A stretch of 64,000 bases of DNA. Source: Streptomyces noursei ATCC 11455. GTDB lineage: Bacteria > Actinomycetota > Actinomycetes > Streptomycetales > Streptomycetaceae. Below are positions 1-64,000 of the stretch, piece by piece. The stretch spans positions 8,370,001 through 8,434,000 of the forward strand of contig NZ_CP011533.1 of the NCBI RefSeq assembly GCF_001704275.1. The letters are read 5' to 3'. Below the pieces are notes generated by a model. That model saw nothing but the letters and a program-made list of their open reading frames with translations. It ran no database searches and was not told the DNA's origin. Position 1 is the first letter of the stretch; the number at the start of each line of letters is the position of its first letter. Made by a program: the position numbers and the translations under genes.

Positions 1-96
1 AGCGCGTGACCTGTCCGGCCGGCGGTACCGGTCCCGGCGTCCAGGCCGGGTGCCTGTCCGGCACGGCCCAGGCGGCCGACGATCCGATGGAGGACC

Positions 97-759
97 ATGC
101 GCCACAAGATCCTGGTCGTCGAGGACGATCACGCCCTGCGTGACGTGCTCCGCCGTGGCCTCGCCGACGAGGGCTTCGCGCCGGTGCCGGCCGCCGACGG
201 GGCGATTGCCCTGCGGCTGGTCGCCGACGACATCGGCGCGGTCGTCCTGGACGTCGGACTGCCCGACGCGGACGGCCGGGACGTGTGCCAGGCGATGCGC
301 GCCAACGGGTTCACCGCCCCGATCCTCTTTCTGACCGCCCGCCACCACCTCACCGATCGGCTGTCCGGGTTCTCCGCCGGCGGCGACGACTACCTGCCCA
401 AGCCGTTCCACCTCGCCGAACTCGTCGCCCGGTTGCGGGCCACACTCAAACGCGCCGCGCCGCCGGCCGTTGCCACGGCCGGTGACCTGGTGCTGGACGC
501 GACCCGGCACACCGCCGGTGTCGGCGATGCCCATGTCGAGCTGTCCCCGACGGAATTCCGGCTGCTGGCCACCCTGGTGGCCGCGGGCGGCGCCATCGTG
601 CGCCGCCGCGACCTGGTCAGGGCCGCCTGGCCGGACGGAGCCCAGGTCAGCGACAACACACTGGACCAGTACCTGAGCCGGCTGCGCCGCAAGCTGCGCG
701 AGGCGGGCAGCAACCTGAGCCTGCGAACGGTCCGCGGCATCGGAAACCGGCTGTCGTGA
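97..759 (+). CDS. OmpR-family two-component response regulator
   Basis: This cytoplasmic DNA-binding regulator has 220 residues, the usual OmpR/PhoB size. The receiver domain covers residues 3-115, with the acidic pair D10-D11, phospho-acceptor D52 (VVLDVGLPD), T80 and K102 (YLPKPF). A winged-helix Trans_Reg_C domain covers about 125-220 and ends in the typical RTVRGIGNRL. The ATG start has a GGAGG 5 bp upstream. Its stop overlaps the start of the sensor kinase (GTGA), so the two are co-translated. Likely targets are the COG4705-type genes just downstream, each preceded by a direct repeat with 11-bp period, the geometry bound by OmpR-family dimers. The signal is unknown. The family is certain; the target assignment is inferred. 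Confidence 0.95.
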   Translation: MRHKILVVEDDHALRDVLRRGLADEGFAPVPAADGAIALRLVADDIGAVVLDVGLPDADGRDVCQAMRANGFTAPILFLTARHHLTDRLSGFSAGGDDYLPKPFHLAELVARLRATLKRAAPPAVATAGDLVLDATRHTAGVGDAHVELSPTEFRLLATLVAAGGAIVRRRDLVRAAWPDGAQVSDNTLDQYLSRLRRKLREAGSNLSLRTVRGIGNRLS

Positions 760-2132
760 TCCGACCCCTGCGTCGCCCGGCTCCCCGTACCCTGCGCGGC
801 CGGCTCTCGCTCGTCGCGCTGACCACCGCCGCGCTCCTGATGGCCATGCTGACCGTGGTGTTCAACACGGTGGTGGACCGACACCTGCAGCACCAGGCGG
901 ACAACGAGCTGGGCAGCCGCGCGGCCGCCGTCGCCACGACCGTCGACACCAGCGGCCCCGAGGTGCGGGTCGTGGAGACCGCCGACGACCGCCTCCTGGA
1001 CGCCAACGTGTGGATCTACACCGGGCCGCAGCTGCTGGAGAAACCGGCGGCGGCCACCGCCGACGGCACGCTGACCCGAGCCGCCGGCCGGCTCGCCGCG
1101 CGAGGAGGCGAACTCTGCACGACGGTCGAGGCCGAAAGCCCTCACCACGTCCGCCTGTGCTCCCGCCCCGTGTCCGGCCATCGCGGCGCCGCCACGGTCG
1201 TCACCGCCCTGGACCTCGCCCCGTACCGCAACTCGGCGGACACTCTGCTGCTGGGCTCCCTGGTCCTGGACGCGGTCATGCTCGCGTGCACCTATGCGCT
1301 GACCCGCCTGGCCGTCGGACGGGCGCTGCGCCCCGTGCGCACCATGACCGACCAGGCCACCCAGTGGAGCGCCGTCGGCTCCGACGAACGCTTCGGAGCC
1401 GACGGCCAGCCGGCCGAACTGGCCCGCCTGGGCGCCTCGTTGGACGCGCTGCTGGACCGCATACGCGCCGTCCTGCGCCACGAGCAGCAGCTGACCGGCG
1501 AGCTGTCCCACGAACTGCGCACCCCACTCACCCGGATCATCGTCGAACTCGACTGGTGGCGGAGCCGCCCGCGCTCCGCCGCCGAGACCCGCGCCACCCA
1601 CGAGGTGATCGCCGAGGCCGCCCAGTCCATGCGCACCATCTGCGACACCCTGTTGAACGACGCCCGTGAAAGCGCGCAGCACGCCTTTACCGCCCCCGGC
1701 GCGACGGCCGTCGTCCCCGTCCTGCACCGGCTCGTCCACGACCTCGACGGACGGGATCGGGTGCAGGCCGTCATCGAGGTGTCGGATCCCGAGCTGACGG
1801 CGGGCCTGGCCCCCGCTCTCCTCGAACGCATCGTCAGCCCGCTGCTGGCCAACGCGGTCCGCTACGCCCGTTCGAGGGTGACGGTGTCCGTACGGCAGTC
1901 GCCCGGCGGTGTGCGTATCGAAGTCGCCGACGACGGGCCCGGCGTGCCCCGGGCATTCGTCGACGACCTCTTCCAGCCCGGTCGCCGGGCCGATGACGAC
2001 GACGGACACGACGGCGCGGGTCTCGGGCTGCCGCTCGCCCGCCGGTTGGCCCGCGCCGCCGGCGGTGAGGTGTCCCACGATCCCACCTACACCTGCGGGG
2101 CACGCTTCCTGGCCGACCTGCCCGCCGGGTGA
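756..2132 (+). CDS. Sensor histidine kinase, partner of the adjacent regulator
   Basis: This 458-residue membrane kinase starts at a GTG that overlaps the regulator's stop. A first membrane segment lies at about residues 17-40, an extracytoplasmic sensor region of about 120 residues follows, and a second segment lies at about 164-188, then a short HAMP-like linker. HisKA carries the phospho-acceptor H252 in GELSHELRTPLTR. The HATPase_c domain shows the N box around N366, the G1 box DDGPGVP near 392-398 and a G2 box GAGLGLPLARR. All catalytic boxes are intact, so it should phosphorylate D52 of the neighbouring regulator. The sensor region has no recognisable ligand domain. It is followed by a strong hairpin and then by convergent genes. 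Confidence 0.94.
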   Translation: MIRPLRRPAPRTLRGRLSLVALTTAALLMAMLTVVFNTVVDRHLQHQADNELGSRAAAVATTVDTSGPEVRVVETADDRLLDANVWIYTGPQLLEKPAAATADGTLTRAAGRLAARGGELCTTVEAESPHHVRLCSRPVSGHRGAATVVTALDLAPYRNSADTLLLGSLVLDAVMLACTYALTRLAVGRALRPVRTMTDQATQWSAVGSDERFGADGQPAELARLGASLDALLDRIRAVLRHEQQLTGELSHELRTPLTRIIVELDWWRSRPRSAAETRATHEVIAEAAQSMRTICDTLLNDARESAQHAFTAPGATAVVPVLHRLVHDLDGRDRVQAVIEVSDPELTAGLAPALLERIVSPLLANAVRYARSRVTVSVRQSPGGVRIEVADDGPGVPRAFVDDLFQPGRRADDDDGHDGAGLGLPLARRLARAAGGEVSHDPTYTCGARFLADLPAG

Positions 2133-2160
2133 CCAGCGCCGGCTCAGCGGGTGTGGTCTG

Positions 2161-2188
2161 CCCCGGGCGGCGCGGCCGACGCCCGGGG
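2161..2188. terminator. Hairpin between convergent genes
   Basis: CCCCGGGC (2161-2168) pairs perfectly with GCCCGGGG (2181-2188) across a 12-nt loop, 28 bp after the kinase stop and 20 bp before the end of the opposing membrane-protein gene. There is no T-tract, as is common in actinobacteria, so it could serve both strands. Confidence 0.55.
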
Positions 2189-2207
2189 GAGGCGGCGACG
2201 CGGTGGT

Positions 2208-3098
2208 TCAGTCGGTCCGCCGGGCGACCGGCTCCGGCACCGGCGCGTGTGCGGCGTGACTCCTGCGCTCCTGGACCTGCGTGTAGGCCATGAGGCCGAG
2301 CAGGACGGCGAGCAGCACCGCCGAGGAGCCGGTGGTGCCGAGGTCCAGGCCGCCCTTGGCGACCGGCTTGGTCAGGAAGTCGCCCGCGGTCGCGCCGAGC
2401 GGGCGGGTGAGGACGAAGGCGAGCCAGAACAGCAGGACGTTCGGCACCGCGGGCACCTTCACCAGGGCGACGAGTACCGCAAGTGCCGTGGCGACGAGCA
2501 GCGCGCCGCCACCGTAGCCGAGGCCGGAACTGTCGGAGAGGAAGTCGCCCATGGAGGTGCCCAGGGTGTTGGAGACGAGGATCGCCGACCAGAACAGCGC
2601 CTCGCCGCGGAAGGTGACGATGTCCCGGATCCGGAACGTCGTCCCGCTCAGCTTCCAGATCGCGAAGACGACCAGCAGGATCGAGATCAGGATCGCCGCG
2701 CCGATCGGATAGCCCAGGCCCAGCCCCTGCGGTCCCCGACCGAGCGAGGTGGCGCCGTTCGAAAGGTACTCGGCACTGGCGTCACGGTTCATGAAGTCGG
2801 ACATCGTGGTGCCGGCCATGCTGGTCGACAGGATCACCGTCCAGTAGGAGAACGGGTTGTAGCGGCCGGCCCGGAGTTGGACGACCAGCGTCACCAAGAA
2901 GATCAGGAACAGTGCGACCGTGGTGAGGAAGTAGCCCAGTTTCAGCGTCTGGGAGAAGAGGTCTCCGGCGGTCTCGCCCAGCGTCGTCGCGGCGATCTTC
3001 ATGACCCAGAAAGCCAGGGTGACTTCGGGCAGCTTCTTCATCACCGTCGTCGCCGTGCTCGCGACGTCGTGGGCGGTGAGGACTTGCGACTGCGGCAA
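2208..3098 (-). CDS. COG4705-type multi-span membrane protein (copy A)
   Basis: This is a hydrophobic protein of about 297 residues with roughly eight membrane segments. It has internally repeated motifs of the form TT(x)GE(x)AGD, LGTSMGDFL and TRPLGATAGDFL, a signature of the uncharacterised COG4705 membrane family. The frame stays open to an ATG at 3227, but that extension is low-complexity and runs through the upstream repeat. A TTG at 3098 has GAGGAG 8 bp upstream and leaves a normal N terminus (LPQSQVLTAHD), so it is preferred. It is paralogous to the next gene, with which it shares the opening KVPEVT/KLPEVT-FW motif. The molecular function is unknown. The position beside a two-component system and the shared upstream repeat suggest control by that system. 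Confidence 0.82.
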   Translation of the reverse strand: MPQSQVLTAHDVASTATTVMKKLPEVTLAFWVMKIAATTLGETAGDLFSQTLKLGYFLTTVALFLIFLVTLVVQLRAGRYNPFSYWTVILSTSMAGTTMSDFMNRDASAEYLSNGATSLGRGPQGLGLGYPIGAAILISILLVVFAIWKLSGTTFRIRDIVTFRGEALFWSAILVSNTLGTSMGDFLSDSSGLGYGGGALLVATALAVLVALVKVPAVPNVLLFWLAFVLTRPLGATAGDFLTKPVAKGGLDLGTTGSSAVLLAVLLGLMAYTQVQERRSHAAHAPVPEPVARRTD

Positions 3099-3216
3099 GG
3101 CGGGGGCTCCTCGGGTGGTCGTACGGCAGGGCCGGCGGCCCGAGCTGAGGGCGGGCGCCGGCGGGACGGGCGACCGCCGGGAGACGATCGTCGACGACCG
3201 ACCTTGGCAGGGTCGG

Positions 3217-3236
3217 CCTGAACGCATCCTGAACGC
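3217..3236. promoter_or_regulatory. Direct-repeat operator candidate upstream of COG4705 copy A
   Basis: CCTGAACGC occurs twice (3217-3225 and 3228-3236), exactly 11 bp apart, about 120 bp upstream of the chosen TTG start. Tandem half-sites with 11-bp period are the classical target of OmpR/PhoB-type regulators, one of which is encoded 2.5 kb away. A near-identical pair precedes the paralogous gene. Confidence 0.6.
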
Positions 3237-3263
3237 GTCCCGAGCGTCTGCCGCCCGCCCGGA

Positions 3264-4103
3264 TCAGGCCGCGTCCCGCGCGCTCTGCTGAGGCTGCGTC
3301 ACATCCCGGCGGGTCACTGCCAGGTACCCGACCAGACCGAGGATGACGGCGAGGAACAGCGCGCTGGTGACGACGGTGCCCAGGCCCAGCCCGCCGTCAC
3401 CGGTCGGCTGGGAGAGGTAGTCGCCGAGGGACGCACCGAGCGGGCGGGTGAGGATGTAGGCGATCCAGAAGCTCCACACCGCGTCCAGCCCGAGAGCGAA
3501 GTGGGCAACGGTGACGGTGGCGATCGCCAGGCCGAACAGGACCGCGGAGAGCGGGTATCCGAGGGCCAGCCGCTCGGAGACCAGGTCCCCGGCCGCCGTA
3601 CCCAGGGCGAAGGTGAACAGAACGGCGAGCCAGTAGAAGGACTCGCGGCCGGTGGTGTCGATGTGGTGGATGGACAGCGTCCGCTCACGCCGGAACCAGA
3701 CCACGAAGACGATCGCCAGGACGATCGCGAAGACGGCCGTGCTGGCCTCCAGGGGGACACCCACATTGTCCGTGAGGTTGTCGCTGATCAGCGTGCCGAC
3801 GACGCTGATCAGGGCGACGGCCGGCCAGTAGACGCCCGCCCGGTAGGAGCCGGTGCGGAACTGTATGACCAGGACGATGGCCAGCAAGGCGCTCATCAGC
3901 GCCGACACGCCGGTCAGGCCGAGACCGACCTTCGCGTTGAGCAGGTCGGCCGCGGTCTCCCCGACCGTCGTGCACAGCACCTTGATGATCCAGAAGTAGA
4001 GGGTGACTTCGGGCACCTTGTTCCAGCCCGGGAGGCGACCGGAGCGCGCGGCAGCGCCGTCGGCCACCGAAGGCGCGGGGGGCTGTGATGTCTCGGATGT
4101 CAT
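3264..4103 (-). CDS. COG4705-type multi-span membrane protein (copy B)
   Basis: This is a 279-residue membrane protein, paralogue of the downstream gene. It has about eight membrane segments and the repeated motifs TTVGETAADLL, LGTAAGDLV and TRPLGASLGDYL. The frame opens at 4205, but the ATG at 4103 (MTSETSQPP) gives a short hydrophilic tail before the conserved KVPEVTLYFWIIK segment and lies just downstream of the direct-repeat operator, so it is preferred even though no strong ribosome-binding site is visible. The function is unknown. The two copies are probably parts of one regulated unit, although each has its own upstream repeat. What the sequence supports is the family and the likely inner-membrane location. 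Confidence 0.82.
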   Translation of the reverse strand: MTSETSQPPAPSVADGAAARSGRLPGWNKVPEVTLYFWIIKVLCTTVGETAADLLNAKVGLGLTGVSALMSALLAIVLVIQFRTGSYRAGVYWPAVALISVVGTLISDNLTDNVGVPLEASTAVFAIVLAIVFVVWFRRERTLSIHHIDTTGRESFYWLAVLFTFALGTAAGDLVSERLALGYPLSAVLFGLAIATVTVAHFALGLDAVWSFWIAYILTRPLGASLGDYLSQPTGDGGLGLGTVVTSALFLAVILGLVGYLAVTRRDVTQPQQSARDAA

Positions 4104-4127
4104 GAGGCCCGACCGTGCCACGGAGCA

Positions 4128-4147
4128 CCTGAACGCATCCTGACCGC
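4128..4147. promoter_or_regulatory. Direct-repeat operator candidate upstream of COG4705 copy B
   Basis: CCTGAACGC (4128-4136) and CCTGACCGC (4139-4147) form a tandem pair with 11-bp period, 25 bp upstream of the ATG at 4103. It differs from the pair at 3217-3236 in one position of one half-site. Confidence 0.62.
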
Positions 4148-4273
4148 CGTGCGGCGTGAGCCGCGCCGACCGCCCTCGCCCGAGCACCATGGATGCCATG
4201 ACCACTCACCACCACCGCCTTCGCATACCGGCACTCGCCCCCGTCCCCTCCGTCGCCGTGGAAGAAGGCCCCC

Positions 4274-5326
4274 TTGCCCCAGCCGTCCCGCTCCTGCTCG
4301 CCCACTGATCGGGCGACGGCCTGGCTGCGCCGGCGGCTCGGGCGCGCCGTCGTGGTGTCCTACGCCGCCGCCCTCTTCCTGCCCGGCCCCGGACTGTGGC
4401 TGCGCCGGGAGCACACCGTGCCGCTCGGCACCCCGTCCGGCCTCCCGGTGAGCGCGGCCCCGCTGCTGCTGGCCCTGGTGCTCTTCGGCGCCGGTCTCCA
4501 GGTATCCGTCCGCGAACTGGGCCGCCTGGTGCGCAGACCGACCGCCCTGGTTGCCGGACTGGCCCTGCATCTGGCGATCCCGCTCCTGGTCATCCCCGCC
4601 GTCGCGTTCGCACTGAGCCGGTCTCCCGACACGGACGGCGGCAGCGGCCTGGTCACCGCGACGATCCTGATCGTGGCGATGCCCGTCGCCGCCGGAGCCA
4701 CCGTCTGGACCGGCAGGAGCGACGGCGACCAGCCCACCATGGTCGGGCTCGTCCTCGCCTCCACGCTCCTGAGCCCCCTCACCATTCCGCTGGTCGTCGG
4801 TGCCCTCACGCCCCTCCTCAGCGACGACTACGCCAAGACGCTCAGTACGACCGCCGGCACCGCCCACGGCAGCTTCGCCCTCGTCGGCGTCGTCCTTCCC
4901 TGCGCGGCAGGCATCCTGTGCCGACTCGCGCTGCCGCGGACCTGGCACGGGCGTGCACTGGCCGGGATGGTGCCCGGGTCCCTGGTCGCCTCGCTCGTGC
5001 TGACGTACGTGAACGCCAGCGGTGCCCTGGGCTCCTTCCTCGCGTCGCCGCGTCCTCTGCTCTTCGGCGCGGCACTGCTCGTGGCGGCGCTCGTGTGCCT
5101 GCTCTCCTTCGCACTCGGCCGGGCCGCCGCCCGTCTCCTGCGGCTGGACGCCCCCGCCGCCTCGTCGCTGACGCTCGCCTGCGGCATGAACAACAGCAGC
5201 GCGAGCGCCGTCCTGCTCACCACCACGTTGCCCGACAAGCCACACCTGCTCCTGCCCGTCCTCGCCTACGGACTGCTGCAGAAGACCGCGGCCAACCGGG
5301 TCGTCGCCACGGCCTCGCGTCCGTGA
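4274..5326 (+). CDS. SBF-type (bile acid:sodium symporter-like) membrane transporter
   Basis: This 350-residue protein has nine to ten hydrophobic segments and the fold pattern of the SBF superfamily, including a polar break LACGMNNSSASAVLL near the C terminus that matches the conserved substrate/Na+-binding crossing region. The start is a TTG with GAAGAAGG about 5 bp upstream. No better in-frame start exists, and the first 20 residues are hydrophilic. It is divergent from the COG4705 pair. Members of the superfamily move organic anions, pantoate or arsenite. Nothing here fixes the substrate, and no ars genes are nearby. A short overlapping ATG frame at 4199 ends inside this gene and is not considered real. 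Confidence 0.75.
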   Translation: MPQPSRSCSPTDRATAWLRRRLGRAVVVSYAAALFLPGPGLWLRREHTVPLGTPSGLPVSAAPLLLALVLFGAGLQVSVRELGRLVRRPTALVAGLALHLAIPLLVIPAVAFALSRSPDTDGGSGLVTATILIVAMPVAAGATVWTGRSDGDQPTMVGLVLASTLLSPLTIPLVVGALTPLLSDDYAKTLSTTAGTAHGSFALVGVVLPCAAGILCRLALPRTWHGRALAGMVPGSLVASLVLTYVNASGALGSFLASPRPLLFGAALLVAALVCLLSFALGRAAARLLRLDAPAASSLTLACGMNNSSASAVLLTTTLPDKPHLLLPVLAYGLLQKTAANRVVATASRP

Positions 5327-5637
5327 GCAGGCACGACACCGCCCGGCACGCACTGCCACCACCGAAAGAAGGACCAGCTCGGCCAAGGATTTCCGACCGG
5401 GGAACCAGGCGGCGTCCAGCCCCTGCGGGGCGGCGTCCAGCAGGTGGGGGGCGGCGGTGAACCGGATTGTTGGTTAGGGTGGCAACTGGAGGCTGATCGT
5501 GCTGTGTTGGCCGGGGGGATTGCCGGGATGGCGGGTTCGGGGCTGCACGGGCCGGCGACTCCCGCGGTGTCGTACAGGCCAGGAGCGGGTGCCCGCGGGG
5601 CTGTAGAGGCATTCGGACCGGACGCGGGGGCGGGGGT
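5327..5637. other. Intergenic stretch without a supported gene
   Basis: About 310 bp between the transporter and the PAP2 gene. A GCGGCGTCCAGC sequence occurs twice about 22 bp apart (around 5410 and 5431), flanking a small CCCCTGCGGGG hairpin. A TAGGGT hexamer at 5475-5480 resembles an actinobacterial -10 box for the PAP2 gene, but no matching -35 is evident. A 65-codon plus-strand frame here has no recognisable similarity and is not called. Confidence 0.4.
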
Positions 5638-6318
5638 GTGACCGGCCGGCCGGCGCCCGCGGCGCTGCCTTGGTCGCTGCGCGCGTGGCTCGGGCCGATT
5701 GCGGCCCTCGCCGCGCTGGTGGTCGTCGTGCTGGGGGTCCTGTATGCCGACGGCGGCAAGCCCGGCGTGGCGGACGCGTGGATCCGGGCGGCGGTGGACG
5801 GTGTGCGGCCGTCGTGGCGGTATGTCGCCCTGGCCATGGACTTCTTGGGGGAGCCCGCCGGGTCGGCGACGCTGGTCGTGGTCACCGTGACGGGCTGCCT
5901 GTTGCTCCGGCATCCTCGCGCGGCGGTGTTCGTGGTTGCCGGCGTCGGCATGACGGTGGGGACGACGACGCTGCTCAAGCACCTGGTGGGACGCACCATC
6001 CACGGCGACAATCTGTCCTACCCGAGCGGGCACACCGCCTTCTTCACCGCGCTCTGCCTCGTGGTGGCGCTGCTCGCGACCGGCCGGCTCGGCCTCGGCA
6101 GGTCGGCCGGCACCCTGCTCGTGCTCGCCGCGGCGCTGGTGGCCGGCGCCGCGATGGGCTGGGCGCAGGTCGCCCTGGACGCGCACTACCCGACCGACGT
6201 CCTCGGCGGCTGGTGCACGGCGTTGGCGGTGACGGTGGCGACCGGGTGGCTGGTCGACCGGGCGGCCGACCGGCTGGTCGACCGGGTGGCCGACGCCGAT
6301 CGGCCGGGGCGTCGCTGA
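5638..6318 (+). CDS. PAP2-family membrane phosphatase
   Basis: This 226-residue integral membrane phosphatase has about six membrane segments. The three PAP2 motifs are present: the first around K113 (KHLVGR), the second PSGH at residues 129-132, and the third with H183 and D187 (DAHYPTDVLGG). The third motif lacks the usual Ser-Arg pair before the histidine (it reads AQVALDAH). The family hydrolyses lipid or undecaprenyl pyrophosphates at the outer membrane face. Next to a large glycan locus it could recycle undecaprenyl pyrophosphate, which is inference. The start is a GTG in a G-rich context. The C terminus carries a short tandem repeat (LVDRAADR/LVDRVADAD). It converges on the last gene of the glycan operon. 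Confidence 0.88.
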   Translation: MTGRPAPAALPWSLRAWLGPIAALAALVVVVLGVLYADGGKPGVADAWIRAAVDGVRPSWRYVALAMDFLGEPAGSATLVVVTVTGCLLLRHPRAAVFVVAGVGMTVGTTTLLKHLVGRTIHGDNLSYPSGHTAFFTALCLVVALLATGRLGLGRSAGTLLVLAAALVAGAAMGWAQVALDAHYPTDVLGGWCTALAVTVATGWLVDRAADRLVDRVADADRPGRR

Positions 6319-6345
6319 CGCCACGTCACATCACGTCAGGTTGTT
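6315..6345 (+). terminator. Weak intrinsic terminator after the PAP2 gene
   Basis: CTGACG (6315-6320) pairs with CGTCAG (6334-6339) and is followed by GTTGTTTC. The stem includes the stop codon of the PAP2 gene. It sits in the 37-bp gap between convergent genes. Confidence 0.4.
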
Positions 6346-6355
6346 TCTCGACTCG

Positions 6356-7765
6356 TCATGACAAGCGGCGGAACACCGGCTTCACCGGACGCCCCGCCAG
6401 CCAGGGGGTGGGGTCGGCGGCGTCCAGTGCCTTCCGGTACACCGCACATGCCTGGGCCACCACCTCCACGGTGCGGTCGATGTCGGCGTCGCCGAGCGCG
6501 CTGCTCACCACGAACGACGGGGCCAGCACTCCGCCCGCGAGGAGCCGGCGCAGGAACAGCGTGCGGTACTGCTGCGACGGCCGGCGGTTCTCGTCGAGGG
6601 TGGCGAAGACCAGGTTGCTGGCCCGGCCCCGGACGACGACGTGGTCGCCGACGCCCATGCTCGCCGCGGCGTCGCGGACGCCCGCGGCCAACCGCTCGCC
6701 GAGGGCGTGCAGCCGCGCGGTGATCCCCTCCTGGGTGTAGGTGGTCTGCACGGCCATCGCGGCGGCCAGCGAGTGCGTTTCCGCGCCGTGTGTGGTGGAC
6801 AGCAGGAACACCCGGTCGCCGGAGTGACGGAGCCCGCCCTGCTCCATCAGGTCGCGGCGCCCGGCCAGCGCGGAGACGGCGAACCCGTTGCCCAGCGCCT
6901 TGCCGAACGTGGAGAGGTCGGGGACGACGCCGTACAGGCCCTGGGCGCCCGCCTCGGACCAGCGGAAGCCGGTGATCATCTCATCGAAGATCAGTACGCA
7001 GCCGTGCCGGTCGGCCAGTTCGCGCAGTCCGGCGAGGTACCCAGGAGTGGGGTCTGCCCTGCTCTGGGGGCCCCTCCCGGCCGAAGGCCGGGGGAGAAGT
7101 CGAGAACTTGGGGAAGGCTCGGCGTGGGTGGCAGGTTCGAGGATCAGGCAGGCGATCTCGCCCTGATGACGGGTCAGCAACTCCTCCGTGGCGACCAGGT
7201 CCCCGTAAGGGAAGGACACCGTGAGCTCGGTGGTCGCCGCCGGGATACCGGCCGACATCGGGGTGGTGCCGATGAACCAGTCGTCGACGGAGAAGAACGG
7301 ATGGTCGCCGCAGACGGCCACCCGCGGGCGCCCGGTGACGGCGCGGGCGAGGCGCACCGCGGCGGTGGTTGCGTCGGAGCCGTTCTTCGTGAACTTCACC
7401 ATCTCGGCGGTGGGCACCGTGGCCAGGAAGCGTTCCGCGGCCTCGACCTCCAGGATGGACGGCCGGACGAAGTTGCTGCCGCGGTGGAGTTCCCGCTGCA
7501 CCGCCTCGACCACGCGGGGGTGGGCGTGGCCGAGACTGACCGACCGCAGGCCGGAGCCGTACTCGATGTAGCGGTTGCCGTCGATGTCCCATACGTGGGC
7601 ACCGCGGCCGTGGCTGATGACCGGGGCGAGGTTCTCGGGGTACTGGTCGTCGCCCTTGGCATAGGTGTGCGCGCCCCCGGGGATCAGGGCGTGCAGCCGC
7701 TCGTTCGCCTGCCGCGACCGGGGCAGGTCGAGCTCTTCGGTCCCCGCGTTGTTCTCGGTGGCCAC
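6356..7765 (-). CDS. Class III PLP aminotransferase (glutamate-1-semialdehyde mutase-like)
   Basis: This 469-residue enzyme resembles glutamate-1-semialdehyde 2,1-aminomutase and sugar aminotransferases. It has the GxDATTAAVRLAR cofactor-phosphate region, an FDEMITGFR segment with the PLP-ring Asp, and the Schiff-base lysine K289 in STFGKALGNG. As the last gene of the glycan operon it more probably aminates a sugar or attaches an amino compound than makes heme precursor. The GTG start lies 8 bp after the stop of the RmlC-like gene. About residues 218-241 are an in-frame insertion, Arg/Pro/Ser-rich, encoded by a dispersed palindromic repeat. The insertion sits in a surface loop before the active-site helix, so activity may be kept, but this is untested. 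Confidence 0.88.
   Translation of the reverse strand: MATENNAGTEELDLPRSRQANERLHALIPGGAHTYAKGDDQYPENLAPVISHGRGAHVWDIDGNRYIEYGSGLRSVSLGHAHPRVVEAVQRELHRGSNFVRPSILEVEAAERFLATVPTAEMVKFTKNGSDATTAAVRLARAVTGRPRVAVCGDHPFFSVDDWFIGTTPMSAGIPAATTELTVSFPYGDLVATEELLTRHQGEIACLILEPATHAEPSPSSRLLPRPSAGRGPQSRADPTPGYLAGLRELADRHGCVLIFDEMITGFRWSEAGAQGLYGVVPDLSTFGKALGNGFAVSALAGRRDLMEQGGLRHSGDRVFLLSTTHGAETHSLAAAMAVQTTYTQEGITARLHALGERLAAGVRDAAASMGVGDHVVVRGRASNLVFATLDENRRPSQQYRTLFLRRLLAGGVLAPSFVVSSALGDADIDRTVEVVAQACAVYRKALDAADPTPWLAGRPVKPVFRRLS
7045..7115. repeat. Dispersed palindromic repeat inside the aminotransferase gene
   Basis: A 71-bp element with a hairpin core (CCTCCCGGCC-gaa-GGCCGGGGG) lies in frame within the coding sequence. 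The copy at 27089-27159, in reverse orientation, matches it at about 60 of 71 positions. It encodes a peptide containing LLPRPSAGRGPQSR, which breaks an otherwise continuous aminotransferase sequence. Confidence 0.75.
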
Positions 7766-7772
7766 GCCGACC

Positions 7773-8354
7773 TCAACTCTCCATGTTCTGAAGGACCTTG
7801 GCGAGGCGCGGCGCCTCCAGGTCCCGTTGGGACATCGATGTGACCGGCAGCGGCCAGGGGATGGCGAGCTCCGGGTCGTCGAAGGCGATCGTCACGTCCT
7901 CGGCCGGATCGTGCGGGCGGTCGATCCGGTACGAGGTGTCGGCGGTTTCGGTGAGCGCCTGGAAGCCGTGCGCGCACCCCGCCGGGATGTACAGGCTCAT
8001 CTGCGTCTCGCCGGACAGCTCGAAGAAGGCCCGGTTGCGGTAGGTCGGCGAGTCCGTCCGCAGGTCCACGACGACGTCGAAGATCCTCCCGTACGAGCAC
8101 CGCACCAGCTTGGCCTCGCCGGCGCCGGAGCGCAGGTGCAGGCCGCGCAGCACGCCCCGGACCGAGCGGGACACGCTGTCCTGGACGAAGGCGTCCGGGT
8201 CGAGGCCCACCGAGCGGATCACGTCGGCGTCGAAGGTGCGGCAGAAGAAGCCGCGTTCGTCGGCGTACGGCGTCGGTTCGAAGAGGTACGCGCCGGCTAT
8301 CGCCGGGACTTCGGTCGCTTTCATTCCGGTCGCTTTCATTCCGGGCGCGTTCAT
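7773..8354 (-). CDS. dTDP-4-dehydrorhamnose 3,5-epimerase-like (RmlC-type) enzyme
   Basis: This 193-residue cupin-type epimerase has the RmlC hallmarks RGVLRGLHLR with the catalytic base His, KLVRCSYGRIFDVVVDLR, SLYIPAGCAHGFQAL and YRIDRPHDP. It epimerises C3 and/or C5 of a 4-keto-6-deoxy nucleotide sugar. No rmlA, rmlB or rmlD lies in the window, so the substrate probably comes from the nucleotidyltransferase/SDR genes of this operon or from elsewhere. The ATG at 8354 has GGGAGG upstream and overlaps the previous stop (ATGA). Three tandem 15-bp units at the start put in-frame methionines at residues 1, 6 and 11, so initiation could be heterogeneous. Confidence 0.88.
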   Translation of the reverse strand: MNAPGMKATGMKATEVPAIAGAYLFEPTPYADERGFFCRTFDADVIRSVGLDPDAFVQDSVSRSVRGVLRGLHLRSGAGEAKLVRCSYGRIFDVVVDLRTDSPTYRNRAFFELSGETQMSLYIPAGCAHGFQALTETADTSYRIDRPHDPAEDVTIAFDDPELAIPWPLPVTSMSQRDLEAPRLAKVLQNMES

Positions 8355-8357
8355 GGA
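8313..8357. repeat. Three tandem 15-bp repeats at the start of the epimerase gene
   Basis: Two identical units (8313-8327 and 8328-8342, CGGTCGCTTTCATTC on the plus strand) and one degenerate unit (8343-8357). Read on the minus strand they encode the repeats around Met1, Met6 and Met11. Confidence 0.8.
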
Positions 8358-9634
8358 GCCTCCCGCACGGCGTGGGTGTGGTTGTGGGTGTGGTCGTTCG
8401 TCCGGAACACGGCCCTGGTCAAGGCCCTGAACTGGTGGTCGAGTTGCCGCTCGGCGACCAGGTTCCGCTCGGCGAGGGTCCGTCGCAGCTCCGCCGATCG
8501 CCGCTCCAGCGCACGGAACTGCTGGAGCAGCCGGTCGGCGTCGACCTCGCGAGCCGAGTGGCAGTACGCGCCGAGTCCCATCCGATCCATGAGTGCGTCG
8601 CTCTTCGCGGCGTAGCTGAGTGCGAGCGTCGGCGTGCCGACCTTCAGCGCGCAGATCAGGTTGTGGTAGCGGGTCGCCACCACGGTGTCGGCCGCCGCCG
8701 TCTCCTTCATCAGCTCGGCCAGCGAGCCCGCCTCGGTAGCGGTGACCAGCGGCGAGTCCACCGCGTCGAGGATCGCGGTGACCACCGGCGCGTCGCAGGC
8801 GTCGCCGGTGAGCAGTCGGACCGGCCGGCCGTCCTCGACCAGCGCGCCGACGAAACGCGTGGTTCCGTCGAGGTAGCGCCGGTGGATCTCCTCGGCCCGA
8901 GCGCGGTCGTCGTTGCCGCCGTGGAAGTCCATGACGCCGACGCAGACCGGGCCCGGTGTGTTCGAGGGCGCTTGCCCGAGTTCTCCGACAGGCTCCGAGC
9001 AGGGGATACCCCCGTCCCGCGGTGTGGGCAGGGCGAATGCGAGGTCCGGGTAGACCTCGTCGCGTGTGGTGTCCACGCCCATCTCCCGTAGCGCGGCGCG
9101 GGATTGAGCGTCCCGGTACGACCGGTACGTGGCCAGCCGTGCCGACCAGCGCACCAGCGCCCGGGTCGCCCGGTCGCCGATCGGGGCGGCGCCGACGCCT
9201 ACCAGTGCGACCCGGGTGCCGAACAGCCGGCCGGACGCGCAGAGCAGGAACAGCGCGTACGGGAAGCCCCACGGCCGCAGCGGCAGCGTCGCCTCCAGGA
9301 CGCCCATGCCCGGCACGATCACCACGTCGTGCCGGCGCACCCAGGCGGCGGTGCGCACGACGTCGACGAGTTTGCCCAGGCCCTTGCCCGCGATCGCGCC
9401 CGCGCGTGACGCGGTGCGGTACTCCCCCCGGTACCAGTGCAGCCGCGTCGCGGGGATCCGGTACCGGGTCGCGACGACCTCGGGTCCGCCGCACAGTGCG
9501 TCCACGACCGCCTTCGGGTGCGCGGCGCGGAGGTACCCCAGCACGGCTTCCAGTGATCCGTCGTTGCCGAGGTTGCCGGAGCCGAGCAGGCCGAACACCC
9601 CGACGCGCAGGGGAGTTTCGCCCGTGGACGTCAT
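8351..9634 (-). CDS. Polysaccharide pyruvyl transferase family protein
   Basis: This 427-residue protein of the PF04230 family opens with RVGVFGLLGSGNLGNDGSL, the usual glycine-rich N-terminal strand-loop. It keeps DVVIVPGMGVLE, a DxHGGND segment and the C-terminal VVATRYHNLICALKVGTPTLAL region with the conserved RxH motif. Members transfer pyruvate from phosphoenolpyruvate to make acidic ketals on cell-wall glycans or exopolysaccharides. Both ends overlap the neighbouring genes by 4 bp. About residues 205-220 form a loop that contains the dispersed 17-bp motif at 8996-9012, probably an in-frame repeat insertion. The family call is firm; the acceptor sugar is unknown. Confidence 0.86.
   Translation of the reverse strand: MTSTGETPLRVGVFGLLGSGNLGNDGSLEAVLGYLRAAHPKAVVDALCGGPEVVATRYRIPATRLHWYRGEYRTASRAGAIAGKGLGKLVDVVRTAAWVRRHDVVIVPGMGVLEATLPLRPWGFPYALFLLCASGRLFGTRVALVGVGAAPIGDRATRALVRWSARLATYRSYRDAQSRAALREMGVDTTRDEVYPDLAFALPTPRDGGIPCSEPVGELGQAPSNTPGPVCVGVMDFHGGNDDRARAEEIHRRYLDGTTRFVGALVEDGRPVRLLTGDACDAPVVTAILDAVDSPLVTATEAGSLAELMKETAAADTVVATRYHNLICALKVGTPTLALSYAAKSDALMDRMGLGAYCHSAREVDADRLLQQFRALERRSAELRRTLAERNLVAERQLDHQFRALTRAVFRTNDHTHNHTHAVREAP
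8996..9012. repeat. Copy 1 of a 17-bp dispersed motif
   Basis: CGAGCAGGGGATACCCC, found again in reverse orientation at 28915-28931, in both cases inside coding sequence of the glycan operon. Confidence 0.6.
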
Positions 9635-10578
9635 GCCTGCCGCCCCTCACGGCCGGCCACCAGGTCGTCGACACGGACGGTGAGTTCGGCCGTGTCGACC
9701 GGTGCGCGGTCCTCCACCCGCTCGCCGGCGCCCGGCCGGACCCGGCTGGTCATCCAGGCGGCCAGGTGCCGGAAGCATGCGCGCCGGTCGGCCGCGGACA
9801 ACGGCGCCCGCCGGATCGCCGACACGAAGCCCTGGACGTACTCGGCGAGCAACCGGGGCGTCGGGTGCAGCGGGCCCGCCCGGCGCGGGTCCAGGTTGAC
9901 GCACCGGGAGCGCTTGGAGGGGTTCGCCCGCTCGGCGCGGGTGGGGTGGTCGCGGCGGAAGTACAGCAGCTCAGGCACCTGGTGGAAGGGCCCGTGCAGG
10001 ACGATCTCGGCGACGAACGTGCGGTCCGCGTGGTGGTAGCTGTCGTGCGGCTTCACCCGGCGCAGCATGTCGGCCCGCATGACGCCGTAGAAGTCGTCGC
10101 CACCGGGCTCGAAGAGGAAGCTGCGGAAGCGCTCCGGCGCGCTCGGCGAGTCGGTGGCGAGCCCGTACGCGTACGGGACCTTCAGTCGGCCGTCGCCGTC
10201 GATGACCGCCTGGCCGGAGTGCGCGAGGACCACGTCCGGCCGCTCGTCCAGCGCCTCCACGCAGCGCCGCAGCAGGTCCCGGGCGTAGAGGTCGTCGTGC
10301 GAGGCCCACTTGAAGAGCTCGCCGCGGCACTGGGTGAACACGTAGTTGTGGTTCGGCGCGGCGCCGACGTTCCGGGCCAGCCGGAGGTAGCGGATGCGCG
10401 CGTCCTGTGCGGCGTACTTGCGGCAGATGTCCTGGGTCCCGTCCGTCGAGGCGTTGTCGGTGATGACCAGCTCGAAGTCCTCGTAGGTCTGGCCGAGCAG
10501 GGCGTCGAGCGATTCGGCGAGGTACTCCTCGCCGTTGTACACGGGCAGGCCGATGCTCAACCGGGGATGGGCGGTCAT
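9631..10578 (-). CDS. Family 2 glycosyltransferase
   Basis: This 315-residue GT-A fold enzyme begins LSIGLPVYNGEEYLAESLDALLGQT, the standard nucleotide-sugar-binding N terminus. It has TDNASTDGT and a metal-binding acidic motif in KWASHDDLY (the DxD equivalent). It has no membrane segments, so it should act at the cytoplasmic face, adding one sugar to the lipid-linked repeat unit. The ATG at 10578 overlaps the flippase stop and its own stop overlaps the pyruvyl transferase start, both as ATGA. Donor and acceptor cannot be read from the sequence. Confidence 0.9.
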   Translation of the reverse strand: MTAHPRLSIGLPVYNGEEYLAESLDALLGQTYEDFELVITDNASTDGTQDICRKYAAQDARIRYLRLARNVGAAPNHNYVFTQCRGELFKWASHDDLYARDLLRRCVEALDERPDVVLAHSGQAVIDGDGRLKVPYAYGLATDSPSAPERFRSFLFEPGGDDFYGVMRADMLRRVKPHDSYHHADRTFVAEIVLHGPFHQVPELLYFRRDHPTRAERANPSKRSRCVNLDPRRAGPLHPTPRLLAEYVQGFVSAIRRAPLSAADRRACFRHLAAWMTSRVRPGAGERVEDRAPVDTAELTVRVDDLVAGREGRQA

Positions 10579-11894
10579 GACGTCCTCACTTCGGGGATGG
10601 GGATCTGGTGGCGCTCGCGCAGGGCGGACCGCAGCTGCAGCCACCACACGGCCGAGCCGCAGACGGTCGCGGCGGCGACGCCCCAGGCCGAGCCGACCGT
10701 GCCAGCCACGGCCGCACCGCCGAGCCCGCCGACGACGTAGCAGATGGAGGCGAACAACTGGCAGCGCAGGCTGCGCCGGGCCGCGGCGAGCGCGCGCAGC
10801 CCGGCCGCCGCGCCGGTGCCGAGGCCGGCGCCCGCCACGCCGAGCGTGGCCGGCACGATGAGCCCCGAGGCAGAGCTCCAGACGCCGCCGAGCACGAGCG
10901 CGCCGACCCGGTCCGGCACCAGCAGCAGTGCCGCGCCCCAGAGCAGCGCGGCGACGGCCTGCCCGCCGCCCAGCAGGAGGCAGAACGCGCCGAGGCGGTG
11001 CGGGGTCCGCCGCAGCACCCGTGCCGCCTCCGCGACGGTGACCAGCGAAAGACCCATCAGCACAGCCATGAACGGGCCGAGCAGGAGCTCGGCGCCCCGG
11101 ACCGCACCCACCGCGCCGACCCCGACGATCGCGCCGAGCCCGTACGCCCGGAGCTGGCTCGCGCCGCTCGTGCTGACGTTCTCCAGCAGGTACCGGTAGC
11201 CGAGGTCCCGGTGCCCGCGCAGCCACTCGCGCGCTCCGGTCAACCGGGGCCGGATACCGGACTGGAGACAGCCGTAGGCCGCGGCCACCGCGGCGGACGC
11301 GCCCCAGGCGAGCACGAAGGCGGCCACGCTGCCCACGCGGGCCGCCAGCACCATGGCCGGGACGAGCGCGATGCCCCACACCAGGTCGTTGACGAATGCC
11401 TTCCGCCCGGTGCCGGCGGCGAAGAACGCGTACCGCCAGGCGTCCTGCAACAGCAGCCCCGGCAGCACGACGCCGAGGCAGGCGAACGCGGAGCCCACGT
11501 CACCGCCGAGCACCGGTCCGAGCGCCAGGCACGCCGCGCCGATGGCGGCACCGACGCCGAGCGCGGTGCCCGACGACCGGGCCACCGCCCCGCGCCAGGA
11601 CGCGTCCGACACGCCGCTGAAGCGCACCACGAGCGGATCGGTGGCCAGCCCGCGGGAGACGCTGAGCACCACGCCGTAGGTCACCCAGGCCAGGCTGAAC
11701 ACGCCGAACGCGGTCAGCCCCAGCGAGCGGGCCACGTAGATCCCCACCACGAAGTTGGACAAGCTGGAGGCCGCCTGGTCGGCCAGTCCCCAGGACAGCC
11801 GGCCGACCATGGCCCGCTTGGCGGTCCGCCGGGCGTGTCCGGGCGGGGCCGCCGCTGTCGTCGTCTGCTCCCCTCCGGGGGTCATCGGCGTCAT
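10575..11894 (-). CDS. Wzx-like polysaccharide flippase
   Basis: This 439-residue protein has about 12 hydrophobic segments and belongs to the MATE/PST superfamily. It opens with the family-typical WGLADQAASSLSNFVVGIYVARSLG. In a Wzx/Wzy system it flips undecaprenyl-linked repeat units across the membrane. The ATG at 11894 overlaps the upstream stop; a second in-frame ATG three codons later is possible. Its neighbours (initiating transferase, Wzy-like and Wzz-like proteins in the same operon) fit this role, and no other flippase candidate is present in the window. Confidence 0.85.
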   Translation of the reverse strand: MTPMTPGGEQTTTAAAPPGHARRTAKRAMVGRLSWGLADQAASSLSNFVVGIYVARSLGLTAFGVFSLAWVTYGVVLSVSRGLATDPLVVRFSGVSDASWRGAVARSSGTALGVGAAIGAACLALGPVLGGDVGSAFACLGVVLPGLLLQDAWRYAFFAAGTGRKAFVNDLVWGIALVPAMVLAARVGSVAAFVLAWGASAAVAAAYGCLQSGIRPRLTGAREWLRGHRDLGYRYLLENVSTSGASQLRAYGLGAIVGVGAVGAVRGAELLLGPFMAVLMGLSLVTVAEAARVLRRTPHRLGAFCLLLGGGQAVAALLWGAALLLVPDRVGALVLGGVWSSASGLIVPATLGVAGAGLGTGAAAGLRALAAARRSLRCQLFASICYVVGGLGGAAVAGTVGSAWGVAAATVCGSAVWWLQLRSALRERHQIPIPEVRTS

Positions 11895-13165
11895 GCCTTG
11901 ATCAGCCCGGCGGCGCCCAGGGCGCCGGCCGCGACGGCGACGGTGTCGAACGGCAGCCCGGACCGCTCGGCGACGTCCAGCAGACTGTGCTGGCCGTCGG
12001 AGAGGTTGAGCACCCAGAGCATGGCCATCTGGGCCTGCTTGGTGTCGCTGCGCCCGCCGAGCGCGTCGTACAGCCCGCGGCGGCCCAACTGCGGTTCCCC
12101 GTAGGGGCTGAGGTTGAGGTACCGCCGGTTGCGGTCGAGCACGGCGAACGCCTCGCGGCAGACGGCGAGGGTGTCCGCCATCGCCTCCGGGGAGACGAAG
12201 TCCGGGTTGTCCGCCGAGGTGTGGTACTCGGGGTAGCCGGCGTACGGAGTCCTGCTGAGCGAGCCCACACCGAGATCGAACCCGGGTGAGCAGTACTGCC
12301 GCTCGTCGTAGCCGTACGGGGTGAACTCGGCGATGTGGTGCGGGCGTTGGGAGGCGGTCAGCACGTGCCGCAGCACCCGGTCGATCTCCGCGTCGCCGCG
12401 CCTGCTCCGCTTGTACGTGAGCTGGCCCCGGTCGCCGGCGCAGGCCAGTACCAGGCCGTGCTTGACCTGGTCGATCCGCTCCGCGTTGCGGGCCAGCCAG
12501 GTGATCGCGCCGATGGTGCCGGGCGCGTAGACGAACCGGTAGGTGTAGTACGGCGTTTCCTGCGCGAGCGCGCGGGCCAGGAACGTCGCCACCGCGATGC
12601 CGGCCAGGTTGTCGTTGGCCAGCGACGGATGGCAGACGTGGCAGGAGACGATCACCTCGTCCGGTACCTGACCGGGGATCACATGCTCGGCGTAGGTGAG
12701 GTGGCCGTCGGCGAGGGTGGAGTCGATGCGGACCTCGTAGTCGCCTTCCGGCAGCGCGTCGAGGGTGTCCTGGGCCAGGCAGAACCCCCATTCCGGCGTG
12801 TAGTAGCTGGTGCGGTACGGCACCCAGGTGGGGTGGTCCGGCAGGGTGTGCAGGTGTGCGCGCAGCTCGGCCAGCGGCATCGTCGCCGCCACCGGGACGC
12901 TGTAACCGAGCACGTGCAGACTGGACTTGGCGAAGTCGACGACCCGCCTGCCCGTGGTGTCGGCGATGTACGCGTCCCGGATGTTCCACTCCTGCGGCAC
13001 CGTCCAGTCGAGCACCTGGGTCCCCGTCGGCACCTCGTGGACCTGGAGGGGGACGTACTCGCCGACGATGTCCAGGGTGGCGCGCACGCCGTCGCCGGTG
13101 ATGCTCCGGCAGAGCGGGTACAGCCGCTCCACCAGAGCATGCATCTGTTCGCCGAGCACGGTCAT
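11891..13165 (-). CDS. DUF4910/aminopeptidase-like domain protein
   Basis: This 424-residue protein matches the DUF4910 architecture: an M28-type peptidase-like core with putative metal ligands (SCHVCHPSLANDNLAG, plus a later His in PEYHTSADN) and a C-terminal winged-helix-like segment (SDGQHSLLDVAERSGLPFDTV). Such proteins recur in O-antigen and exopolysaccharide loci beside nucleotidyltransferase, SDR and PIG-L genes. Their reaction is not established, and hydrolysis of an amide on a sugar intermediate is one possibility. It overlaps both neighbours by 4 bp. The family assignment is reasonably sure; the function is not. Confidence 0.82.
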   Translation of the reverse strand: MTVLGEQMHALVERLYPLCRSITGDGVRATLDIVGEYVPLQVHEVPTGTQVLDWTVPQEWNIRDAYIADTTGRRVVDFAKSSLHVLGYSVPVAATMPLAELRAHLHTLPDHPTWVPYRTSYYTPEWGFCLAQDTLDALPEGDYEVRIDSTLADGHLTYAEHVIPGQVPDEVIVSCHVCHPSLANDNLAGIAVATFLARALAQETPYYTYRFVYAPGTIGAITWLARNAERIDQVKHGLVLACAGDRGQLTYKRSRRGDAEIDRVLRHVLTASQRPHHIAEFTPYGYDERQYCSPGFDLGVGSLSRTPYAGYPEYHTSADNPDFVSPEAMADTLAVCREAFAVLDRNRRYLNLSPYGEPQLGRRGLYDALGGRSDTKQAQMAMLWVLNLSDGQHSLLDVAERSGLPFDTVAVAAGALGAAGLIKA

Positions 13166-14187
13166 CGGCGCCACCGCAGGGTGTCGTCGACGGTGCCGGC
13201 GTCGGACGCCGCGCGCAGCACCGCGAGGCGGGTGAAGCGCTGCTCGAAGTCCTCCCGGGTCAGGCCGAACGTCCGGTAGGCGTCGGCGAGTTCGAGCGCG
13301 CCCCGCTGCACCGTCCACTCGCAGTCGAAGCCGGGGATCGCCGCGCGGAACCGGGAGAAGTCCACCCGGTACGAGCGCGGATCGGCGCCGTTCTCCCCGG
13401 TGATCCTGACCTTCGCGCCGGACACCGCCTCGGCGACCTGCTCAGCGATCTCGGCGACCGTGACGTTGTTGGTCTCGCTGCCGATGTTGAACGCCCGGTC
13501 GTGCACCGCTTCCCGCGGCGCGCTCAGCGCGGCCGCGAAGGCCCGTGCGATGTCGGCGGCGTGCACCAGCGGGCGCCAGGGGGTGCCGTCGGAGAGCACC
13601 AGCACCTCGCCGGACAGGAGCACGTGGCCCACCAGGTTGTTCAGCACGATGTCGGCGCGCAGCCGGGGGGAGTAGCCGAAGGCGGTGGCGTTCCTCATGT
13701 ACACCGGGGTGAAGTCGCCGTCGGCCAGCGCGTGCAGGTCGTCCTCCACCCGCACCTTGGACTCCGCGTACGGCGTCACCGGGCGCAGCGGGGCGTCCTC
13801 GGCCACCAGGTCGTCACCGCCGGCGGCGCCGTAGACCGAGCAGGTCGACGCATACAGGAAGCGTCGTACTCCGGCGTCGCGGGCGAGTTGGGCGAGGCGT
13901 ACGGACGCGTGGTGGTTGATGTCGTAGGTGAGTTCCGGCGCCAGTGATCCCAACGGGTCGTTGGACAGCGCGGCCAGGTGGATAACGGCGTCCACCCCGG
14001 CCACGTGTTCGGCCGTGACGTCGCGAAGGTCCACCTGATGTCCGGACGGGTCCGCAGGCGTCGGGCCGAGGACGCAGTCGGCGAACAGGCCGGCGTCGAG
14101 GCCGACGACGTCGTGTCCGGCGGCCGTGAGGACCGGGGCCATGACGGTGCCCAGGTAGCCCTGGTGTCCGGTGAGCAGTACGCGCAA
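13162..14187 (-). CDS. NAD-dependent epimerase/dehydratase (extended SDR)
   Basis: This 341-residue extended short-chain dehydrogenase has the cofactor motif GHQGYLG at residues 7-13, HLAALSNDP, the active-site region STCSVYG, and the catalytic YAESK. It probably modifies C4 or C6 of the nucleotide sugar made by the adjacent nucleotidyltransferase. The exact reaction (4,6-dehydratase, 4-reductase or epimerase) is not clear. The first motif GxxGYLG differs from the more usual GxxGFIG. The start is a TTG with GGGGGAT upstream, only 3 bp after the PIG-L stop. Confidence 0.88.
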   Translation of the reverse strand: MRVLLTGHQGYLGTVMAPVLTAAGHDVVGLDAGLFADCVLGPTPADPSGHQVDLRDVTAEHVAGVDAVIHLAALSNDPLGSLAPELTYDINHHASVRLAQLARDAGVRRFLYASTCSVYGAAGGDDLVAEDAPLRPVTPYAESKVRVEDDLHALADGDFTPVYMRNATAFGYSPRLRADIVLNNLVGHVLLSGEVLVLSDGTPWRPLVHAADIARAFAAALSAPREAVHDRAFNIGSETNNVTVAEIAEQVAEAVSGAKVRITGENGADPRSYRVDFSRFRAAIPGFDCEWTVQRGALELADAYRTFGLTREDFEQRFTRLAVLRAASDAGTVDDTLRWRR

Positions 14188-14190
14188 GGT

Positions 14191-14841
14191 TCAATCCCCC
14201 AGGTCGAGAGCGAGTTTGGTGACGGCGAACGCCTCGGCGTAGCGCGCGTGGCATTCGATTCCGCGGATCCGGGCGAGGCCGAGGAACGCCTCGCGGTCGT
14301 ACCAGGGCCGGTGCCGCTGCGAGGGGTAGTGCTCCTGCAGCAGCCGTACCTTCCGTTCGGCGATCTCGGGCGACAGCGGCTGGTACGCCGCCGGGCGGCC
14401 GAGGTCGCCGTCCCACTTGACGATCTCGTAGCCGAGTACGAGGTGGTCGCGGAACGCGGTGGGAATCAGCCGCGCCAGGCCGCGGTGGTCCTGGTGCGCG
14501 TCATCGGTGCGCGGGGCGAGGATCAGGTCCGGGTCGGTCTGCGCGCGCAGCTCCTCGACGGCGGCCTTGGCCTCGTCCCAGTGCACGGGCATCCTCCCGT
14601 CCGGCAACTTCAGTACGGTCAGGTGCAGTTCGGCTTCCGGACAGAAGGCGGTGAGCGCGGCCCGCTCCTCCTGCTCCCGTTCGGTGCCGCTGCCGGAGAG
14701 CACCAGCGCGTCGACGCGGATACCCGGCCGCGCCAGGCACATCGTCAGCAGCGTGCCGCCGGCACCGATGGCGATGTCGTCGCAGTGCGCGCCCACCGCG
14801 ACGATCCGGGCCAGGTTGCGCCCGGCGCCGAGCCGGATCAT
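14191..14841 (-). CDS. PIG-L/LmbE-family deacetylase
   Basis: This 216-residue protein has the zinc-binding AHCDDIAIGAGGT motif (family form AHPDDE, here with Cys for Pro and Ile for Glu) and a downstream TDDAHQDHRGL that supplies the third ligand. The family removes N-acetyl groups from GlcNAc-type sugars or related compounds. The AHCDD variant is common in exopolysaccharide loci. Deacetylation of an amino sugar in the repeat unit or on a nucleotide sugar is the likely role. The ATG at 14841 overlaps the nucleotidyltransferase stop by 4 bp. Confidence 0.86.
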   Translation of the reverse strand: MIRLGAGRNLARIVAVGAHCDDIAIGAGGTLLTMCLARPGIRVDALVLSGSGTEREQEERAALTAFCPEAELHLTVLKLPDGRMPVHWDEAKAAVEELRAQTDPDLILAPRTDDAHQDHRGLARLIPTAFRDHLVLGYEIVKWDGDLGRPAAYQPLSPEIAERKVRLLQEHYPSQRHRPWYDREAFLGLARIRGIECHARYAEAFAVTKLALDLGD

Positions 14842-15632
14842 GCGCACACCCCGGCGGCGTCCCGCTCCCACACGGCCCAGGGGCGCTCGCCCCGCGCGTA
14901 GGCGGCGTCGAGCGCGGCCCGCTCCTTCACGGTGTCGGTCGGCTTCCAGAAGCCGCGGTGCTGATGCGCCACCAGGCGTCCCTGCTTGGCCAGTTGGGAG
15001 CAGCCGTCGGCGACCAGATCGCCGTTCTCCGGTATGTGGTCGAAGACTTCCTGGCGGAGCACGAAGTAGCCGCCGTTCTCCCACAGCGGCAGTTCGCTGA
15101 CCGCGGTGATCCCGCCGACGAGCCCGTCCTCACCCAACTCCACGCAATGGAAGGAGGATTGGGGCGGCACGACCATCATCGACGCACCCGCGTCGCGCTG
15201 CGCGAACCGGTCGATCATCTCGGGCAGCGGTGCGTCGGTGAGCACGTCGGCGTAGTTGGCGAGGAACATCTCGTCGCCGTCCAGGTGGTGGCGCACCCGG
15301 CGCAGCCGCTCCCCGATCGGCGACTCCACACCGGTCTGCGCGAACGTGATCGTCCAGTCGGATATGTCGGTGGAGAGCAGCTCGGTGCGCCCGCCCCGCA
15401 GCACGAAGTCGTTGGACGTCGTCTCCTCGTAGTGGAGGAAGAAGTCCTTGATGTGGTGGGCGCCGTAACCGAGGCACAGGATGAACTCCGTGTGCCCGAA
15501 GTGCGCGTAGTAGCGCATGACGTGCCAGATCAGCGGCCGGGGCCCGACCATCGCCATCGGCTTCGGCACGTCGTCCGCGGCGCCGCTGCGCATCCGCATC
15601 CCGTAGCCGCCGCAGAACAGAACGACCTTCAT
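14838..15632 (-). CDS. Sugar-1-phosphate nucleotidyltransferase (RfbF-like)
   Basis: This 264-residue enzyme begins VVLFCGGYGMRMR, the nucleotide-binding loop GGxGxRxR, followed by PKPM with the catalytic Lys. The later sequence (SNDFVLRGG, TDAPLPEMI, WENGGYFVL) resembles glucose-1-phosphate cytidylyltransferase. It would charge a hexose-1-phosphate with CTP (or another NTP) and so open the sugar-nucleotide pathway of this sub-cluster. The ATG at 15632 overlaps the methyltransferase stop as TGATG. The family is secure; the choice of nucleotide is inferred from overall resemblance only. Confidence 0.88.
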   Translation of the reverse strand: MKVVLFCGGYGMRMRSGAADDVPKPMAMVGPRPLIWHVMRYYAHFGHTEFILCLGYGAHHIKDFFLHYEETTSNDFVLRGGRTELLSTDISDWTITFAQTGVESPIGERLRRVRHHLDGDEMFLANYADVLTDAPLPEMIDRFAQRDAGASMMVVPPQSSFHCVELGEDGLVGGITAVSELPLWENGGYFVLRQEVFDHIPENGDLVADGCSQLAKQGRLVAHQHRGFWKPTDTVKERAALDAAYARGERPWAVWERDAAGVCA

Positions 15633-16870
15633 CAGTTGACCTCGACAATGCTCAGTTCCGGGATGGGGAAGACAAGGCGGCCGCCCCATTCGTGCACGTA
15701 GGACAGCTGCTCGACGAGCTCGGCCCGCAGGTTCCACGGGAGGACGAGGACGTAGTCCGGCTTGTCGGCGGCGATCTGTTCGGGCGGCAGGATCGGGATG
15801 CGGGTCCCGGGGGTGAACCTGCCGTGCTTGTACGGGTTCCTGTCGACCGTGTAGGCGAGCAGGTCGGGGCGGATGCCGCAGTGGTTGAGCAGGGTGTTGC
15901 CCTTGCCCGGCGCGCCGTAGCCGACGACCGTCTCGCCGCGCTCGGCCGCTGTGATGAGGAACTTCAACAGGTCCCGGCGCACCTTGGCCACCCGGGCGGC
16001 GAACTCCGCGTACCCGGACAGCTCCTGAAGGCCGGCAGCCTTCTCCCGGGCCAGCACGTCGGCCACGTTTCCCCAAGCTCTCGGCTCGCCGGCCACCTCG
16101 GTCGGCCGGGCCCACAGCCGGATCGAGCCGCCGTGCGTGGGCAGCAACTCGACGTCCACGAGCGCGAGTCCGCCGCTCGCCAGCGCCCGGATCGCGGACG
16201 CGACCGTGTAGTACTGGAAGTGCTCGTGGTAGATCGTGTCGTACTGGTTCTCCTCGATCAGGGTCAGCAGGTGCTGCACCTCGATGGAGACCCAGCCGTC
16301 GTCGGCGACCAGGGCGCGCAGCCCCTTGGTGAACCCGACGACGTCGGGGATGTGCGCGTAGACGTTGTTGGCCACGACCAGGTCCGCCGGACCGTGCTCG
16401 GCGCGGACGGCCGAGCCGGTGTCCGGGGACAGGAACTCCGTGAGCGTGGGCACACCCTTCTCCCGCGCCGCGGCACCGACGTTCACCGACGGCTCGATGC
16501 CCAGGCAGCGGATCTCCCGGTCCACCAAGTGCCGCAGCAGGTAGCCGTCGTTGCTCGCGACCTCGACCACGAAGGCGTCGGGGCCGAGAGCGAGGCGCCG
16601 CACGGCGTCGGCGACGAACGTGCGCGCATGCTCCACCCAGGAGGTCGAGTAGGAGGAGAAGTACGCGTACTCGCTGAACGTCTCCTCCGGCGTGATCAGC
16701 GGAGGGATCTGCGCCAGCCAGCAGTCGGTGCAGACCCGCAGGTGCAGCGGGTACGCCGGCTCCGCCCTGTCCAGTTGGTCCGCGGCGAGAAAGCTCTCAC
16801 ATGGTGGCGTCGCCCCGAGGTCGACGACGCTCGCCATCGCTTCCGAGCCGCAGAGTCGGCATCGTGTCAT
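15632..16870 (-). CDS. SAM-dependent nucleotide-sugar C-methyltransferase
   Basis: This 412-residue protein has the three-part layout of sugar C-methyltransferases: an N-terminal zinc ribbon (CRLCG and CTDCW), a central SAM-binding domain (VVEVASNDGYLL and the EHFQYYT segment), and a C-terminal domain with GYGAPGKGNTLLNHCGI. Relatives act on C3 or C5 of 4-keto nucleotide sugars to make branched sugars. Together with the adjacent nucleotidyltransferase, SDR and RmlC-like epimerase it points to a branched-chain deoxysugar in the glycan. The ATG directly abuts the stop of the upstream glycosyltransferase. Confidence 0.9.
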   Translation of the reverse strand: MTRCRLCGSEAMASVVDLGATPPCESFLAADQLDRAEPAYPLHLRVCTDCWLAQIPPLITPEETFSEYAYFSSYSTSWVEHARTFVADAVRRLALGPDAFVVEVASNDGYLLRHLVDREIRCLGIEPSVNVGAAAREKGVPTLTEFLSPDTGSAVRAEHGPADLVVANNVYAHIPDVVGFTKGLRALVADDGWVSIEVQHLLTLIEENQYDTIYHEHFQYYTVASAIRALASGGLALVDVELLPTHGGSIRLWARPTEVAGEPRAWGNVADVLAREKAAGLQELSGYAEFAARVAKVRRDLLKFLITAAERGETVVGYGAPGKGNTLLNHCGIRPDLLAYTVDRNPYKHGRFTPGTRIPILPPEQIAADKPDYVLVLPWNLRAELVEQLSYVHEWGGRLVFPIPELSIVEVN

Positions 16871-18091
16871 CTATTTCCCCCCATTGATTCCGTCCCCCAT
16901 TGATTCCGTCCGACCCGCGATCGCGGCGCGGTACGCATCCACCAGGCGCTCAAGGCCGACGGCCGGGCTGAACCCCTGCTCGTAACGGCGCCGGGCCGCC
17001 CGGCCCATCTCCCGGTTGCGGGCCGGCTCGACCGCGATCCGGCGTATGCAGGACGCGAGCGAGGCGGCCTCGCCCGGCCGGTGCAGCAGCCCGGTCACCC
17101 CGTCCTCGACGAGTTCGACGAAGGCGCCGTGACCGGCGGCGACGGTCGGGACCCCCGCCGCCATCGCCTCGACGACCACGAGACCGAACGCCTCCAGCCA
17201 CGTCGAGGGAGCCACCACGGCGGCCGAGCGTGCGATGGCCTGCCGGCACTGAGCCGTGTCGTACAGGCCGACGAACCGCACGTCGTCCCGGCCCGCCGCC
17301 CAGGCGGTCACCTCTCGCTCCAGCGGCCCCGCGCCGGCGATCACGAGCGGCACGCCCACCCCGCCGTCCGCGGCGATCTCGTCCCACGCGGCCATGAGCA
17401 GCCGCACACCCTTGGCCTCCGCGAGCCGACCGAGATAGAGCACCTGCTCGCCGGCGCCCGATCGGCGGGCGTCCGGGTCGGGCACGAAGTTGTGCTTCAC
17501 CACCAGCCGTTCGGTCGGCATGCCGGCCCGCACCAGGACGTCGCGCTGCGCCGCGGAGATGCAGAAGAACCGCTCCACGCCGGACCACCACCGTCGCCGG
17601 TTGACCGACAGGCTGACCGCGAGCGGCACCGTCGCAAGGCGGGAGCCCCGGTAGCAGCCGTGCCGGACGGCGGGCAGCGGCGTCGACCCTACGCACTCGG
17701 TGCACGGCCGGCCGTCCCGCTGCAGCGTGCCGGGCGGGCAGACCTGGGTGTAGTTGTGCAGTGTGGCGACGGCGGGCACACCGGCGTCGGCGCAGGCGGC
17801 CAGCACCGCGGGCGACAGGAGCGGAAAGACGTTGTGGACGTGCACCACGTCCGGCCGCTCGGCACGGAGCCGGGCGGCGAGTTCCGCGCGGACCGCCGGG
17901 TTCCACGGCACCAGCAGCGGCACCGCGACCTTGCCCAGCAGGGACCGGGCGGCGATGTCGTCGCTGCGCCGCTCGAACACCTCGACCCGGTGGCCGGCCG
18001 CGCGCAGCAGCGCCGCCTCCTGGTCGACGACCTTGTTCTCCCCGCTCGGCTGCGCCGAGGCGTAGCGGTTGTGCACCACGAGGACGTGCAT
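16871..18091 (-). CDS. Family 4 glycosyltransferase
   Basis: This 406-residue GT-B enzyme has an N-terminal acceptor domain (HVLVVHNRY, DVVHVHNVFPL) and a C-terminal donor domain with LYLGRLAEAKG and the EAFGLVVVEAMAAGVP motif containing the E-x7-E pair typical of retaining GT4. A four-Cys patch (CPPGTLQRDGRPCTEC) in the N-terminal half is common in this subgroup. It acts on the cytoplasmic, lipid-linked glycan. It ends with TAG immediately before the methyltransferase ATG. Confidence 0.9.
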   Translation of the reverse strand: MHVLVVHNRYASAQPSGENKVVDQEAALLRAAGHRVEVFERRSDDIAARSLLGKVAVPLLVPWNPAVRAELAARLRAERPDVVHVHNVFPLLSPAVLAACADAGVPAVATLHNYTQVCPPGTLQRDGRPCTECVGSTPLPAVRHGCYRGSRLATVPLAVSLSVNRRRWWSGVERFFCISAAQRDVLVRAGMPTERLVVKHNFVPDPDARRSGAGEQVLYLGRLAEAKGVRLLMAAWDEIAADGGVGVPLVIAGAGPLEREVTAWAAGRDDVRFVGLYDTAQCRQAIARSAAVVAPSTWLEAFGLVVVEAMAAGVPTVAAGHGAFVELVEDGVTGLLHRPGEAASLASCIRRIAVEPARNREMGRAARRRYEQGFSPAVGLERLVDAYRAAIAGRTESMGDGINGGK

Positions 18092-18093
18092 GG

Positions 18094-19398
18094 TCAGGTC
18101 ACCTCCGATCTCCGGGCCCAGCGCGGGATGTGTCGTCGTGGAACTTCGGGCGTCGGGACGGGCGCGACCGCGGCAGGTGCCACCAGCAGCGAGGCGGCGA
18201 CCGTCAGGTGCAGCAGATACGGCGAGGCGTCGCCCAGCCCGGCCTCGGTGTAGGACGCGATCGCGCAGTAGCCGATCAGGAAGATCGCGCAGGCCCGCTG
18301 CAGCGACGGTGGCCGCAGCAACGCGACGCCGCCCAGCACGAGGATGATCGCCGCCACCAGGGCGATGCCGATCAGCCCCTGCTCGTTGTAGACGGCCAGC
18401 CAGCTGTTGTCGATCGGCAGCCCGCCGAACGACTTGTCGCCCAGACCCACGCCGAACAACTGCTCCATGGTCGTCCGGGGAGCTGCCAGCAGGGCGTCCC
18501 AGACCTTGGCCCGGCCGGTGAGGTTGGAGAAGTTCTCCTGGCTCTGCCCGCGCAGGAACCACGCCTGCAGCGCGGAGCTGAACGCCACCGCGGCCACCGT
18601 GGCGCACACCACCGCCCAGGTGAAGAACCGGCGGGCGGCGGCACTGGTCAGGACGAGCGAGCCGATCGCCAACGCCAGCCCGATGAACAGGCCCAGCGTG
18701 GCCGTCCGGGTATGGGTCAACGCCAGCAGGACGAGCGACGGCACGATGACGACCGCCGCGCCGGCCCGGTCGGTCCGGCGGCCCAGGACGAGCAGCACGG
18801 TGAGCCCGACGATGACCGCGGCGTACTGCCCGATCTGCGGCGGGGTGAGCGGCCACAGCGCGCCGACGAGGCGCCCGCCGTAGAGGTCGGGCATGGCCGC
18901 GCCCGGTGAGACGACCAGGCCGGCGGCCACCGACCCGAGCACGGCGAAGTACATCCGGATGTGGTGCCGGACGAATGTCGGTCCGCCGTCCCACCAGCGG
19001 CTGAGCAGCCACAGCGTGCTGACGAAGAGAGCCAGCCGGGCGCAGCGGAACAGCGCGCCGAACCCGGACTCCAGGAGCGCACTGGAGAGCACGCTCGACA
19101 CCAGCAGCAGGGTGAGCAGGAACAAGTAGGCGCTGAGACGGATGCGCAGCCGGACATTGAGGGCGAGCGCCAGCGCGAACGCGGCGACCAGCGCGCCCAT
19201 GGTGACCAACTGGATGAGGGAGCGGGGCAGCGGAACGATGGTCTTCGCCCCGGCGGAGCCGAGCGTGTTGAGGACCAGCAACCCCCAGACGATCCCGACG
19301 ATCTTCGGCGTGCCGGCAGGGCGCGGTGCTGCGCCGGGCTGCGTTCCCGCCGTGTGCAGTCCGCCCGGCAGCCCACCGCGCGACAGGTCTCCGCCCAT
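18094..19398 (-). CDS. O-antigen ligase / Wzy-type polymerase-like membrane protein
   Basis: This 434-residue protein has about 11 membrane segments and a large periplasmic-side loop containing SQENFSNLTGRAKVWDALL and GVGLGDKSFGG, the pattern of the O-antigen ligase/polymerase (Wzy_C) family. In this operon it is the only candidate polymerase and would join flipped repeat units outside the membrane. The ATG at 19398 lies one base after the stop of the beta-helix gene (TGAGATG). The N-terminal 30 residues are hydrophilic and Pro/Gly-rich. Confidence 0.84.
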   Translation of the reverse strand: MGGDLSRGGLPGGLHTAGTQPGAAPRPAGTPKIVGIVWGLLVLNTLGSAGAKTIVPLPRSLIQLVTMGALVAAFALALALNVRLRIRLSAYLFLLTLLLVSSVLSSALLESGFGALFRCARLALFVSTLWLLSRWWDGGPTFVRHHIRMYFAVLGSVAAGLVVSPGAAMPDLYGGRLVGALWPLTPPQIGQYAAVIVGLTVLLVLGRRTDRAGAAVVIVPSLVLLALTHTRTATLGLFIGLALAIGSLVLTSAAARRFFTWAVVCATVAAVAFSSALQAWFLRGQSQENFSNLTGRAKVWDALLAAPRTTMEQLFGVGLGDKSFGGLPIDNSWLAVYNEQGLIGIALVAAIILVLGGVALLRPPSLQRACAIFLIGYCAIASYTEAGLGDASPYLLHLTVAASLLVAPAAVAPVPTPEVPRRHIPRWARRSEVT

Positions 19399-19399
19399 C

Positions 19400-20938
19400 T
19401 CAACCACCGGCCTGTGGGTCGAGGGTGCTGCCCGCGTCCTGCCGGTACGGCGTGCCCCGCCACTGCCCGGAGTCGAGCACCTGACTGGGATCGTGGGCGA
19501 CGAACGTCCACGGCCCGAGGTAGACGTTGTCGTGCCAGCGGTTGTGCTGCTCGCCGGTGATCGCCTCGGCCACCCGGTCGCCCTTGTACGGCGACCAGTC
19601 CGGATAGGTGCCGTAGTTGGCCAGCACCGCCATGCGGTCGCACTTCGCCGTGCACGTGACGACGGACTTGTCCAGCACGAAGCGGTTGTCGTGGATGTCC
19701 ACCCGCTGGGTCTTCCACCGGCAGTCGGCGTAGAGCGGTGCGCTGGCGATCGCCGGCTCCGCGCAGCGGCGGGGGTCCCGCACCAGCAGGGTGCAGTCAC
19801 CGGACGAGGTGTTGGCCGGGCTGTTGCAGAACCGGTCGGCGTTCTCCCACAGGGTGATCCCGGACCAGTTGTCCTCCAGCACGTTCCGATAGATCTCGAT
19901 CTTGTCGGTGCGGGCTCGGATCCGTGGTTCGCCACCGGACTCGGACAGATAGACGGTCGCGAACGGGAAGTTGTCGCCGCGGTCGGCCGCCTTGCGGCCC
20001 TCGACCCAGTTGTTCCGCCGGATCGTGTTGTTCCGGATGACCGCGTTGTAGCTGGTCTCGTAGATCAGGGCGGCGCCGTAGTTGGCCTCGATCACGTTGT
20101 TCTCGATGCGGAAGTCGTTGTTGTTGGTGTCCGCCCACAGCCCCGTTCCGCGGTTGTCGTGCACCCAGTTGCCGCGTACATCGGCGCCGTTGACGGCCCA
20201 GAACTTCACACCTCCGGTGCAGCCGCAGCCCGGCCGCCGCCGTTCCCAGTCGCCGGTGTTGTTGCCCACGATCTCGTTGCCCTCGACCACCAGGTCGCTG
20301 ACCCGGCCGCCGGTCGTGTACGCGTTCATTCCGTACTGTCCGTTGTCGCGCAGGCAGCTGGCGCGGACCCGCTGGTGGGCGCCGGCCATCAGTCCGGCAC
20401 CGGAGTTGTCCTGGATCGTCGCGTGCTCGATCACCCACCCGTCGGCCGAGTCGTGGTTGACCACGCCCTCGTTCTGCGGCGCGACGAAACCCTGCACGGT
20501 CAGGTAGCGGATGGTGACGTCGCGGGCGGTACCGCCGAACGCGTACTGGTTCTTCTCCCGACCGTCGAGCACCGCGCCCGGCGCACCGAGGTAGCGGTCC
20601 CCGTCCTTGGGGATGACCTGGGCGTAGCGATCCGGGTCGAGCCTGTGCGTGCCCGGTCGAAGCCAGAACGTGGTGTTCGGGGGGTTGCTCTTGGTCTTCG
20701 CCGCCAGGTCACCGACCTCCGCGGGGTCGACCGGCACCGCGTCCGCCGGTGCCTTCGTCGGCCCGGCCGCGGGCTTGCCGCACACCCGGGCCACGGACGT
20801 GGACAGCGCCCCGGACGTGGTCGGCGCAGCGGTCGGCTCCGCCCGGGCGCCCGGTGTGCTCGCACAGCCGGTCGCCGCCAGCAGGGCCAGCGCCAGCGGT
20901 GCCGCCGCCGACGCCCAGTGCCGCCTCTTGATCCCCAC
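19400..20938 (-). CDS. Right-handed beta-helix lipoprotein (glycan-active candidate)
   Basis: This 512-residue exported protein has a signal peptide with lipobox LAATGC (Cys at about residue 25) and a Thr/Ala-rich linker. A long series of parallel beta-helix repeats follows (for example VEGNEIVGNN, VIRNNTIRRNN, IYRNVLEDNW and VDIHDNRF). Such folds occur in polysaccharide lyases, epimerases and surface-binding proteins. Anchored outside the membrane, it could trim, epimerise or hold the exported polymer. Eight or so cysteines in the C-terminal half may form disulfides. The GTG start is preceded by GGGGG. No catalytic residues can be assigned. Confidence 0.82.
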   Translation of the reverse strand: MGIKRRHWASAAAPLALALLAATGCASTPGARAEPTAAPTTSGALSTSVARVCGKPAAGPTKAPADAVPVDPAEVGDLAAKTKSNPPNTTFWLRPGTHRLDPDRYAQVIPKDGDRYLGAPGAVLDGREKNQYAFGGTARDVTIRYLTVQGFVAPQNEGVVNHDSADGWVIEHATIQDNSGAGLMAGAHQRVRASCLRDNGQYGMNAYTTGGRVSDLVVEGNEIVGNNTGDWERRRPGCGCTGGVKFWAVNGADVRGNWVHDNRGTGLWADTNNNDFRIENNVIEANYGAALIYETSYNAVIRNNTIRRNNWVEGRKAADRGDNFPFATVYLSESGGEPRIRARTDKIEIYRNVLEDNWSGITLWENADRFCNSPANTSSGDCTLLVRDPRRCAEPAIASAPLYADCRWKTQRVDIHDNRFVLDKSVVTCTAKCDRMAVLANYGTYPDWSPYKGDRVAEAITGEQHNRWHDNVYLGPWTFVAHDPSQVLDSGQWRGTPYRQDAGSTLDPQAGG

Positions 20939-20946
20939 GCGCCCCC

Positions 20947-22923
20947 CTAGCCGCGGAACCTGAGCACGGTGGTGAACTCCCCCGACAGCGCTGTGCCGTC
21001 GGCGAAGCCGGTGCCGACCAGCGTGGTGGTGGGTTCCTTGCGCCCGAAGCCGGCGGAGTACCAGCCCAGCGGCGGGTCGGTCTCGCCGCGATGCGCCCGC
21101 CAGCTCAGCTGCCCGGGCAGGTCGAGCACCGCGGAGTGCCCCTCGCCGTCCCGGACCCAGGTGAGCACTGCCCGGTTCCCCACCAGGTCCGCGGCGATCG
21201 TCGGGCCGAGGTGGAACGCCAGGTGCACGGTCCGGCGCGGGCCGCGCACCTCGTCGACCACCGTCAACTCCTGTGTCTCGGCGGTCAGTTCAACCCGCCG
21301 GCGGTGGACGGACGGCTGGTAGCCGTCGTGCTCGGCGCACCAGCGGGCCACCCCTTCATCGGACGTGTCCGTGGTCAGGACGCGGCTCCTGGCATGCCGG
21401 GTCCACAGGAACGGGCCACCGGAGACGGACTGGTCACTGCCGTCCAGCCGCAGGGTGTTGTGGCCGAGGGTCGACCGGAAGTACTGCCGCCACTCGGGCT
21501 GCCCGTGGTAGCAGAACGTCCCCGGGTCGGCGAGCACGTCCACCCCGTCGTGCCGGACCTCCACGGACAGCGCGTCCGCGTGGGCATGCGCGGCGATGGA
21601 CAGGAAGCCGTGGCGGCCGCCGTCGCAGCGGCACCAGATCTCCCCCGGACCACGCAGGATGGTCATACCCGCGTCGGCGAAATGGGCCGGTCGGCGCACC
21701 GGGCGGGTCACGGCCGGCGCCGTTGCGACCTTCGCGTACGGCCGGATGAACGCGGCCAGCAGCGGGGTGCGCACATCGGTGCCGGTCACCGTCGGCCACC
21801 AGGCGAGCCGACCGAACACGGCGTCTCCGGTGGCCAACAGCGAGGCCCAGCGGTCGGTGCCCGCGCCGTCCACGACCAGACCGTGCCCGTCGTCCGCGTC
21901 GCCCTGGCGCGGCGGCCGTAACCGGCTGTCCACGACGGCCGCGAGCGCGTCGGTCATCCGCAGCAGGACCAGCCGGACGGTCGCGGGGACCGGCACGGCG
22001 GCGGCATCCGCCTCGGCCACCGCGGCCAGGCCCAGTTCCAGGACGAGTCCGTGGTACTCGGTGGCCAGCTCGCGGTTGAGGCCGGAGTGGAAGGTGTTGC
22101 CGCGCAGATGCCGTTCCAGCGACCGCAGTGCGCCGGCCCGCCAACGCGCCGAGGCGGGGAACCACCCGAACGCGCAGGCCGCGGCGAGCTGCCCGGCGGC
22201 CTCGGCGATGACGTGGTTGTTCGCCGAGGACCCCCGGCTGGGGAAGGCGGCCAGCCAGCGCTGGTGGTGCCAGATCTGGTTCAGCGCCACCGGGTTGCCC
22301 TCGAACAGCGCGGCCGCGCCCGGCCAGCCGTCGAGCAGCCGCCGGATCCACACCCAGGACAGCAGCCGGATGCCCAGCTCGATGCCGCTGACCCAATGCA
22401 CGCCGCGCAGCGGTGGGTTGGCCGCCCACCACGACCGCAGGTGATCGGCCACCCGCTCGGCGTACCGCTCGTCGCCGGTGATCGCGTAGGCGGCGGCCAG
22501 CACGGTGAGGTACTGATGCCGGGACGGTTCCCAGATCTGCTTGATGTCGCCGACCGCGTCCTCGTTCCGATACGGCACGTCGAAGGCGTAGCCCCCCGGG
22601 GCCCGGCGCCCGGTCTTCGGGTCGTACCACCAGTCCGGGTCGGCCAGGTCCTCGCGGACCACCCCGAAGTACTCGGCGTGCCCGTCCATCAGCCGGTCCG
22701 CCTCGGCGAGGAGGCGTTTCGCGGCGTCCGGAGGTATGCCGGCGATCGTCCCGGCGGGCAGCACCGCGGTGAACCGGGCACCGGACACGCTCGGGCAGTG
22801 CGGCCGCGCCGACCGCCACCGCCGCCTGCGGACCGCGTCGCCCACCCGGCCGCCGACCTCCCGCGGTCCCATCCGGGACAGCCGCCGCAGGTACCAGCCC
22901 GGACTCCCCGAACTCACGGTCAT
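20947..22923 (-). CDS. Heparinase II/III-like polysaccharide lyase family protein
   Basis: This 658-residue protein has an alpha/alpha-toroid N-terminal domain (W-rich helices, SSANNHVIAEAAGQL) and a C-terminal heparinase II/III beta domain with HAHADALSVEVRHDGV and DPGTFCYHG. These motifs carry the His/Tyr residues typical of the family. No signal peptide is visible, which is usual for the bacterial exopolysaccharide-locus members. The adjacent bi-domain oxidoreductase overlaps it by 4 bp, a pairing that recurs in glycan loci. An in-frame TTA leucine codon at 21919-21921 (residue 335) may make translation depend on bldA. The substrate is unknown and presumably the uronate-containing polymer. 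Confidence 0.86.
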   Translation of the reverse strand: MTVSSGSPGWYLRRLSRMGPREVGGRVGDAVRRRRWRSARPHCPSVSGARFTAVLPAGTIAGIPPDAAKRLLAEADRLMDGHAEYFGVVREDLADPDWWYDPKTGRRAPGGYAFDVPYRNEDAVGDIKQIWEPSRHQYLTVLAAAYAITGDERYAERVADHLRSWWAANPPLRGVHWVSGIELGIRLLSWVWIRRLLDGWPGAAALFEGNPVALNQIWHHQRWLAAFPSRGSSANNHVIAEAAGQLAAACAFGWFPASARWRAGALRSLERHLRGNTFHSGLNRELATEYHGLVLELGLAAVAEADAAAVPVPATVRLVLLRMTDALAAVVDSRLRPPRQGDADDGHGLVVDGAGTDRWASLLATGDAVFGRLAWWPTVTGTDVRTPLLAAFIRPYAKVATAPAVTRPVRRPAHFADAGMTILRGPGEIWCRCDGGRHGFLSIAAHAHADALSVEVRHDGVDVLADPGTFCYHGQPEWRQYFRSTLGHNTLRLDGSDQSVSGGPFLWTRHARSRVLTTDTSDEGVARWCAEHDGYQPSVHRRRVELTAETQELTVVDEVRGPRRTVHLAFHLGPTIAADLVGNRAVLTWVRDGEGHSAVLDLPGQLSWRAHRGETDPPLGWYSAGFGRKEPTTTLVGTGFADGTALSGEFTTVLRFRG

Positions 22924-25091
22924 CGCGTCCTCGCCAACGTCACCGGCGCGCCGCCGGCCAGGCCGGCCTGCACGGCGAGGGTGGCCGCCGTGGTGGCGAC
23001 CAACGACTCCAGCGGCACCGGCATCGGCCCGCCGGTCCGAACTGCCTTGACGAACGAGGCCAGTTCGGCGTTCTGCCCCTTGTCCCGGGCCTTCGGCAGT
23101 CGCGAACTCACCCACTTTTTCCCGCCGTACACCGAGGCACGCACGAAGTCGTCGAGCCTGAGCACCTTGCCGTCGGCGACCAGGTCGAGGGTCTCCTTGG
23201 GGAAGCCGGGCGCGCCCGTGGTGACGTAGCTGAGGGTGGCGGTGGAGCCGTCGGGGTAGCGCAGGACGACCTGGAGGTCGTCGTTGCCGGATGTGGCGAC
23301 CGCGTACACCGAGACCGGGTCCGCCCCGAGCAGCCAGCTCGCCGTGTCGATGAAGTGCCCGCCCTCGCCCACGAAGCGCGAGCCCTCGGTGCCCTGCCTG
23401 AGGTACCAACTGCCGTGCTGCAGCGTGCCCGCGTTGATGAGGTAGCGCAGGTTCGCGGGTCCGGTCCGGGGGCCGAACTGCTTCTTCGCCTCGTGCAGCA
23501 GCGGCGCGAAGCGGCGGTTGAAGCCCACCTGCAGCCGGTCGTTGCCGGACTCCTCCACCGCCGCGAGCACACCGGCCAGCTCGTCCTCGGTGAGCGCCAG
23601 GGGCTTCTCCACGAACACCGACTTGCCCGCGAGGAGTGCCTTGCGGGTCAGTTCGGCGTGCGAGCTGTGCCGGGTGACCACGAACACCGCGTCGATGGAC
23701 TTGTCGCCGAGCACGGCGTCGAGGTCGGTGGTCGCCTCGGCGAAGCCGAACTTCCGCTGCGCGTTGGCCGCGGACAGCGCCGTCGTGGTGACCACGGTCG
23801 ACAGCTCGACGCCGTCGCGCTCGGCGAGGTGCGGCAGCAGCATCGACGTCGCGTAGTTCCCGGCGCCGACGAAGGCGAGACGCACCGGCGTACGGGCGGC
23901 ACCGGCCTTGCTCGGCCGCACGTTCGCCGTGGGTACGGCGACCGCCAAGTCCGCTGATTCCGCGGCCTGTTCGGGGTATCGGAACAGCACGGCGACGGCC
24001 TTCAGCCCGCCGTCCTTCAACCCCTGGTACGTCTCGACGGCGTCGTCGAAGTCGGCGACGTGGGAGATGAGGGGCTCGACGTCCACGCGGCCACGCGCGA
24101 CGAGGTCGAGGAAGCACGCGAGGTTGCGGCGCTCGGTCCAGCGGACGTAGCCGATCGGGTAGTCGCGCCCTTCGAGTTCGTACGAGGGGTCGTAGCGCCC
24201 GGGGCCGTAGGAGCGCGAGAAGCGGACGTCGAGCTCCTTCTCGTAGTACGCGTTCCACGGAAGGTCGAGTCGGCACTTGCCGATGTCGACGACCCGGCCG
24301 CGGTCGCGCGCCAACTGGGCCGCCAGTTCGACGGGTTGATTGCTGCCGCCACCGGCGGCCAGGTACACCTGGTCCACGCCGTGGCCGTCGGTGAGCTCGG
24401 CGACGGCGGCGGCCACCGCAGCGGACTCGGGGTCGCCGCAGGCCGCGGCGCCCGTGCGCTCGGCGAGTTCGCAGCGCGCCGGGTCCGGGTCGACGCCGAC
24501 GACGCGGACCCCGGAGGCGGTGAGGAGTTGCACGACCAGCTGCCCGATCAGGCCGAGGCCGATGACCAGGGCCACCTCGCCGAGCTGCGGCTCGCCCTGG
24601 CGCACGCCCTGGAGAGCGATCGACCCGACGGTGCCGAAGGCCGCGTGCCGGGGCGCGAGACCGTCGGGGAGCGGGGTGTAGAGGTTCTTCGGCACCCAGT
24701 TCACCTCGGCGTGCAGCGCGTGCTCGTTGCCCGCGCAGGCCACGAGGTCGCCGACCTTCACGTCGTCGATCCCGGCGCCGACCTGCTCGACCACCCCGCA
24801 CAGCGAGTAGCCGAGCGGCGTGTACGAGTCAAGCTTGCCCATCACCTTGCGGTACGTGGCGGGCACCCCGTTGGTGGCCACGCTCTGCATGACCTTGGCC
24901 ACTTGGTCGGGGCGGGAACGGGCCTTGCCGAGCATCGACATGCCGGCCTCGGACACCTTCATCATCTCGGTGCCGGTGGAGATCAGCGAGTAGGTGCTGC
25001 GGACCAGCACGCCTCCCGGCTTGCACCCCGGTACCGGAACGTCGAGCACCGCCAGCTCGCCGCTCTTGTAGTTCTGCACGATCTGTTTCAC
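22920..25091 (-). CDS. Bi-domain oxidoreductase (alcohol dehydrogenase-like + Gfo/Idh/MocA)
   Basis: This 723-residue fusion has two parts. Residues 1 to about 350 form a medium-chain dehydrogenase (GYSLCGVVEQVGAG, then the Rossmann motif VIGLGLIGQLVVQ). Residues 375 to 723 form a Gfo/Idh/MocA oxidoreductase (FVGAGNYATSMLL, then the signature EKPLALTEDEL). The architecture is known from glycan loci beside heparinase-like genes. A redox step on a sugar intermediate is likely, but the substrate is not known. The frame opens at 25199, but a GTG at 25091 with AGGGGAG upstream begins the conserved KQIVQNYKSGELAV and is preferred. Short GATTCAGGGG repeats sit in the 29-bp leader. Confidence 0.88.
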   Translation of the reverse strand: MKQIVQNYKSGELAVLDVPVPGCKPGGVLVRSTYSLISTGTEMMKVSEAGMSMLGKARSRPDQVAKVMQSVATNGVPATYRKVMGKLDSYTPLGYSLCGVVEQVGAGIDDVKVGDLVACAGNEHALHAEVNWVPKNLYTPLPDGLAPRHAAFGTVGSIALQGVRQGEPQLGEVALVIGLGLIGQLVVQLLTASGVRVVGVDPDPARCELAERTGAAACGDPESAAVAAAVAELTDGHGVDQVYLAAGGGSNQPVELAAQLARDRGRVVDIGKCRLDLPWNAYYEKELDVRFSRSYGPGRYDPSYELEGRDYPIGYVRWTERRNLACFLDLVARGRVDVEPLISHVADFDDAVETYQGLKDGGLKAVAVLFRYPEQAAESADLAVAVPTANVRPSKAGAARTPVRLAFVGAGNYATSMLLPHLAERDGVELSTVVTTTALSAANAQRKFGFAEATTDLDAVLGDKSIDAVFVVTRHSSHAELTRKALLAGKSVFVEKPLALTEDELAGVLAAVEESGNDRLQVGFNRRFAPLLHEAKKQFGPRTGPANLRYLINAGTLQHGSWYLRQGTEGSRFVGEGGHFIDTASWLLGADPVSVYAVATSGNDDLQVVLRYPDGSTATLSYVTTGAPGFPKETLDLVADGKVLRLDDFVRASVYGGKKWVSSRLPKARDKGQNAELASFVKAVRTGGPMPVPLESLVATTAATLAVQAGLAGGAPVTLARTR

Positions 25092-25120
25092 TCTCGAACT
25101 CCCCTGAATCCCCTGAATTC

Positions 25121-27055
25121 CTAAGCCGTCAACCGAGTGCTCCGCCCGGACCCAGAGGTCGCGTCGCGATACCAGTACTCGAGGGTCAGCACATGCCACA
25201 GATGCTTGGAGAAGTCCCGCTGTCCGGCGGCGTCCTCGGCGACCATGCGCGCCAGCGCGTCGCGCCGCAGGAACCCCTCCCGTACGAGCACGCCGTCATG
25301 GACCACCTCGCGCACCAGCGGCGCCAGGTCCCGGCTCATCCAGGCCCGCAGGGGGGCGCTGAACAGGCCCTTCGGCCGGTAGACGATCTCCCGGGGCAGG
25401 ACCGAGGTGGCCGCCTCCTTGAGGACGGCCTTGCCCTGCCGCCCGACGATCTTGCGGTCGCCGGGCACCGCGAACGCCGCCTTGACCACCTCGACGTCCA
25501 CGTACGGCACCCGCACCTCGGTCGACGCGGCCATGCTGGAGCGGTCCGTGTACGTGAGGTTCAGGCCCGGCAGGAACATCCGGGCGTCGCCCAGGCACAT
25601 ACGGTTGACGAAGTCGTCGAGGTCGTTGTCCTCGTAGACGTCCGCGTGCTCGGTGAGCACGTCGTCGACCGTCCCGGCCAGGTCCGGGTCGACGAGCGCG
25701 AGCAACTCCTCCTGGTCGTACATGGTGTAGCTGCGTCGGAACGCGGTCTCCTCCGGCAGGTCCGCGAAGGACAGGAACCGCTTCGCGAAGCGCACCGACC
25801 GGTACCCCCGGCGGGCCGTGGCGACCGGCAGCAGGTCCACGGCCCGGGACAGGCCGCGCCGCAGCGGCCGCGGCACGCGCTGGTAGCGCAGCGCGATCAG
25901 GTTGGCCAGGTGCTTGCGGTACCCGGCGAACAGCTCGTCGGCGCCCATCCCCGACAGCATCACCTTGACCCCGGCCTCCCGTGCGGCCGAGCAGATCAGG
26001 TACGTGTTGATCGCGGCCGGGTCGCCGATCGGCTCGTCCAACGCGTACGTCATCTGCGGCAGCAGGTCGAGCACGTTCGGCGCGATCTCGATCTCGTGCA
26101 GGTCGACGCCGAACCGCTCGGCGACCTGCCGGGCGTACCGCAGATCGTCGGGCATCGCCTCGAACCTGGCGTCCTCGGCGCGGAATCCGATCGTGTAGGC
26201 GGAGATCCCGGGCTGGTGGCGGGCCGCGAGCGCGGTCAGATAGCTGGAGTCGAGCCCGCCGGAGAGGAAGGTCGCCACGGGCACGTCGGAGAGCAGATGG
26301 CGCCGGGTCGACTCCTCGACGAGCGCCGCCAGGTCCGGGCGCTCCCCGCTGCGGGCCCGCTCCCGGCCCTCGGCGGCGACGTCCTTCAGGTTCCAGTAAC
26401 GGCCGCGCTCCACCCGCCCGTCGGGCCGGAACCGGATCCAACTCCCCGGCGGCAGCTTCTCCGCCTCGCGGTAGGCGCAGCGCGAGTCCGGCACCCAGTA
26501 GTAGAGGAGCGAGGCCACCAGCGCCGCGGGGTCCACGTCCAGCGCCCCGCCGGTCGCGGCGGCCAGCGCCTTCAGCTCGGAGGCGAACGCCAGACCCTCG
26601 CCGCGCCGGAGCAGGAACAGCGGCTTGATGCCCAACTGGTCGCGGACGAGCACCAGTTCGCCGGTGCGCTCATCGAAGATCCCGAACGCGAACATGCCGC
26701 GCAGCCGGGGCAGGCAGTCCGTGCCCCAGCGCCGCCAGGACTCCAGCACCACCTCGGTGTCGGAGGAACCGCGGAAGCGCACCCCGGCGGCCGCCAGCTC
26801 GGCACGCAGCTCGGGCGCGTTGTACAGCTCGCCGTTGTACGTCAGGACGAGGCCGCCCGAGACCATCGGCTGGGCGCCCGTGTCGGACAGGTCGATGATG
26901 GCCAGCCGACGGTGCCCGAGGTGCACTTCGCCGTCACCGGCGGGGTGGCTGTACCGGCCCGCCCCGTCCGGACCGCGGTGGGCGAGGGTGTCGGTGAGCC
27001 GGTCGGTCACGACCTTCCCGTCCGGCCATCGGTAAGTCCCTGCGATGCCACACAT
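25121..27055 (-). CDS. asnB: Glutamine-hydrolysing asparagine synthase-type amidotransferase
   Basis: This 644-residue enzyme starts MCGIAG, with Cys2 as the glutaminase nucleophile. The class II glutaminase domain covers about 2-215. The synthetase domain carries the ATP-pyrophosphatase loop SGGLDSSYL near residue 264 and GMGADELFAGYRKH. Inside a glycan operon that also encodes a nucleotide-sugar dehydrogenase, it most likely amidates a uronic acid carboxylate rather than making free asparagine. The ATG is 3 bp downstream of the Wzz-like gene's stop, indicating coupling. The enzyme family is certain; the acceptor is inferred from context. Confidence 0.92.
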   Translation of the reverse strand: MCGIAGTYRWPDGKVVTDRLTDTLAHRGPDGAGRYSHPAGDGEVHLGHRRLAIIDLSDTGAQPMVSGGLVLTYNGELYNAPELRAELAAAGVRFRGSSDTEVVLESWRRWGTDCLPRLRGMFAFGIFDERTGELVLVRDQLGIKPLFLLRRGEGLAFASELKALAAATGGALDVDPAALVASLLYYWVPDSRCAYREAEKLPPGSWIRFRPDGRVERGRYWNLKDVAAEGRERARSGERPDLAALVEESTRRHLLSDVPVATFLSGGLDSSYLTALAARHQPGISAYTIGFRAEDARFEAMPDDLRYARQVAERFGVDLHEIEIAPNVLDLLPQMTYALDEPIGDPAAINTYLICSAAREAGVKVMLSGMGADELFAGYRKHLANLIALRYQRVPRPLRRGLSRAVDLLPVATARRGYRSVRFAKRFLSFADLPEETAFRRSYTMYDQEELLALVDPDLAGTVDDVLTEHADVYEDNDLDDFVNRMCLGDARMFLPGLNLTYTDRSSMAASTEVRVPYVDVEVVKAAFAVPGDRKIVGRQGKAVLKEAATSVLPREIVYRPKGLFSAPLRAWMSRDLAPLVREVVHDGVLVREGFLRRDALARMVAEDAAGQRDFSKHLWHVLTLEYWYRDATSGSGRSTRLTA

Positions 27056-27058
27056 GTC

Positions 27059-28645
27059 CTACCGCGCCTCCTGGTCGTTGTCCGGGACCCGTCCCCGAGC
27101 CCTCAACTCCTCCCCCGGCCGTCGGCCGGGAGGGGCCCCCAGAGCAGGGGAGGCCCCACTGGCCCACGTCGGCTGCCGCTCCGCCCGCCGCCGGCCCGTC
27201 CCGTTCTGCCGGGCCGGCCGCTCGTGCTGGCCGCGCAGCGCGGTCTCCAGCCCGTCCCACAGCGTGCCGTCGGTCCGATCCCGCGGATCGGGGTCGATCA
27301 GCACCACACCGATCACCGCGATGCGCTGGTCCGCGAGCTGTCGCGCCACGGTGTGCAGCCAGGCGGCGCTGCCGTGCCCGGCACGCACGACGAGCACGGT
27401 CCGGGTGCCGAGGTACTGGAGGTCGGTCCACGCGGTGCCGGGCGCGACCGAGCCGACGCCGAGTCGGCGTTCCTCGTGCGACACGGCCGCGGCACGCTCG
27501 CCGCTGACCACGCTCGGGCCTCCCGGCTTCGAGCGGCGGCCGGCGAGCTGCGCGCCGGGCAGACCATCGATGATCACCACTGGCCCGTCCGGTGCCAGGG
27601 ACCCGGCGAGGTCCAGGGCGATCTCGCTCGTGCTGCGCGCACAGCCCAGTTCCAGCAGCGACACCGGTTCCTCGGCGCCGCGCGCGGTGCGGGCCAGGGA
27701 CACGACGAGCCGTTCGCGTGCCGCCCGGCTCCGTCGGCGCTGCCACAGCCTGCCCGGCCGGCGGGGCAGCTCCGCGATGACCGAGGCGCCCAGGTTCGCC
27801 GCGATGTCCCGGCGCAACACGGGGCGGTCCGCCACCACCACGCCGACCGCGGCCAGCACGAGCCCCAGGACGAGTCCGAGGGCGAGCCCGATCGCGGCGT
27901 CGGTGACGGCGGCCTTGAGCAGGGACTGCTGTACCGCGCGCGGGGCGTCCACGATCTGCGTGCCGGAGACGACCCGGGGCGTGCCGGTGCGCGCCTCCTC
28001 GGCCCGCTGGTCGAAGTCGGCGATCCGCGAGTTGAGCTCGGCCCGGCGGGCGAAGCGCGACTCGACGCTCGCGGAATCCTTCGGATCGCTGTTCGGCGCC
28101 CGGTCCCCGATCGCCTTGTTCACCTGGGCGAGTTCCTCCCGCATGCGGTCACGCTGGTCGTCCAGGGCCTTGGCCTCGGCCTTCGCGGCTTCCCACATCC
28201 GCCGTACATGGTCCGCGACGAACGCATCGGCCAGCGCCTTGGCGCGGGCCACCGCTGCCGCGTCGCTGTCACCTGTCACATCGATCTGCAGCAGGTTGTT
28301 GGTCAAGCCGGTCCCGTGGTAGTCCCGCATGAAGTCCTCGGGTTTTTCCCGGGACTTGAGGGTCCGCAGGGCCTGGTCGGCGATCCGCGTGGTCCCCAGC
28401 AGCGCGACGTCGGTGCGGATCAGCGTCCCGGGGTCGTTCGGCTGGTCCTCCTGATGCGCGACCAGCACCTTGGTCACCGCGGCCGGCGGCGACGGCAGCA
28501 GGACCGCCACCGCAGCGCCGACGAGCAGCCCCAACAGCGCCATGGCGCACCAGAGGCGGCGCCGCCTGCGCACCGCCACCACCAGCGCCTGCAGGTCCAG
28601 CAGCGGAGCGGTGGCCGACGACTCCGACGTCGTACTCGTCGTCAC
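27059..28645 (-). CDS. Wzz-like chain-length determinant with degenerate BY-kinase domain (second of pair)
   Basis: This 528-residue protein has membrane segments near residues 32-50 and 262-285 flanking a coiled-coil-rich extracytoplasmic region, the Wzz arrangement. A cytoplasmic region related to bacterial tyrosine kinases follows. Its Walker A position reads ELGCARSTSEIALDLA instead of GxxxGKST and no Tyr cluster ends the protein, so kinase activity is unlikely. The C-terminal tail (about residues 496-519) is Arg/Pro-rich because a dispersed palindromic repeat has inserted there. The GTG start at 28645 has GGGAGG upstream and overlaps the previous gene by 4 bp. The role is control of polymer length and export. 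Confidence 0.82.
   Translation of the reverse strand: MTTSTTSESSATAPLLDLQALVVAVRRRRRLWCAMALLGLLVGAAVAVLLPSPPAAVTKVLVAHQEDQPNDPGTLIRTDVALLGTTRIADQALRTLKSREKPEDFMRDYHGTGLTNNLLQIDVTGDSDAAAVARAKALADAFVADHVRRMWEAAKAEAKALDDQRDRMREELAQVNKAIGDRAPNSDPKDSASVESRFARRAELNSRIADFDQRAEEARTGTPRVVSGTQIVDAPRAVQQSLLKAAVTDAAIGLALGLVLGLVLAAVGVVVADRPVLRRDIAANLGASVIAELPRRPGRLWQRRRSRAARERLVVSLARTARGAEEPVSLLELGCARSTSEIALDLAGSLAPDGPVVIIDGLPGAQLAGRRSKPGGPSVVSGERAAAVSHEERRLGVGSVAPGTAWTDLQYLGTRTVLVVRAGHGSAAWLHTVARQLADQRIAVIGVVLIDPDPRDRTDGTLWDGLETALRGQHERPARQNGTGRRRAERQPTWASGASPALGAPPGRRPGEELRARGRVPDNDQEAR
27089..27159. repeat. Dispersed palindromic repeat at the 3' end of the Wzz-like gene
   Basis: Reverse-orientation copy of the element at 7045-7115, 71 bp, with the same hairpin core (CCCCCGGCC-gtc-GGCCGGGAGG). 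It supplies part of the protein's C-terminal tail, ending about 28 bp before the stop. Confidence 0.75.
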
Positions 28646-30039
28646 GCGGAACCTCCCGCCGCCCGGCCGCGGACCGCGAGCACCAGAGTGGCGTCGTCCG
28701 GTGGTCGGCCGGGCGACTGCGCCGGACGGGCCCGGACCGTGCCGGCGACGACGATGCCGACGACCTCGTGCCCGGCGTCCGCACACGCCTCGGCGATGCC
28801 GGCGAGCTCGCCTGCGGTCCGGCTGCCGGCGCTGAGCACGACCAGGGCACCGGACTCGTTGTCGCAGTCCGGCACCATCGGCCGGTCCACCGAAACCGCC
28901 ACCACCCGCAGCATGGGGTATCCCCTGCTCGAAGAGGACGAGGAAGGATCGCTCTCGGCCTCGGCGACGAGCCGTCCGGCGGCCCGGCGGGCGATCTCGT
29001 CGCCGTCCGGGACGACGACCAACAGCCGCCGGGGGGCTGGTAGTTGCTCCAGAAGGCGGGCGCACACCCGGCGGTAGCGGATCTGCCTGTCGGCCTCGTC
29101 GCCGGACGTCTGCGGGGCGGGTGTGTCCCACCTGGTGTCGACGCCCAGCAGCCGGCGGATCCGGGTCCGCGGGCCATGGCCTTCCGGCCGCTGCGCGGGC
29201 CGTTCGTCAGGTACGTCGACGGTACCCAGCAGCACCGAGCCCAGCGCCGCGGCGATCTCCGGCTCGGCGCGCAGTCGGCGACTCATCCGTGCGGCGGCGA
29301 GATGGCCGATGACCGCGAGCAGGAAGAACACCAGCGCCCCGGCGAGGGTGAGCTGCACTCTCGTCGGCGGTGCCTCGCCGGTCGGCCTGGTCGCCGGACC
29401 CATGACGACCATGTTGGCCTTGTTGGCAGTCGGGGCGGCCTGGTCCAGTTTGTTGACGGCCTCCTGCAGCGCGGTGCGCAGCTTCGCGAGCTCGGTGCGG
29501 GTCTGCACGCTCTCCACGGTCCGCCCCGGATCGGCCGCACCGGCCAGCTCGGTGATGCGGCGGCTGGTCTGCACCACCATCTGCCGCAGCGCCTCGGGCC
29601 GCGCCGCCGCCTCGGGGTCGCTGTTGTCGCCCCCGATCCGTGCGGCGAATGTGACGAACTGCCGGACCACCTGGTCGGAGAGTTGCTGTGCGCGCTCCGG
29701 GGTGTCGGCCGTGCCCGAGATCGTGATGATGTTCCCGTCGGCGGCCTTGGCGCTCACCCGATCCCGCAGCTCGCTGCCGCCGACCCCGGTCCAACCGAGC
29801 GTGGCGGCCGCGCGGTCGAGCACCGTCGAACTGGTCGAGATGTCCACCTGGGTCAGCAGCTCGCGCTCCTCCCACTGCCCCGGCAGCAGTACCGATGCCG
29901 ACGCCGTGTAACTCGGCGGGATCAGCGCGGAGGTGCCGTAGCCGACGAGCGCACCCACCACGGCGAGGACGGCGAGAAGCCGCCATCGCCGACGGATGAT
30001 CCGCCCGATCATGGCCAGGCGTATCGTGTCATCGCTCAA
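28642..30039 (-). CDS. Wzz-like polysaccharide co-polymerase (first of pair)
   Basis: This 465-residue protein has an N-terminal membrane segment (about residues 20-40) followed directly by the Wzz signature PPSYTASASVLLPG, an extracytoplasmic coiled coil, a second membrane segment near 230-250, and a cytoplasmic nucleotide-binding-like domain (RRLLVVVPDGDEIARRAAGRL) with no P-loop lysine. It thus parallels its downstream neighbour and both lack a functional Walker A. The start is a TTG with GGAGG 8 bp upstream, overlapping the glycosyltransferase stop (TTGA). A Ser-rich stretch (about residues 368-380) contains a copy of the 17-bp dispersed motif. Confidence 0.8.
   Translation of the reverse strand: MSDDTIRLAMIGRIIRRRWRLLAVLAVVGALVGYGTSALIPPSYTASASVLLPGQWEERELLTQVDISTSSTVLDRAAATLGWTGVGGSELRDRVSAKAADGNIITISGTADTPERAQQLSDQVVRQFVTFAARIGGDNSDPEAAARPEALRQMVVQTSRRITELAGAADPGRTVESVQTRTELAKLRTALQEAVNKLDQAAPTANKANMVVMGPATRPTGEAPPTRVQLTLAGALVFFLLAVIGHLAAARMSRRLRAEPEIAAALGSVLLGTVDVPDERPAQRPEGHGPRTRIRRLLGVDTRWDTPAPQTSGDEADRQIRYRRVCARLLEQLPAPRRLLVVVPDGDEIARRAAGRLVAEAESDPSSSSSSRGYPMLRVVAVSVDRPMVPDCDNESGALVVLSAGSRTAGELAGIAEACADAGHEVVGIVVAGTVRARPAQSPGRPPDDATLVLAVRGRAAGGSA
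28915..28931. repeat. Copy 2 of a 17-bp dispersed motif
   Basis: Reverse complement of the motif at 8996-9012, identical over 17 bp, within the Ser-rich loop of the Wzz-like protein. Confidence 0.6.
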
Positions 30040-31320
30040 CGGCCGGGCCTCCGCCCTGCCCGGTCCGGGTCGCCCGCCGGCACCGGAGCGTGGTCACGGC
30101 AGGCAGCGGCGTACGCGGCGAGCAGCGACGCCTGCGAGTTCCGCCAGGAGAGCGGCCCGCCGATCCGCTCCTGGCCGATCCTGCCCATCCGGGCCCGCTT
30201 CTCCGGATCGTCCAGCAGCAGCGCGATGAGCTCGGCGAATGCGGCCTCGTCGTTGGCGGGCGCGTAGACGGCGGCGTCACCGGCGGAGACTCGCGCCTCC
30301 CGGAGGTCGAACGAGACGATGGGCCGGCCCATCGCCATGTACTCCAGGACCTTGTTCATGGTCGACACGTCGTTGAGCGGATTGCGGGGGTCGGGGGAGA
30401 GGCACACGTCCGCGGTGGACAGGTGGCGCACCAGGTCGGCGTCCGGAATGCGCCCGGTGAACTCCACCTGCTCGGAGAGTCCGAGCCGCCGGGACAGTTC
30501 CACCATCGCGTCGAAGGCGTCGCCGGCGCCGACGAACACCGCGTGCCAGTCGGTCCGCCCGAGCTCGTCGCGCAGCTTCGCCAGCGCCCGCAAGGCGTAG
30601 TCGACGCCGTCCTGCGGGCCCATGACGCCCAGGTAGCACAGCAGATGAGGTTTGCCGCGCTTCAACTCCGGTTCGGCAGGGACCGGTTGGAACCGTTCGA
30701 CGGCAGGCGCGCTGCGCACCACGAAGACGTCCGCCGGCCGCTTGCCGCCACGGCGCACCGCGACGTCCCGGTAGCTCTCGTTCGTGGCGAGCACGACGTC
30801 CGCGGCCCGGTAGGTCCGCCGTTCCAGTGCGCACACGGCGCGGTAGAGCAGATCTCTGCCGCGGTCGAACCGGGAGAGGTACAGCTCGGGTACCAGGTCG
30901 TGCTGGTCGAAGACGAACCGCGCGCCGCGCCGCTTCAGCCACAGTGCCGGCAGGAACAGCAGGTCGGGCGGGTTGCAGGCGTGGACCACGTCGACCGGGC
31001 CCACCTTGCGGGCCAGCCGGGCCGTGTGCCACAACGCCGATCCGTACTCCCGCAGATAGCCGGCCGGTCCTCCGGTGGCCGCGCGCAACGGGTAGCGGTG
31101 GATCCGCACCCCGTCGATCTCCGCCTCCGGCTCCGTGTCCCGCTTCTCCCCCCGGGGACAGATGACGTGCACCGCCCAGCCCGCGTCGCGCAGCGTCGTG
31201 CACTCCTGCCACACCCGCCGGTCGAACGGCACCGACAGGTTCTCCACCAGGATCAGCGCGCGCCGGGTCGCCCGGTCGCCGCCGGCTATGTCACCAGACG
31301 ATGTGTCACTGAACGATATG

Positions 31321-31331
<11 letters not shown>
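30036..31331 (-). CDS. Family 4 glycosyltransferase
   Basis: This 431-residue GT-B enzyme has an N-terminal domain with LILVENLSVPFDRRVWQE, DVVHACNPPD and FDQHDLVPEL, and a C-terminal donor domain with CYLGVMGPQDGVDYAL and a KVLEYMAMGRPIVSFDLRE segment. It resembles exopolysaccharide and mycolate-sugar GT4 enzymes and would add an early sugar after the initiating transferase. The best start is the TTG at 31331, inside the end of the dehydrogenase gene. It has no clear ribosome-binding site, so translation may depend on coupling. Three 15-bp repeats encode the first 20 residues. Confidence 0.85.
31287..31326. repeat. Three 15-bp-period repeats at a gene junction
   Basis: TATGTCACCA (31287-31296), TGTGTCACTG (31302-31311) and TATGTCACCA (31317-31326) recur every 15 bp. 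The third unit contains the stop codon of the nucleotide-sugar dehydrogenase, and the array encodes the N-terminal tail of the glycosyltransferase. Confidence 0.7.
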
Positions 31332-32646
<1,315 letters not shown>

Positions 32647-32725
32647 GACTGGTTCCTCCCCCCAGGCAGGCCCCTCCGGCCTGCGGTTCCTGCGCCGGCC
32701 GTACGACGTCGCCGCCCCCCGCGCA

Positions 32726-34249
32726 TCAATAGGCCCCCTGCCCTTGGAGCACCGCACGCAGCGTCTTCCACAAGATCACTGTGTCGAGGGCGAGCGACCA
32801 GTCCTCCACGTACCGCAGGTCCAGTCGGACGGCCTCCTCCCACGGCAGGTCACTGCGTCCGCTGATCTGCCACAGACCGGTGAGTCCGGGCTTGACCAGC
32901 AGCCGCCGCCGGATGTCCGGGCCGTACGCGGCGGACTCCTCCGGCAGCGGCGGCCGCGGACCGACGAGCGACATCGATCCGGTCAACACGTTGAAGAGTT
33001 GCGGGAGTTCGTCGATCGAATACCGGCGCAGCACCGTTCCCACCCGGGTCACCCGCGGATCCCGGCGGAGCTTGAACAGCGGCCCGGCGCCCTCGTTGCG
33101 GTCGGCCAGTTCGGCACGTGCCCCGTGCGCCCCGGCGACCATGGTGCGGAACTTGAGGATGGTGAACTCGCGGCCGTCCTTGCCGACCCTGCGCTGGCGA
33201 TAGAACGCCCCGCCCCGACTGTCCACCAGTATGAGCAGCCCGACGAACACCATCAGCGGCGCGAACAGCATCAGCAGGACCGCCGCGCCCATCCGATCGA
33301 CGACCTCTTTGACCGCCCGGCGCCCCCCGGTGAAGGTCGGCATGCTGACCCGCAGCAGCGGTATCCCGAGCACCGCGTCGACGTGCAGCCTCGGGCCGGC
33401 CACTTCCATCAGCACGGGGGCCACGACCATCTCGGCATCGCTGCCTTCGAGGTTCCAGGCCAGCCGCTGCAGCCGGTCCGGTGACCAGTGCGGGTCCGGT
33501 GTGACCGCGACGACACGATAGCCGTCGCGGCGGACGTGGCCCGCGACGTCCGCCAGTCTGCCGACGACCGGCACTCCGTCCAGTTGGTCGCCGTCGAGCC
33601 CGAGACCGTCCGTCGTGCACACCGCCTCCACTCGCCAGCCGAGGTGCGGGAACTTGCGGGTCCGGGTGATCAGGTCGTGCACGGTGGCCAGGCTCCCGGC
33701 AGCGAGCACCGGCCGCAGGCACCGTCCTTCCTTCCGCTGTTTGTGCAGCCAGAGGCGCAGCAGATAGCGCGCGGTCATGGTGACGAGCGCGATCGCGGGG
33801 ATCGCGACGAAGATCCAGAGCTTGATGTTGCGCGAGGCGAGGGCGATCCCGCCGAGTGCCAGTACGACGGTCGCCGTGAACAGTGAGCGTCCGAGCCGAC
33901 GGAATTCCTCGGCGCCCTGGCCGAGCACGGCCGGAGCCCACGACCGGCTCACCGCGAGCGTTCCCAGCACCAGCAGCTCGGTGCAGAATGCGAGAATTCC
34001 CCACTTCTCGTGCCAGTTGGCCGCGTCCCGGGCCCCGAAGAAGATACCGATCGCCGCCACCACGAAGGCGGTGGCCGCGGTGTCGCTGGCGATCACGGTA
34101 CGGCGGTACCGCTGCTCCCAGTCGATCGCGGGCTGGCTGATTTCCCCCTCCACCGGACGCCCGGGCGCCGATAGAAACGGGCTGACCAATTCCCCCTGCT
34201 GCACAGACCCCCCCAGGTCGTCAGTGGGCTCGACATGTTCGCTCCACAC
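32726..34249 (-). CDS. Polyprenyl-phosphate sugar transferase (repeat-unit initiator)
   Basis: This 507-residue protein has four to five N-terminal membrane segments, a CoA-binding-like middle domain, one further membrane segment near residue 300, and a C-terminal bacterial sugar-transferase domain. That domain has FTILKFRTM, YSIDELPQLFNVL, SLVGPRPP and KPGLTGLWQISGRS, the catalytic core of the WbaP/CpsE family. It transfers sugar-1-phosphate to undecaprenyl phosphate and so starts glycan assembly. It is the first gene of the minus-strand operon. The GTG at 34249 with GGGAGGAAACC upstream is preferred over the ATG at 34285. An unusual tandem-repeat leader precedes it. Confidence 0.9.
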   Translation of the reverse strand: MWSEHVEPTDDLGGSVQQGELVSPFLSAPGRPVEGEISQPAIDWEQRYRRTVIASDTAATAFVVAAIGIFFGARDAANWHEKWGILAFCTELLVLGTLAVSRSWAPAVLGQGAEEFRRLGRSLFTATVVLALGGIALASRNIKLWIFVAIPAIALVTMTARYLLRLWLHKQRKEGRCLRPVLAAGSLATVHDLITRTRKFPHLGWRVEAVCTTDGLGLDGDQLDGVPVVGRLADVAGHVRRDGYRVVAVTPDPHWSPDRLQRLAWNLEGSDAEMVVAPVLMEVAGPRLHVDAVLGIPLLRVSMPTFTGGRRAVKEVVDRMGAAVLLMLFAPLMVFVGLLILVDSRGGAFYRQRRVGKDGREFTILKFRTMVAGAHGARAELADRNEGAGPLFKLRRDPRVTRVGTVLRRYSIDELPQLFNVLTGSMSLVGPRPPLPEESAAYGPDIRRRLLVKPGLTGLWQISGRSDLPWEEAVRLDLRYVEDWSLALDTVILWKTLRAVLQGQGAY

Positions 34250-34250
34250 G

Positions 34251-34355
34251 GTTTCCTCCCCCCGGGAGGCCCGTGCCCCCCGCACTGTTCCCCCCTCGGG
34301 AGGCCCCCGCCCCCCGCACCGCGCTGTTCCTCTCCTAGGGAGGCCCCCGCCCCCG
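34251..34355. repeat. Three G-rich tandem repeats in the operon leader
   Basis: Three imperfect units of 36, 38 and about 31 bp start at 34251, 34287 and 34325 (plus-strand GTTCC...GGGAGGCCC). On the minus strand each unit holds a Shine-Dalgarno-like AGGAGAGG/GGGGGGAAC sequence. The last one directly serves the GTG of the sugar transferase. Confidence 0.65.
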
Positions 34356-34510
34356 TGAATGACATCCCGGCTATTGCGGCGCTACTGGAACACCCCACCC
34401 AGGCGGCAGCGGACTCGCCCGTCCTGCCGGAGTGTGGAGGTATGTGAGAACCCGTCGAAACCTCGGGCTCCCCACACCCAAGGCCCCTCGCGGGCGCCAA
34501 GAATTGATCA

Positions 34511-34531
34511 CCCCCACGTCAGGCGTGGGGG
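34511..34531. promoter_or_regulatory. Perfect 8-bp hairpin in the divergent region
   Basis: CCCCCACG (34511-34518) and CGTGGGGG (34524-34531) form a perfect stem around a 5-nt loop TCAGG, 260 bp upstream of the sugar transferase. It could be an operator, an attenuator or the remnant of a mobile element. It occurs once only. Confidence 0.4.
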
Positions 34532-35481
34532 ACATGACTGCTGACTTGCGGCAACGCAGGAGCTAAAGATCACGATTTGTCGCCTCGTGTCATGTGAAGC
34601 AGGGTCAATGTAGACCATCGAGGCCCGCCCTGAAGAGGGGAATGTGTGCAACTTGTGCCCAAACTTTGAAGCCGATCCACCAAATGATCACCACCTGCGG
34701 TGTGTTGACGGCGAAGACATGCCCTGTGGCCTGCGATGACGGGACTTCTCCGGGCTGCCGGCACCGGTAATCCCGAGGTGTTCCAGTACTGCCAACCGGC
34801 CCGCACTCAGCGGCGCTTCGCCAGGTTCCGGCTCGGATGAGGTTCCTGGTGCGAGCGGTGTGGGTGGTGCGGATGTTGCGGATGGTGTGAGTGTTGTTCC
34901 AGCGGTCCAACATCGCTGTGCGTGAAGGGCAGTTGGAGATCCAGGACTTCGCGGGAGCCGGGGATTCCGACGGCGGTTCGACCGGCGGCCACCGTGCCAG
35001 GCGGCTCCTGTGCACCCCCGGGCAACCAGCTCATCGCGCGTCGGGCTCGGCCGGGCGAAGGGCCTCGGTGCTGACGCAAGGATCGCGCCGCACTGGCGTT
35101 CTAATCTTTGTTTACGCAAGGGCGTATTGACGGCGCATTGAGGCTTGTTTTGCGAGACAGGGGCGTGACGGAGCTTCAACGTGCCCTGGGTCGTGATGCA
35201 TGTCGGGCGAGCCTGGGGCGCGTTGTCGACCTGTATGGAATGGGCCAGGTTGTGGCCGAATTTCGACCACCGCAGGTGGCCATGCGTGTGTCGCGGGCCA
35301 CGCCTCGGTGTTTCTTTCTCGTAAATCGGCAGGTCGGTGACCCAGGGCGGAAAGGGTGAGCGATGGGTTGCTTAGCGGGAGGCGGACCACTGTTGCCGTG
35401 GTGGCGCGTGATCGCGTAGACAGGCCGTTCGATGAACTGGTCGGGTGTGAAGGTTTTGTGGTGTACCGTACTGACGCTCGC

Positions 35482-35504
35482 CCGATATCCGTACGGAATA
35501 TCGG
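35482..35504. promoter_or_regulatory. 23-bp near-palindrome upstream of mbtH, candidate operator
   Basis: Arms CCGATAT and ATATCGG flank a CCGTACGG core with one extra base on the right side. The site lies 97 bp upstream of the MbtH start, in the only A+T-rich palindrome of the region, a typical place and shape for a TetR/GntR-type operator. No regulator gene is adjacent. Confidence 0.5.
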
Positions 35505-35600
35505 TCAATGCCGTAGCGCGTAGGCGGGGGCGGGGTGCGATGCGATCCCGATCATCCCCCGGTTTGCCGGTCAGCAGGAGGGAAGGAGCAGGGGGAAGCT

Positions 35601-35819
35601 ATGGCCAACGTTTTTGACGATGAGTTTGCCCGATTCATCGTTCTGGTCAATGAGGAGCGTCAGTACTCGCTCTGGCCCGCCACCACAGAGGTGCCGGGTG
35701 GATGGCAGGTTGCGCGGCCGGAGGGGTCGCGCCAGGAGTGCCTGGAATTCGTCGAGTCCACCTGGACGGACATGCGACCGGCCAGTCTGGTCGCCGCCAT
35801 GGAGGCTCAGGGCTCCTAG
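35601..35819 (+). CDS. MbtH-like NRPS accessory protein
   Basis: This 72-residue protein has the full MbtH signature, including NEERQYSLWP, PGGW, the Cys-Leu pair (QECLEFV) and WTDMRPASL with the conserved tryptophans. MbtH-like proteins bind the adenylation domains of NRPSs and support their folding and activity. It therefore probably serves several of the six A domains encoded downstream. The ATG at 35601 has AGGGGGAAG about 4 bp upstream, and the longer frame to 35535 is not needed. The gene is 337 bp upstream of the first NRPS and separated from it by a strong hairpin, so the ratio of the two products may be set by partial termination. Confidence 0.95.
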   Translation: MANVFDDEFARFIVLVNEERQYSLWPATTEVPGGWQVARPEGSRQECLEFVESTWTDMRPASLVAAMEAQGS

Positions 35820-35851
35820 CCCATGGCCGTGACCAGGGCAAGTACGGCTGA

Positions 35852-35875
35852 GGCGCGCCCTGTTGAGGGCGCGCC
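35852..35875 (+). terminator. Strong hairpin after mbtH (terminator or attenuator)
   Basis: GGCGCGCCCT (35852-35861) pairs perfectly with AGGGCGCGCC (35866-35875) around a GTTG loop. There is no T-tract. It lies 32 bp after the MbtH stop. Confidence 0.55.
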
Positions 35876-36156
35876 CGCCGGTGGTGCCGTGCGGCCGTCG
35901 GCCTTCCTGTCCGCCATCGCCCGTGCCGGGCGGTGCTGCGCCTGAACAACAAATCTTCCGTATCGGCTCTCGCCGGTAACGCCAGTTCGTCATGCTCGGA
36001 AGAGATCTCCGGGGATTGCGGCCACGGCGATCGACGGTAATTCTCCGGGCCGTTGCCCCATGATTCATAGTGTCGCCTGACTCCGGGGGATCCGGGACTA
36101 TTTCCCGTGCCCTGATGGGGTGACCGAAACGCACCCCCTGAAAGGGCGGAAGCATT
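35876..36156 (+). promoter_or_regulatory. Leader of the first NRPS gene
   Basis: About 280 bp with locally lower G+C (for example around 35945-35975 and 36060-36075) and no coding frame that can be supported. It may hold a second promoter for the NRPS genes. CATAGT at 36067-36072 is a weak -10-like hexamer. The ribosome-binding site is AGGGCGGAAG just before the ATG at 36157. Confidence 0.35.
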
Positions 36157-39100
36157 ATGCAGGAAAACCACGCTCGCCTCCTCCCGCTGACGATGTCTCA
36201 GCAGGGAGTGTGGTACGGGCAGCAGTTGGATCCGCAGAGCCCGAAGTACAACATCGGTGAATGCATAGAAATCCAAGGCCCCCTGGACGAGGCTCTTTTC
36301 ATAGCCTCGCTCGAAAAAGTCGGCAGGGACTGCGACAGCCTCAACACCGAGTTCGTGGAGCAGGGTGACGGAATCCACCAGCGCGTGGTGCGCACCTCAC
36401 CGGGACGTCCATACGCCGTCGACCTCTCCGCCGAGGCGGACCCGGCCGCGGCCGCGGAGCGCTTCATGGCCGCCGACATGGCCGCCACAGGCACCGCAGG
36501 CGCCACAGGCACGTCGGCCTCGGCTTCGCCGCACCATGCCTTCGTTCTTCTCACGCTGGGCCCCGACCGCCACTATTGGTACATCCGCTATCACCACATT
36601 GTGATGGACGGCCTGGGTGCTTCCGTTCTCGCGCGCAAAGTGGCCGAGACGTATACCGCCGCGGTGCGCGGCGAAGCGGGACCGGAATTATTCGCTCCAC
36701 TCAGTGCCCTCATCGACGACGAGACGGCGTATCGACGGTCTCCTGATTTCGAACGTGACCAGGCATATTGGACCGAGAAATTCGCTGATTTCTCCCGGTC
36801 CGGCCGCGACACCGGAAACGCGCTTCTCGCCACCGCGCACAGCGCGGGCGAAGACGCCGCACCGCCGCAGCGCGTTCCTTCGCGACCGGAAAACGGTGGC
36901 GAACAGCATTCTGGGCGCGGCAACCACCTGCACCAGGGGGAGACTCTCGACCCGCAGGTGATGGACGGCCTGCGCGCGCTGGCCGCCGCGACCAGAACCA
37001 CATGGTCCGCCGTCTTCGTGACCGCGGTCGCCGCGTACCTCAGCCGCGTCACCGGCACCGGCGACGTGACGATCGGGCTCGCCTCGAACGGCCGCCCCGG
37101 CCGTCTGCGCGCGATCCCGGGCATGACCGCGAACATCCTCCCGTTGCGCGTGCAGATCACCCCGGCCATGACCGTCGAAGCACTGGTGCGGGCCGTCGCC
37201 GCCGAGATGCGGCTGGCGCTGCGTCACCGCCGCTACTCCAGGGAGCAGCTCGCCCGCGACCTCAGGATCACGGGCGACGCGGCGCGGCTGTGCGATGTGG
37301 TCGTGAACGTCATGCCCTACGAGTACGACCTCGACTTCGCCGGCAGCGCGGGCACCTCAAGGCTGTTGTCCACCGGCCCGGTCGACGACCTCTCCCTCTT
37401 CGTTTCCGAGCGCGCGGAGGGGAAGGGGCCGCTGATCGGCTTCGATGTCAACCCGGACCTGTACCGCCCCGAGGACGTCCGGCCGCACCAGCAGGGCATC
37501 ACGGCGCTGGTCACCGAACTCTCCCGGGCGGACGCGACGTCTCCTCTCTCCCGCCTCGCGATGCTCGACGAGCGGACTGCCGGTCAGGTCCTCGCGACAG
37601 GGCGCGGCAACCCCCTCGGACGGCCGGACCGCGAGCCGGCCCGGCGGGCGTCGCTGCCCGAGCTGTTCGCGGCGCGGGTGGCCGCGGACCCGCGCGCGGT
37701 GGCGGTCTCCGGTGGCGAAGTGGTGCTGTCGTATGGGGAGTTGGCGGAGCTTTCGGGTGTTCTGGCGTCGCGGCTGGTGGGGTGTGGTGTAGCGGTCGAG
37801 GACGGGGTGGGGGTGCTGCTGGGGCGTTCTGCCGCTGTGGTGACGGCGTCGTTGGCGGCGGTGCGGGCGGGTGGCGCGTATGTGCCGCTGGACGTCCGCT
37901 GGCCGTCCGAGCGGTTGCGGCAGACCGCCCACGGAGCCGGTCTGCGCGTGCTGATCGTCGGCGAGGAGTTGGCCGGCCACGCCTGGGTTGCGGAAGCGCG
38001 CGCGAACCTGCCGGTCGTGGTGGTCGATGCCGTGGGGCGCGTGGTCGACGGCGCGCCCGCGGATGTGGCTCTGCCGCCCGCGGTGGTGGGGGGTGGGCAA
38101 CTGGCGTATGTGATGTTCACGTCCGGTTCCACCGGTGTGCCCAAGGGCGTCGGGGTCTCGCATGCGGACGTGGTGGCGCTGGCCGCCGACAGTGCCTGGG
38201 CCGGCGGTGTCGCGGACGCGGTGCTCCTGCACTCCGCCTATGTCTTCGACGCCTCCACCTTCGAGATCTGGGTTCCCCTGCTCAACGGTGGGCGTGTGGT
38301 CGTCGCCCCGGAGGGCGCCCTTGAGCCCCACGTCCTGCGCGACATCGTCACCACGGAGCAGGTCACCGCCCTGTTCCTGACCACCGCCCTGTTCAACGTC
38401 ATCGCCGAAGTCGACCCGCAGGCCCTCGCCGGGGTCCGCGCGGTCTGCACAGGCGGCGAACGCGCCGCGCCCCGCGCCATGCAGCACCTCGCCCGCGCAC
38501 TGCCGGGCACCCGCATCCATCACGTCTACGGGCCGACGGAGACGACCACCTTCGCCACCCGCCATCACGTTGTCGCCGAAACCCCCACCGGCCCGCCGCC
38601 CATCGGCCGCCCCCTCGACGGCATGCGCGCCTACGTCCTCGACTCCGCGCTGGGACTGGTACCGCCCGGAGTCGCAGGTGAGCTGTACCTGGCGGGCCCA
38701 GGCGTCGCCCGCGGCTACCCAGGACGTCCGGGGCTGACCGCAACACGCTTCGTCGCCGACCCCTTCGATCCGTCGGGCGGTCGGATGTACCGCACCGGCG
38801 ACCTCGTCCGATGGGACGCCGACGGCCGGCTGGTCTACCTCTCCCGAACCGACGACCAGGTCAAACTCCGCGGCCACCGCATCGAACCCGGCGAAATCGA
38901 AGGCCTCCTCGCCGGACTGCCCTCGGTGGTCGCCGCCTGCGTCGTGGTACGTGAGGACCTGCCCGGCGACCGGCAACTGGTGGGCTATGTGGTCGCGGCG
39001 GACGGCTCCCCCGTGGACGAGGGCGAACTGTCCGCGGCAGTGGCCCGGGTCCTTCCTTCCTACATGGTCCCCTCGGTCTTCGTGGCTCTCGCGACGCTGC

Positions 39101-42100
39101 CGCTGACGCCGAACGGGAAGGTGGACCGCCGCGCCCTGCCCGCGCCCCGGGTGCCGGAACGCAACTCCGGGCGCGGCCCGCGAACCGTCCGCGAAGAACT
39201 CCTGCTCGCCTTGTTCGCCGATGTCCTCGGCACCGACGGGATCGGCGTGCACGACGACTTCTTCGCGCTCGGGGGGCATTCGCTCCTGGCCACGCGCCTG
39301 GTCAGCCGCGCGCGCTCGGCACTCGACGCCGAACTGGACGTGCGCACGCTCTTCCAACACCCGACCGTCAGCGAACTCGCCACCGCACTGGACACGGCCG
39401 ACCGGGCGCGGGCCGCCCTCGTCCGCGAGGAGCGCCCGCGGGATCTCCCGCTGTCCTTCGCGCAACAGCGCCTGTGGTTCCTGAGCAGGCTCGAAGGGCC
39501 CGGCGCCACCTACAACATCCCGCTGGTGCTGCGGCTCGACGGTTCGCTGGACGTCGATGCGCTGCGTGCCGGGCTCGCCGATGTCGTCGAACGCCACGAG
39601 ACCCTGCGCACCGTCTTCGTCGAGGAGGGCGGAACACCGCGCCAGCAGGTGTGCGACGCGGCGGAAGCGGCCGGCCTGGTACCGCTGCGCTTGGAGGAGG
39701 CGCCGGGCGGCGGAGATCCGGCCGCGATCGAGCGGTGGGCCGACGGAGCGATCCTGTCCGCGGCGACCGAAGCCTTCGACGTGTCGGGGGACCCCGCGGT
39801 GCGGGTGCGGTTGCTGCGGCTGGGTGCCGAGGCGCATGTACTGGTTCTGGTGGTCCATCACATCGCCGCGGACGGTTGGTCGTTGGCTCCGCTGGCCCGG
39901 GATCTGGGCGTCGCCTATCGGGCGCGTGCCGAGGGCAGGGCGCCTGACTGGTCGCCGTTGCCGGTGCAGTACGCCGACTACACCCTGTGGCAGCGACGCA
40001 TGCTGGGTGAGGAGTCGGACGCCGCGAGCCTGACGGCAGGCCAGTTGGAGTTCTGGCGCCAGGCACTGGCCGGTGCGCCCGAAACGCTGGCACTGCCACT
40101 GGACCGACCCCGGCCTGCCGTGTCGCAGCACCGCGGTGACGCCGTTCCCTTCCTCGCCACGGCGGACGCGCATCGGGCGCTCGTCGAGTTGGCGCGGTCG
40201 TGCGGGTGCACGCTGTTCATGGTGGTGCAGGCGGCGGTGTCGGTGTTGTTGTCCCGGCACGGTGCCGGTGACGATGTCCCGCTCGGCACGGCGGTGGCCG
40301 GCCGGAGCGACGAGGCCCTGGACGATCTGGTCGGGTTCTTCGTCAACACACTCGTGCTGCGGACGGATCTGTCCGGAGACCCCACCTTCCGCGAACTGCT
40401 CTGCCGTGTCAGGGAGTTCGACCTCGCCGCCTACGCCCATGGGGACGTGCCGTTCGACCGCGTCGTGGAGGCGTTGAATCCGACACGGTCGCAGAGCCAT
40501 CATCCGCTCTTCCAGGTCATGCTGGTCCTGCAGAACCAGGCCGCCGCCGACCTGGACCTGCCAGGGATCACCGTCACCGGCCAGCCGGTGCACACCGGTG
40601 TCAGCAAGTTCGACCTGACCTTCTCGCTCACCGAGACCCATGATGAGGGCGGCCGCCCGGCGGGGGTGGACGGGTACCTGGAGTACTCCACCGAGCTGTT
40701 CGAGCCCGCCACCGCACAGGCGCTGTCCGACCGACTGTCGCGGCTGCTGACGGAACTGGTCGCCGACCCGGATCAACGGGTCCAGGACATCGAGCTGTTG
40801 GACGCGCCCGAACGCGCCGTCGTGCTCGCGCAGGGGCAGGGCGACGTCCGTCAGGTGCCGGCAACGACGATGTCGCAGCGGTTCGAGGCGCAGGCGGCAC
40901 GCACGCCGGATGCGGTGGCGGTCCGTGACGGTCGGCGCACCCTGACGTACGCCCAGTTGGAGTTGGAGTCCAACGACCTGGCGCATCACTTGTCGGGGCG
41001 TGGGGTCGGCCCGGAGGATCTGGTGGCCCTGGCCGTACCGCAATCGGCCGAGACGGTCGTCGCGATGTTGGCGGTGTTGAAGGCGGGTGCCGCCTATCTG
41101 CCTGTGGACCCGGCGTATCCGGCCGCCCGGATCGCGTATCTGCTGGAGGATGCCCGTCCCAAGCTTCTGATCACGGACAGTGTGGTGCGGGAGCAACTGC
41201 CTTCGACCGACCTGCCGTTGGTCGTGATGGATGATTCCGCGTCCTGGGCTGTGGGGCATGTGTCGGGTCCGGGTGGTGCGGTGTCGGTTGCCGGTCCGGC
41301 GTATGTGATCTACACGTCGGGTTCTACGGGTCGTCCGAAGGGGGTGGTGGTCACCCATGCCTCGGTGGCGTCTCATATGGCGTGGTTGGCCGACCATCTC
41401 GGGTTGACGGTCGAGGATCGGGTGTTGGCGCGTACGTCGCCGAGTTTCGATGCCTCCGTGTGGGAGGTCTGGCTGCCGTTGCTTCATGGTGCGTCGGTGT
41501 GCGTCATGCCGGCCGACGCCAACAGGGATCCCGATGCTCTCGTGGGTTGGATACGCGAGTTCGGTGTGACGGTGGCGCAGTTCGTGCCGTCGCATCTGTC
41601 GTTGGTGTTGGGGAGTGGGGGGCCGGTTCCGGGGTGTTTGCGGGCGGTGTTGTGTGGTGGTGAGCCGTTGGTGGGGGAGTTGGCGGTTCGGGTTGCTGAT
41701 GCGTGGTCGGTGGAGGTTCACAATCTCTATGGGCCGACGGAGGCGACGATCGATGCGACGGTGCATGCGGTGGTGTCGGGTGGTTCGGGTCCGGTGCCCA
41801 TCGGGCGGCCGGTGTGGAATGCGCGGGCGTATGTGTTGGACGGGTCGTTGCGTGTGGTGCCGCCTGGTGTGCCGGGGGAGTTGTATCTGGCGGGTGGGTT
41901 GTTGGCGCGTGGGTATGTGGGTCGTCCGGGTTTGACGGCGTCGCGTTTCGTGGCTGATCCGTTTGGTCCGTCGGGTGGGCGGATGTATCGCACGGGTGAT
42001 GTGGTGCGGTGGGATGCGTTGGGGCGGCTTGAGTATCTGGGGCGGAGCGATGATCAGGTCAAGTTGCGTGGCTATCGCATTGAGTTGGGTGAGGTGGAGA

Positions 42101-45100
42101 GTGCGCTGACGGCGCTGGCGGGTGTGACTGCGGCCCGTGTGCTGATCCGCGAGGACCGACCGGGCGACAAGCGCCTGGTGGCGTACGTCGTTCCCGCGGA
42201 CGGCAGCGCCGTGCACCAGACAGCACTGCGAACCGAACTGGCCGGCACGCTGCCCGACTACATGGTTCCGGCCGCGTTCGTGGTCCTCGACGCGTTGCCG
42301 CTGCTGCCCAACGGCAAGGTCGACCGCCGTGCTCTGCCCGCGCCCGAGGCGCCGGCGGGCGACAGCGAGGGGCGCGCACCGCACACGGTCCAGGAAGAGA
42401 TCCTGTGCGGTCTCTTCGCCGACGTGCTCGGCCGGACGCAGGTCGGCGTCCATGACGGCTTCTTCGAACTGGGCGGGCATTCGCTGCTCGCCACCCGGCT
42501 CGTCAGCCGGGTGCGCTCCGTCCTCGGAGTCGAGCTCGCCGTCCGCACCCTCTTCCAGCACCCCACGCCCGCCGGACTCGCCGCCGCGCTGGACGGAGTG
42601 GGGCGGGCCAGGACGCCGGTGGTGCGGGCCGAGCGGCCCACGACCGTACCGCTGTCCTTCGCCCAGCAACGGCTGTGGTTCCTCAATCGGCTCGACGGAC
42701 CCGGTGCCACCTACAACATCCCGCTTGTACTGGAACTCGCCGGGACGCTCGATGCCCGCGCCCTGAGCTGCGCGCTCGATGACGTGGTCGAGCGGCACGA
42801 GGTGCTGCGCACGGTCTTCCCCGAGCAGGATGGCGTGCCGCGTCAATGCGTACTGGATCCCTCGGCCGTGGACCTGGACCTGTCGGTGCGCGAGATCGAC
42901 CCCGACGCGCTCGACGCGGCCGTGCGCGCCGCGGTGACGACTTCCTTCGACGTGGCGACCGATCTGCCGCTGCGTTGCCGGCTGTTCAGGACCGGCGCCG
43001 AACGCCATGTGCTGGTGCTGGTGCTGCATCACATAGCGGGCGACGGCTGGTCCCTGGCACCGCTGGCCCGCGACCTGGGCGGCGCCTATCGGGCGCGGAT
43101 CGCCGGCAGGGCGCCCGACTGGCCGGCGCCGTCGGTGCAGTATGCCGATTACACCCTCTGGCAGCGGGACATCCTCGGCACGGAGAGCGATCCCGACAGC
43201 GTGGCGTCGCGCCAACTCGCCTTCTGGCGGAACGCGTTGAGCGATCTCCCGGAGCTGTTGGAACTTCCCCTCGCCCAGCCCCGCCCGGCCGTCACGGACC
43301 CTGCCGGCGGAGTCTGCGTCCGCACGCTGGACGCCGCCCTGCACGGCCGGTTGCTCGACCTGGCCAGGTCCTCCGGCAGCACGCTGTTCATGGTGCTGCA
43401 GGCCGCCGTGGCCACGGTGCTCTCCCGGCACGGTGCCGGCGACGACATCCCCCTCGGCACCCCTGTCGCGGGCCGTACCGACGAGGCGCTGGACGACCTG
43501 ATCGGTTTCTTCGTCAACACCCTCGTCCTGCGCACGGACGTGTCGGGCGACCCGACGTTCCGTGAACTCCTCGACAGGGTGAGGGAGTTCGACCTTTCGG
43601 CCTACGCCCATCAGGATGTGCCCTTCGAGTGGTTGGTGGAGAGCCTCAACCCGGTCCGGGCGCGCAACCACCACCCGCTGTTCCAGGCGATGCTGGTGCT
43701 GCAGAACCAGGACACCGCGGACACCGAGTTGCCGGGACTGACGGTCGGCAGCCGACTGGTGCACAACGGGGTGAGCAAGTTCGACCTGACCTTCGCCTTC
43801 GGTGAGGATCGTGCGCAGGGCGGGCTGACGGCCGGCGTCGAGTACGCGACCGCGCTCTTCGACGCCGCCAGCGTCGAGGCCCTGACCGGTCGCCTGGTCC
43901 GGCTGCTGGAGGCCGTCGCCGCCGACCCGGATCGGCCCCTGCACAGCTACGACCTGCTGTCCGAGGACGAACGCGCCGAGGTCGCCGGTTGGGGCGAGGG
44001 CGAGCGCCTTCCGATCGGTACGGCTACGGCGAGCCTGCCCGAGCTGTTCGCGGCGCGGGTGGCCGCGGACCCGCGCGCGGTGGCGGTCTCCGGTGGCGAA
44101 GTGGTGATGTCGTATGGGGAGTTGGCGGAGCTTTCGGGTGTTCTGGCGTCGCGGCTGGTGGGGTGTGGCGTAGCGGTCGAGGACGGGGTGGGGGTGCTGC
44201 TGGGGCGTTCTGCCGCTGTGGTGACGGCGTCGTTGGCGGCGGTGCGGGCGGGTGGCGCGTATGTGCCGCTGGACGTCCGCTGGCCCGTGGAGCGGCTGCG
44301 TCAGGTCGCCGGCGTCAGTGGCATTCGGGTGCTGGTGGTCGGTGAGGAGCTCGCCGGTCACGGGTGGGTCGCCGAGATGCGGCGGCGTCTGCCGGTCGTG
44401 GTGGTCGATGCCGTGGGCCGGGTGGTCGACGGTGCGCCTGCGCCCGCCGCCGCGCTGCCTTCCGTGCGGTCCGGTGACCAACTGGCGTATGTGATGTTCA
44501 CGTCCGGTTCCACCGGTGTGCCCAAGGGCGTCGGGGTCTCGCATGCGGACGTGGCGGCGCTGGCCGCCGACAGTGCCTGGGCCGGCGGTGTCGCGGACGC
44601 GGTGCTCCTGCACTCCGCCTATGTCTTCGACGCCTCCACCTTCGAGATCTGGGTTCCCCTCCTCAACGGCGGACGGGTGGTCGTCGCCCCGGAGGGCGCT
44701 CTCGAACCGCACGTCCTACGCGACATCGTCACCACGGAGCAGGTCACCGCCCTGTTCCTGACCACCGCCCTGTTCAATGTCGTGGCGGAGGTGGACCCGC
44801 AGGCCCTGGCCGGTCTCCGGATGGTCTGCGCGGGCGGCGAGGCGGCCTCGCCCGCCGCGATGCAGCAGGTCGCCGGGTATCTGCCCGGCACGCGGGTCCA
44901 CCACGTCTACGGGCCGACGGAGACCACCACCTTCGCCACCCGCCATCACGTCACCCCCGAAACACCGCTGGGCCCCCCTCCCATCGGACGGGCCCTCGAC
45001 GGCATGCGTGCCCATGTGCTGGATGCGGGCCTGGCACGGGTGGCGCCAGGCGTGACCGGCGAGCTGTACCTCGCCGGACCGGGGGTGGCCCGCGGCTATC

Positions 45101-48100
45101 TGGGCCGCCCGGCCCTGACGGCCACGCGTTTCGTGGCCGATCCGTTCGATCCGTCGGGTGGGCGGATGTACCGTACCGGCGACCTCGTCCGGTGGGACGC
45201 GGACGGCCGACTCGTGTACCTCTCCCGCGCCGACGACCAGGTCAAACTCCGCGGCCACCGCATCGAACCCGGGGAAGTGGAGGGCGTTCTCGCCGGTCTG
45301 CCGGGCGTCGCCACCGCGTACGTGCGGGTCCGGGAGGACCTGCCGGGCGACCGGCGGCTGGTCGGGTATGCGGTGCCCTCCGCCGGTGCGGCGCTGGACC
45401 CCGCGGAGCTGGCGACAGGTGTGGGACAGACACTCCCGGCGTACATGGTTCCCTCCGCGTTCGTCGTGCTGGACGCACTGCCGCTGACGCCGAACGGGAA
45501 GGTCGACCACCGCGCGCTTCCTGCGCCCGAGGCGTCCGGCGGCGGCGGAGGCCGCGGTCCGCGGACGGCCCACGAGGAGATCCTGTGCGGCCTGTTCGCC
45601 GCCGTCCTTGGCCTCGACCGGGTCGGTGTGGCGGACAACTTCTTCGAGGCCGGCGGGCATTCGCTGCTGGCGACGCGACTGGTGAGCCGGGTGCGCTCGG
45701 TCCTGGGCGTCGAGATCGAAGTCCGTGCGCTCTTCGAGCACCCGACAGTCGCCGGACTCGCCGCGGTCCTCGACGCCGCCGACGCGGCACGGCCGTCGGT
45801 GCTGCCCGAACGGCGGCCCGAAGGCATGCCGCTCTCCTTCGCGCAACAGCGCCTGTGGTTCCTGAGCAGGCTCGAAGGGCCGGGCGCCACCTACAACATC
45901 CCGCTGGTGCTGCGGCTCGACGGCCCGCTGGACGTCGAGGCGCTGGGTGCCGCACTGGGCGACCTCGTCGAACGCCACGAGACCCTGCGCACCGTCTACC
46001 CGGTGACCGACGGCGTCGCCCGTCAACTGGTCCTGGACGCGTCCGCGGTCGACCTCGCGCCGCGCCCCCGGGACGTGTCGCCCGCCGAGCTCGACCGGGT
46101 GCTCACGGACACCGTCAGCTTCGCGTTCGACCTGGCAGCGGACGTTCCGGTGCGGGTGCGGTTGCTGCGGTTGGGTGCGGAGGCGCATGTACTGGTGTTG
46201 GTGGTCCATCACATCGCCGCGGATGGTTGGTCGTTGGCTCCGCTGGCCCGGGATCTGGGCGTCGCCTATCGGGCGCGTGCCGAGGGCAGGGCGCCTGACT
46301 GGTCGCCGTTGCCGGTGCAGTACGCCGACTACACCCTGTGGCAGCGACGCATGCTGGGTGAGGAGTCGGACGCCGCGAGCCTGTCGGCACGCCAACTGGA
46401 CTTCTGGCGGCAACAGCTCGCGGGTATACCCGAGTTGGTCGAGCTCCCGTGGGACCGGCCGAGGCCCGCGGTGCTGAAGCACGAGGGCGACGCCCTCACC
46501 TTCGTGATCGACCGGGACACGCACCAGGGGCTGTCCGAGTTGGCGCGGTCGTGCGGGTGCACCCTGTTCATGGTGTTGCAGGCGGCGGTGTCGGTCCTGC
46601 TCTCCCGGCACGGTGCCGGAGACGACGTCCCGCTCGGGACCGCGGTGGCCGGCCGGACCGATGAGGCCCTGGACGACCTGGTCGGGTTCTTCGTCAACAC
46701 GCTCGTACTGCGCACGGACCTGTCCGGCGACCCCGGCTTCCGCGAACTGCTCGACCGGGTGCGGGAGTTCGACCTGGCGGCGTTCGCGCATCAGGACGTG
46801 CCGTTCGAGCGGTTGGTGGAGGCGCTCAACCCGGTGCGGTCGCAGGACCGTCACCCGCTCTTCCAGGTCATGCTGGTGCTGCAGAACCAGGCGGCGGCGG
46901 ACGTCGAACTGCCGGGGATCACGGTGACCGGTCAGCCGGTGCACACCGGTGTCAGCAAGTTCGACCTGACCTTCTCGCTGACCGAGAAGCGGGACGAAGC
47001 GGGTGGTGCCGCGGGCATCGACGGCCACCTGGAGTACTCCACCGAACTGTTCGAGCCCGGCACGGTCCGGGCGCTGGCCGAACGCCTGTCCCGGCTGCTG
47101 GCAGCCGTGGTCGCCGACCCCGACCTGCGCGTGCACGATGTCGAACTGTTCACCGACGAGGAGCGGGCGCGTGTGATCGCCGCAGGTCACGGCCGGCCTC
47201 GGCCGATGCCGCGACTGACCGTGCCGGAGCTCTTCAGCGCGCAGGCGGCACGCACGCCGGATGCGGTGGCGGTCCGTGACGGTCGGCGCACCCTGACGTA
47301 CGCCCAGTTGGAGTTGGAGTCCAACGACCTGGCGCATCACTTGTCGGGGCGTGGGGTCGGCCCGGAGGATCTGGTGGCGCTGGCGCTGCCGGGTACCGCG
47401 GGGATGGTCGTGGCGATGTTGGCGGTGTTGAAGGCGGGTGCCGCCTATCTGCCTGTCGACCCGGCGTATCCGGCCGCCCGGATCAGGTATCTGCTGGAGG
47501 ACGCCCGTCCCGAGTTGCTGATCACCGATCGCGCGGTTCAGGGGCAACTGCCCTCCACCGACCTGCCGTTGGTCGTGATGGATGATTCCGCGTCCTGGGC
47601 TGTGGGGCATGTGTCGGGTCCGGGTGGTGCGGTGTCGGTTGCCGGTCCGGCGTATGTGATCTACACGTCGGGTTCTACGGGTCGTCCGAAGGGGGTGGTG
47701 GTCACCCATGCCTCGGTGGCGTCTCATATGGCGTGGTTGGCCGACCATCTCGGGTTGACGGTCGAGGATCGGGTGTTGGCGCGTACGTCGCCGAGTTTCG
47801 ATGCCTCCGTGTGGGAGGTCTGGCTGCCGTTGCTTCACGGTGCCTCCACCTGTCTGGTGTCACCCGAGACCAATCGCGATCCGGGTCAACTGCTCGACCG
47901 TATGCGGGACTTCGGTGTGACGGTGGCGCAGTTCGTGCCGTCGCATCTGTCGTTGGTGTTGGGGAGTGGGGGGCCGGTTCCGGGGTGTTTGCGGGCGGTG
48001 TTGTGTGGTGGTGAGCCGTTGGTGGGGGAGTTGGCGGTTCGGGTTGCTGATGCGTGGTCGGTGGAGGTTCACAATCTCTATGGGCCGACGGAGGCGACGA

Positions 48101-50499
48101 TCGATGCGACGGTGCATGCGGTGGTGTCGGGTGGTTCGGGTCCGGTGCCCATCGGGCGGCCGGTGTGGAATGCGCGGGCGTATGTGTTGGACGGGTCGTT
48201 GCGTGTGGTGCCGCCTGGTGTGCCGGGGGAGTTGTATCTGGCGGGTGGGTTGTTGGCGCGTGGGTATGTGGGTCGTCCGGGTTTGACGGCTTCGCGTTTC
48301 GTGGCTGATCCGTTTGGTCCGTCGGGTGGGCGGATGTATCGCACGGGTGATGTGGTGCGGTGGGATGCGTTGGGGCGGCTTGAGTATCTGGGGCGGAGCG
48401 ATGATCAGGTCAAGTTGCGTGGCTATCGCATTGAGTTGGGTGAGGTGGAGAGTGCGTTGACGGCGCTGCCGGGTGTGACTGCGGCCCGTGTGCTGATCCG
48501 CGAGGACCGACCGGGCGACAAGCGCCTGGTGGCGTATCCGGTGGTCGCTGCCGGGCGGCGGGTGGACGCCGCCGAGCTGCGCCGGAGCCTTGCGACGGCC
48601 CTGCCCGACTACATGGTTCCGGCCGCGTTCGTGGTCCTCGACGCGTTGCCGCTGCTGCCCAACGGCAAGGTCGACCGGCGCGCCCTGCCCGCCCCCGAAC
48701 CGGACGTGCACCGGGGCGGTGGACTGGCTCCGCGTACCGACGAGGAACGGCTCCTGTGCGGGGTGGTCGCCGAGACGCTCGGCCTCCCGGAGGTCGGGGT
48801 CGACGACGATTTCTTCGCCCTCGGCGGCGACAGCATCCTGTCGATCCAGGTCGTCAGCAGGGCCCGTAACGCGGGACTGGTCATCACGCCGCGCGACGTC
48901 TTCGTCCACCGCACCGTCGAGGCGATCGCGTCGGTTGCCGTGCCGCTGGGCGCGGAGCCGGAGACCGCGGCCACCCCGGGCATCGGCGAGGTGCCGCTCA
49001 CGCCCATCGCCGCGTGGTTCCTCGACCGGCCCGGCACCCTCGACGGCTACAACCAGTCGAGCGTGCTGAGATCACCGGCCGGGGCAACGGAGAAGGACAT
49101 CGCCGCGGCGCTCCAACTGCTCCTGGACCACCACGACATGCTGCGGCTCCGGGTGAGCGCGACGCCCGGCGGGCGGCCCGGGCTCGAAGTCCTGCCGCAG
49201 GGCGCGGTGAGCGCCCGCGCGCGGCTGACGCGGGTCGACATCGCCGGGCTCGACGGCGCACGGACCGATGCGGTGGTCGCCGAGGCGGCCGAGGCCGCCC
49301 GCCTGCGACTGCGGCCCGGCAAGGGTGACGTGCTGGAGGCCGTCTGGTACGACGCGGGGCCCGACCGGCCCGGTCGGCTGCTGCTCGTCGTCCATCACCT
49401 CGCGGTGGACGCGGTCTCGTGGCGCACCCTCACCGCCGACCTGGCCGCTGCCTGGCAGGCGGTCGTCGCCGGCGCGGCGGGCGAAACCTCGCCGCTGCCG
49501 CCGGTGCCCACCTCCTACCGCAGGTGGGCGGAGCTACTGGTGGCCGATGCACGGAGCGCCGAACGCGCCGCGGAACTGCCCCTCTGGCAGGAGATCCTGC
49601 GCACCGAGGACCCGCAGTGGGGATACCGGCCGCTCGACCCGGACCGGGACACCGCCGACGGCGTGCGGACGCTGACGGTCACCCTGCCCGCACAGTGGAC
49701 ACAGCCCCTGCTGACCACCGTGCCGACCGCGTTCCACGCGGGGGTCAACGATGTGCTGCTGACGGGCCTGGCGCTGGCGGTCACCGGATGGCGTGCCGAA
49801 CGCGGGGGCGCGGGCGGGTCGGCCGTCCTGCTCGACCTGGAGGGGCACGGCCGCGAGCAGATCGCGGAGAACATCGACCTGTCCCGGACCGTCGGCTGGT
49901 TCACCAGCATGTACCCGGTGCGGCTCGATCCGGGTCCGGTGAGCCGGTACGAGGCGCGGGCGTTCGACGCCCCGCTCGTCGACCGCGCGCTGAAGCGGGT
50001 CAAGGAACAGCTGCGGGCCGTACCGGACCACGGCATCGGCTACGGCCTGCTGCGTCACCTCAACCCGGGCACCCGCGACGCGCTCGGGGACGCCGTGACG
50101 CCGCAGATCGGCTTCAACTACCTGGGCCGCTATGCCGGTTCATCGGCGGCCGGCGACGCCGGGGACTGGCAGCTGCTCTTCGACGGGGGCGGGCCACGCA
50201 GTCAGGACCCGGACATGCCGGTGCATCACGTGCTGGACATCAACGCCTACACCAAGGACCTGCCGGAGGGGCCGCAGCTGGTCGCCGGCTGGACCTGGCC
50301 GACGGATCTGCTCAAGGAGGAGGACGTCGAGGAACTCGCCGAAGGGTGGCTGCGGGCGCTGCGTGCCGTCGCCGAACACGCCCAGGCACCCGACGCCGGC
50401 GGCTACACGCCTTCCGACCTTCCGTTGGTCTCGCTCAACCAGGCTCAGATCGATCGACTGCAGAACAAGCTGCAGAACAAGTGGGGTGGACGCAAGTGA
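36157..50499 (+). CDS. Four-module nonribosomal peptide synthetase (C-A-T-C-A-T-C-A-T-C-A-T-E)
   Basis: This protein has 4780 residues. Condensation motifs HHxxxDG are at H146, H1234, H2291 and H3351. Carrier serines are S1042, S2109, S3169 (GGHSLLATR) and S4226 (GGDSILSIQ, the form found before epimerases). The epimerase [10 protein letters not shown] is at H4413. Binding-pocket residues read by eye are DAFFCGVTF for A1 and A3 (Val/Ile-type pattern) and DAWQLGLID for A2 and A4 (polar type, perhaps Gln or Ser; unsure). The first C domain resembles EntF-like or starter domains, so residue 1 is probably N-acylated by a partner not in the window. Residue 4 should be D. One TTA codon lies at 36688-36690. 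Modules 1-2 and 3-4 form a tandem duplication. Confidence 0.95.
41207..42185 (+). repeat. Intragenic repeat, copy 1 (A2 domain)
   Basis: Matches 47558-48536 at a constant offset of 6351 bp. Positions 41207-41491 and 41560-42185 are nearly identical to the second copy (about three mismatches seen in the 626-bp part), while 41492-41559 is clearly diverged. The conserved blocks use TTG, CGT and GGT codons far more than the rest of the gene. Confidence 0.85.
47558..48536 (+). repeat. Intragenic repeat, copy 2 (A4 domain)
   Basis: Partner of the repeat at 41207-42185. The 68-bp diverged island lies at 47843-47910. Both copies encode the substrate-binding half of an adenylation domain. Confidence 0.85.
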
Positions 50500-53400
50500 C
50501 CGGGTTCCAGCTGCAGGACGTCCTGCCGTTGACACCGCTGCAGGCAGGCATGCTGTTCCATGCCGTGTACGACTCCGAGGCGGTGGACGTCTACACCGCG
50601 CAGTTCGTCTTCGACATCGAGGGACCGGTCGACGCGGCGCTGCTGTACGCGGCCGTCAAGGGACTGCTGCGCAGGCACGCCAACCTTCGCGTGGGGTTCC
50701 TCCACGAGGACCTCGACGAGCCGGTCCAGGCCGTCGCCGTGGAAGTCCCGCCGGTCTTCGAGGAACTCGACTTCGGCACGGGTGACGACGCCGAGCGCGC
50801 CGAGCGGCTCGCCGCGTTCCTTGCCGACGACCGCACGCGGCGCTTCGACCTCTCCGAACCGCCCCTGATGCGGTTCACCCTGGTCCGGATGGCGCACCAC
50901 CGCTACCACCTGGTCATGACCAACCACCACCTCCTCCTCGACGGCTGGTCGATGCCGCTGCTCGTACGGGAGCTGTTCGAGCTCTATGCGCGCGGCGGGG
51001 ACGGCAGCGCGATGCCGCGCGTCGCCCCCTACCGGGACTACCTTGCCTGGCTGGCCGCGCAGGACCGTACGGCCGCGGCCGGCGCCTGGCGCACGGCGCT
51101 CGCCGGCGTGGCGCAGCCGACCCTGCTGGCCGGGGAGAAGCCGGCCTCCGCGTCGTCGGGCGAGCTGCCCGAGCAGCTGGTGTTGGACCTGGGCGCGGCC
51201 ACCACCGCCCGCCTGCGGGAGACGGCCCGCCGGCACCGCCTGACGCTCAACACGGTGGTGCAGGGCGCCTGGGGCGTTCTGCTGCACCAACTCACCGGGC
51301 AGGACGACGTGTTGTTCGGCACCACCGTCTCGGGACGGCCGCCGGAGATCCCCGGTGTCGACACCATGGTCGGACTGTTCATCAACACGATTCCGGTCCG
51401 CGTCGCCATACGCCCCGACGACACCCTGGCCACGCTGCTGGAGCGGATGCAGGACGAGCAGGGCCGGCTCCTGGGCTGCCAGCACCTCGGGCTGACCGAG
51501 ATCCGCGCGCTGACCGGCCTGGACGACCTCTTCGACACGCTCGCCGTGTTCGAGAACTACCCGATGGACGCGGAGGCGCTGCGGCAGGCCCAGGAGGGCC
51601 TCCCCGGCCTTCGGGTCACCGGCTTCCGCGGCACCGACGCGGCGCACTATCCGCTCACCCTCACCATCGCACCGGGCGATGACCTGCGGATCACCTTCGG
51701 CCATCGCACGGACGCCTTCGACTCCGGCACCGTACGGCTGATGGCGGAGCGGCTGCGACGGCTGCTGGAAACCGGCGCCGATGATCTGGAGCAGCGTGTC
51801 GCCGGCCTCTCGGTGCTGCTCGACGGTGAGCATGCGCGGCTGCTCGACCAGGGGAGGGGCGCCCCCTTACCGGCCGGTGTGCGCCATGCCGGCCTCCCGG
51901 AACTGTTCGCCGCCCGGGTGGTGTCGGACCCGGAAGCGGTGGCGGTCAGGCAGGGCGAAAGCGCCCTGTCCTACGCGGAGTTGGACGGACTCTCCGGTTC
52001 CCTGGCGCGGTGCCTGACGGGCCTGGGCGTGGCCGCCGAGGACGGTGTCGGTGTGCTGGTCGGCCGCTCGGCCGCGGTGGTGACGGCCTCGCTGGCCGCG
52101 GTCCGGGCCGGCGGCGCGTACGTACCGCTGGACGCCCGCTGGCCGGACGGGAGGCTGCGCCGGACATCCGCGGCGGCCGGCCTGCGCGCACTCGTCGTCG
52201 CTGCGGACCTCGCCGGCCACCCCTGGGTGGCGGAGGCCCGCGGCTCTCTCCCGGTCGTGGTGGTGGACACCGACGGGCGGGTCGTGGACGGCGCACCCGT
52301 CGAGCCGGGCACGCTTCCCGACCTGCCCGGCAGCGCGCGGCTGGCGTACGTGATGTTCACCTCCGGCTCCACCGGCGACCCCAAGGCGATCGGTGTCACG
52401 CACGGCGACGTGGCGGCGCTCACCGCCGACGCCATGTGGCGCGGCGCCACCGACGCGGTCCTGATGCACTCCGCCTATGTCTTCGACGCCTCGACCTGCG
52501 AGATCTGGGTCCCGCTGCTCAACGGCGGCACGGTCGTCGTCGCCCCCGACGGGCCACTCGAACCGCATCGCCTCGGCCACATACTGGCGGCCGAGCGGAT
52601 CACCGCTCTCTTCCTGACCACCTCCCTGTTCAACATCGTCGCCGACACCGATCCGCACCTGTTCACGACGGTGCGGCTGGTGGCGACCGGCGGCGAGGTG
52701 GCGGCAGCCGGCGTCCTGCAACGCGCCGCGACCGCCTGCCCCCGGACGTCGTTCGTCAACGCCTACGGGCCGACGGAGGCCACGACGTTCGCGACGCGCT
52801 ACGAGGTGCCGTCGCAACCGATCGCGGACCATCGGGTTCCGCCCATCGGCAAGCCGCTCGACGGTATGCGCTGCCACGTCCTCGACGCCCGGCTGCGACC
52901 GGTGCCTGCGGGCGTGGTGGGTGAGCTCTACCTCGCCGGTCCGGGGGTGGCCCGCGGGTACGTGGGCCGGCCCGACTTGACGGCGACGCGTTTCGTGGCC
53001 GATCCGTTCGATCCGTCGGGTGGGCGGATGTACCGTACCGGCGACCTCGTCCGGTGGGACGCGGACGGCCGGCTCGTCTACCTCTCCCGCGCCGACGACC
53101 AGGTCAAACTCCGCGGTCACCGCATCGAACCCGGCGAGATCGAAACCGCGCTCACCGCCCTGCCGACGGTGACGGCCGCCTGCGTCGTCGTCCGCGAGGA
53201 CGCCCCCGGCGACCGGCGGCTGGTGGCCTATGCCGTGGCGGCGGACGGCGCCACGACAACCCCGGACGCACTGGCGGAGCAACTGGGCCGGACGCTGCCC
53301 GGATACCTGGTCCCCTCGGTGTTCGTCGTGCTGGACGCACTGCCGCTGACCCCGAACGGAAAGCTCGACCGGCGGGCGTTGCCGGCGCCCCGACACACCG

Positions 53401-56400
53401 CGGACACCGGCGGACGCGGCCCGCGCACCGTGCAGGAGGAACTGCTCGCCGACCTGTTCGCCGACGTGCTCGGCACCGGCCGCGTCCCCGTCGACGAGAG
53501 CTTCTTCTCGCTCGGCGGGCACTCCCTGCTGGCCACCCGCCTGGTCAGCCGCATCCGCACCGCACTCGGCGTGGAACTCGAAGTGCGCACGCTCTTCGAG
53601 CACCCCACCGTCGCCCGACTGGCCGCGGCCCTCGACGGTGCGGGCACGGCGCGGGACGCCATCGTGCCCGCGCAGCGCCCGGCGCGACTTCCGCTGTCCT
53701 TCGCACAGCAGCGCCTGTGGTTCCTGGGCAGGCTGGACGGACCCGGCGCCACGTACAACATCCCGCTGGTGCTGCGGCTCGACGGGCCGCTGGACGTGGG
53801 CGCACTGGGTGCCGCCCTGGGCGACGTCATCGAGCGCCACGAGACCCTGCGCACCGTCTTCCCCCAGCACGACGGCGCGCCCGAGCAGGTGGTCCTCGGC
53901 CCGGCTCAGGCGCAGCTCGCGCTGACCGTCGACGATGTCGAGGAGTCCGACCTGCCCGACCGGATCTCCGCCGCGGTGACCGAGCCGATCGACGTGGAGG
54001 CCCAGGCACCGCTGCGGGTGAGCCTGCTGCGGCTGGGCGCGGAGAGCCATGTAGTGGTCCTGACGTTGCATCACATCGCTGGCGACGGCTGGTCGTTGGC
54101 GCCGTTGGCCCGGGACCTGGGCGCCGCCTATCGGGCGCGTGCAGAGGGCAGGGCGCCTGACTGGTCGCCGTTGCCGGTGCAGTACGCCGACTACACGCTG
54201 TGGCAGCGCCGCATGCTGGGTGAGGAGTCGGACGCCGAGAGCCTGTCGGCACGTCAACTGGCCTTCTGGCGCCGGGCCCTGGCCGATGCGCCGGAGGCGC
54301 TGGTCCTGCCCTGGGACCGGCCGCGGCCCGCACTGCTCAAGCACGAGGGCGACGCGCTCACCTTCGTGATCGACCAGGACACGCACCGCGGGCTCGTCGA
54401 GTTGGCGCGGTCGTCGGGATGCACCCTGTTCATGGTGGTGCAGGCGGCGGTGTCGATGCTGTTGTCCCGGCACGGTGCCGGTGACGACATCCCGCTCGGC
54501 ACCGCGGTGGCCGGCCGGAGCGATGAGGCGCTGGACGACCTGGTCGGGTTCTTCGTCAACACGCTCGTACTGCGCACTGACCTGTCGGGTGATCCCACCT
54601 TCCGTGAACTCCTCGACCGGGTGCGGGAGTTCGACCTGGCGGCGTTCGCGCATCAGGACGTGCCGTTCGAGCGATTGGTGGAGTCGCTCAACCCGGTGCG
54701 GTCGCAGGACCGTCACCCGCTCTTCCAGGTGATGCTGGTGCTGCAGAACCAGGCGGCGGCGGACGTCGAACTGCCTGGTGTCACGGTGACCGGCCAGCCG
54801 GTGCACACCGGCGTCAGCAAGTTCGACCTGAGCTTCAGTTTCACCGAGCGGCGGGACGAGGCGGGTGGTGCCGCCGGCATCGACGGCCACGTGGACTACT
54901 CCACCGAACTGTTCGAGCCCGGGACGGTGCACCGGCTCGCCCACCGACTGCGCTGCCTGCTGTCCGCGGTCGTGGCCGACGCCGACCTGCCTGTCCGCAG
55001 CTACGACCTGCTCACCACCGAGGAGCGGTCGCGGATGCTGGAGGAGTGGGGACGCGGCCCCGTCGGATACCTGCCGACCCCGACGGTGCCGGAACTCTTC
55101 GGGGAGTGGGTGACGCGTACCCCCGAAGCCCGGGCCGTACGCGACGCGACGGGTGCCTTGACCTACGCGCAGCTCAACGCCCGGGCCAACGACCTCGCCC
55201 GGCACCTGTCGGGACAGGGCATCGGCCCCGAGGACCTGGTGGCCCTCGCCCTGCCCCGGTCGGCCGACCTCATCGTCGCGATACTGGCGGTACTGAAAAC
55301 AGGAGCGGCCTACCTGCCGGTCGACCCCGCATACCCGCCCGCCCGCATCTCCTTCATGCTCGACGATGCCGCGCCGGCCTTCCTCATCACCACCACCGCT
55401 CTCCGCGCAGGACTGCCCACCACCGCCCGCTGCCTGGCCCTCGACGACACCGCGGTCTGGTCCACCGGCCACACCGCCGACCCGCGCACCGTCCCCCTGC
55501 CCACCCACCCCGCCTACGTCATCTACACCTCCGGCTCCACCGGCCGGCCCAAGGGCGTCGTGGTCACTCACCAGGGCGTCGGCGCGATGGTCCGCACACA
55601 GGCGGAAAGGCTCGGCCTCACCCCCGCCAGCCGGGTCCTGCAGATGGCGTCGGTCAGCTTCGACGCGGCGTTCTGGGACATCTGCATGGGACTGCTGACC
55701 GGTGCCTGCCTGGAGGTCGCGGACCCGGCGCAGCTGGTGCCGGGGCCCCCGCTCGCCGGCCTGCTCGCGGAACGCGGCATCACCCACCTGACCCTCCCGC
55801 CGGCCGCCCTCGCGGTCATGCCGCAGGACGACGGCATACCCGGCGGTACCACCCTGGTGCTCGCCGGGGAGGCGTGCCCACCGGCGCTGGTCGCCCGGTG
55901 GGCCGACGGCCGGCGGTTGGCCAACGCCTACGGGCCGACCGAGACCACGGTCTGCGCGACGATGAGCGACTTCCAGGAGGCGGCCGGCCAGGAGGCGCCG
56001 GCCCACCGGGTACCGATCGGGGTCCCGGTGCGCAACGCACAGGTGTATGTGCTCGACGCGGCAATGGAGTTGGTGCCGCCCGGGGTGATCGGAGAGCTGT
56101 ATGTGGCCGGCGACGGACTGGCCCGCGGCTACCTGAACCGTCCGGGCCTGACCGCCACCCGGTTCGTCGCCGATCCGTTCAGCCACACCGGCGGACGCAT
56201 GTACCGCACCGGCGACCTCGTCCGCTGGAACGACCGCGGCGAGCTCGAATACGTCTCCCGCGCCGACGACCAGGTCAAGCTACGGGGCTTCCGCATCGAA
56301 CTCGGGGAAATCGAGGCGGCGTTGGCCGCGGTGCCCGACATCACCGCCGCCTGCGCCGTCGTCCGGGAGGACCGGCCCGGCGACCGGCGGCTGGTGGCCT

Positions 56401-58082
56401 ACGCCGTTCCCGCCGACGGGCAGGGGGAGGAGGCGACCGCCCGGATGCGCCGGGCACTCGTCGCGCAGCTGCCCGACTACATGGTGCCGTCCGCGTTCGT
56501 CGTGCTCGACGCCCTGCCCCTCACCCCGAACGGGAAGATCGACCGCCGGGGACTGCCCGCCCCCGGCCCCTCCACGAGCACAGGCGCCGGACGCGCCCCG
56601 GACACCGAACAGGAGAAGCTGCTGTGCGCGGTGTTCGCCGATGTCCTCGGTGTCCCTGAAGTGGGTCTCGACGACGACTTCTTCGAGGCGGGCGGACACT
56701 CCCTGCTCGCGGTCAAGCTGGCCCAGCGCATCGAGGACAGGTTCGGCGTACGGCCGTCGATGCGTGCCCTCTTCGCCGCGCCCACCCCCGACGGTGTGCG
56801 GCGCCTCCTGGACGAGCCGGCCGGCGGCTCCGGCCACGCGCCCGGCCCCGATCCGCGCCAGGACGTGCACCTGGCGCCCGACATCACCCCGGCGCTCGGG
56901 CCCGCGTCCGGCGAACCCGCGAGCCCGCGCCGCCCGTTGCTGACCGGCGCCTCGGGCTTCCTCGGAGCGTTCCTCCTGCGTGATCTGCTGGAATCGACGG
57001 GCGGCCCGGTGGACTGCCTGGTGCGGGCCGGCGACACCGCCGAGGGAGCGCGCAGGTTGCGGTCCGGCCTGGAGCGGTACGGGTTGTGGAAGGAGCACTA
57101 CGGCGACCTGATCCGGCCGCTGCCGGGCGACCTGGGCGCGCCGGGCCTGGGCCTGTCCGACGCGGAGCACAAGGCACTGTGCAAGCGGGTCGGCGCTGTG
57201 TACCACAACGGCGCCACGGTCAACTTCGCCGCCCCGTACGCCGAACTCCGCGCTGCCAACGTCACGGGCACCGAGGAACTCCTCCGCATCGCCGCCGCCT
57301 CGGGGTCGACCGGCATGCACTACGTCTCCACCACCGGCGTGTACCCACCGCACACGTCCGCCCCCGGCCCCCTCACGGAAGCCTCCGCCATCGGCCCCGT
57401 GCACGAGCTGCCCGACGGCTACTCGCAGAGCAAGTGGGTCGCCGAGGAGATCGTGGGTATCGCGCAGAGCCGCGGAATCCCGGTGGCCATCTATCGCCCC
57501 GCGCGTATCTCGGGCGCCTCGCGCACGGGCGCCTGCCAGGACCGCGACCTGCTGTGGCAGTACATCAAGGGATGCCTCCAGGCACAGGCGGTACCCGAGG
57601 GATCCGACGAGTCGACCGACTGGATACCGGTCGACTACGTGAGCGCCGCAGTCGTGGCCCTGGCCAACAACCAGCAGGCGCCACAGAACCCACCGCAGAA
57701 CATGGCCGGTCCGGCACGGACAACCTTCCATCTCACCCACCCCGCACCGCCCATGCTCTCGCACGTGTTCCGGGCAGCGGCCGCCCTGGGCTACAGGGTG
57801 CAGCCGGTGCCACTCGACCACTGGCGCAAATTGGTGGCCGACCAGCCGGACAATGCCGCCCAGCTCTTCCTCGGCGGGGTCGACCGGCAGGAGACCGCCG
57901 AGGAAGCCGACGGCCGGCCCCGCCGCCGGCGTCGCACCTTGGACTCCTCCCTCACCCACCGAGCGGCGGCGGCATCGGGAGTCCACCTCCCGCCCTTCAC
58001 CGACGAGACCGTACGGGCCTACCTGACGTACTTCGCCGGCACGGGATTCCTCCCCACGCCCACCCTCGACCCCAACCGCTGA
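50496..58082 (+). CDS. Two-module NRPS with terminal thioester reductase (C-A-T-C-A-T-R)
   Basis: This 2528-residue protein starts at a GTG that overlaps the previous stop (GTGA). The first condensation domain ([21 protein letters not shown] at H144) has the D-L type opening expected after an epimerase. A5 (D664) gives DACFAGATF, a code I do not recognise. T5 is at S1010. The second C domain has H1192. A6 (D1723) gives DAWTVAAVC, a well-known Phe code. T6 is at S2069. From about residue 2145 a reductase domain follows, with GASGFLG, the Y2309/K2313 pair (YSQSK) and no thioesterase. It should release the peptide from T6 by NADPH reduction to an aldehyde or alcohol. One TTA codon lies at 51867-51869. 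Confidence 0.95.
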
Positions 58083-58141
58083 ACGGGTCCGGCACACCCT
58101 CCCGGCACCCACGACGCACCCTGCGGAGACAGACCCGCAAC

Positions 58142-58179
58142 CTGCCCCTTGACCTGCACCCCAGCAGGCCAAGGGGCAG
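58142..58179. terminator. Strong bidirectional hairpin after the NRPS genes
   Basis: CTGCCCCTTG (58142-58151) pairs with CAAGGGGCAG (58170-58179), extended by CCTG/CAGG inside. It lies 60 bp after the NRPS stop and 28 bp beyond the end of the convergent hypothetical gene. Confidence 0.7.
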
Positions 58180-58206
58180 CCTGCGCGGCGGCGTTCGGAC
58201 AAGGTC

Positions 58207-58707
58207 CTACCGGCTGTGGCTGCCGCAGCCGTGCGGGCGGTCTACCGCCACCGAAACGCTGCAGAGCAGGGGTTCCGGCACGTTCTCGGTGTCGAAGACG
58301 AGGATCGCTCCCGAGACGGGGACGCGGATCGCACACTGGTCGTCACACGTCAGCGGCTCGTATGTCTCCCAGGTGCACCCGGCCCCGTCCAAGGCCCGCA
58401 GGACTTCGCTGCACGCGGGACGACCGGGGAACGTCTCCGACCGGCCGGGTTCCTGCGACGGCCACTCCATCGTGGCCCAGTCGGTCTGGACGACGATCGA
58501 ATGGATCACCTGGCAGTGGGCGTGGCAGGTGGTGACCTCCAGGCAGCCGTACGCGTACAGATACGGCAGCCCATCGGCTCCGGTCGAGGAGCCACACGCC
58601 CACGGAGGCCCCAACGCCTCGGTGACATCACTGAGTTCAGCCCCGATGCGCGCCGGGCCAATGCGGCCAGTCCGGGCGAAGGGTGCAAGGATGTCCATAA
58701 CGTGCAT
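58207..58707 (-). CDS. Hypothetical Cys-rich protein
   Basis: I do not recognise this 166-residue protein. The codon pattern (high G/C third positions in this frame) supports it as a real gene. It has about ten cysteines, several grouped (TTCHAHCQ, TCDDQC), and no signal peptide or membrane segment, so metal binding or a small enzyme or immunity-type fold is possible. The ATG at 58707 has no clear ribosome-binding site, and a second in-frame ATG is at 58698. It converges on the NRPS genes with a shared terminator. Nothing links it to peptide synthesis except position. Confidence 0.6.
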   Translation of the reverse strand: MHVMDILAPFARTGRIGPARIGAELSDVTEALGPPWACGSSTGADGLPYLYAYGCLEVTTCHAHCQVIHSIVVQTDWATMEWPSQEPGRSETFPGRPACSEVLRALDGAGCTWETYEPLTCDDQCAIRVPVSGAILVFDTENVPEPLLCSVSVAVDRPHGCGSHSR

Positions 58708-59076
58708 GGGCTGGAGGATTTCACGGTGACACCTGCCCGGTCCAATGTCGCGGGGACACGGTGCGGACCCATCGGCCAGGCCCTGGGGCTTGCCCGGCCG
58801 GTCACGTGCGGAGCCACATCATCAGGGTTGCTGCGGTGGCGGCCGTTGAACGGCGGTGAATGGTTCGGCAGTGCGGAAAAGCGTGCGGAAAGAGTTCCGT
58901 GAGGGTGCACTGGTGCCCTGGGGCTGTCGAGCTTGGCTTGGAACAGGTGGAATCTCCACCCCGCAGGCCCGATCCTTCCCTGAGCCGAGCCTTCGAGCCT
59001 TCGAGCCATTGAGCTTTCGAGTCTCCGAACGACGGTTGTGCGTTCGCGTATCCGGGCAAGGCGGAATGGGGCTGGT
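58708..59076. other. Intergenic stretch with short tandem repeats
   Basis: About 370 bp with no supportable gene. Near 58984-59025 an 8-bp unit recurs (CTTCGAGC, CTTCGAGC, CATTGAGC, TTTCGAGT). A GGAGG followed by a GTG around 58714-58726 starts only a short frame without known motifs. Confidence 0.4.
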
Positions 59077-59742
59077 GTGCGTGGTGAAGACCGGGCGGCA
59101 AGGAGTTCTCTCCTCGACGGTGGAGAGGAGTTGCCCGCGGACGACACGGGTGCGCGCTACGACGCGGTGGTGCTGGCCGGAGGGCGAGCCCGGCGTTTGG
59201 GCGGAGCGGACAAGCCGATGGTGTCCGTTGGCGGTATGTCGTTGCTCGATCGGGCACTTCAGGCATGTGACGGGGCGGGGAGGACGATTGTGGTGGGACC
59301 GCACCGGGCCACCGTCCGCCCCGTACATCATGTGCGGGAGAGTCCGGTGCACGGCGGGCCGCTCGCGGCGCTGGCTGCGGGAGTGAGCCGGGTGCGCGCA
59401 CCGTTCGTGGTGGTCCTTGCCGCGGATCTTCCCTTCGTACGGCAGGAGACGGTGGCGGAGTTGCTGCGTCAGGCGGCCGGTTCCGGGGCCGAGGGCGCGG
59501 TCATGCTGGAGACACAGGGGCGGGACAATCCGCTGTTCGCCGCATATCGGACCGCAGCCGTGCGACGTGGTCTTGCGCTGACCCTCGCTCGGCATGGAAC
59601 GTTGACGGGTCTGCCTATCCGGGTACTGACCCGTGGACTTGCCCTGCGGCACGTGCCCGATGTCGGCGGAGTGTCTGTCGACTGCGACACCTGGGAAGTG
59701 GTAGCTCTGGCTCGGGCCATCCTGAAGACGAACGCCGGTTGA
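59077..59742 (+). CDS. mobA: MobA-like molybdenum cofactor guanylyltransferase
   Basis: This protein has about 221 residues from the GTG at 59077 and a nucleotidyltransferase fold. It has the MobA signature LAGGRARRLGGADKPM, then GGPLAALAAG, LAADLPFV with the metal-binding Asp, and DNPLFAAYR. MobA links GMP to molybdopterin to make the bis-MGD cofactor of molybdoenzymes. The start is uncertain: the frame is open from a GTG at 59038, and a TTG at about 59128 also fits the family's usual N terminus. The stop overlaps the next gene's TTG (TTGA). No molybdoenzyme or other moa/moe gene is in the window. Confidence 0.8.
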   Translation: MRGEDRAARSSLLDGGEELPADDTGARYDAVVLAGGRARRLGGADKPMVSVGGMSLLDRALQACDGAGRTIVVGPHRATVRPVHHVRESPVHGGPLAALAAGVSRVRAPFVVVLAADLPFVRQETVAELLRQAAGSGAEGAVMLETQGRDNPLFAAYRTAAVRRGLALTLARHGTLTGLPIRVLTRGLALRHVPDVGGVSVDCDTWEVVALARAILKTNAG

Positions 59743-61112
59743 CCACACTCCGAGGACGAATTCATCCCCCTCCCCACACTGGTTGCGAGGTGGCACGGTT
59801 GGCAACGAGAGAAGAACTGGCCTGTGAAGAGATCATCGGCCGCTATCAGTTCAACGGAGCGGGCACCGGTGCGCTGCCCCGGCTTCTCGAAGCCCTCGGC
59901 GACCCGGGACGCAACCTGCGGGGCATGACCGTCACCGGCACCAACGGGAAGGGATCGACCTGCGCGTTCGCCGTCTCCGCGCTGGCCGCGGCCGGGCTGC
60001 GCGTCGGAAGCATGCCCAGCCCGCACCTGCAGCAGGTCACCGAACGCATCCGCATCAACGGAGTACCCGTCTCTCCGACCGCATGTCACCGCGCCTTCGC
60101 GAAGGTCGACGACACTCTCAGGCGTACGGGCCTTGCGGTCAATGCAGGAGCAGTGCACGCAGCCGCGGCCGCGGTTCAATTCGCCGAATCGGACGTGGAC
60201 TTGGCCGTCATGGAGGCGAACATCGGCGGCCGGCGCACCGCGGTCAACTGCTTCGATCCCGGCGTGAAGGTCATCACCGGAGTGGGACTGGACCACGAGC
60301 ATCTGCTGGGGAACACCCTGGGCGAGATCGGGCGGAACAAGGCAGGCATTGTGCGGGACGGCGACCATGTCGTGCTCGGCGAGTTGCCCGAGGAGGCGGC
60401 CAAGGCCGTGGACGACGTCCTCGGAAACCACACGGAGCTGACCGTCTGGCGCATCCACCAGGAAGTCCGTTACCAGCCACGCCTGGCCCGCGATGGACGC
60501 ACCGTGCTGGACGTGGTCACCCCACATGCCGTCCACCGTGAGCTGCCCTGTCCGCTCCGCGGAGCACACCAGCATCACAATCTGGCTCTCGCAGTCGCCG
60601 GCATCGACTCGCTGGCCGAACGAGGACTGGTCCGAGCCATCTCGGAAGAGGCGCTGCGCGGCGGCCTTGCCGCGACCCGCTGGCCCGGCCGCCTCGAACT
60701 GCTGGCACCTGCCCGCCTCGGCTCCTGGACCGGCCGCCTGCTGCTCGACATCGCCGCCAACCACCAGGGTGCCGTCACCGTGGCCCCGGAAATCCTGCGA
60801 GAATCCCGCGCGGCCGAGCGCACGGCCCTCGTCTTCGGCACCCTCCGCTACAAGAACGTGGCAACCATGCTTGAGCCGCTGCCCGCTGACTGGCCGGTGG
60901 TGCTGACCCGGGTCGGGCACCCCAACGAAGCGGCGCCGGACGAGATGCGCACCGCCCTGGCGGCGCGCCGAGAACTGTACGTACGGCAGGAGACCGTTGA
61001 CGCCGTCCGCCATGCCACCGAACTCGTCGGGGCCGGTGGCCTCGTCGCGGTGCTCGGAACCCCCCTCCTGATCGGCCGGGTCCGTGCACTGTTCCCTCTC
61101 CCGCCCGGCTGA
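59739..61112 (+). CDS. FolC-like Mur ligase (folylpolyglutamate/dihydrofolate synthase family)
   Basis: This protein has up to 457 residues and is an ATP-dependent amide ligase. It has the P-loop TGTNGKGS near residues 66-73, SPHLQQVTERIRING, the GLDHEHLLGNTLGEIGRNKAGI signature that contains the metal and carbamate-region residues, and a C-terminal domain with WPGRLELL and DIAANHQGA. FolC enzymes add glutamate to (dihydro)pteroate or folate. The last motif differs slightly from the canonical DGAHNP, so a related substrate is possible. The TTG at 59739 overlaps the mobA stop; a TTG at 59799 preceded by GAGGTGG is an alternative start. The two genes form a coupled pair. Confidence 0.78.
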   Translation: MTTLRGRIHPPPHTGCEVARLATREELACEEIIGRYQFNGAGTGALPRLLEALGDPGRNLRGMTVTGTNGKGSTCAFAVSALAAAGLRVGSMPSPHLQQVTERIRINGVPVSPTACHRAFAKVDDTLRRTGLAVNAGAVHAAAAAVQFAESDVDLAVMEANIGGRRTAVNCFDPGVKVITGVGLDHEHLLGNTLGEIGRNKAGIVRDGDHVVLGELPEEAAKAVDDVLGNHTELTVWRIHQEVRYQPRLARDGRTVLDVVTPHAVHRELPCPLRGAHQHHNLALAVAGIDSLAERGLVRAISEEALRGGLAATRWPGRLELLAPARLGSWTGRLLLDIAANHQGAVTVAPEILRESRAAERTALVFGTLRYKNVATMLEPLPADWPVVLTRVGHPNEAAPDEMRTALAARRELYVRQETVDAVRHATELVGAGGLVAVLGTPLLIGRVRALFPLPPG

Positions 61113-61177
61113 CCGCTGCCGCCCGAACGTGCGACTTCCCGGCCGCGACGAACAGTCGCGAACGTACCGCCGGGGCC

Positions 61178-61201
61178 GGTGCTGGGGCTTCACCCAACAC
61201 C
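61178..61201. terminator. Hairpin between convergent genes
   Basis: GGTGCTGGG (61178-61186) pairs with CCCAACACC (61193-61201) with one mismatch and a 6-nt loop. It lies between the FolC-like gene and the LLM oxidoreductase gene that faces it. Confidence 0.45.
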
Positions 61202-61209
61202 AGGCAGTT

Positions 61210-62076
61210 CTAGGCACGGGGCAGGCATGCGGCCACGGCACGCCACGCGGTGAGGGGGAAGGCATACGGGGTGTCGGTGACGATCTGGAGGGCGACGTGG
61301 TCCGCGCCCGCCTCCAGATGTGCCAGGACACGCCGCGCGACGACGTCGGCGGACCCCCACACCACCAGGGAGTCGACGAAGCGGTCGCTGCCGCCGTCGG
61401 CGAGGTCGCCCCGGGTGAACCCGTCTTCCAGCCAGGTGCGTACGTAGTTGGTCTTCGTGAGGTAGGGGCTGATCGCCCGCCGCGCCGTGGCACGGGCCGT
61501 GACCGGGTCGGTGTCCAGCACGGACGTCAGCACCGGCGCGAGGAGCGGCCCCGCCCCCAGCGCGGCGCGTACCCGGGCGGTGTGCGACGGCGGTACCAGA
61601 TAGGGCTGCACACCGGCGGCCCGGTCGGCGGCCAGCCGGGTCATCAGGGGCCGGTGCGCGCCCAGGATCCGCGCGGCCTTCGGCAGCGATCCGGCGGAGG
61701 CGTCCAGCGCGTCGAGGTAGGCGGACATCGCCGCGCAGGGGTGCCGGTAGGCCGCGGCGATCTCCGCGTGACTGACGGCCAGGCCCACCAGAGTCCGTTG
61801 CCGATACGGTGCGGGAAGCCTCCGGTAGGCAACGGCGAGCCGACCGGGCGGAACGCTCCAGATGGAGACACAGGAGGGGGCGACGACCATGTGTCGGGTC
61901 GCTGTGAGGAGGTTGAGACTGCTGTGCAGGTCTCCGCTCGGGTTGCCGCCGGGAACGCCGCCCAGCCACAGTGTGCTGTAACCGAGCTCCTCCAGCGCGC
62001 GGGCCGCCACCCGCGCGCGATCGGGATCACCGTGAGTGAACGCCGTACTCCACACCCCGACCGGCGACACATCCAT
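61210..62076 (-). CDS. LLM-class F420-dependent oxidoreductase
   Basis: This 288-residue protein is a luciferase-like (beta/alpha)8 barrel. It has VGVWSTAF at the N terminus, a LEELGYSTLWLGGVPGG segment, LGAHRPLM and a C-terminal EAGADHVALQIV. The pattern matches actinobacterial LLM proteins of the F420-dependent subclass, though the cofactor cannot be proved from sequence and FMN is possible. The ATG at 62076 with GAGGAGGG upstream is preferred over the longer frame to 62154. A decayed AraC-type regulator gene is divergent, possibly its former regulator. The substrate is unknown. Confidence 0.85.
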   Translation of the reverse strand: MDVSPVGVWSTAFTHGDPDRARVAARALEELGYSTLWLGGVPGGNPSGDLHSSLNLLTATRHMVVAPSCVSIWSVPPGRLAVAYRRLPAPYRQRTLVGLAVSHAEIAAAYRHPCAAMSAYLDALDASAGSLPKAARILGAHRPLMTRLAADRAAGVQPYLVPPSHTARVRAALGAGPLLAPVLTSVLDTDPVTARATARRAISPYLTKTNYVRTWLEDGFTRGDLADGGSDRFVDSLVVWGSADVVARRVLAHLEAGADHVALQIVTDTPYAFPLTAWRAVAACLPRA

Positions 62077-62171
62077 ACCGTGCCCTCCTCTGAACTCACA
62101 GATACCTCGCCCCTCAATGTGAGCGACGCTGCGGCCGACGGAGGCACTCTTCACCGATAAATTGACGCCCT

Positions 62172-62505
62172 ATGCCCACGATTCGCCGATCCGCCCCGTC
62201 GCCCTCCCTGCCGCCGTCGACCGCGCTTCGCAGCGCGGCCTGGATCCCGCATGGCTTCCAGTTCGATCCGCACTCCCACGCCGAGGGGCAACTGGTGTAC
62301 GCGGCCGCCGGGGCCCTGGCCACCACGACCGAGCGTGGGACCTGGGTCGCTCCCGCGCACCGCGTGACGTGGACCCCGCCGGGCTTCGAGCATGCGCATC
62401 GCTTCTACGGCACCACCGACGCCCGCCTCGTCACGGTCCCGGTCGACCTGTGTGGCGAACTGGTCGCACCCTGGCCGCACGATTCCCCCGCGGTGCGGAC
62501 GCCAG
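62172..62505 (+). pseudogene. AraC-family regulator remnant (N-terminal cupin part only)
   Basis: About 110 codons encode the ligand-binding cupin half of an AraC-type regulator (HSHAEGQLVYAAAG, TERGTWVAPAHRVTWTPPG). The two helix-turn-helix motifs expected near residues 170-270 are absent. At about 62505 the sequence switches to the 3' part of a 4-hydroxybenzoate hydroxylase gene in another frame. The open frame runs on to 62666 only by chance. It is best read as the 5' scar of a deletion. Confidence 0.75.
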
Positions 62506-62988
62506 TCGCCTTTATCTCCAGTGCCCGCCCGGCGACACTCCCGAGCAGTGGCCGGACGAGCGCATCTGGGGCGAACTGGGAGCCCGCTTCGGCGCCGACG
62601 TGCCCACCGGCCGCATCGTCGACAAGCGGATCGTGCCGCTGCGGTCCGTGGTGTTCAGCCCGATGAGCCACGGTCGCCTCCACCTGCTCGGTGACGCTGC
62701 CCACATCGTCCCCCCGATGAGCGCGAAGGGCATCCACCTCGCCCTCTACGACACCGAGGTGTTCGCCCGCGCGATCATCGCGAAGGTCCAGAAAGGCGAC
62801 CCGAGTCCGCTCGACAACTACTCCGACACCTGCCTGAGCCACCTCTGGAACCACCAGGCATACGCGATCTGGATCACCGACCTGATGCACAACGCCGGCG
62901 ACGCCTCCTACGAGGGAGCTTCCGCAAGGAGATCGCCCGAGCGGAACTGCGGCGCCTGAACGGCTCTCCCGCGGCCAGCTGCCTGTAG
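62506..62988 (+). pseudogene. pobA: 4-hydroxybenzoate 3-monooxygenase remnant (3' part, frameshifted)
   Basis: About 160 codons match the C-terminal 40 per cent of PobA-type flavin hydroxylases: LYLQCPPGDTPEQWPDERIW, LRSVVFSPMSHGRLHLLGD and AAHIVPPMSAKGIHLALYDT (the second FAD motif GD). The N-terminal FAD-binding half is missing, so the protein cannot work. Near 62920 one base appears lost: after DASYEG the family sequence (EFRKEIARAELRRL) continues only in the next frame, to a TAG at 62986-62988. Upstream it is fused to the araC remnant. The intact enzyme would convert 4-hydroxybenzoate to protocatechuate. Confidence 0.8.
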
Positions 62989-63011
62989 GACGAGCTGAGA
63001 GCCGGGCTGCT

Positions 63012-63179
63012 CTAGGGCGCTTCTGATGGATCTCCGTGGAAGAAGGAGCGGCGCCTGGTGCGTGCGATCGCAAGGCGCCGGGATGTCTTCATAGCGGAGC
63101 TATGGGGGCATTTCGGCAACGCCGCGAGCGTGCGTGGCAGGCGCCGCGACGCCGCGGAGATCCATCAGAAGCGCCCTAG
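63012..63179. mobile_element. MITE-like element with terminal inverted repeats
   Basis: A 160-bp element (63016-63175) is bounded by 24-bp inverted repeats (63016-63039 and 63152-63175) that match at 23 of 24 positions and begin GGCGCTTCTGATGGATC. CTAG lies directly outside both ends (63012-63015 and 63176-63179), as expected for a YTAR target duplication of IS5-group elements. It holds no transposase, so it is a non-autonomous derivative or the two fused ends of a decayed insertion sequence. Confidence 0.75.
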
Positions 63180-63181
63180 GT

Positions 63182-63209
63182 CCTGTCCGATGGGGCAGGG
63201 TCGGACAGG
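63182..63209. terminator. Hairpin downstream of the dehalogenase-like gene
   Basis: CCTGTCCGA (63182-63190) pairs with TCGGACAGG (63201-63209) around a 10-nt loop, 65 bp past the stop of the minus-strand gene at 63274 and immediately beside the MITE-like element. Confidence 0.45.
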
Positions 63210-63273
63210 CCCTGGCCGACACCCTTCGCGGTCCGTTGTCCGGGCCCGGGTGACGGACGCTCGTCGAGCGAAC

Positions 63274-64000
63274 TCACGGGAATCGCTTCGCGATCGCCGC
63301 CGTGATCGCATCCGGTGTGTGTTCCTGAATGAAATGCCGCGCGTGTGGCAACTCGACGATCTCGAGATCGCTGAAGGCGGCACGCATCCGCGGGATGGAG
63401 GTGTTCGGACGGAACACCATGTCCCGCATTCCCCACACCAACAGGGTTGGCTTGTTGCCGAGTTGGGCTGGCACGTCCCGTGAGAGCCGATCCAGCAGCG
63501 GGCGCGCGGCACGAATTTCCCCGGGCGTCACGGCGAGTCCGCGACGGGCCTCCGCGGTGGGCTGCACCGCGCGGTAGTGGTCGGCCTCGGCCGCGGTGAG
63601 CTTGCGCCCCAGTTCTGCGAGCAGGACGCGCTCGACGAGGAAGTTCCGTTCGAGTATCCGCCGCTGCATCGGACGGCTGCCCATGATCACGCTGAAAGCC
63701 CGATTGGCCGTCGCTTCGATCGGCCAGAACACGGTGTTGCCCAGCACGATGCCCCTCACCCGGTCCGCGCGCGTGGTGACCGCGCCCAGACCGATGGGTC
63801 CGCCCCAGTCGTGTCCCATCAGAATGAAGTCGTCGAGCCGCAGGTGATCGATCAGCTCGCCGAGGACCGCGGTGTGCTCGGCGATGGTGTAGCCGAATCC
63901 CGCAGGACGTTCGGACAACCCGAACCCCAGGTGGTCGACGGCGACACACCGGTACCGATCGCGCAGGTCCTTCACGATGTGGCGGTAGAGGAAACTCCAC
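63274..64000 (-). CDS. Alpha/beta hydrolase, haloalkane dehalogenase-like (5' end outside window)
   Basis: About 241 residues are visible. The N terminus lies beyond the window edge, because the frame runs through WSFLYRHIV to position 63999 and the oxyanion HGNP region typical of the family should follow upstream. The nucleophile Asp lies in the elbow GHDWGG, and the catalytic His in ELPHARHFIQEH near the C terminus. PTLLVWGMRDMVF provides the acidic-residue region. The Asp nucleophile fits haloalkane dehalogenase or related epoxide-hydrolase-like enzymes rather than Ser esterases. The GTG at 63975 could be mistaken for a start but would remove the first strand. Confidence 0.85.
   Translation of the reverse strand, partial: WSFLYRHIVKDLRDRYRCVAVDHLGFGLSERPAGFGYTIAEHTAVLGELIDHLRLDDFILMGHDWGGPIGLGAVTTRADRVRGIVLGNTVFWPIEATANRAFSVIMGSRPMQRRILERNFLVERVLLAELGRKLTAAEADHYRAVQPTAEARRGLAVTPGEIRAARPLLDRLSRDVPAQLGNKPTLLVWGMRDMVFRPNTSIPRMRAAFSDLEIVELPHARHFIQEHTPDAITAAIAKRFP

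Follow-up and report, generated by a model that had tools for sequence, protein, structure and literature searches.

A flavopeptin-type nonribosomal peptide synthetase of Streptomyces noursei, with a predicted N-acyl hexapeptide phenylalaninal product and repeats whose skew appears to follow replication

The analysed window, 64,000 nucleotides of Streptomyces noursei ATCC 11455 (NZ_CP011533.1, positions 8,370,001 to 8,434,000), carries a six-module nonribosomal peptide synthetase (NRPS). With good confidence, we regard it as a flavopeptin-type synthetase making acyl-X-Gln-X-D-Gln-Z-phenylalaninal, in which the adenylation (A) domain pairs A2/A4 and A1/A3 are probably kept alike by gene conversion. 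The skew of the repeats within these modules has a direction that appears to follow DNA replication.

The initial annotation had proposed two co-translated synthetases, C-A-T x4 plus an epimerase (E) and C-A-T x2 plus a thioester reductase (R), and its coordinates, reading frames and domain order were confirmed. Pfam finds five Condensation, four AMP-binding and four PP-binding stretches in ORF1, and two of each followed by NAD_binding_4 in ORF2. The last of the five Condensation stretches in ORF1 is the epimerase (TIGR01720, 147 bits, cut-off 74). The GTG start of ORF2 at 50496 lies inside the stop of ORF1, with an overlap of four bases. The features, all on the forward strand, are as follows.

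35601..35819, +, mbtH-like gene (72 aa), A-domain helper (PF03621, 81 bits), in front of the NRPS genes in 19/19 fetched relatives
36157..50499, +, NRPS 1 (ORF1), 4780 aa, C-A-T x4 + E (Pfam, motifs, TIGR01720)
36181..37551, +, C1, condensation domain of the starter type, predicted to acylate, sharing 22-27% identity with the remaining C/E domains
37654..39126, +, A1, DAFFCGVTF (Ile/Val-like by code), approximate boundaries
39445..40776, +, C2, LCL-like group (Pfam, C/E identities)
40882..42336, +, A2, DAWQLGLID (Gln by code)
42643..43980, +, C3, LCL-like group (Pfam, C/E identities)
44041..45519, +, A3, DAFFCGVTF
45826..47160, +, C4, LCL-like group (C/E identities)
47233..48687, +, A4, DAWQLGLID (Gln by code)
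49012..50376, +, E, predicted epimerase for residue 4 (TIGR01720)
50496..58082, +, NRPS 2 (ORF2), 2528 aa, C-A-T x2 + R
50523..51845, +, C5, DCL-like, next after E, sharing 20-33% identity with the remaining C/E domains
51900..53384, +, A5, DACFAGATF, whose Cys239 was found in the S. noursei group alone
53688..55037, +, C6, LCL-like group (Pfam, C/E identities)
55104..56555, +, A6, DAWTVAAVC (Phe by code)
56937..58052, +, R, thioester reductase (PF07993, TIGR01746)

The E domain contains FNYLGR and one 10-residue motif, is 20-30% identical to every C domain and is preceded by a carrier with GGDSI. Among solved chains, C1 is closest to 7c1k, presumably of rhizomide synthetase (236 bits), followed by 4jn3 of CDA synthetase I (190 bits), so that C1 groups with the lipo-initiation (starter) C domains in a comparison with solved structures only. 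The terminal domain scores as a thioester reductase with TIGR01746 (291 bits, cut-off 213) and PF07993 (206 bits), and its annotated GASGFLG and YxxxK motifs were recovered, the latter as YSQSK. This C-terminal reductase with a nucleotide motif and a Thr-Tyr-Lys triad places the synthetase among the R-terminated NRPSs. The triad is identical in the window and 119 homologues; one of the 120 (P0114) was dropped because the pattern did not match its glycine motif. Since the homologues were chosen with that glycine-motif pattern, the glycines are conserved there by selection, whereas Thr, Tyr and Lys were not so selected.

We read the A-domain codes with our own anchored scripts rather than a trained predictor; the anchored reading replaced a MAFFT alignment, which put position 299 of five codes wrong through a one-residue gap. 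The order is X-Gln-X-(D)Gln-Z-Phe, in which A1 equals A3 (DAFFCGVTF) and A2 equals A4 (DAWQLGLID), bearing out the repetition of two residues noted before, and DAWTVAAVC was read again as the Phe code of A6. In PMC9866976, DAWTVAAVC is predicted to select L-Phe, and the similar code DAFFLGVTYK to select L-Ile. That paper was the one match for DAWTVAAVC in the literature search, which returned none for DAFFAGVTF, DAFFCGVTF, DACFAGATF or DAWQLGLID. Our pattern for X-Gln-X-Gln was matched in 105 of 113 ORF1 homologues with four readable A domains, drawn from the best 120 of 443 (the other seven of the 120 fall outside the 113); seven of the remainder have an unreadable or odd letter and one (P0235) differs. 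The A6 code is DAWTxAAVC in 119 of the best 120 of 1248 ORF2 homologues.

The initial annotation had implied that this product pattern was new. The same code order, however, runs throughout a common Streptomyces/Kitasatospora clade including S. pratensis, to which, as judged from sequence, the cluster pattern belongs. Members of the R-domain clade, with 61-100% identity, were found in 24 of 392 Streptomyces genomes; beyond these, R domains reach at most 48%. The window R domain clusters with its S. pratensis counterpart and separately from the remaining R domains. Nineteen relatives were fetched (G191, G147, G116 and G082 of the 23 other genomes were not among them), and the partial loci of S. 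albospinus and S. noursei A-2-1 stand outside the counts. The layout of mbtH, four modules plus E and two modules plus R is that of the window, and mbtH, C1, E, C5 and R were all matched in every fetched relative. Six A domains as here are present in 18 of the 19; G158 is shorter, with only four modules and its mbtH in front of the starter C domain. In G070, the first gene is split over two frames. The module-5 code is DACFAGATF here versus DAFFAGVTF in most of the clade, and single code positions vary among relatives (e.g., A4 of G274 and G369, A6 of G335 and G232). The mbtH gene (35601-35819), the long repeats in the DNA of the repeated modules together with their strong skews, and the family membership had been overlooked in the initial annotation.

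When the flanks were compared all against all, over about 5 kb on the upstream and 8 kb on the downstream side, no gene other than mbtH was seen to be conserved beside the NRPS genes. We therefore did not count the upstream exopolysaccharide-like genes or the downstream MobA/Mur-ligase-like genes as part of the cluster, and assigned no acyl ligase, exporter or regulator. A genome search with PF00227 gave two adjacent matches 1.1 Mb from the cluster, and thus no duplicated proteasome subunit as a self-resistance gene at the cluster.

The flavopeptin synthetase of Streptomyces sp. NRRL F-6652 was reportedly described by Chen et al. in 2013; like the synthetase of the window, it is a Streptomyces NRPS ending in R, with a peptide aldehyde product, which is predicted here. 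The synthetase of the window is probably of the same type, an assignment that goes through its clade with S. pratensis proteins. S. pratensis, under which ATCC 33331 is listed, is presumably near kin of the flavopeptin producer. Its proteins in the R clade resemble those of the window in gene size and code order: the A2-A4 codes of P0221 (ORF1) equal those of the window and A1 differs at one position, and in P0048 (ORF2) the A6 code is the same and the A5 code differs. The window ORF2 shares 63-64% identity with two proteins of S. pratensis, and in what was compared no characterised cluster exceeded 80% identity, the level at which the initial annotation would have been refuted. The window synthetase departs from the flavopeptin-type clade in the changed module-5 code and in the homogenised A1/A3 and A2/A4. 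We know of no compound from this S. noursei cluster, and to our knowledge flavopeptin is the only product name for the predicted family. Neither a Streptomyces lipopeptide aldehyde or phenylalaninal nor an S. noursei aldehyde or NRPS product appeared among the literature matches listed.

The codes, together with the closeness of C1 to solved starter C domains, make an N-acyl hexapeptide phenylalaninal the best prediction. MbtH would support the A domains, and C1 would take a probably short or branched acyl group, presumably from acyl-CoA, and cap residue 1. Modules 1-4 would add an Ile/Val-type residue, Gln, an Ile/Val-type residue and Gln; E would convert residue 4 to D-Gln, and C5 would accept the D-ended chain. 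Module 5, with its changed code, may add an aliphatic or larger residue and module 6 would add Phe, whereupon R would free the chain from its Phe thioester by NAD(P)H-dependent reduction, as acyl-X-Gln-X-D-Gln-Z-phenylalaninal. This product would inhibit cysteine/serine proteases or proteasomes in a reversible covalent manner. Thus, the acyl cap, the D residue at position 4, Phe at position 6 and reductive release, as initially annotated, fit the sequence tests; the choice of aldehyde over alcohol, the cap and the identity of residue 5 remain predictions.

A four-electron reduction by R, giving an N-acyl hexapeptide alcohol (phenylalaninol), is an unlikely outcome. MxaA (4u7w) is the second-nearest solved R domain after 8v1x, and excerpts of PMC8949500 describe R-domain aldehydes as generally or often reduced further to alcohols. 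The R region, however, shares a clade with the S. pratensis proteins, at 56-57% identity and 475-483 bits, compared with 238 bits for MxaA in another database. The same excerpts name flavopeptins among the products remaining aldehydes, and PMC8009326 describes them as aldehydes of a Streptomyces NRPS and inhibitors of the 20S proteasome. We consider it very improbable that the aldehyde is an intermediate that cyclises with a free N-terminal amine to an imine, like that of aureusimine or the nostocyclopeptides: R domains do feed such closures according to the excerpted PMC8949500, but this synthetase starts with a starter-type C domain, with which a free N-terminal amine is not expected.

The striking difference between the window synthetase and its relatives is the likeness of the paired modules. 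A2 and A4 are 91.7% alike and A1 and A3 84%, whereas orthologues reach at most 65% (A2 at most 64% to orthologous A2); the reverse pattern, with A2 nearer to orthologous A2 than to A4, holds in 17 of 18 relatives, G023 being the exception. A tree constraint joining all A2 domains was rejected (p-AU 6e-6). In P0125 and P0126, A2 and A4 are 91.3% alike and only 86-88% to the window A2, implying that homogenising continued after the split. The X-Gln-X-Gln layout of the whole family does indicate that the duplications are old, but against these comparisons the view that the identical codes reflect old duplicates only, with no recent gene conversion, is hardly tenable. Gene conversion within this lineage is most likely what keeps both pairs alike.

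GRINS are said to have been described from assembly-line polyketide synthases (PKSs) by Nivina et al. in 2021. Two GRINS-like segments were located in the window:

41137..42156, +, GRINS-like segment in A2, GC skew +0.35 and TA skew +0.47, spanning the A2 copy of each exact repeat of 380, 281 and 165 nt
47827..48606, +, GRINS-like segment in A4, GC skew +0.38 and TA skew +0.45, spanning the A4 copy of the exact repeats of 380 and 165 nt

With an ungapped version of the published scoring, 6360 nt of the window genes fall in stretches of 500 bp or more that share >80% identity with a further part of their assembly line. These segments resemble the PKS elements, as excerpted in PMC10394414 and PMC9899208, in length (~0.5-1 kb), internal identity (>80-90%) and GC/TA skew (>0.15-0.25), but sit in the A domains of pure NRPS genes. 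Excerpts of PMC9205934 report shared nucleotide-skew patterns and discuss concerted evolution for the wollamide/desotamide NRPS genes, as in the window NRPS, although these belong to another product class and an R domain is absent from the excerpted description. In the A2 core, the third-position share of C falls to 0.19 in the window versus a mean of 0.60 in 17 relatives, and those of G (0.57 vs 0.33) and T (0.23 vs 0.03) rise. Cytosine deamination alone was rejected as the cause of the skew, since G is raised as well as T.

In all 108 GRINS-like segments, found in 21 of 51 hand-picked PKS/NRPS stretches, the leading replication strand is G/T-rich. As far as resolved, 16 of the 21 GRINS-bearing stretches run co-directionally with the fork, where a skew following the coding strand, and thus transcription, predicts the same. 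The other five, with 34 segments in four genomes (G023; G360 at 8460-8495k and 884-904k; G031 at 7810-7862k; G225 at 8335-8370k), are head-on and have a C/A-rich coding strand, the opposite of the co-directional ones, so that a transcriptional origin with only incidental agreement with replication is highly improbable. The denominators keep GRINS-free stretches, head-on ones included; not all KS-bearing stretches were taken (the long PKS regions in G360, G253, G207, G159 and G225, for example, only in part), G007, G193, G009, G015 and G246 had no KS match at the threshold, and G350 (dnaA at 2.35 of ~11 Mb) and G118 and G290 (dnaA near the contig end) were dropped. G360 9215-9235k was counted as co-directional, its three segments scoring to a minus-strand frame though the KS matches lie on the plus strand; G360 9375-9415k has genes in both directions and two segments in plus frames, and G226 90-110k has mixed gene directions and no GRINS.

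The G/T-rich leading strand of GRINS-bearing genes leads us to propose a replication-coupled origin of the elements, and the excerpts of PMC10394414 and PMC9899208 contain no mention of such a polarity. Homogenising was seen only in the two GRINS-bearing synthetases among the 19 homologous ones, and these two co-occurrences have mirror-image skews. On balance, and with some reserve, we favour a reading in which the replication fork, not the gene, sets GRINS polarity, the leading strand being G/T-rich wherever they are present, and in which the replication-coupled process also copies modules. Here it would maintain the likeness within the Gln pair and within the aliphatic pair of A domains, and module 5, outside the process, would have changed its code.

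The cluster thus represents a widespread and compact three-gene family of predicted acyl-X-Gln-X-D-Gln-Z-phenylalaninals, and in the S. noursei branch the pocket for the P2 residue, next to the warhead, is changed; the P2 residue tunes protease selectivity. The 19 homologous synthetases constitute a natural experiment on GRINS and module homogenising. If true, a rule tying polarity to replication would open the unexplained origin of GRINS to a direct test, the inversion of a cluster, and the orientation of a cluster relative to oriC would decide how its modules mutate.

The synthetase genes and their neighbours are arranged in the window as follows.

25121-34285, minus strand: exopolysaccharide-like genes, namely asparagine-synthase-like, UDP-glucose dehydrogenase and sugar transferase genes (Pfam) and glycosyltransferase-like frames recognised by eye
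35601-35819, plus strand: mbtH, with a gap of 337 nt to NRPS 1
36157-50499, plus strand: ORF1, NRPS of 4780 aa
50496-58082, plus strand: ORF2, NRPS of 2528 aa, with a GTG start within the ORF1 stop
59038-62959: MobA-like transferase, Mur-ligase-like, luciferase-like (minus strand) and FAD-binding frames

The FAD-binding frame (265 aa) matches just the later part of its profile and is perhaps a remnant. Pfam assigns five C, four A, and four T domains to ORF1, and two of each plus NAD_binding_4 to ORF2. TIGR01720 identifies the last of the five C-type stretches in ORF1 as an epimerase, and the reductase (R) domain scores above the TIGR01746 cut-off. C1, C5, and E each share just 20–33% identity with every other C/E domain, and C2, C3, C4, and C6 form a single group at 65–80%, as would be expected for a predicted starter C (C1), a DCL domain (C5), E, and LCL domains (C2, C3, C4, C6). 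The closest solved chains of C1 are CDA synthetase I and 7c1k, which we take to be the rhizomide starter C domain; those of the R domain are 8v1x and MxaA. Of 120 homologues, one was removed before alignment; the other 119 have the same R-domain Thr, Tyr, and Lys as the window. The initial annotation had read this assembly line correctly but overlooked the mbtH gene. Each NRPS gene carries one TTA codon (36688 and 51867), a possible bldA control point.

A-domain codes by anchored reading, which supplied position 299 in place of the alignment.
A1: DAFFCGVTF
A2: DAWQLGLID
A3: DAFFCGVTF
A4: DAWQLGLID
A5: DACFAGATF
A6: DAWTVAAVC

By the usual code tables, A2 and A4 presumably select Gln and A6 Phe. 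The assembly line is predicted to yield acyl-[Ile/Val]-Gln-[Ile/Val]-D-Gln-Z-Phe-H. In PMC9866976, DAWTVAAVC is assigned to Phe and DAFFLGVTYK to Ile, each as a prediction.

R-domain matches (E ≤ 1e-60) occur in 114 of 392 Streptomyces genomes, among which 24 genomes, the window's own counted, stand at 61–100% identity and none of the rest exceeds 48%. We fetched 19 of the 23 other genomes of this R clade, and mbtH, C1, E, C5, and R were all matched in all 19. The initial annotation matched its predicted residue order to no compound; the code order is not without precedent: barring single positions, 18 of the 19 fetched relatives repeat it across six A domains, and 105 of 113 ORF1 homologues with four readable A domains (among the best 120 of 443) carry the full X-Gln-X-Gln pattern. 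Within these 113, A3 is DAFFCGVTF in 110, A2 is DAWQLGL[IV][DE] in 108, and A4 is DAWQ[LA]GL[IV]D in 112; A6 is DAWTxAAVC in 119 of 120 ORF2 homologues (the best 120 of 1248). One relative (G070) has the first gene divided between two frames. Another (G158, loci L079/L080), the nineteenth of those fetched, has four A domains, in the order starter C, A, C, A(Gln), E, followed by C, A, C, A(Phe), R. It looks like a version of the synthetase with four modules (X-D-Gln-X-Phe), whose product would probably be a tetrapeptide aldehyde. In a further genome (G155, locus L090), a second mbtH-like gene with 54% identity to the window's lies on the minus strand about 2.4 kb behind NRPS 2.

S. pratensis is present among both ORF1 and ORF2 homologues (P0048, P0076, P0221) and is the species heading for ATCC 33331, which we take to be the strain formerly named S. 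flavogriseus and to be related to the flavopeptin producer. This kinship, together with statements in reviews, is the basis of the clade's probable link to flavopeptin via S. pratensis.

Cys239 of A5 recurs in three proteins (P0003–P0005) among the 115 ORF2 homologues whose two codes are both readable (from the best 120 of 1248); P0003, at 99% identity and of no stated source, could represent the window's own protein. The loci of S. albospinus and S. noursei A-2-1 have it too, so that in these samples Cys239 is confined to the window's lineage, which is close to S. noursei (R region, 93%). Given the smaller residue at 239 and the Ala or Gly at 322, the A5 pocket is probably wider. Judged from sequence, the assembly line is real, probably working, and flavopeptin-type, with module 5 changed.

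Two pairs of A domains in the window resemble each other more than their orthologues, probably through gene conversion: A2 and A4 share 91.7% identity and A1 and A3 84.0%, and the best orthologues across 18 relatives reach 64% and 65%, respectively. Exact DNA repeats measure 380, 281, 165, and 140 nt between A2 and A4, 116 and 105 nt between A1 and A3, and 159 nt between C2 and C4. In a quick tree, window A2 stands next to window A4 in the A4 part, which would fit an overwriting of A2 by A4. A tree with all A2 domains as one group was rejected (p-AU 6e-6); A2 of the relative G023 has a long branch and odd composition in the A-domain tree. A2/A4 identity is 91–93% in the four members of the window's lineage (window, P0123, P0125, and P0126) and at most 67% in the other 110 homologues. 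The A2 domains of P0125 and P0126 are 91.3% identical to their own A4 and 86–88% to window A2, indicating that homogenising went on after the split. A1/A3 likeness is high outside the window's lineage too (P0140, 93%; P0235, 79%, at the protein level). G023 is the sole other among 19 synthetases with homogenised A domains (A1, A3, and A5 at 86–93%).

The duplicated parts are skewed on the coding strand (GC skew to +0.47, TA skew to +0.52). With the GRINS thresholds published in PMC9899208, applied here ungapped and with the skew rule on running means, the window holds two GRINS-like segments.

41137-42156, plus strand: duplicated A-domain DNA with strong GC and TA skew
47827-48606, plus strand: duplicated A-domain DNA with strong GC and TA skew

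The A1/A3 parts (37657-38256, 43957-44556) are skewed as well, below the rule as applied here. G023 holds eight segments, of opposite skew sign, and the other 17 synthetases neither a segment nor any duplicated 500-nt stretch. GRINS are known from PKSs and PKS-NRPS hybrids (PMC10394414), and skew patterns are mentioned for one pure NRPS family (PMC9205934). A PKS of G000 (9262-9342k, L133-L136) has about 21.7 kb of duplicated DNA and zero GRINS-like segments, so duplication is insufficient for GRINS.

Relative to dnaA, the window is on the right (8.43 vs 4.82 of 9.82 Mb) and the G023 synthetase on the left (0.38 vs 3.90 of 7.90 Mb), both with plus-strand genes; their opposite skew suggests the leading strand as the G/T-rich one. 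We added PKS/NRPS stretches to the 19 synthetases (window counted), 9 from G000 and G023, 12 from G360, G253, and G049, and 11 from G031, G225, G226, G207, and G159, giving 51 stretches (19 + 32; window, L077-L114, L119-L170). They were picked by hand from KS/C matches, some for being head-on to replication; skew played no part. GRINS are present in 21 of the 51 (2 + 3 + 9 + 7), with 108 segments (10 + 16 + 61 + 21). Every one of the 108 is G/T-rich on the leading strand: segments to the right of dnaA have a G/T-rich plus strand and those to its left a C/A-rich one, replication direction being inferred from dnaA position on linear contigs. The stretches are not independent, several sharing a genome and some a gene cluster. 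Transcription runs head-on to replication in five of the 21 (G023 synthetase; G360 8460-8495k and 884-904k; G031 7810-7862k; G225 8335-8370k), and their 34 segments all follow replication, against transcription. Background skew is at most about 0.1 in either direction in the 11 stretches from G031, G225, G226, G207, and G159. The 30 stretches without GRINS, some head-on, are uninformative on polarity. The accessible parts of the literature searched held no statement on replication polarity of GRINS; the primary GRINS paper lies outside that search, and the rule may stand there. More surprising than the assembly line itself is that module homogenising is coupled to replication-oriented GRINS.
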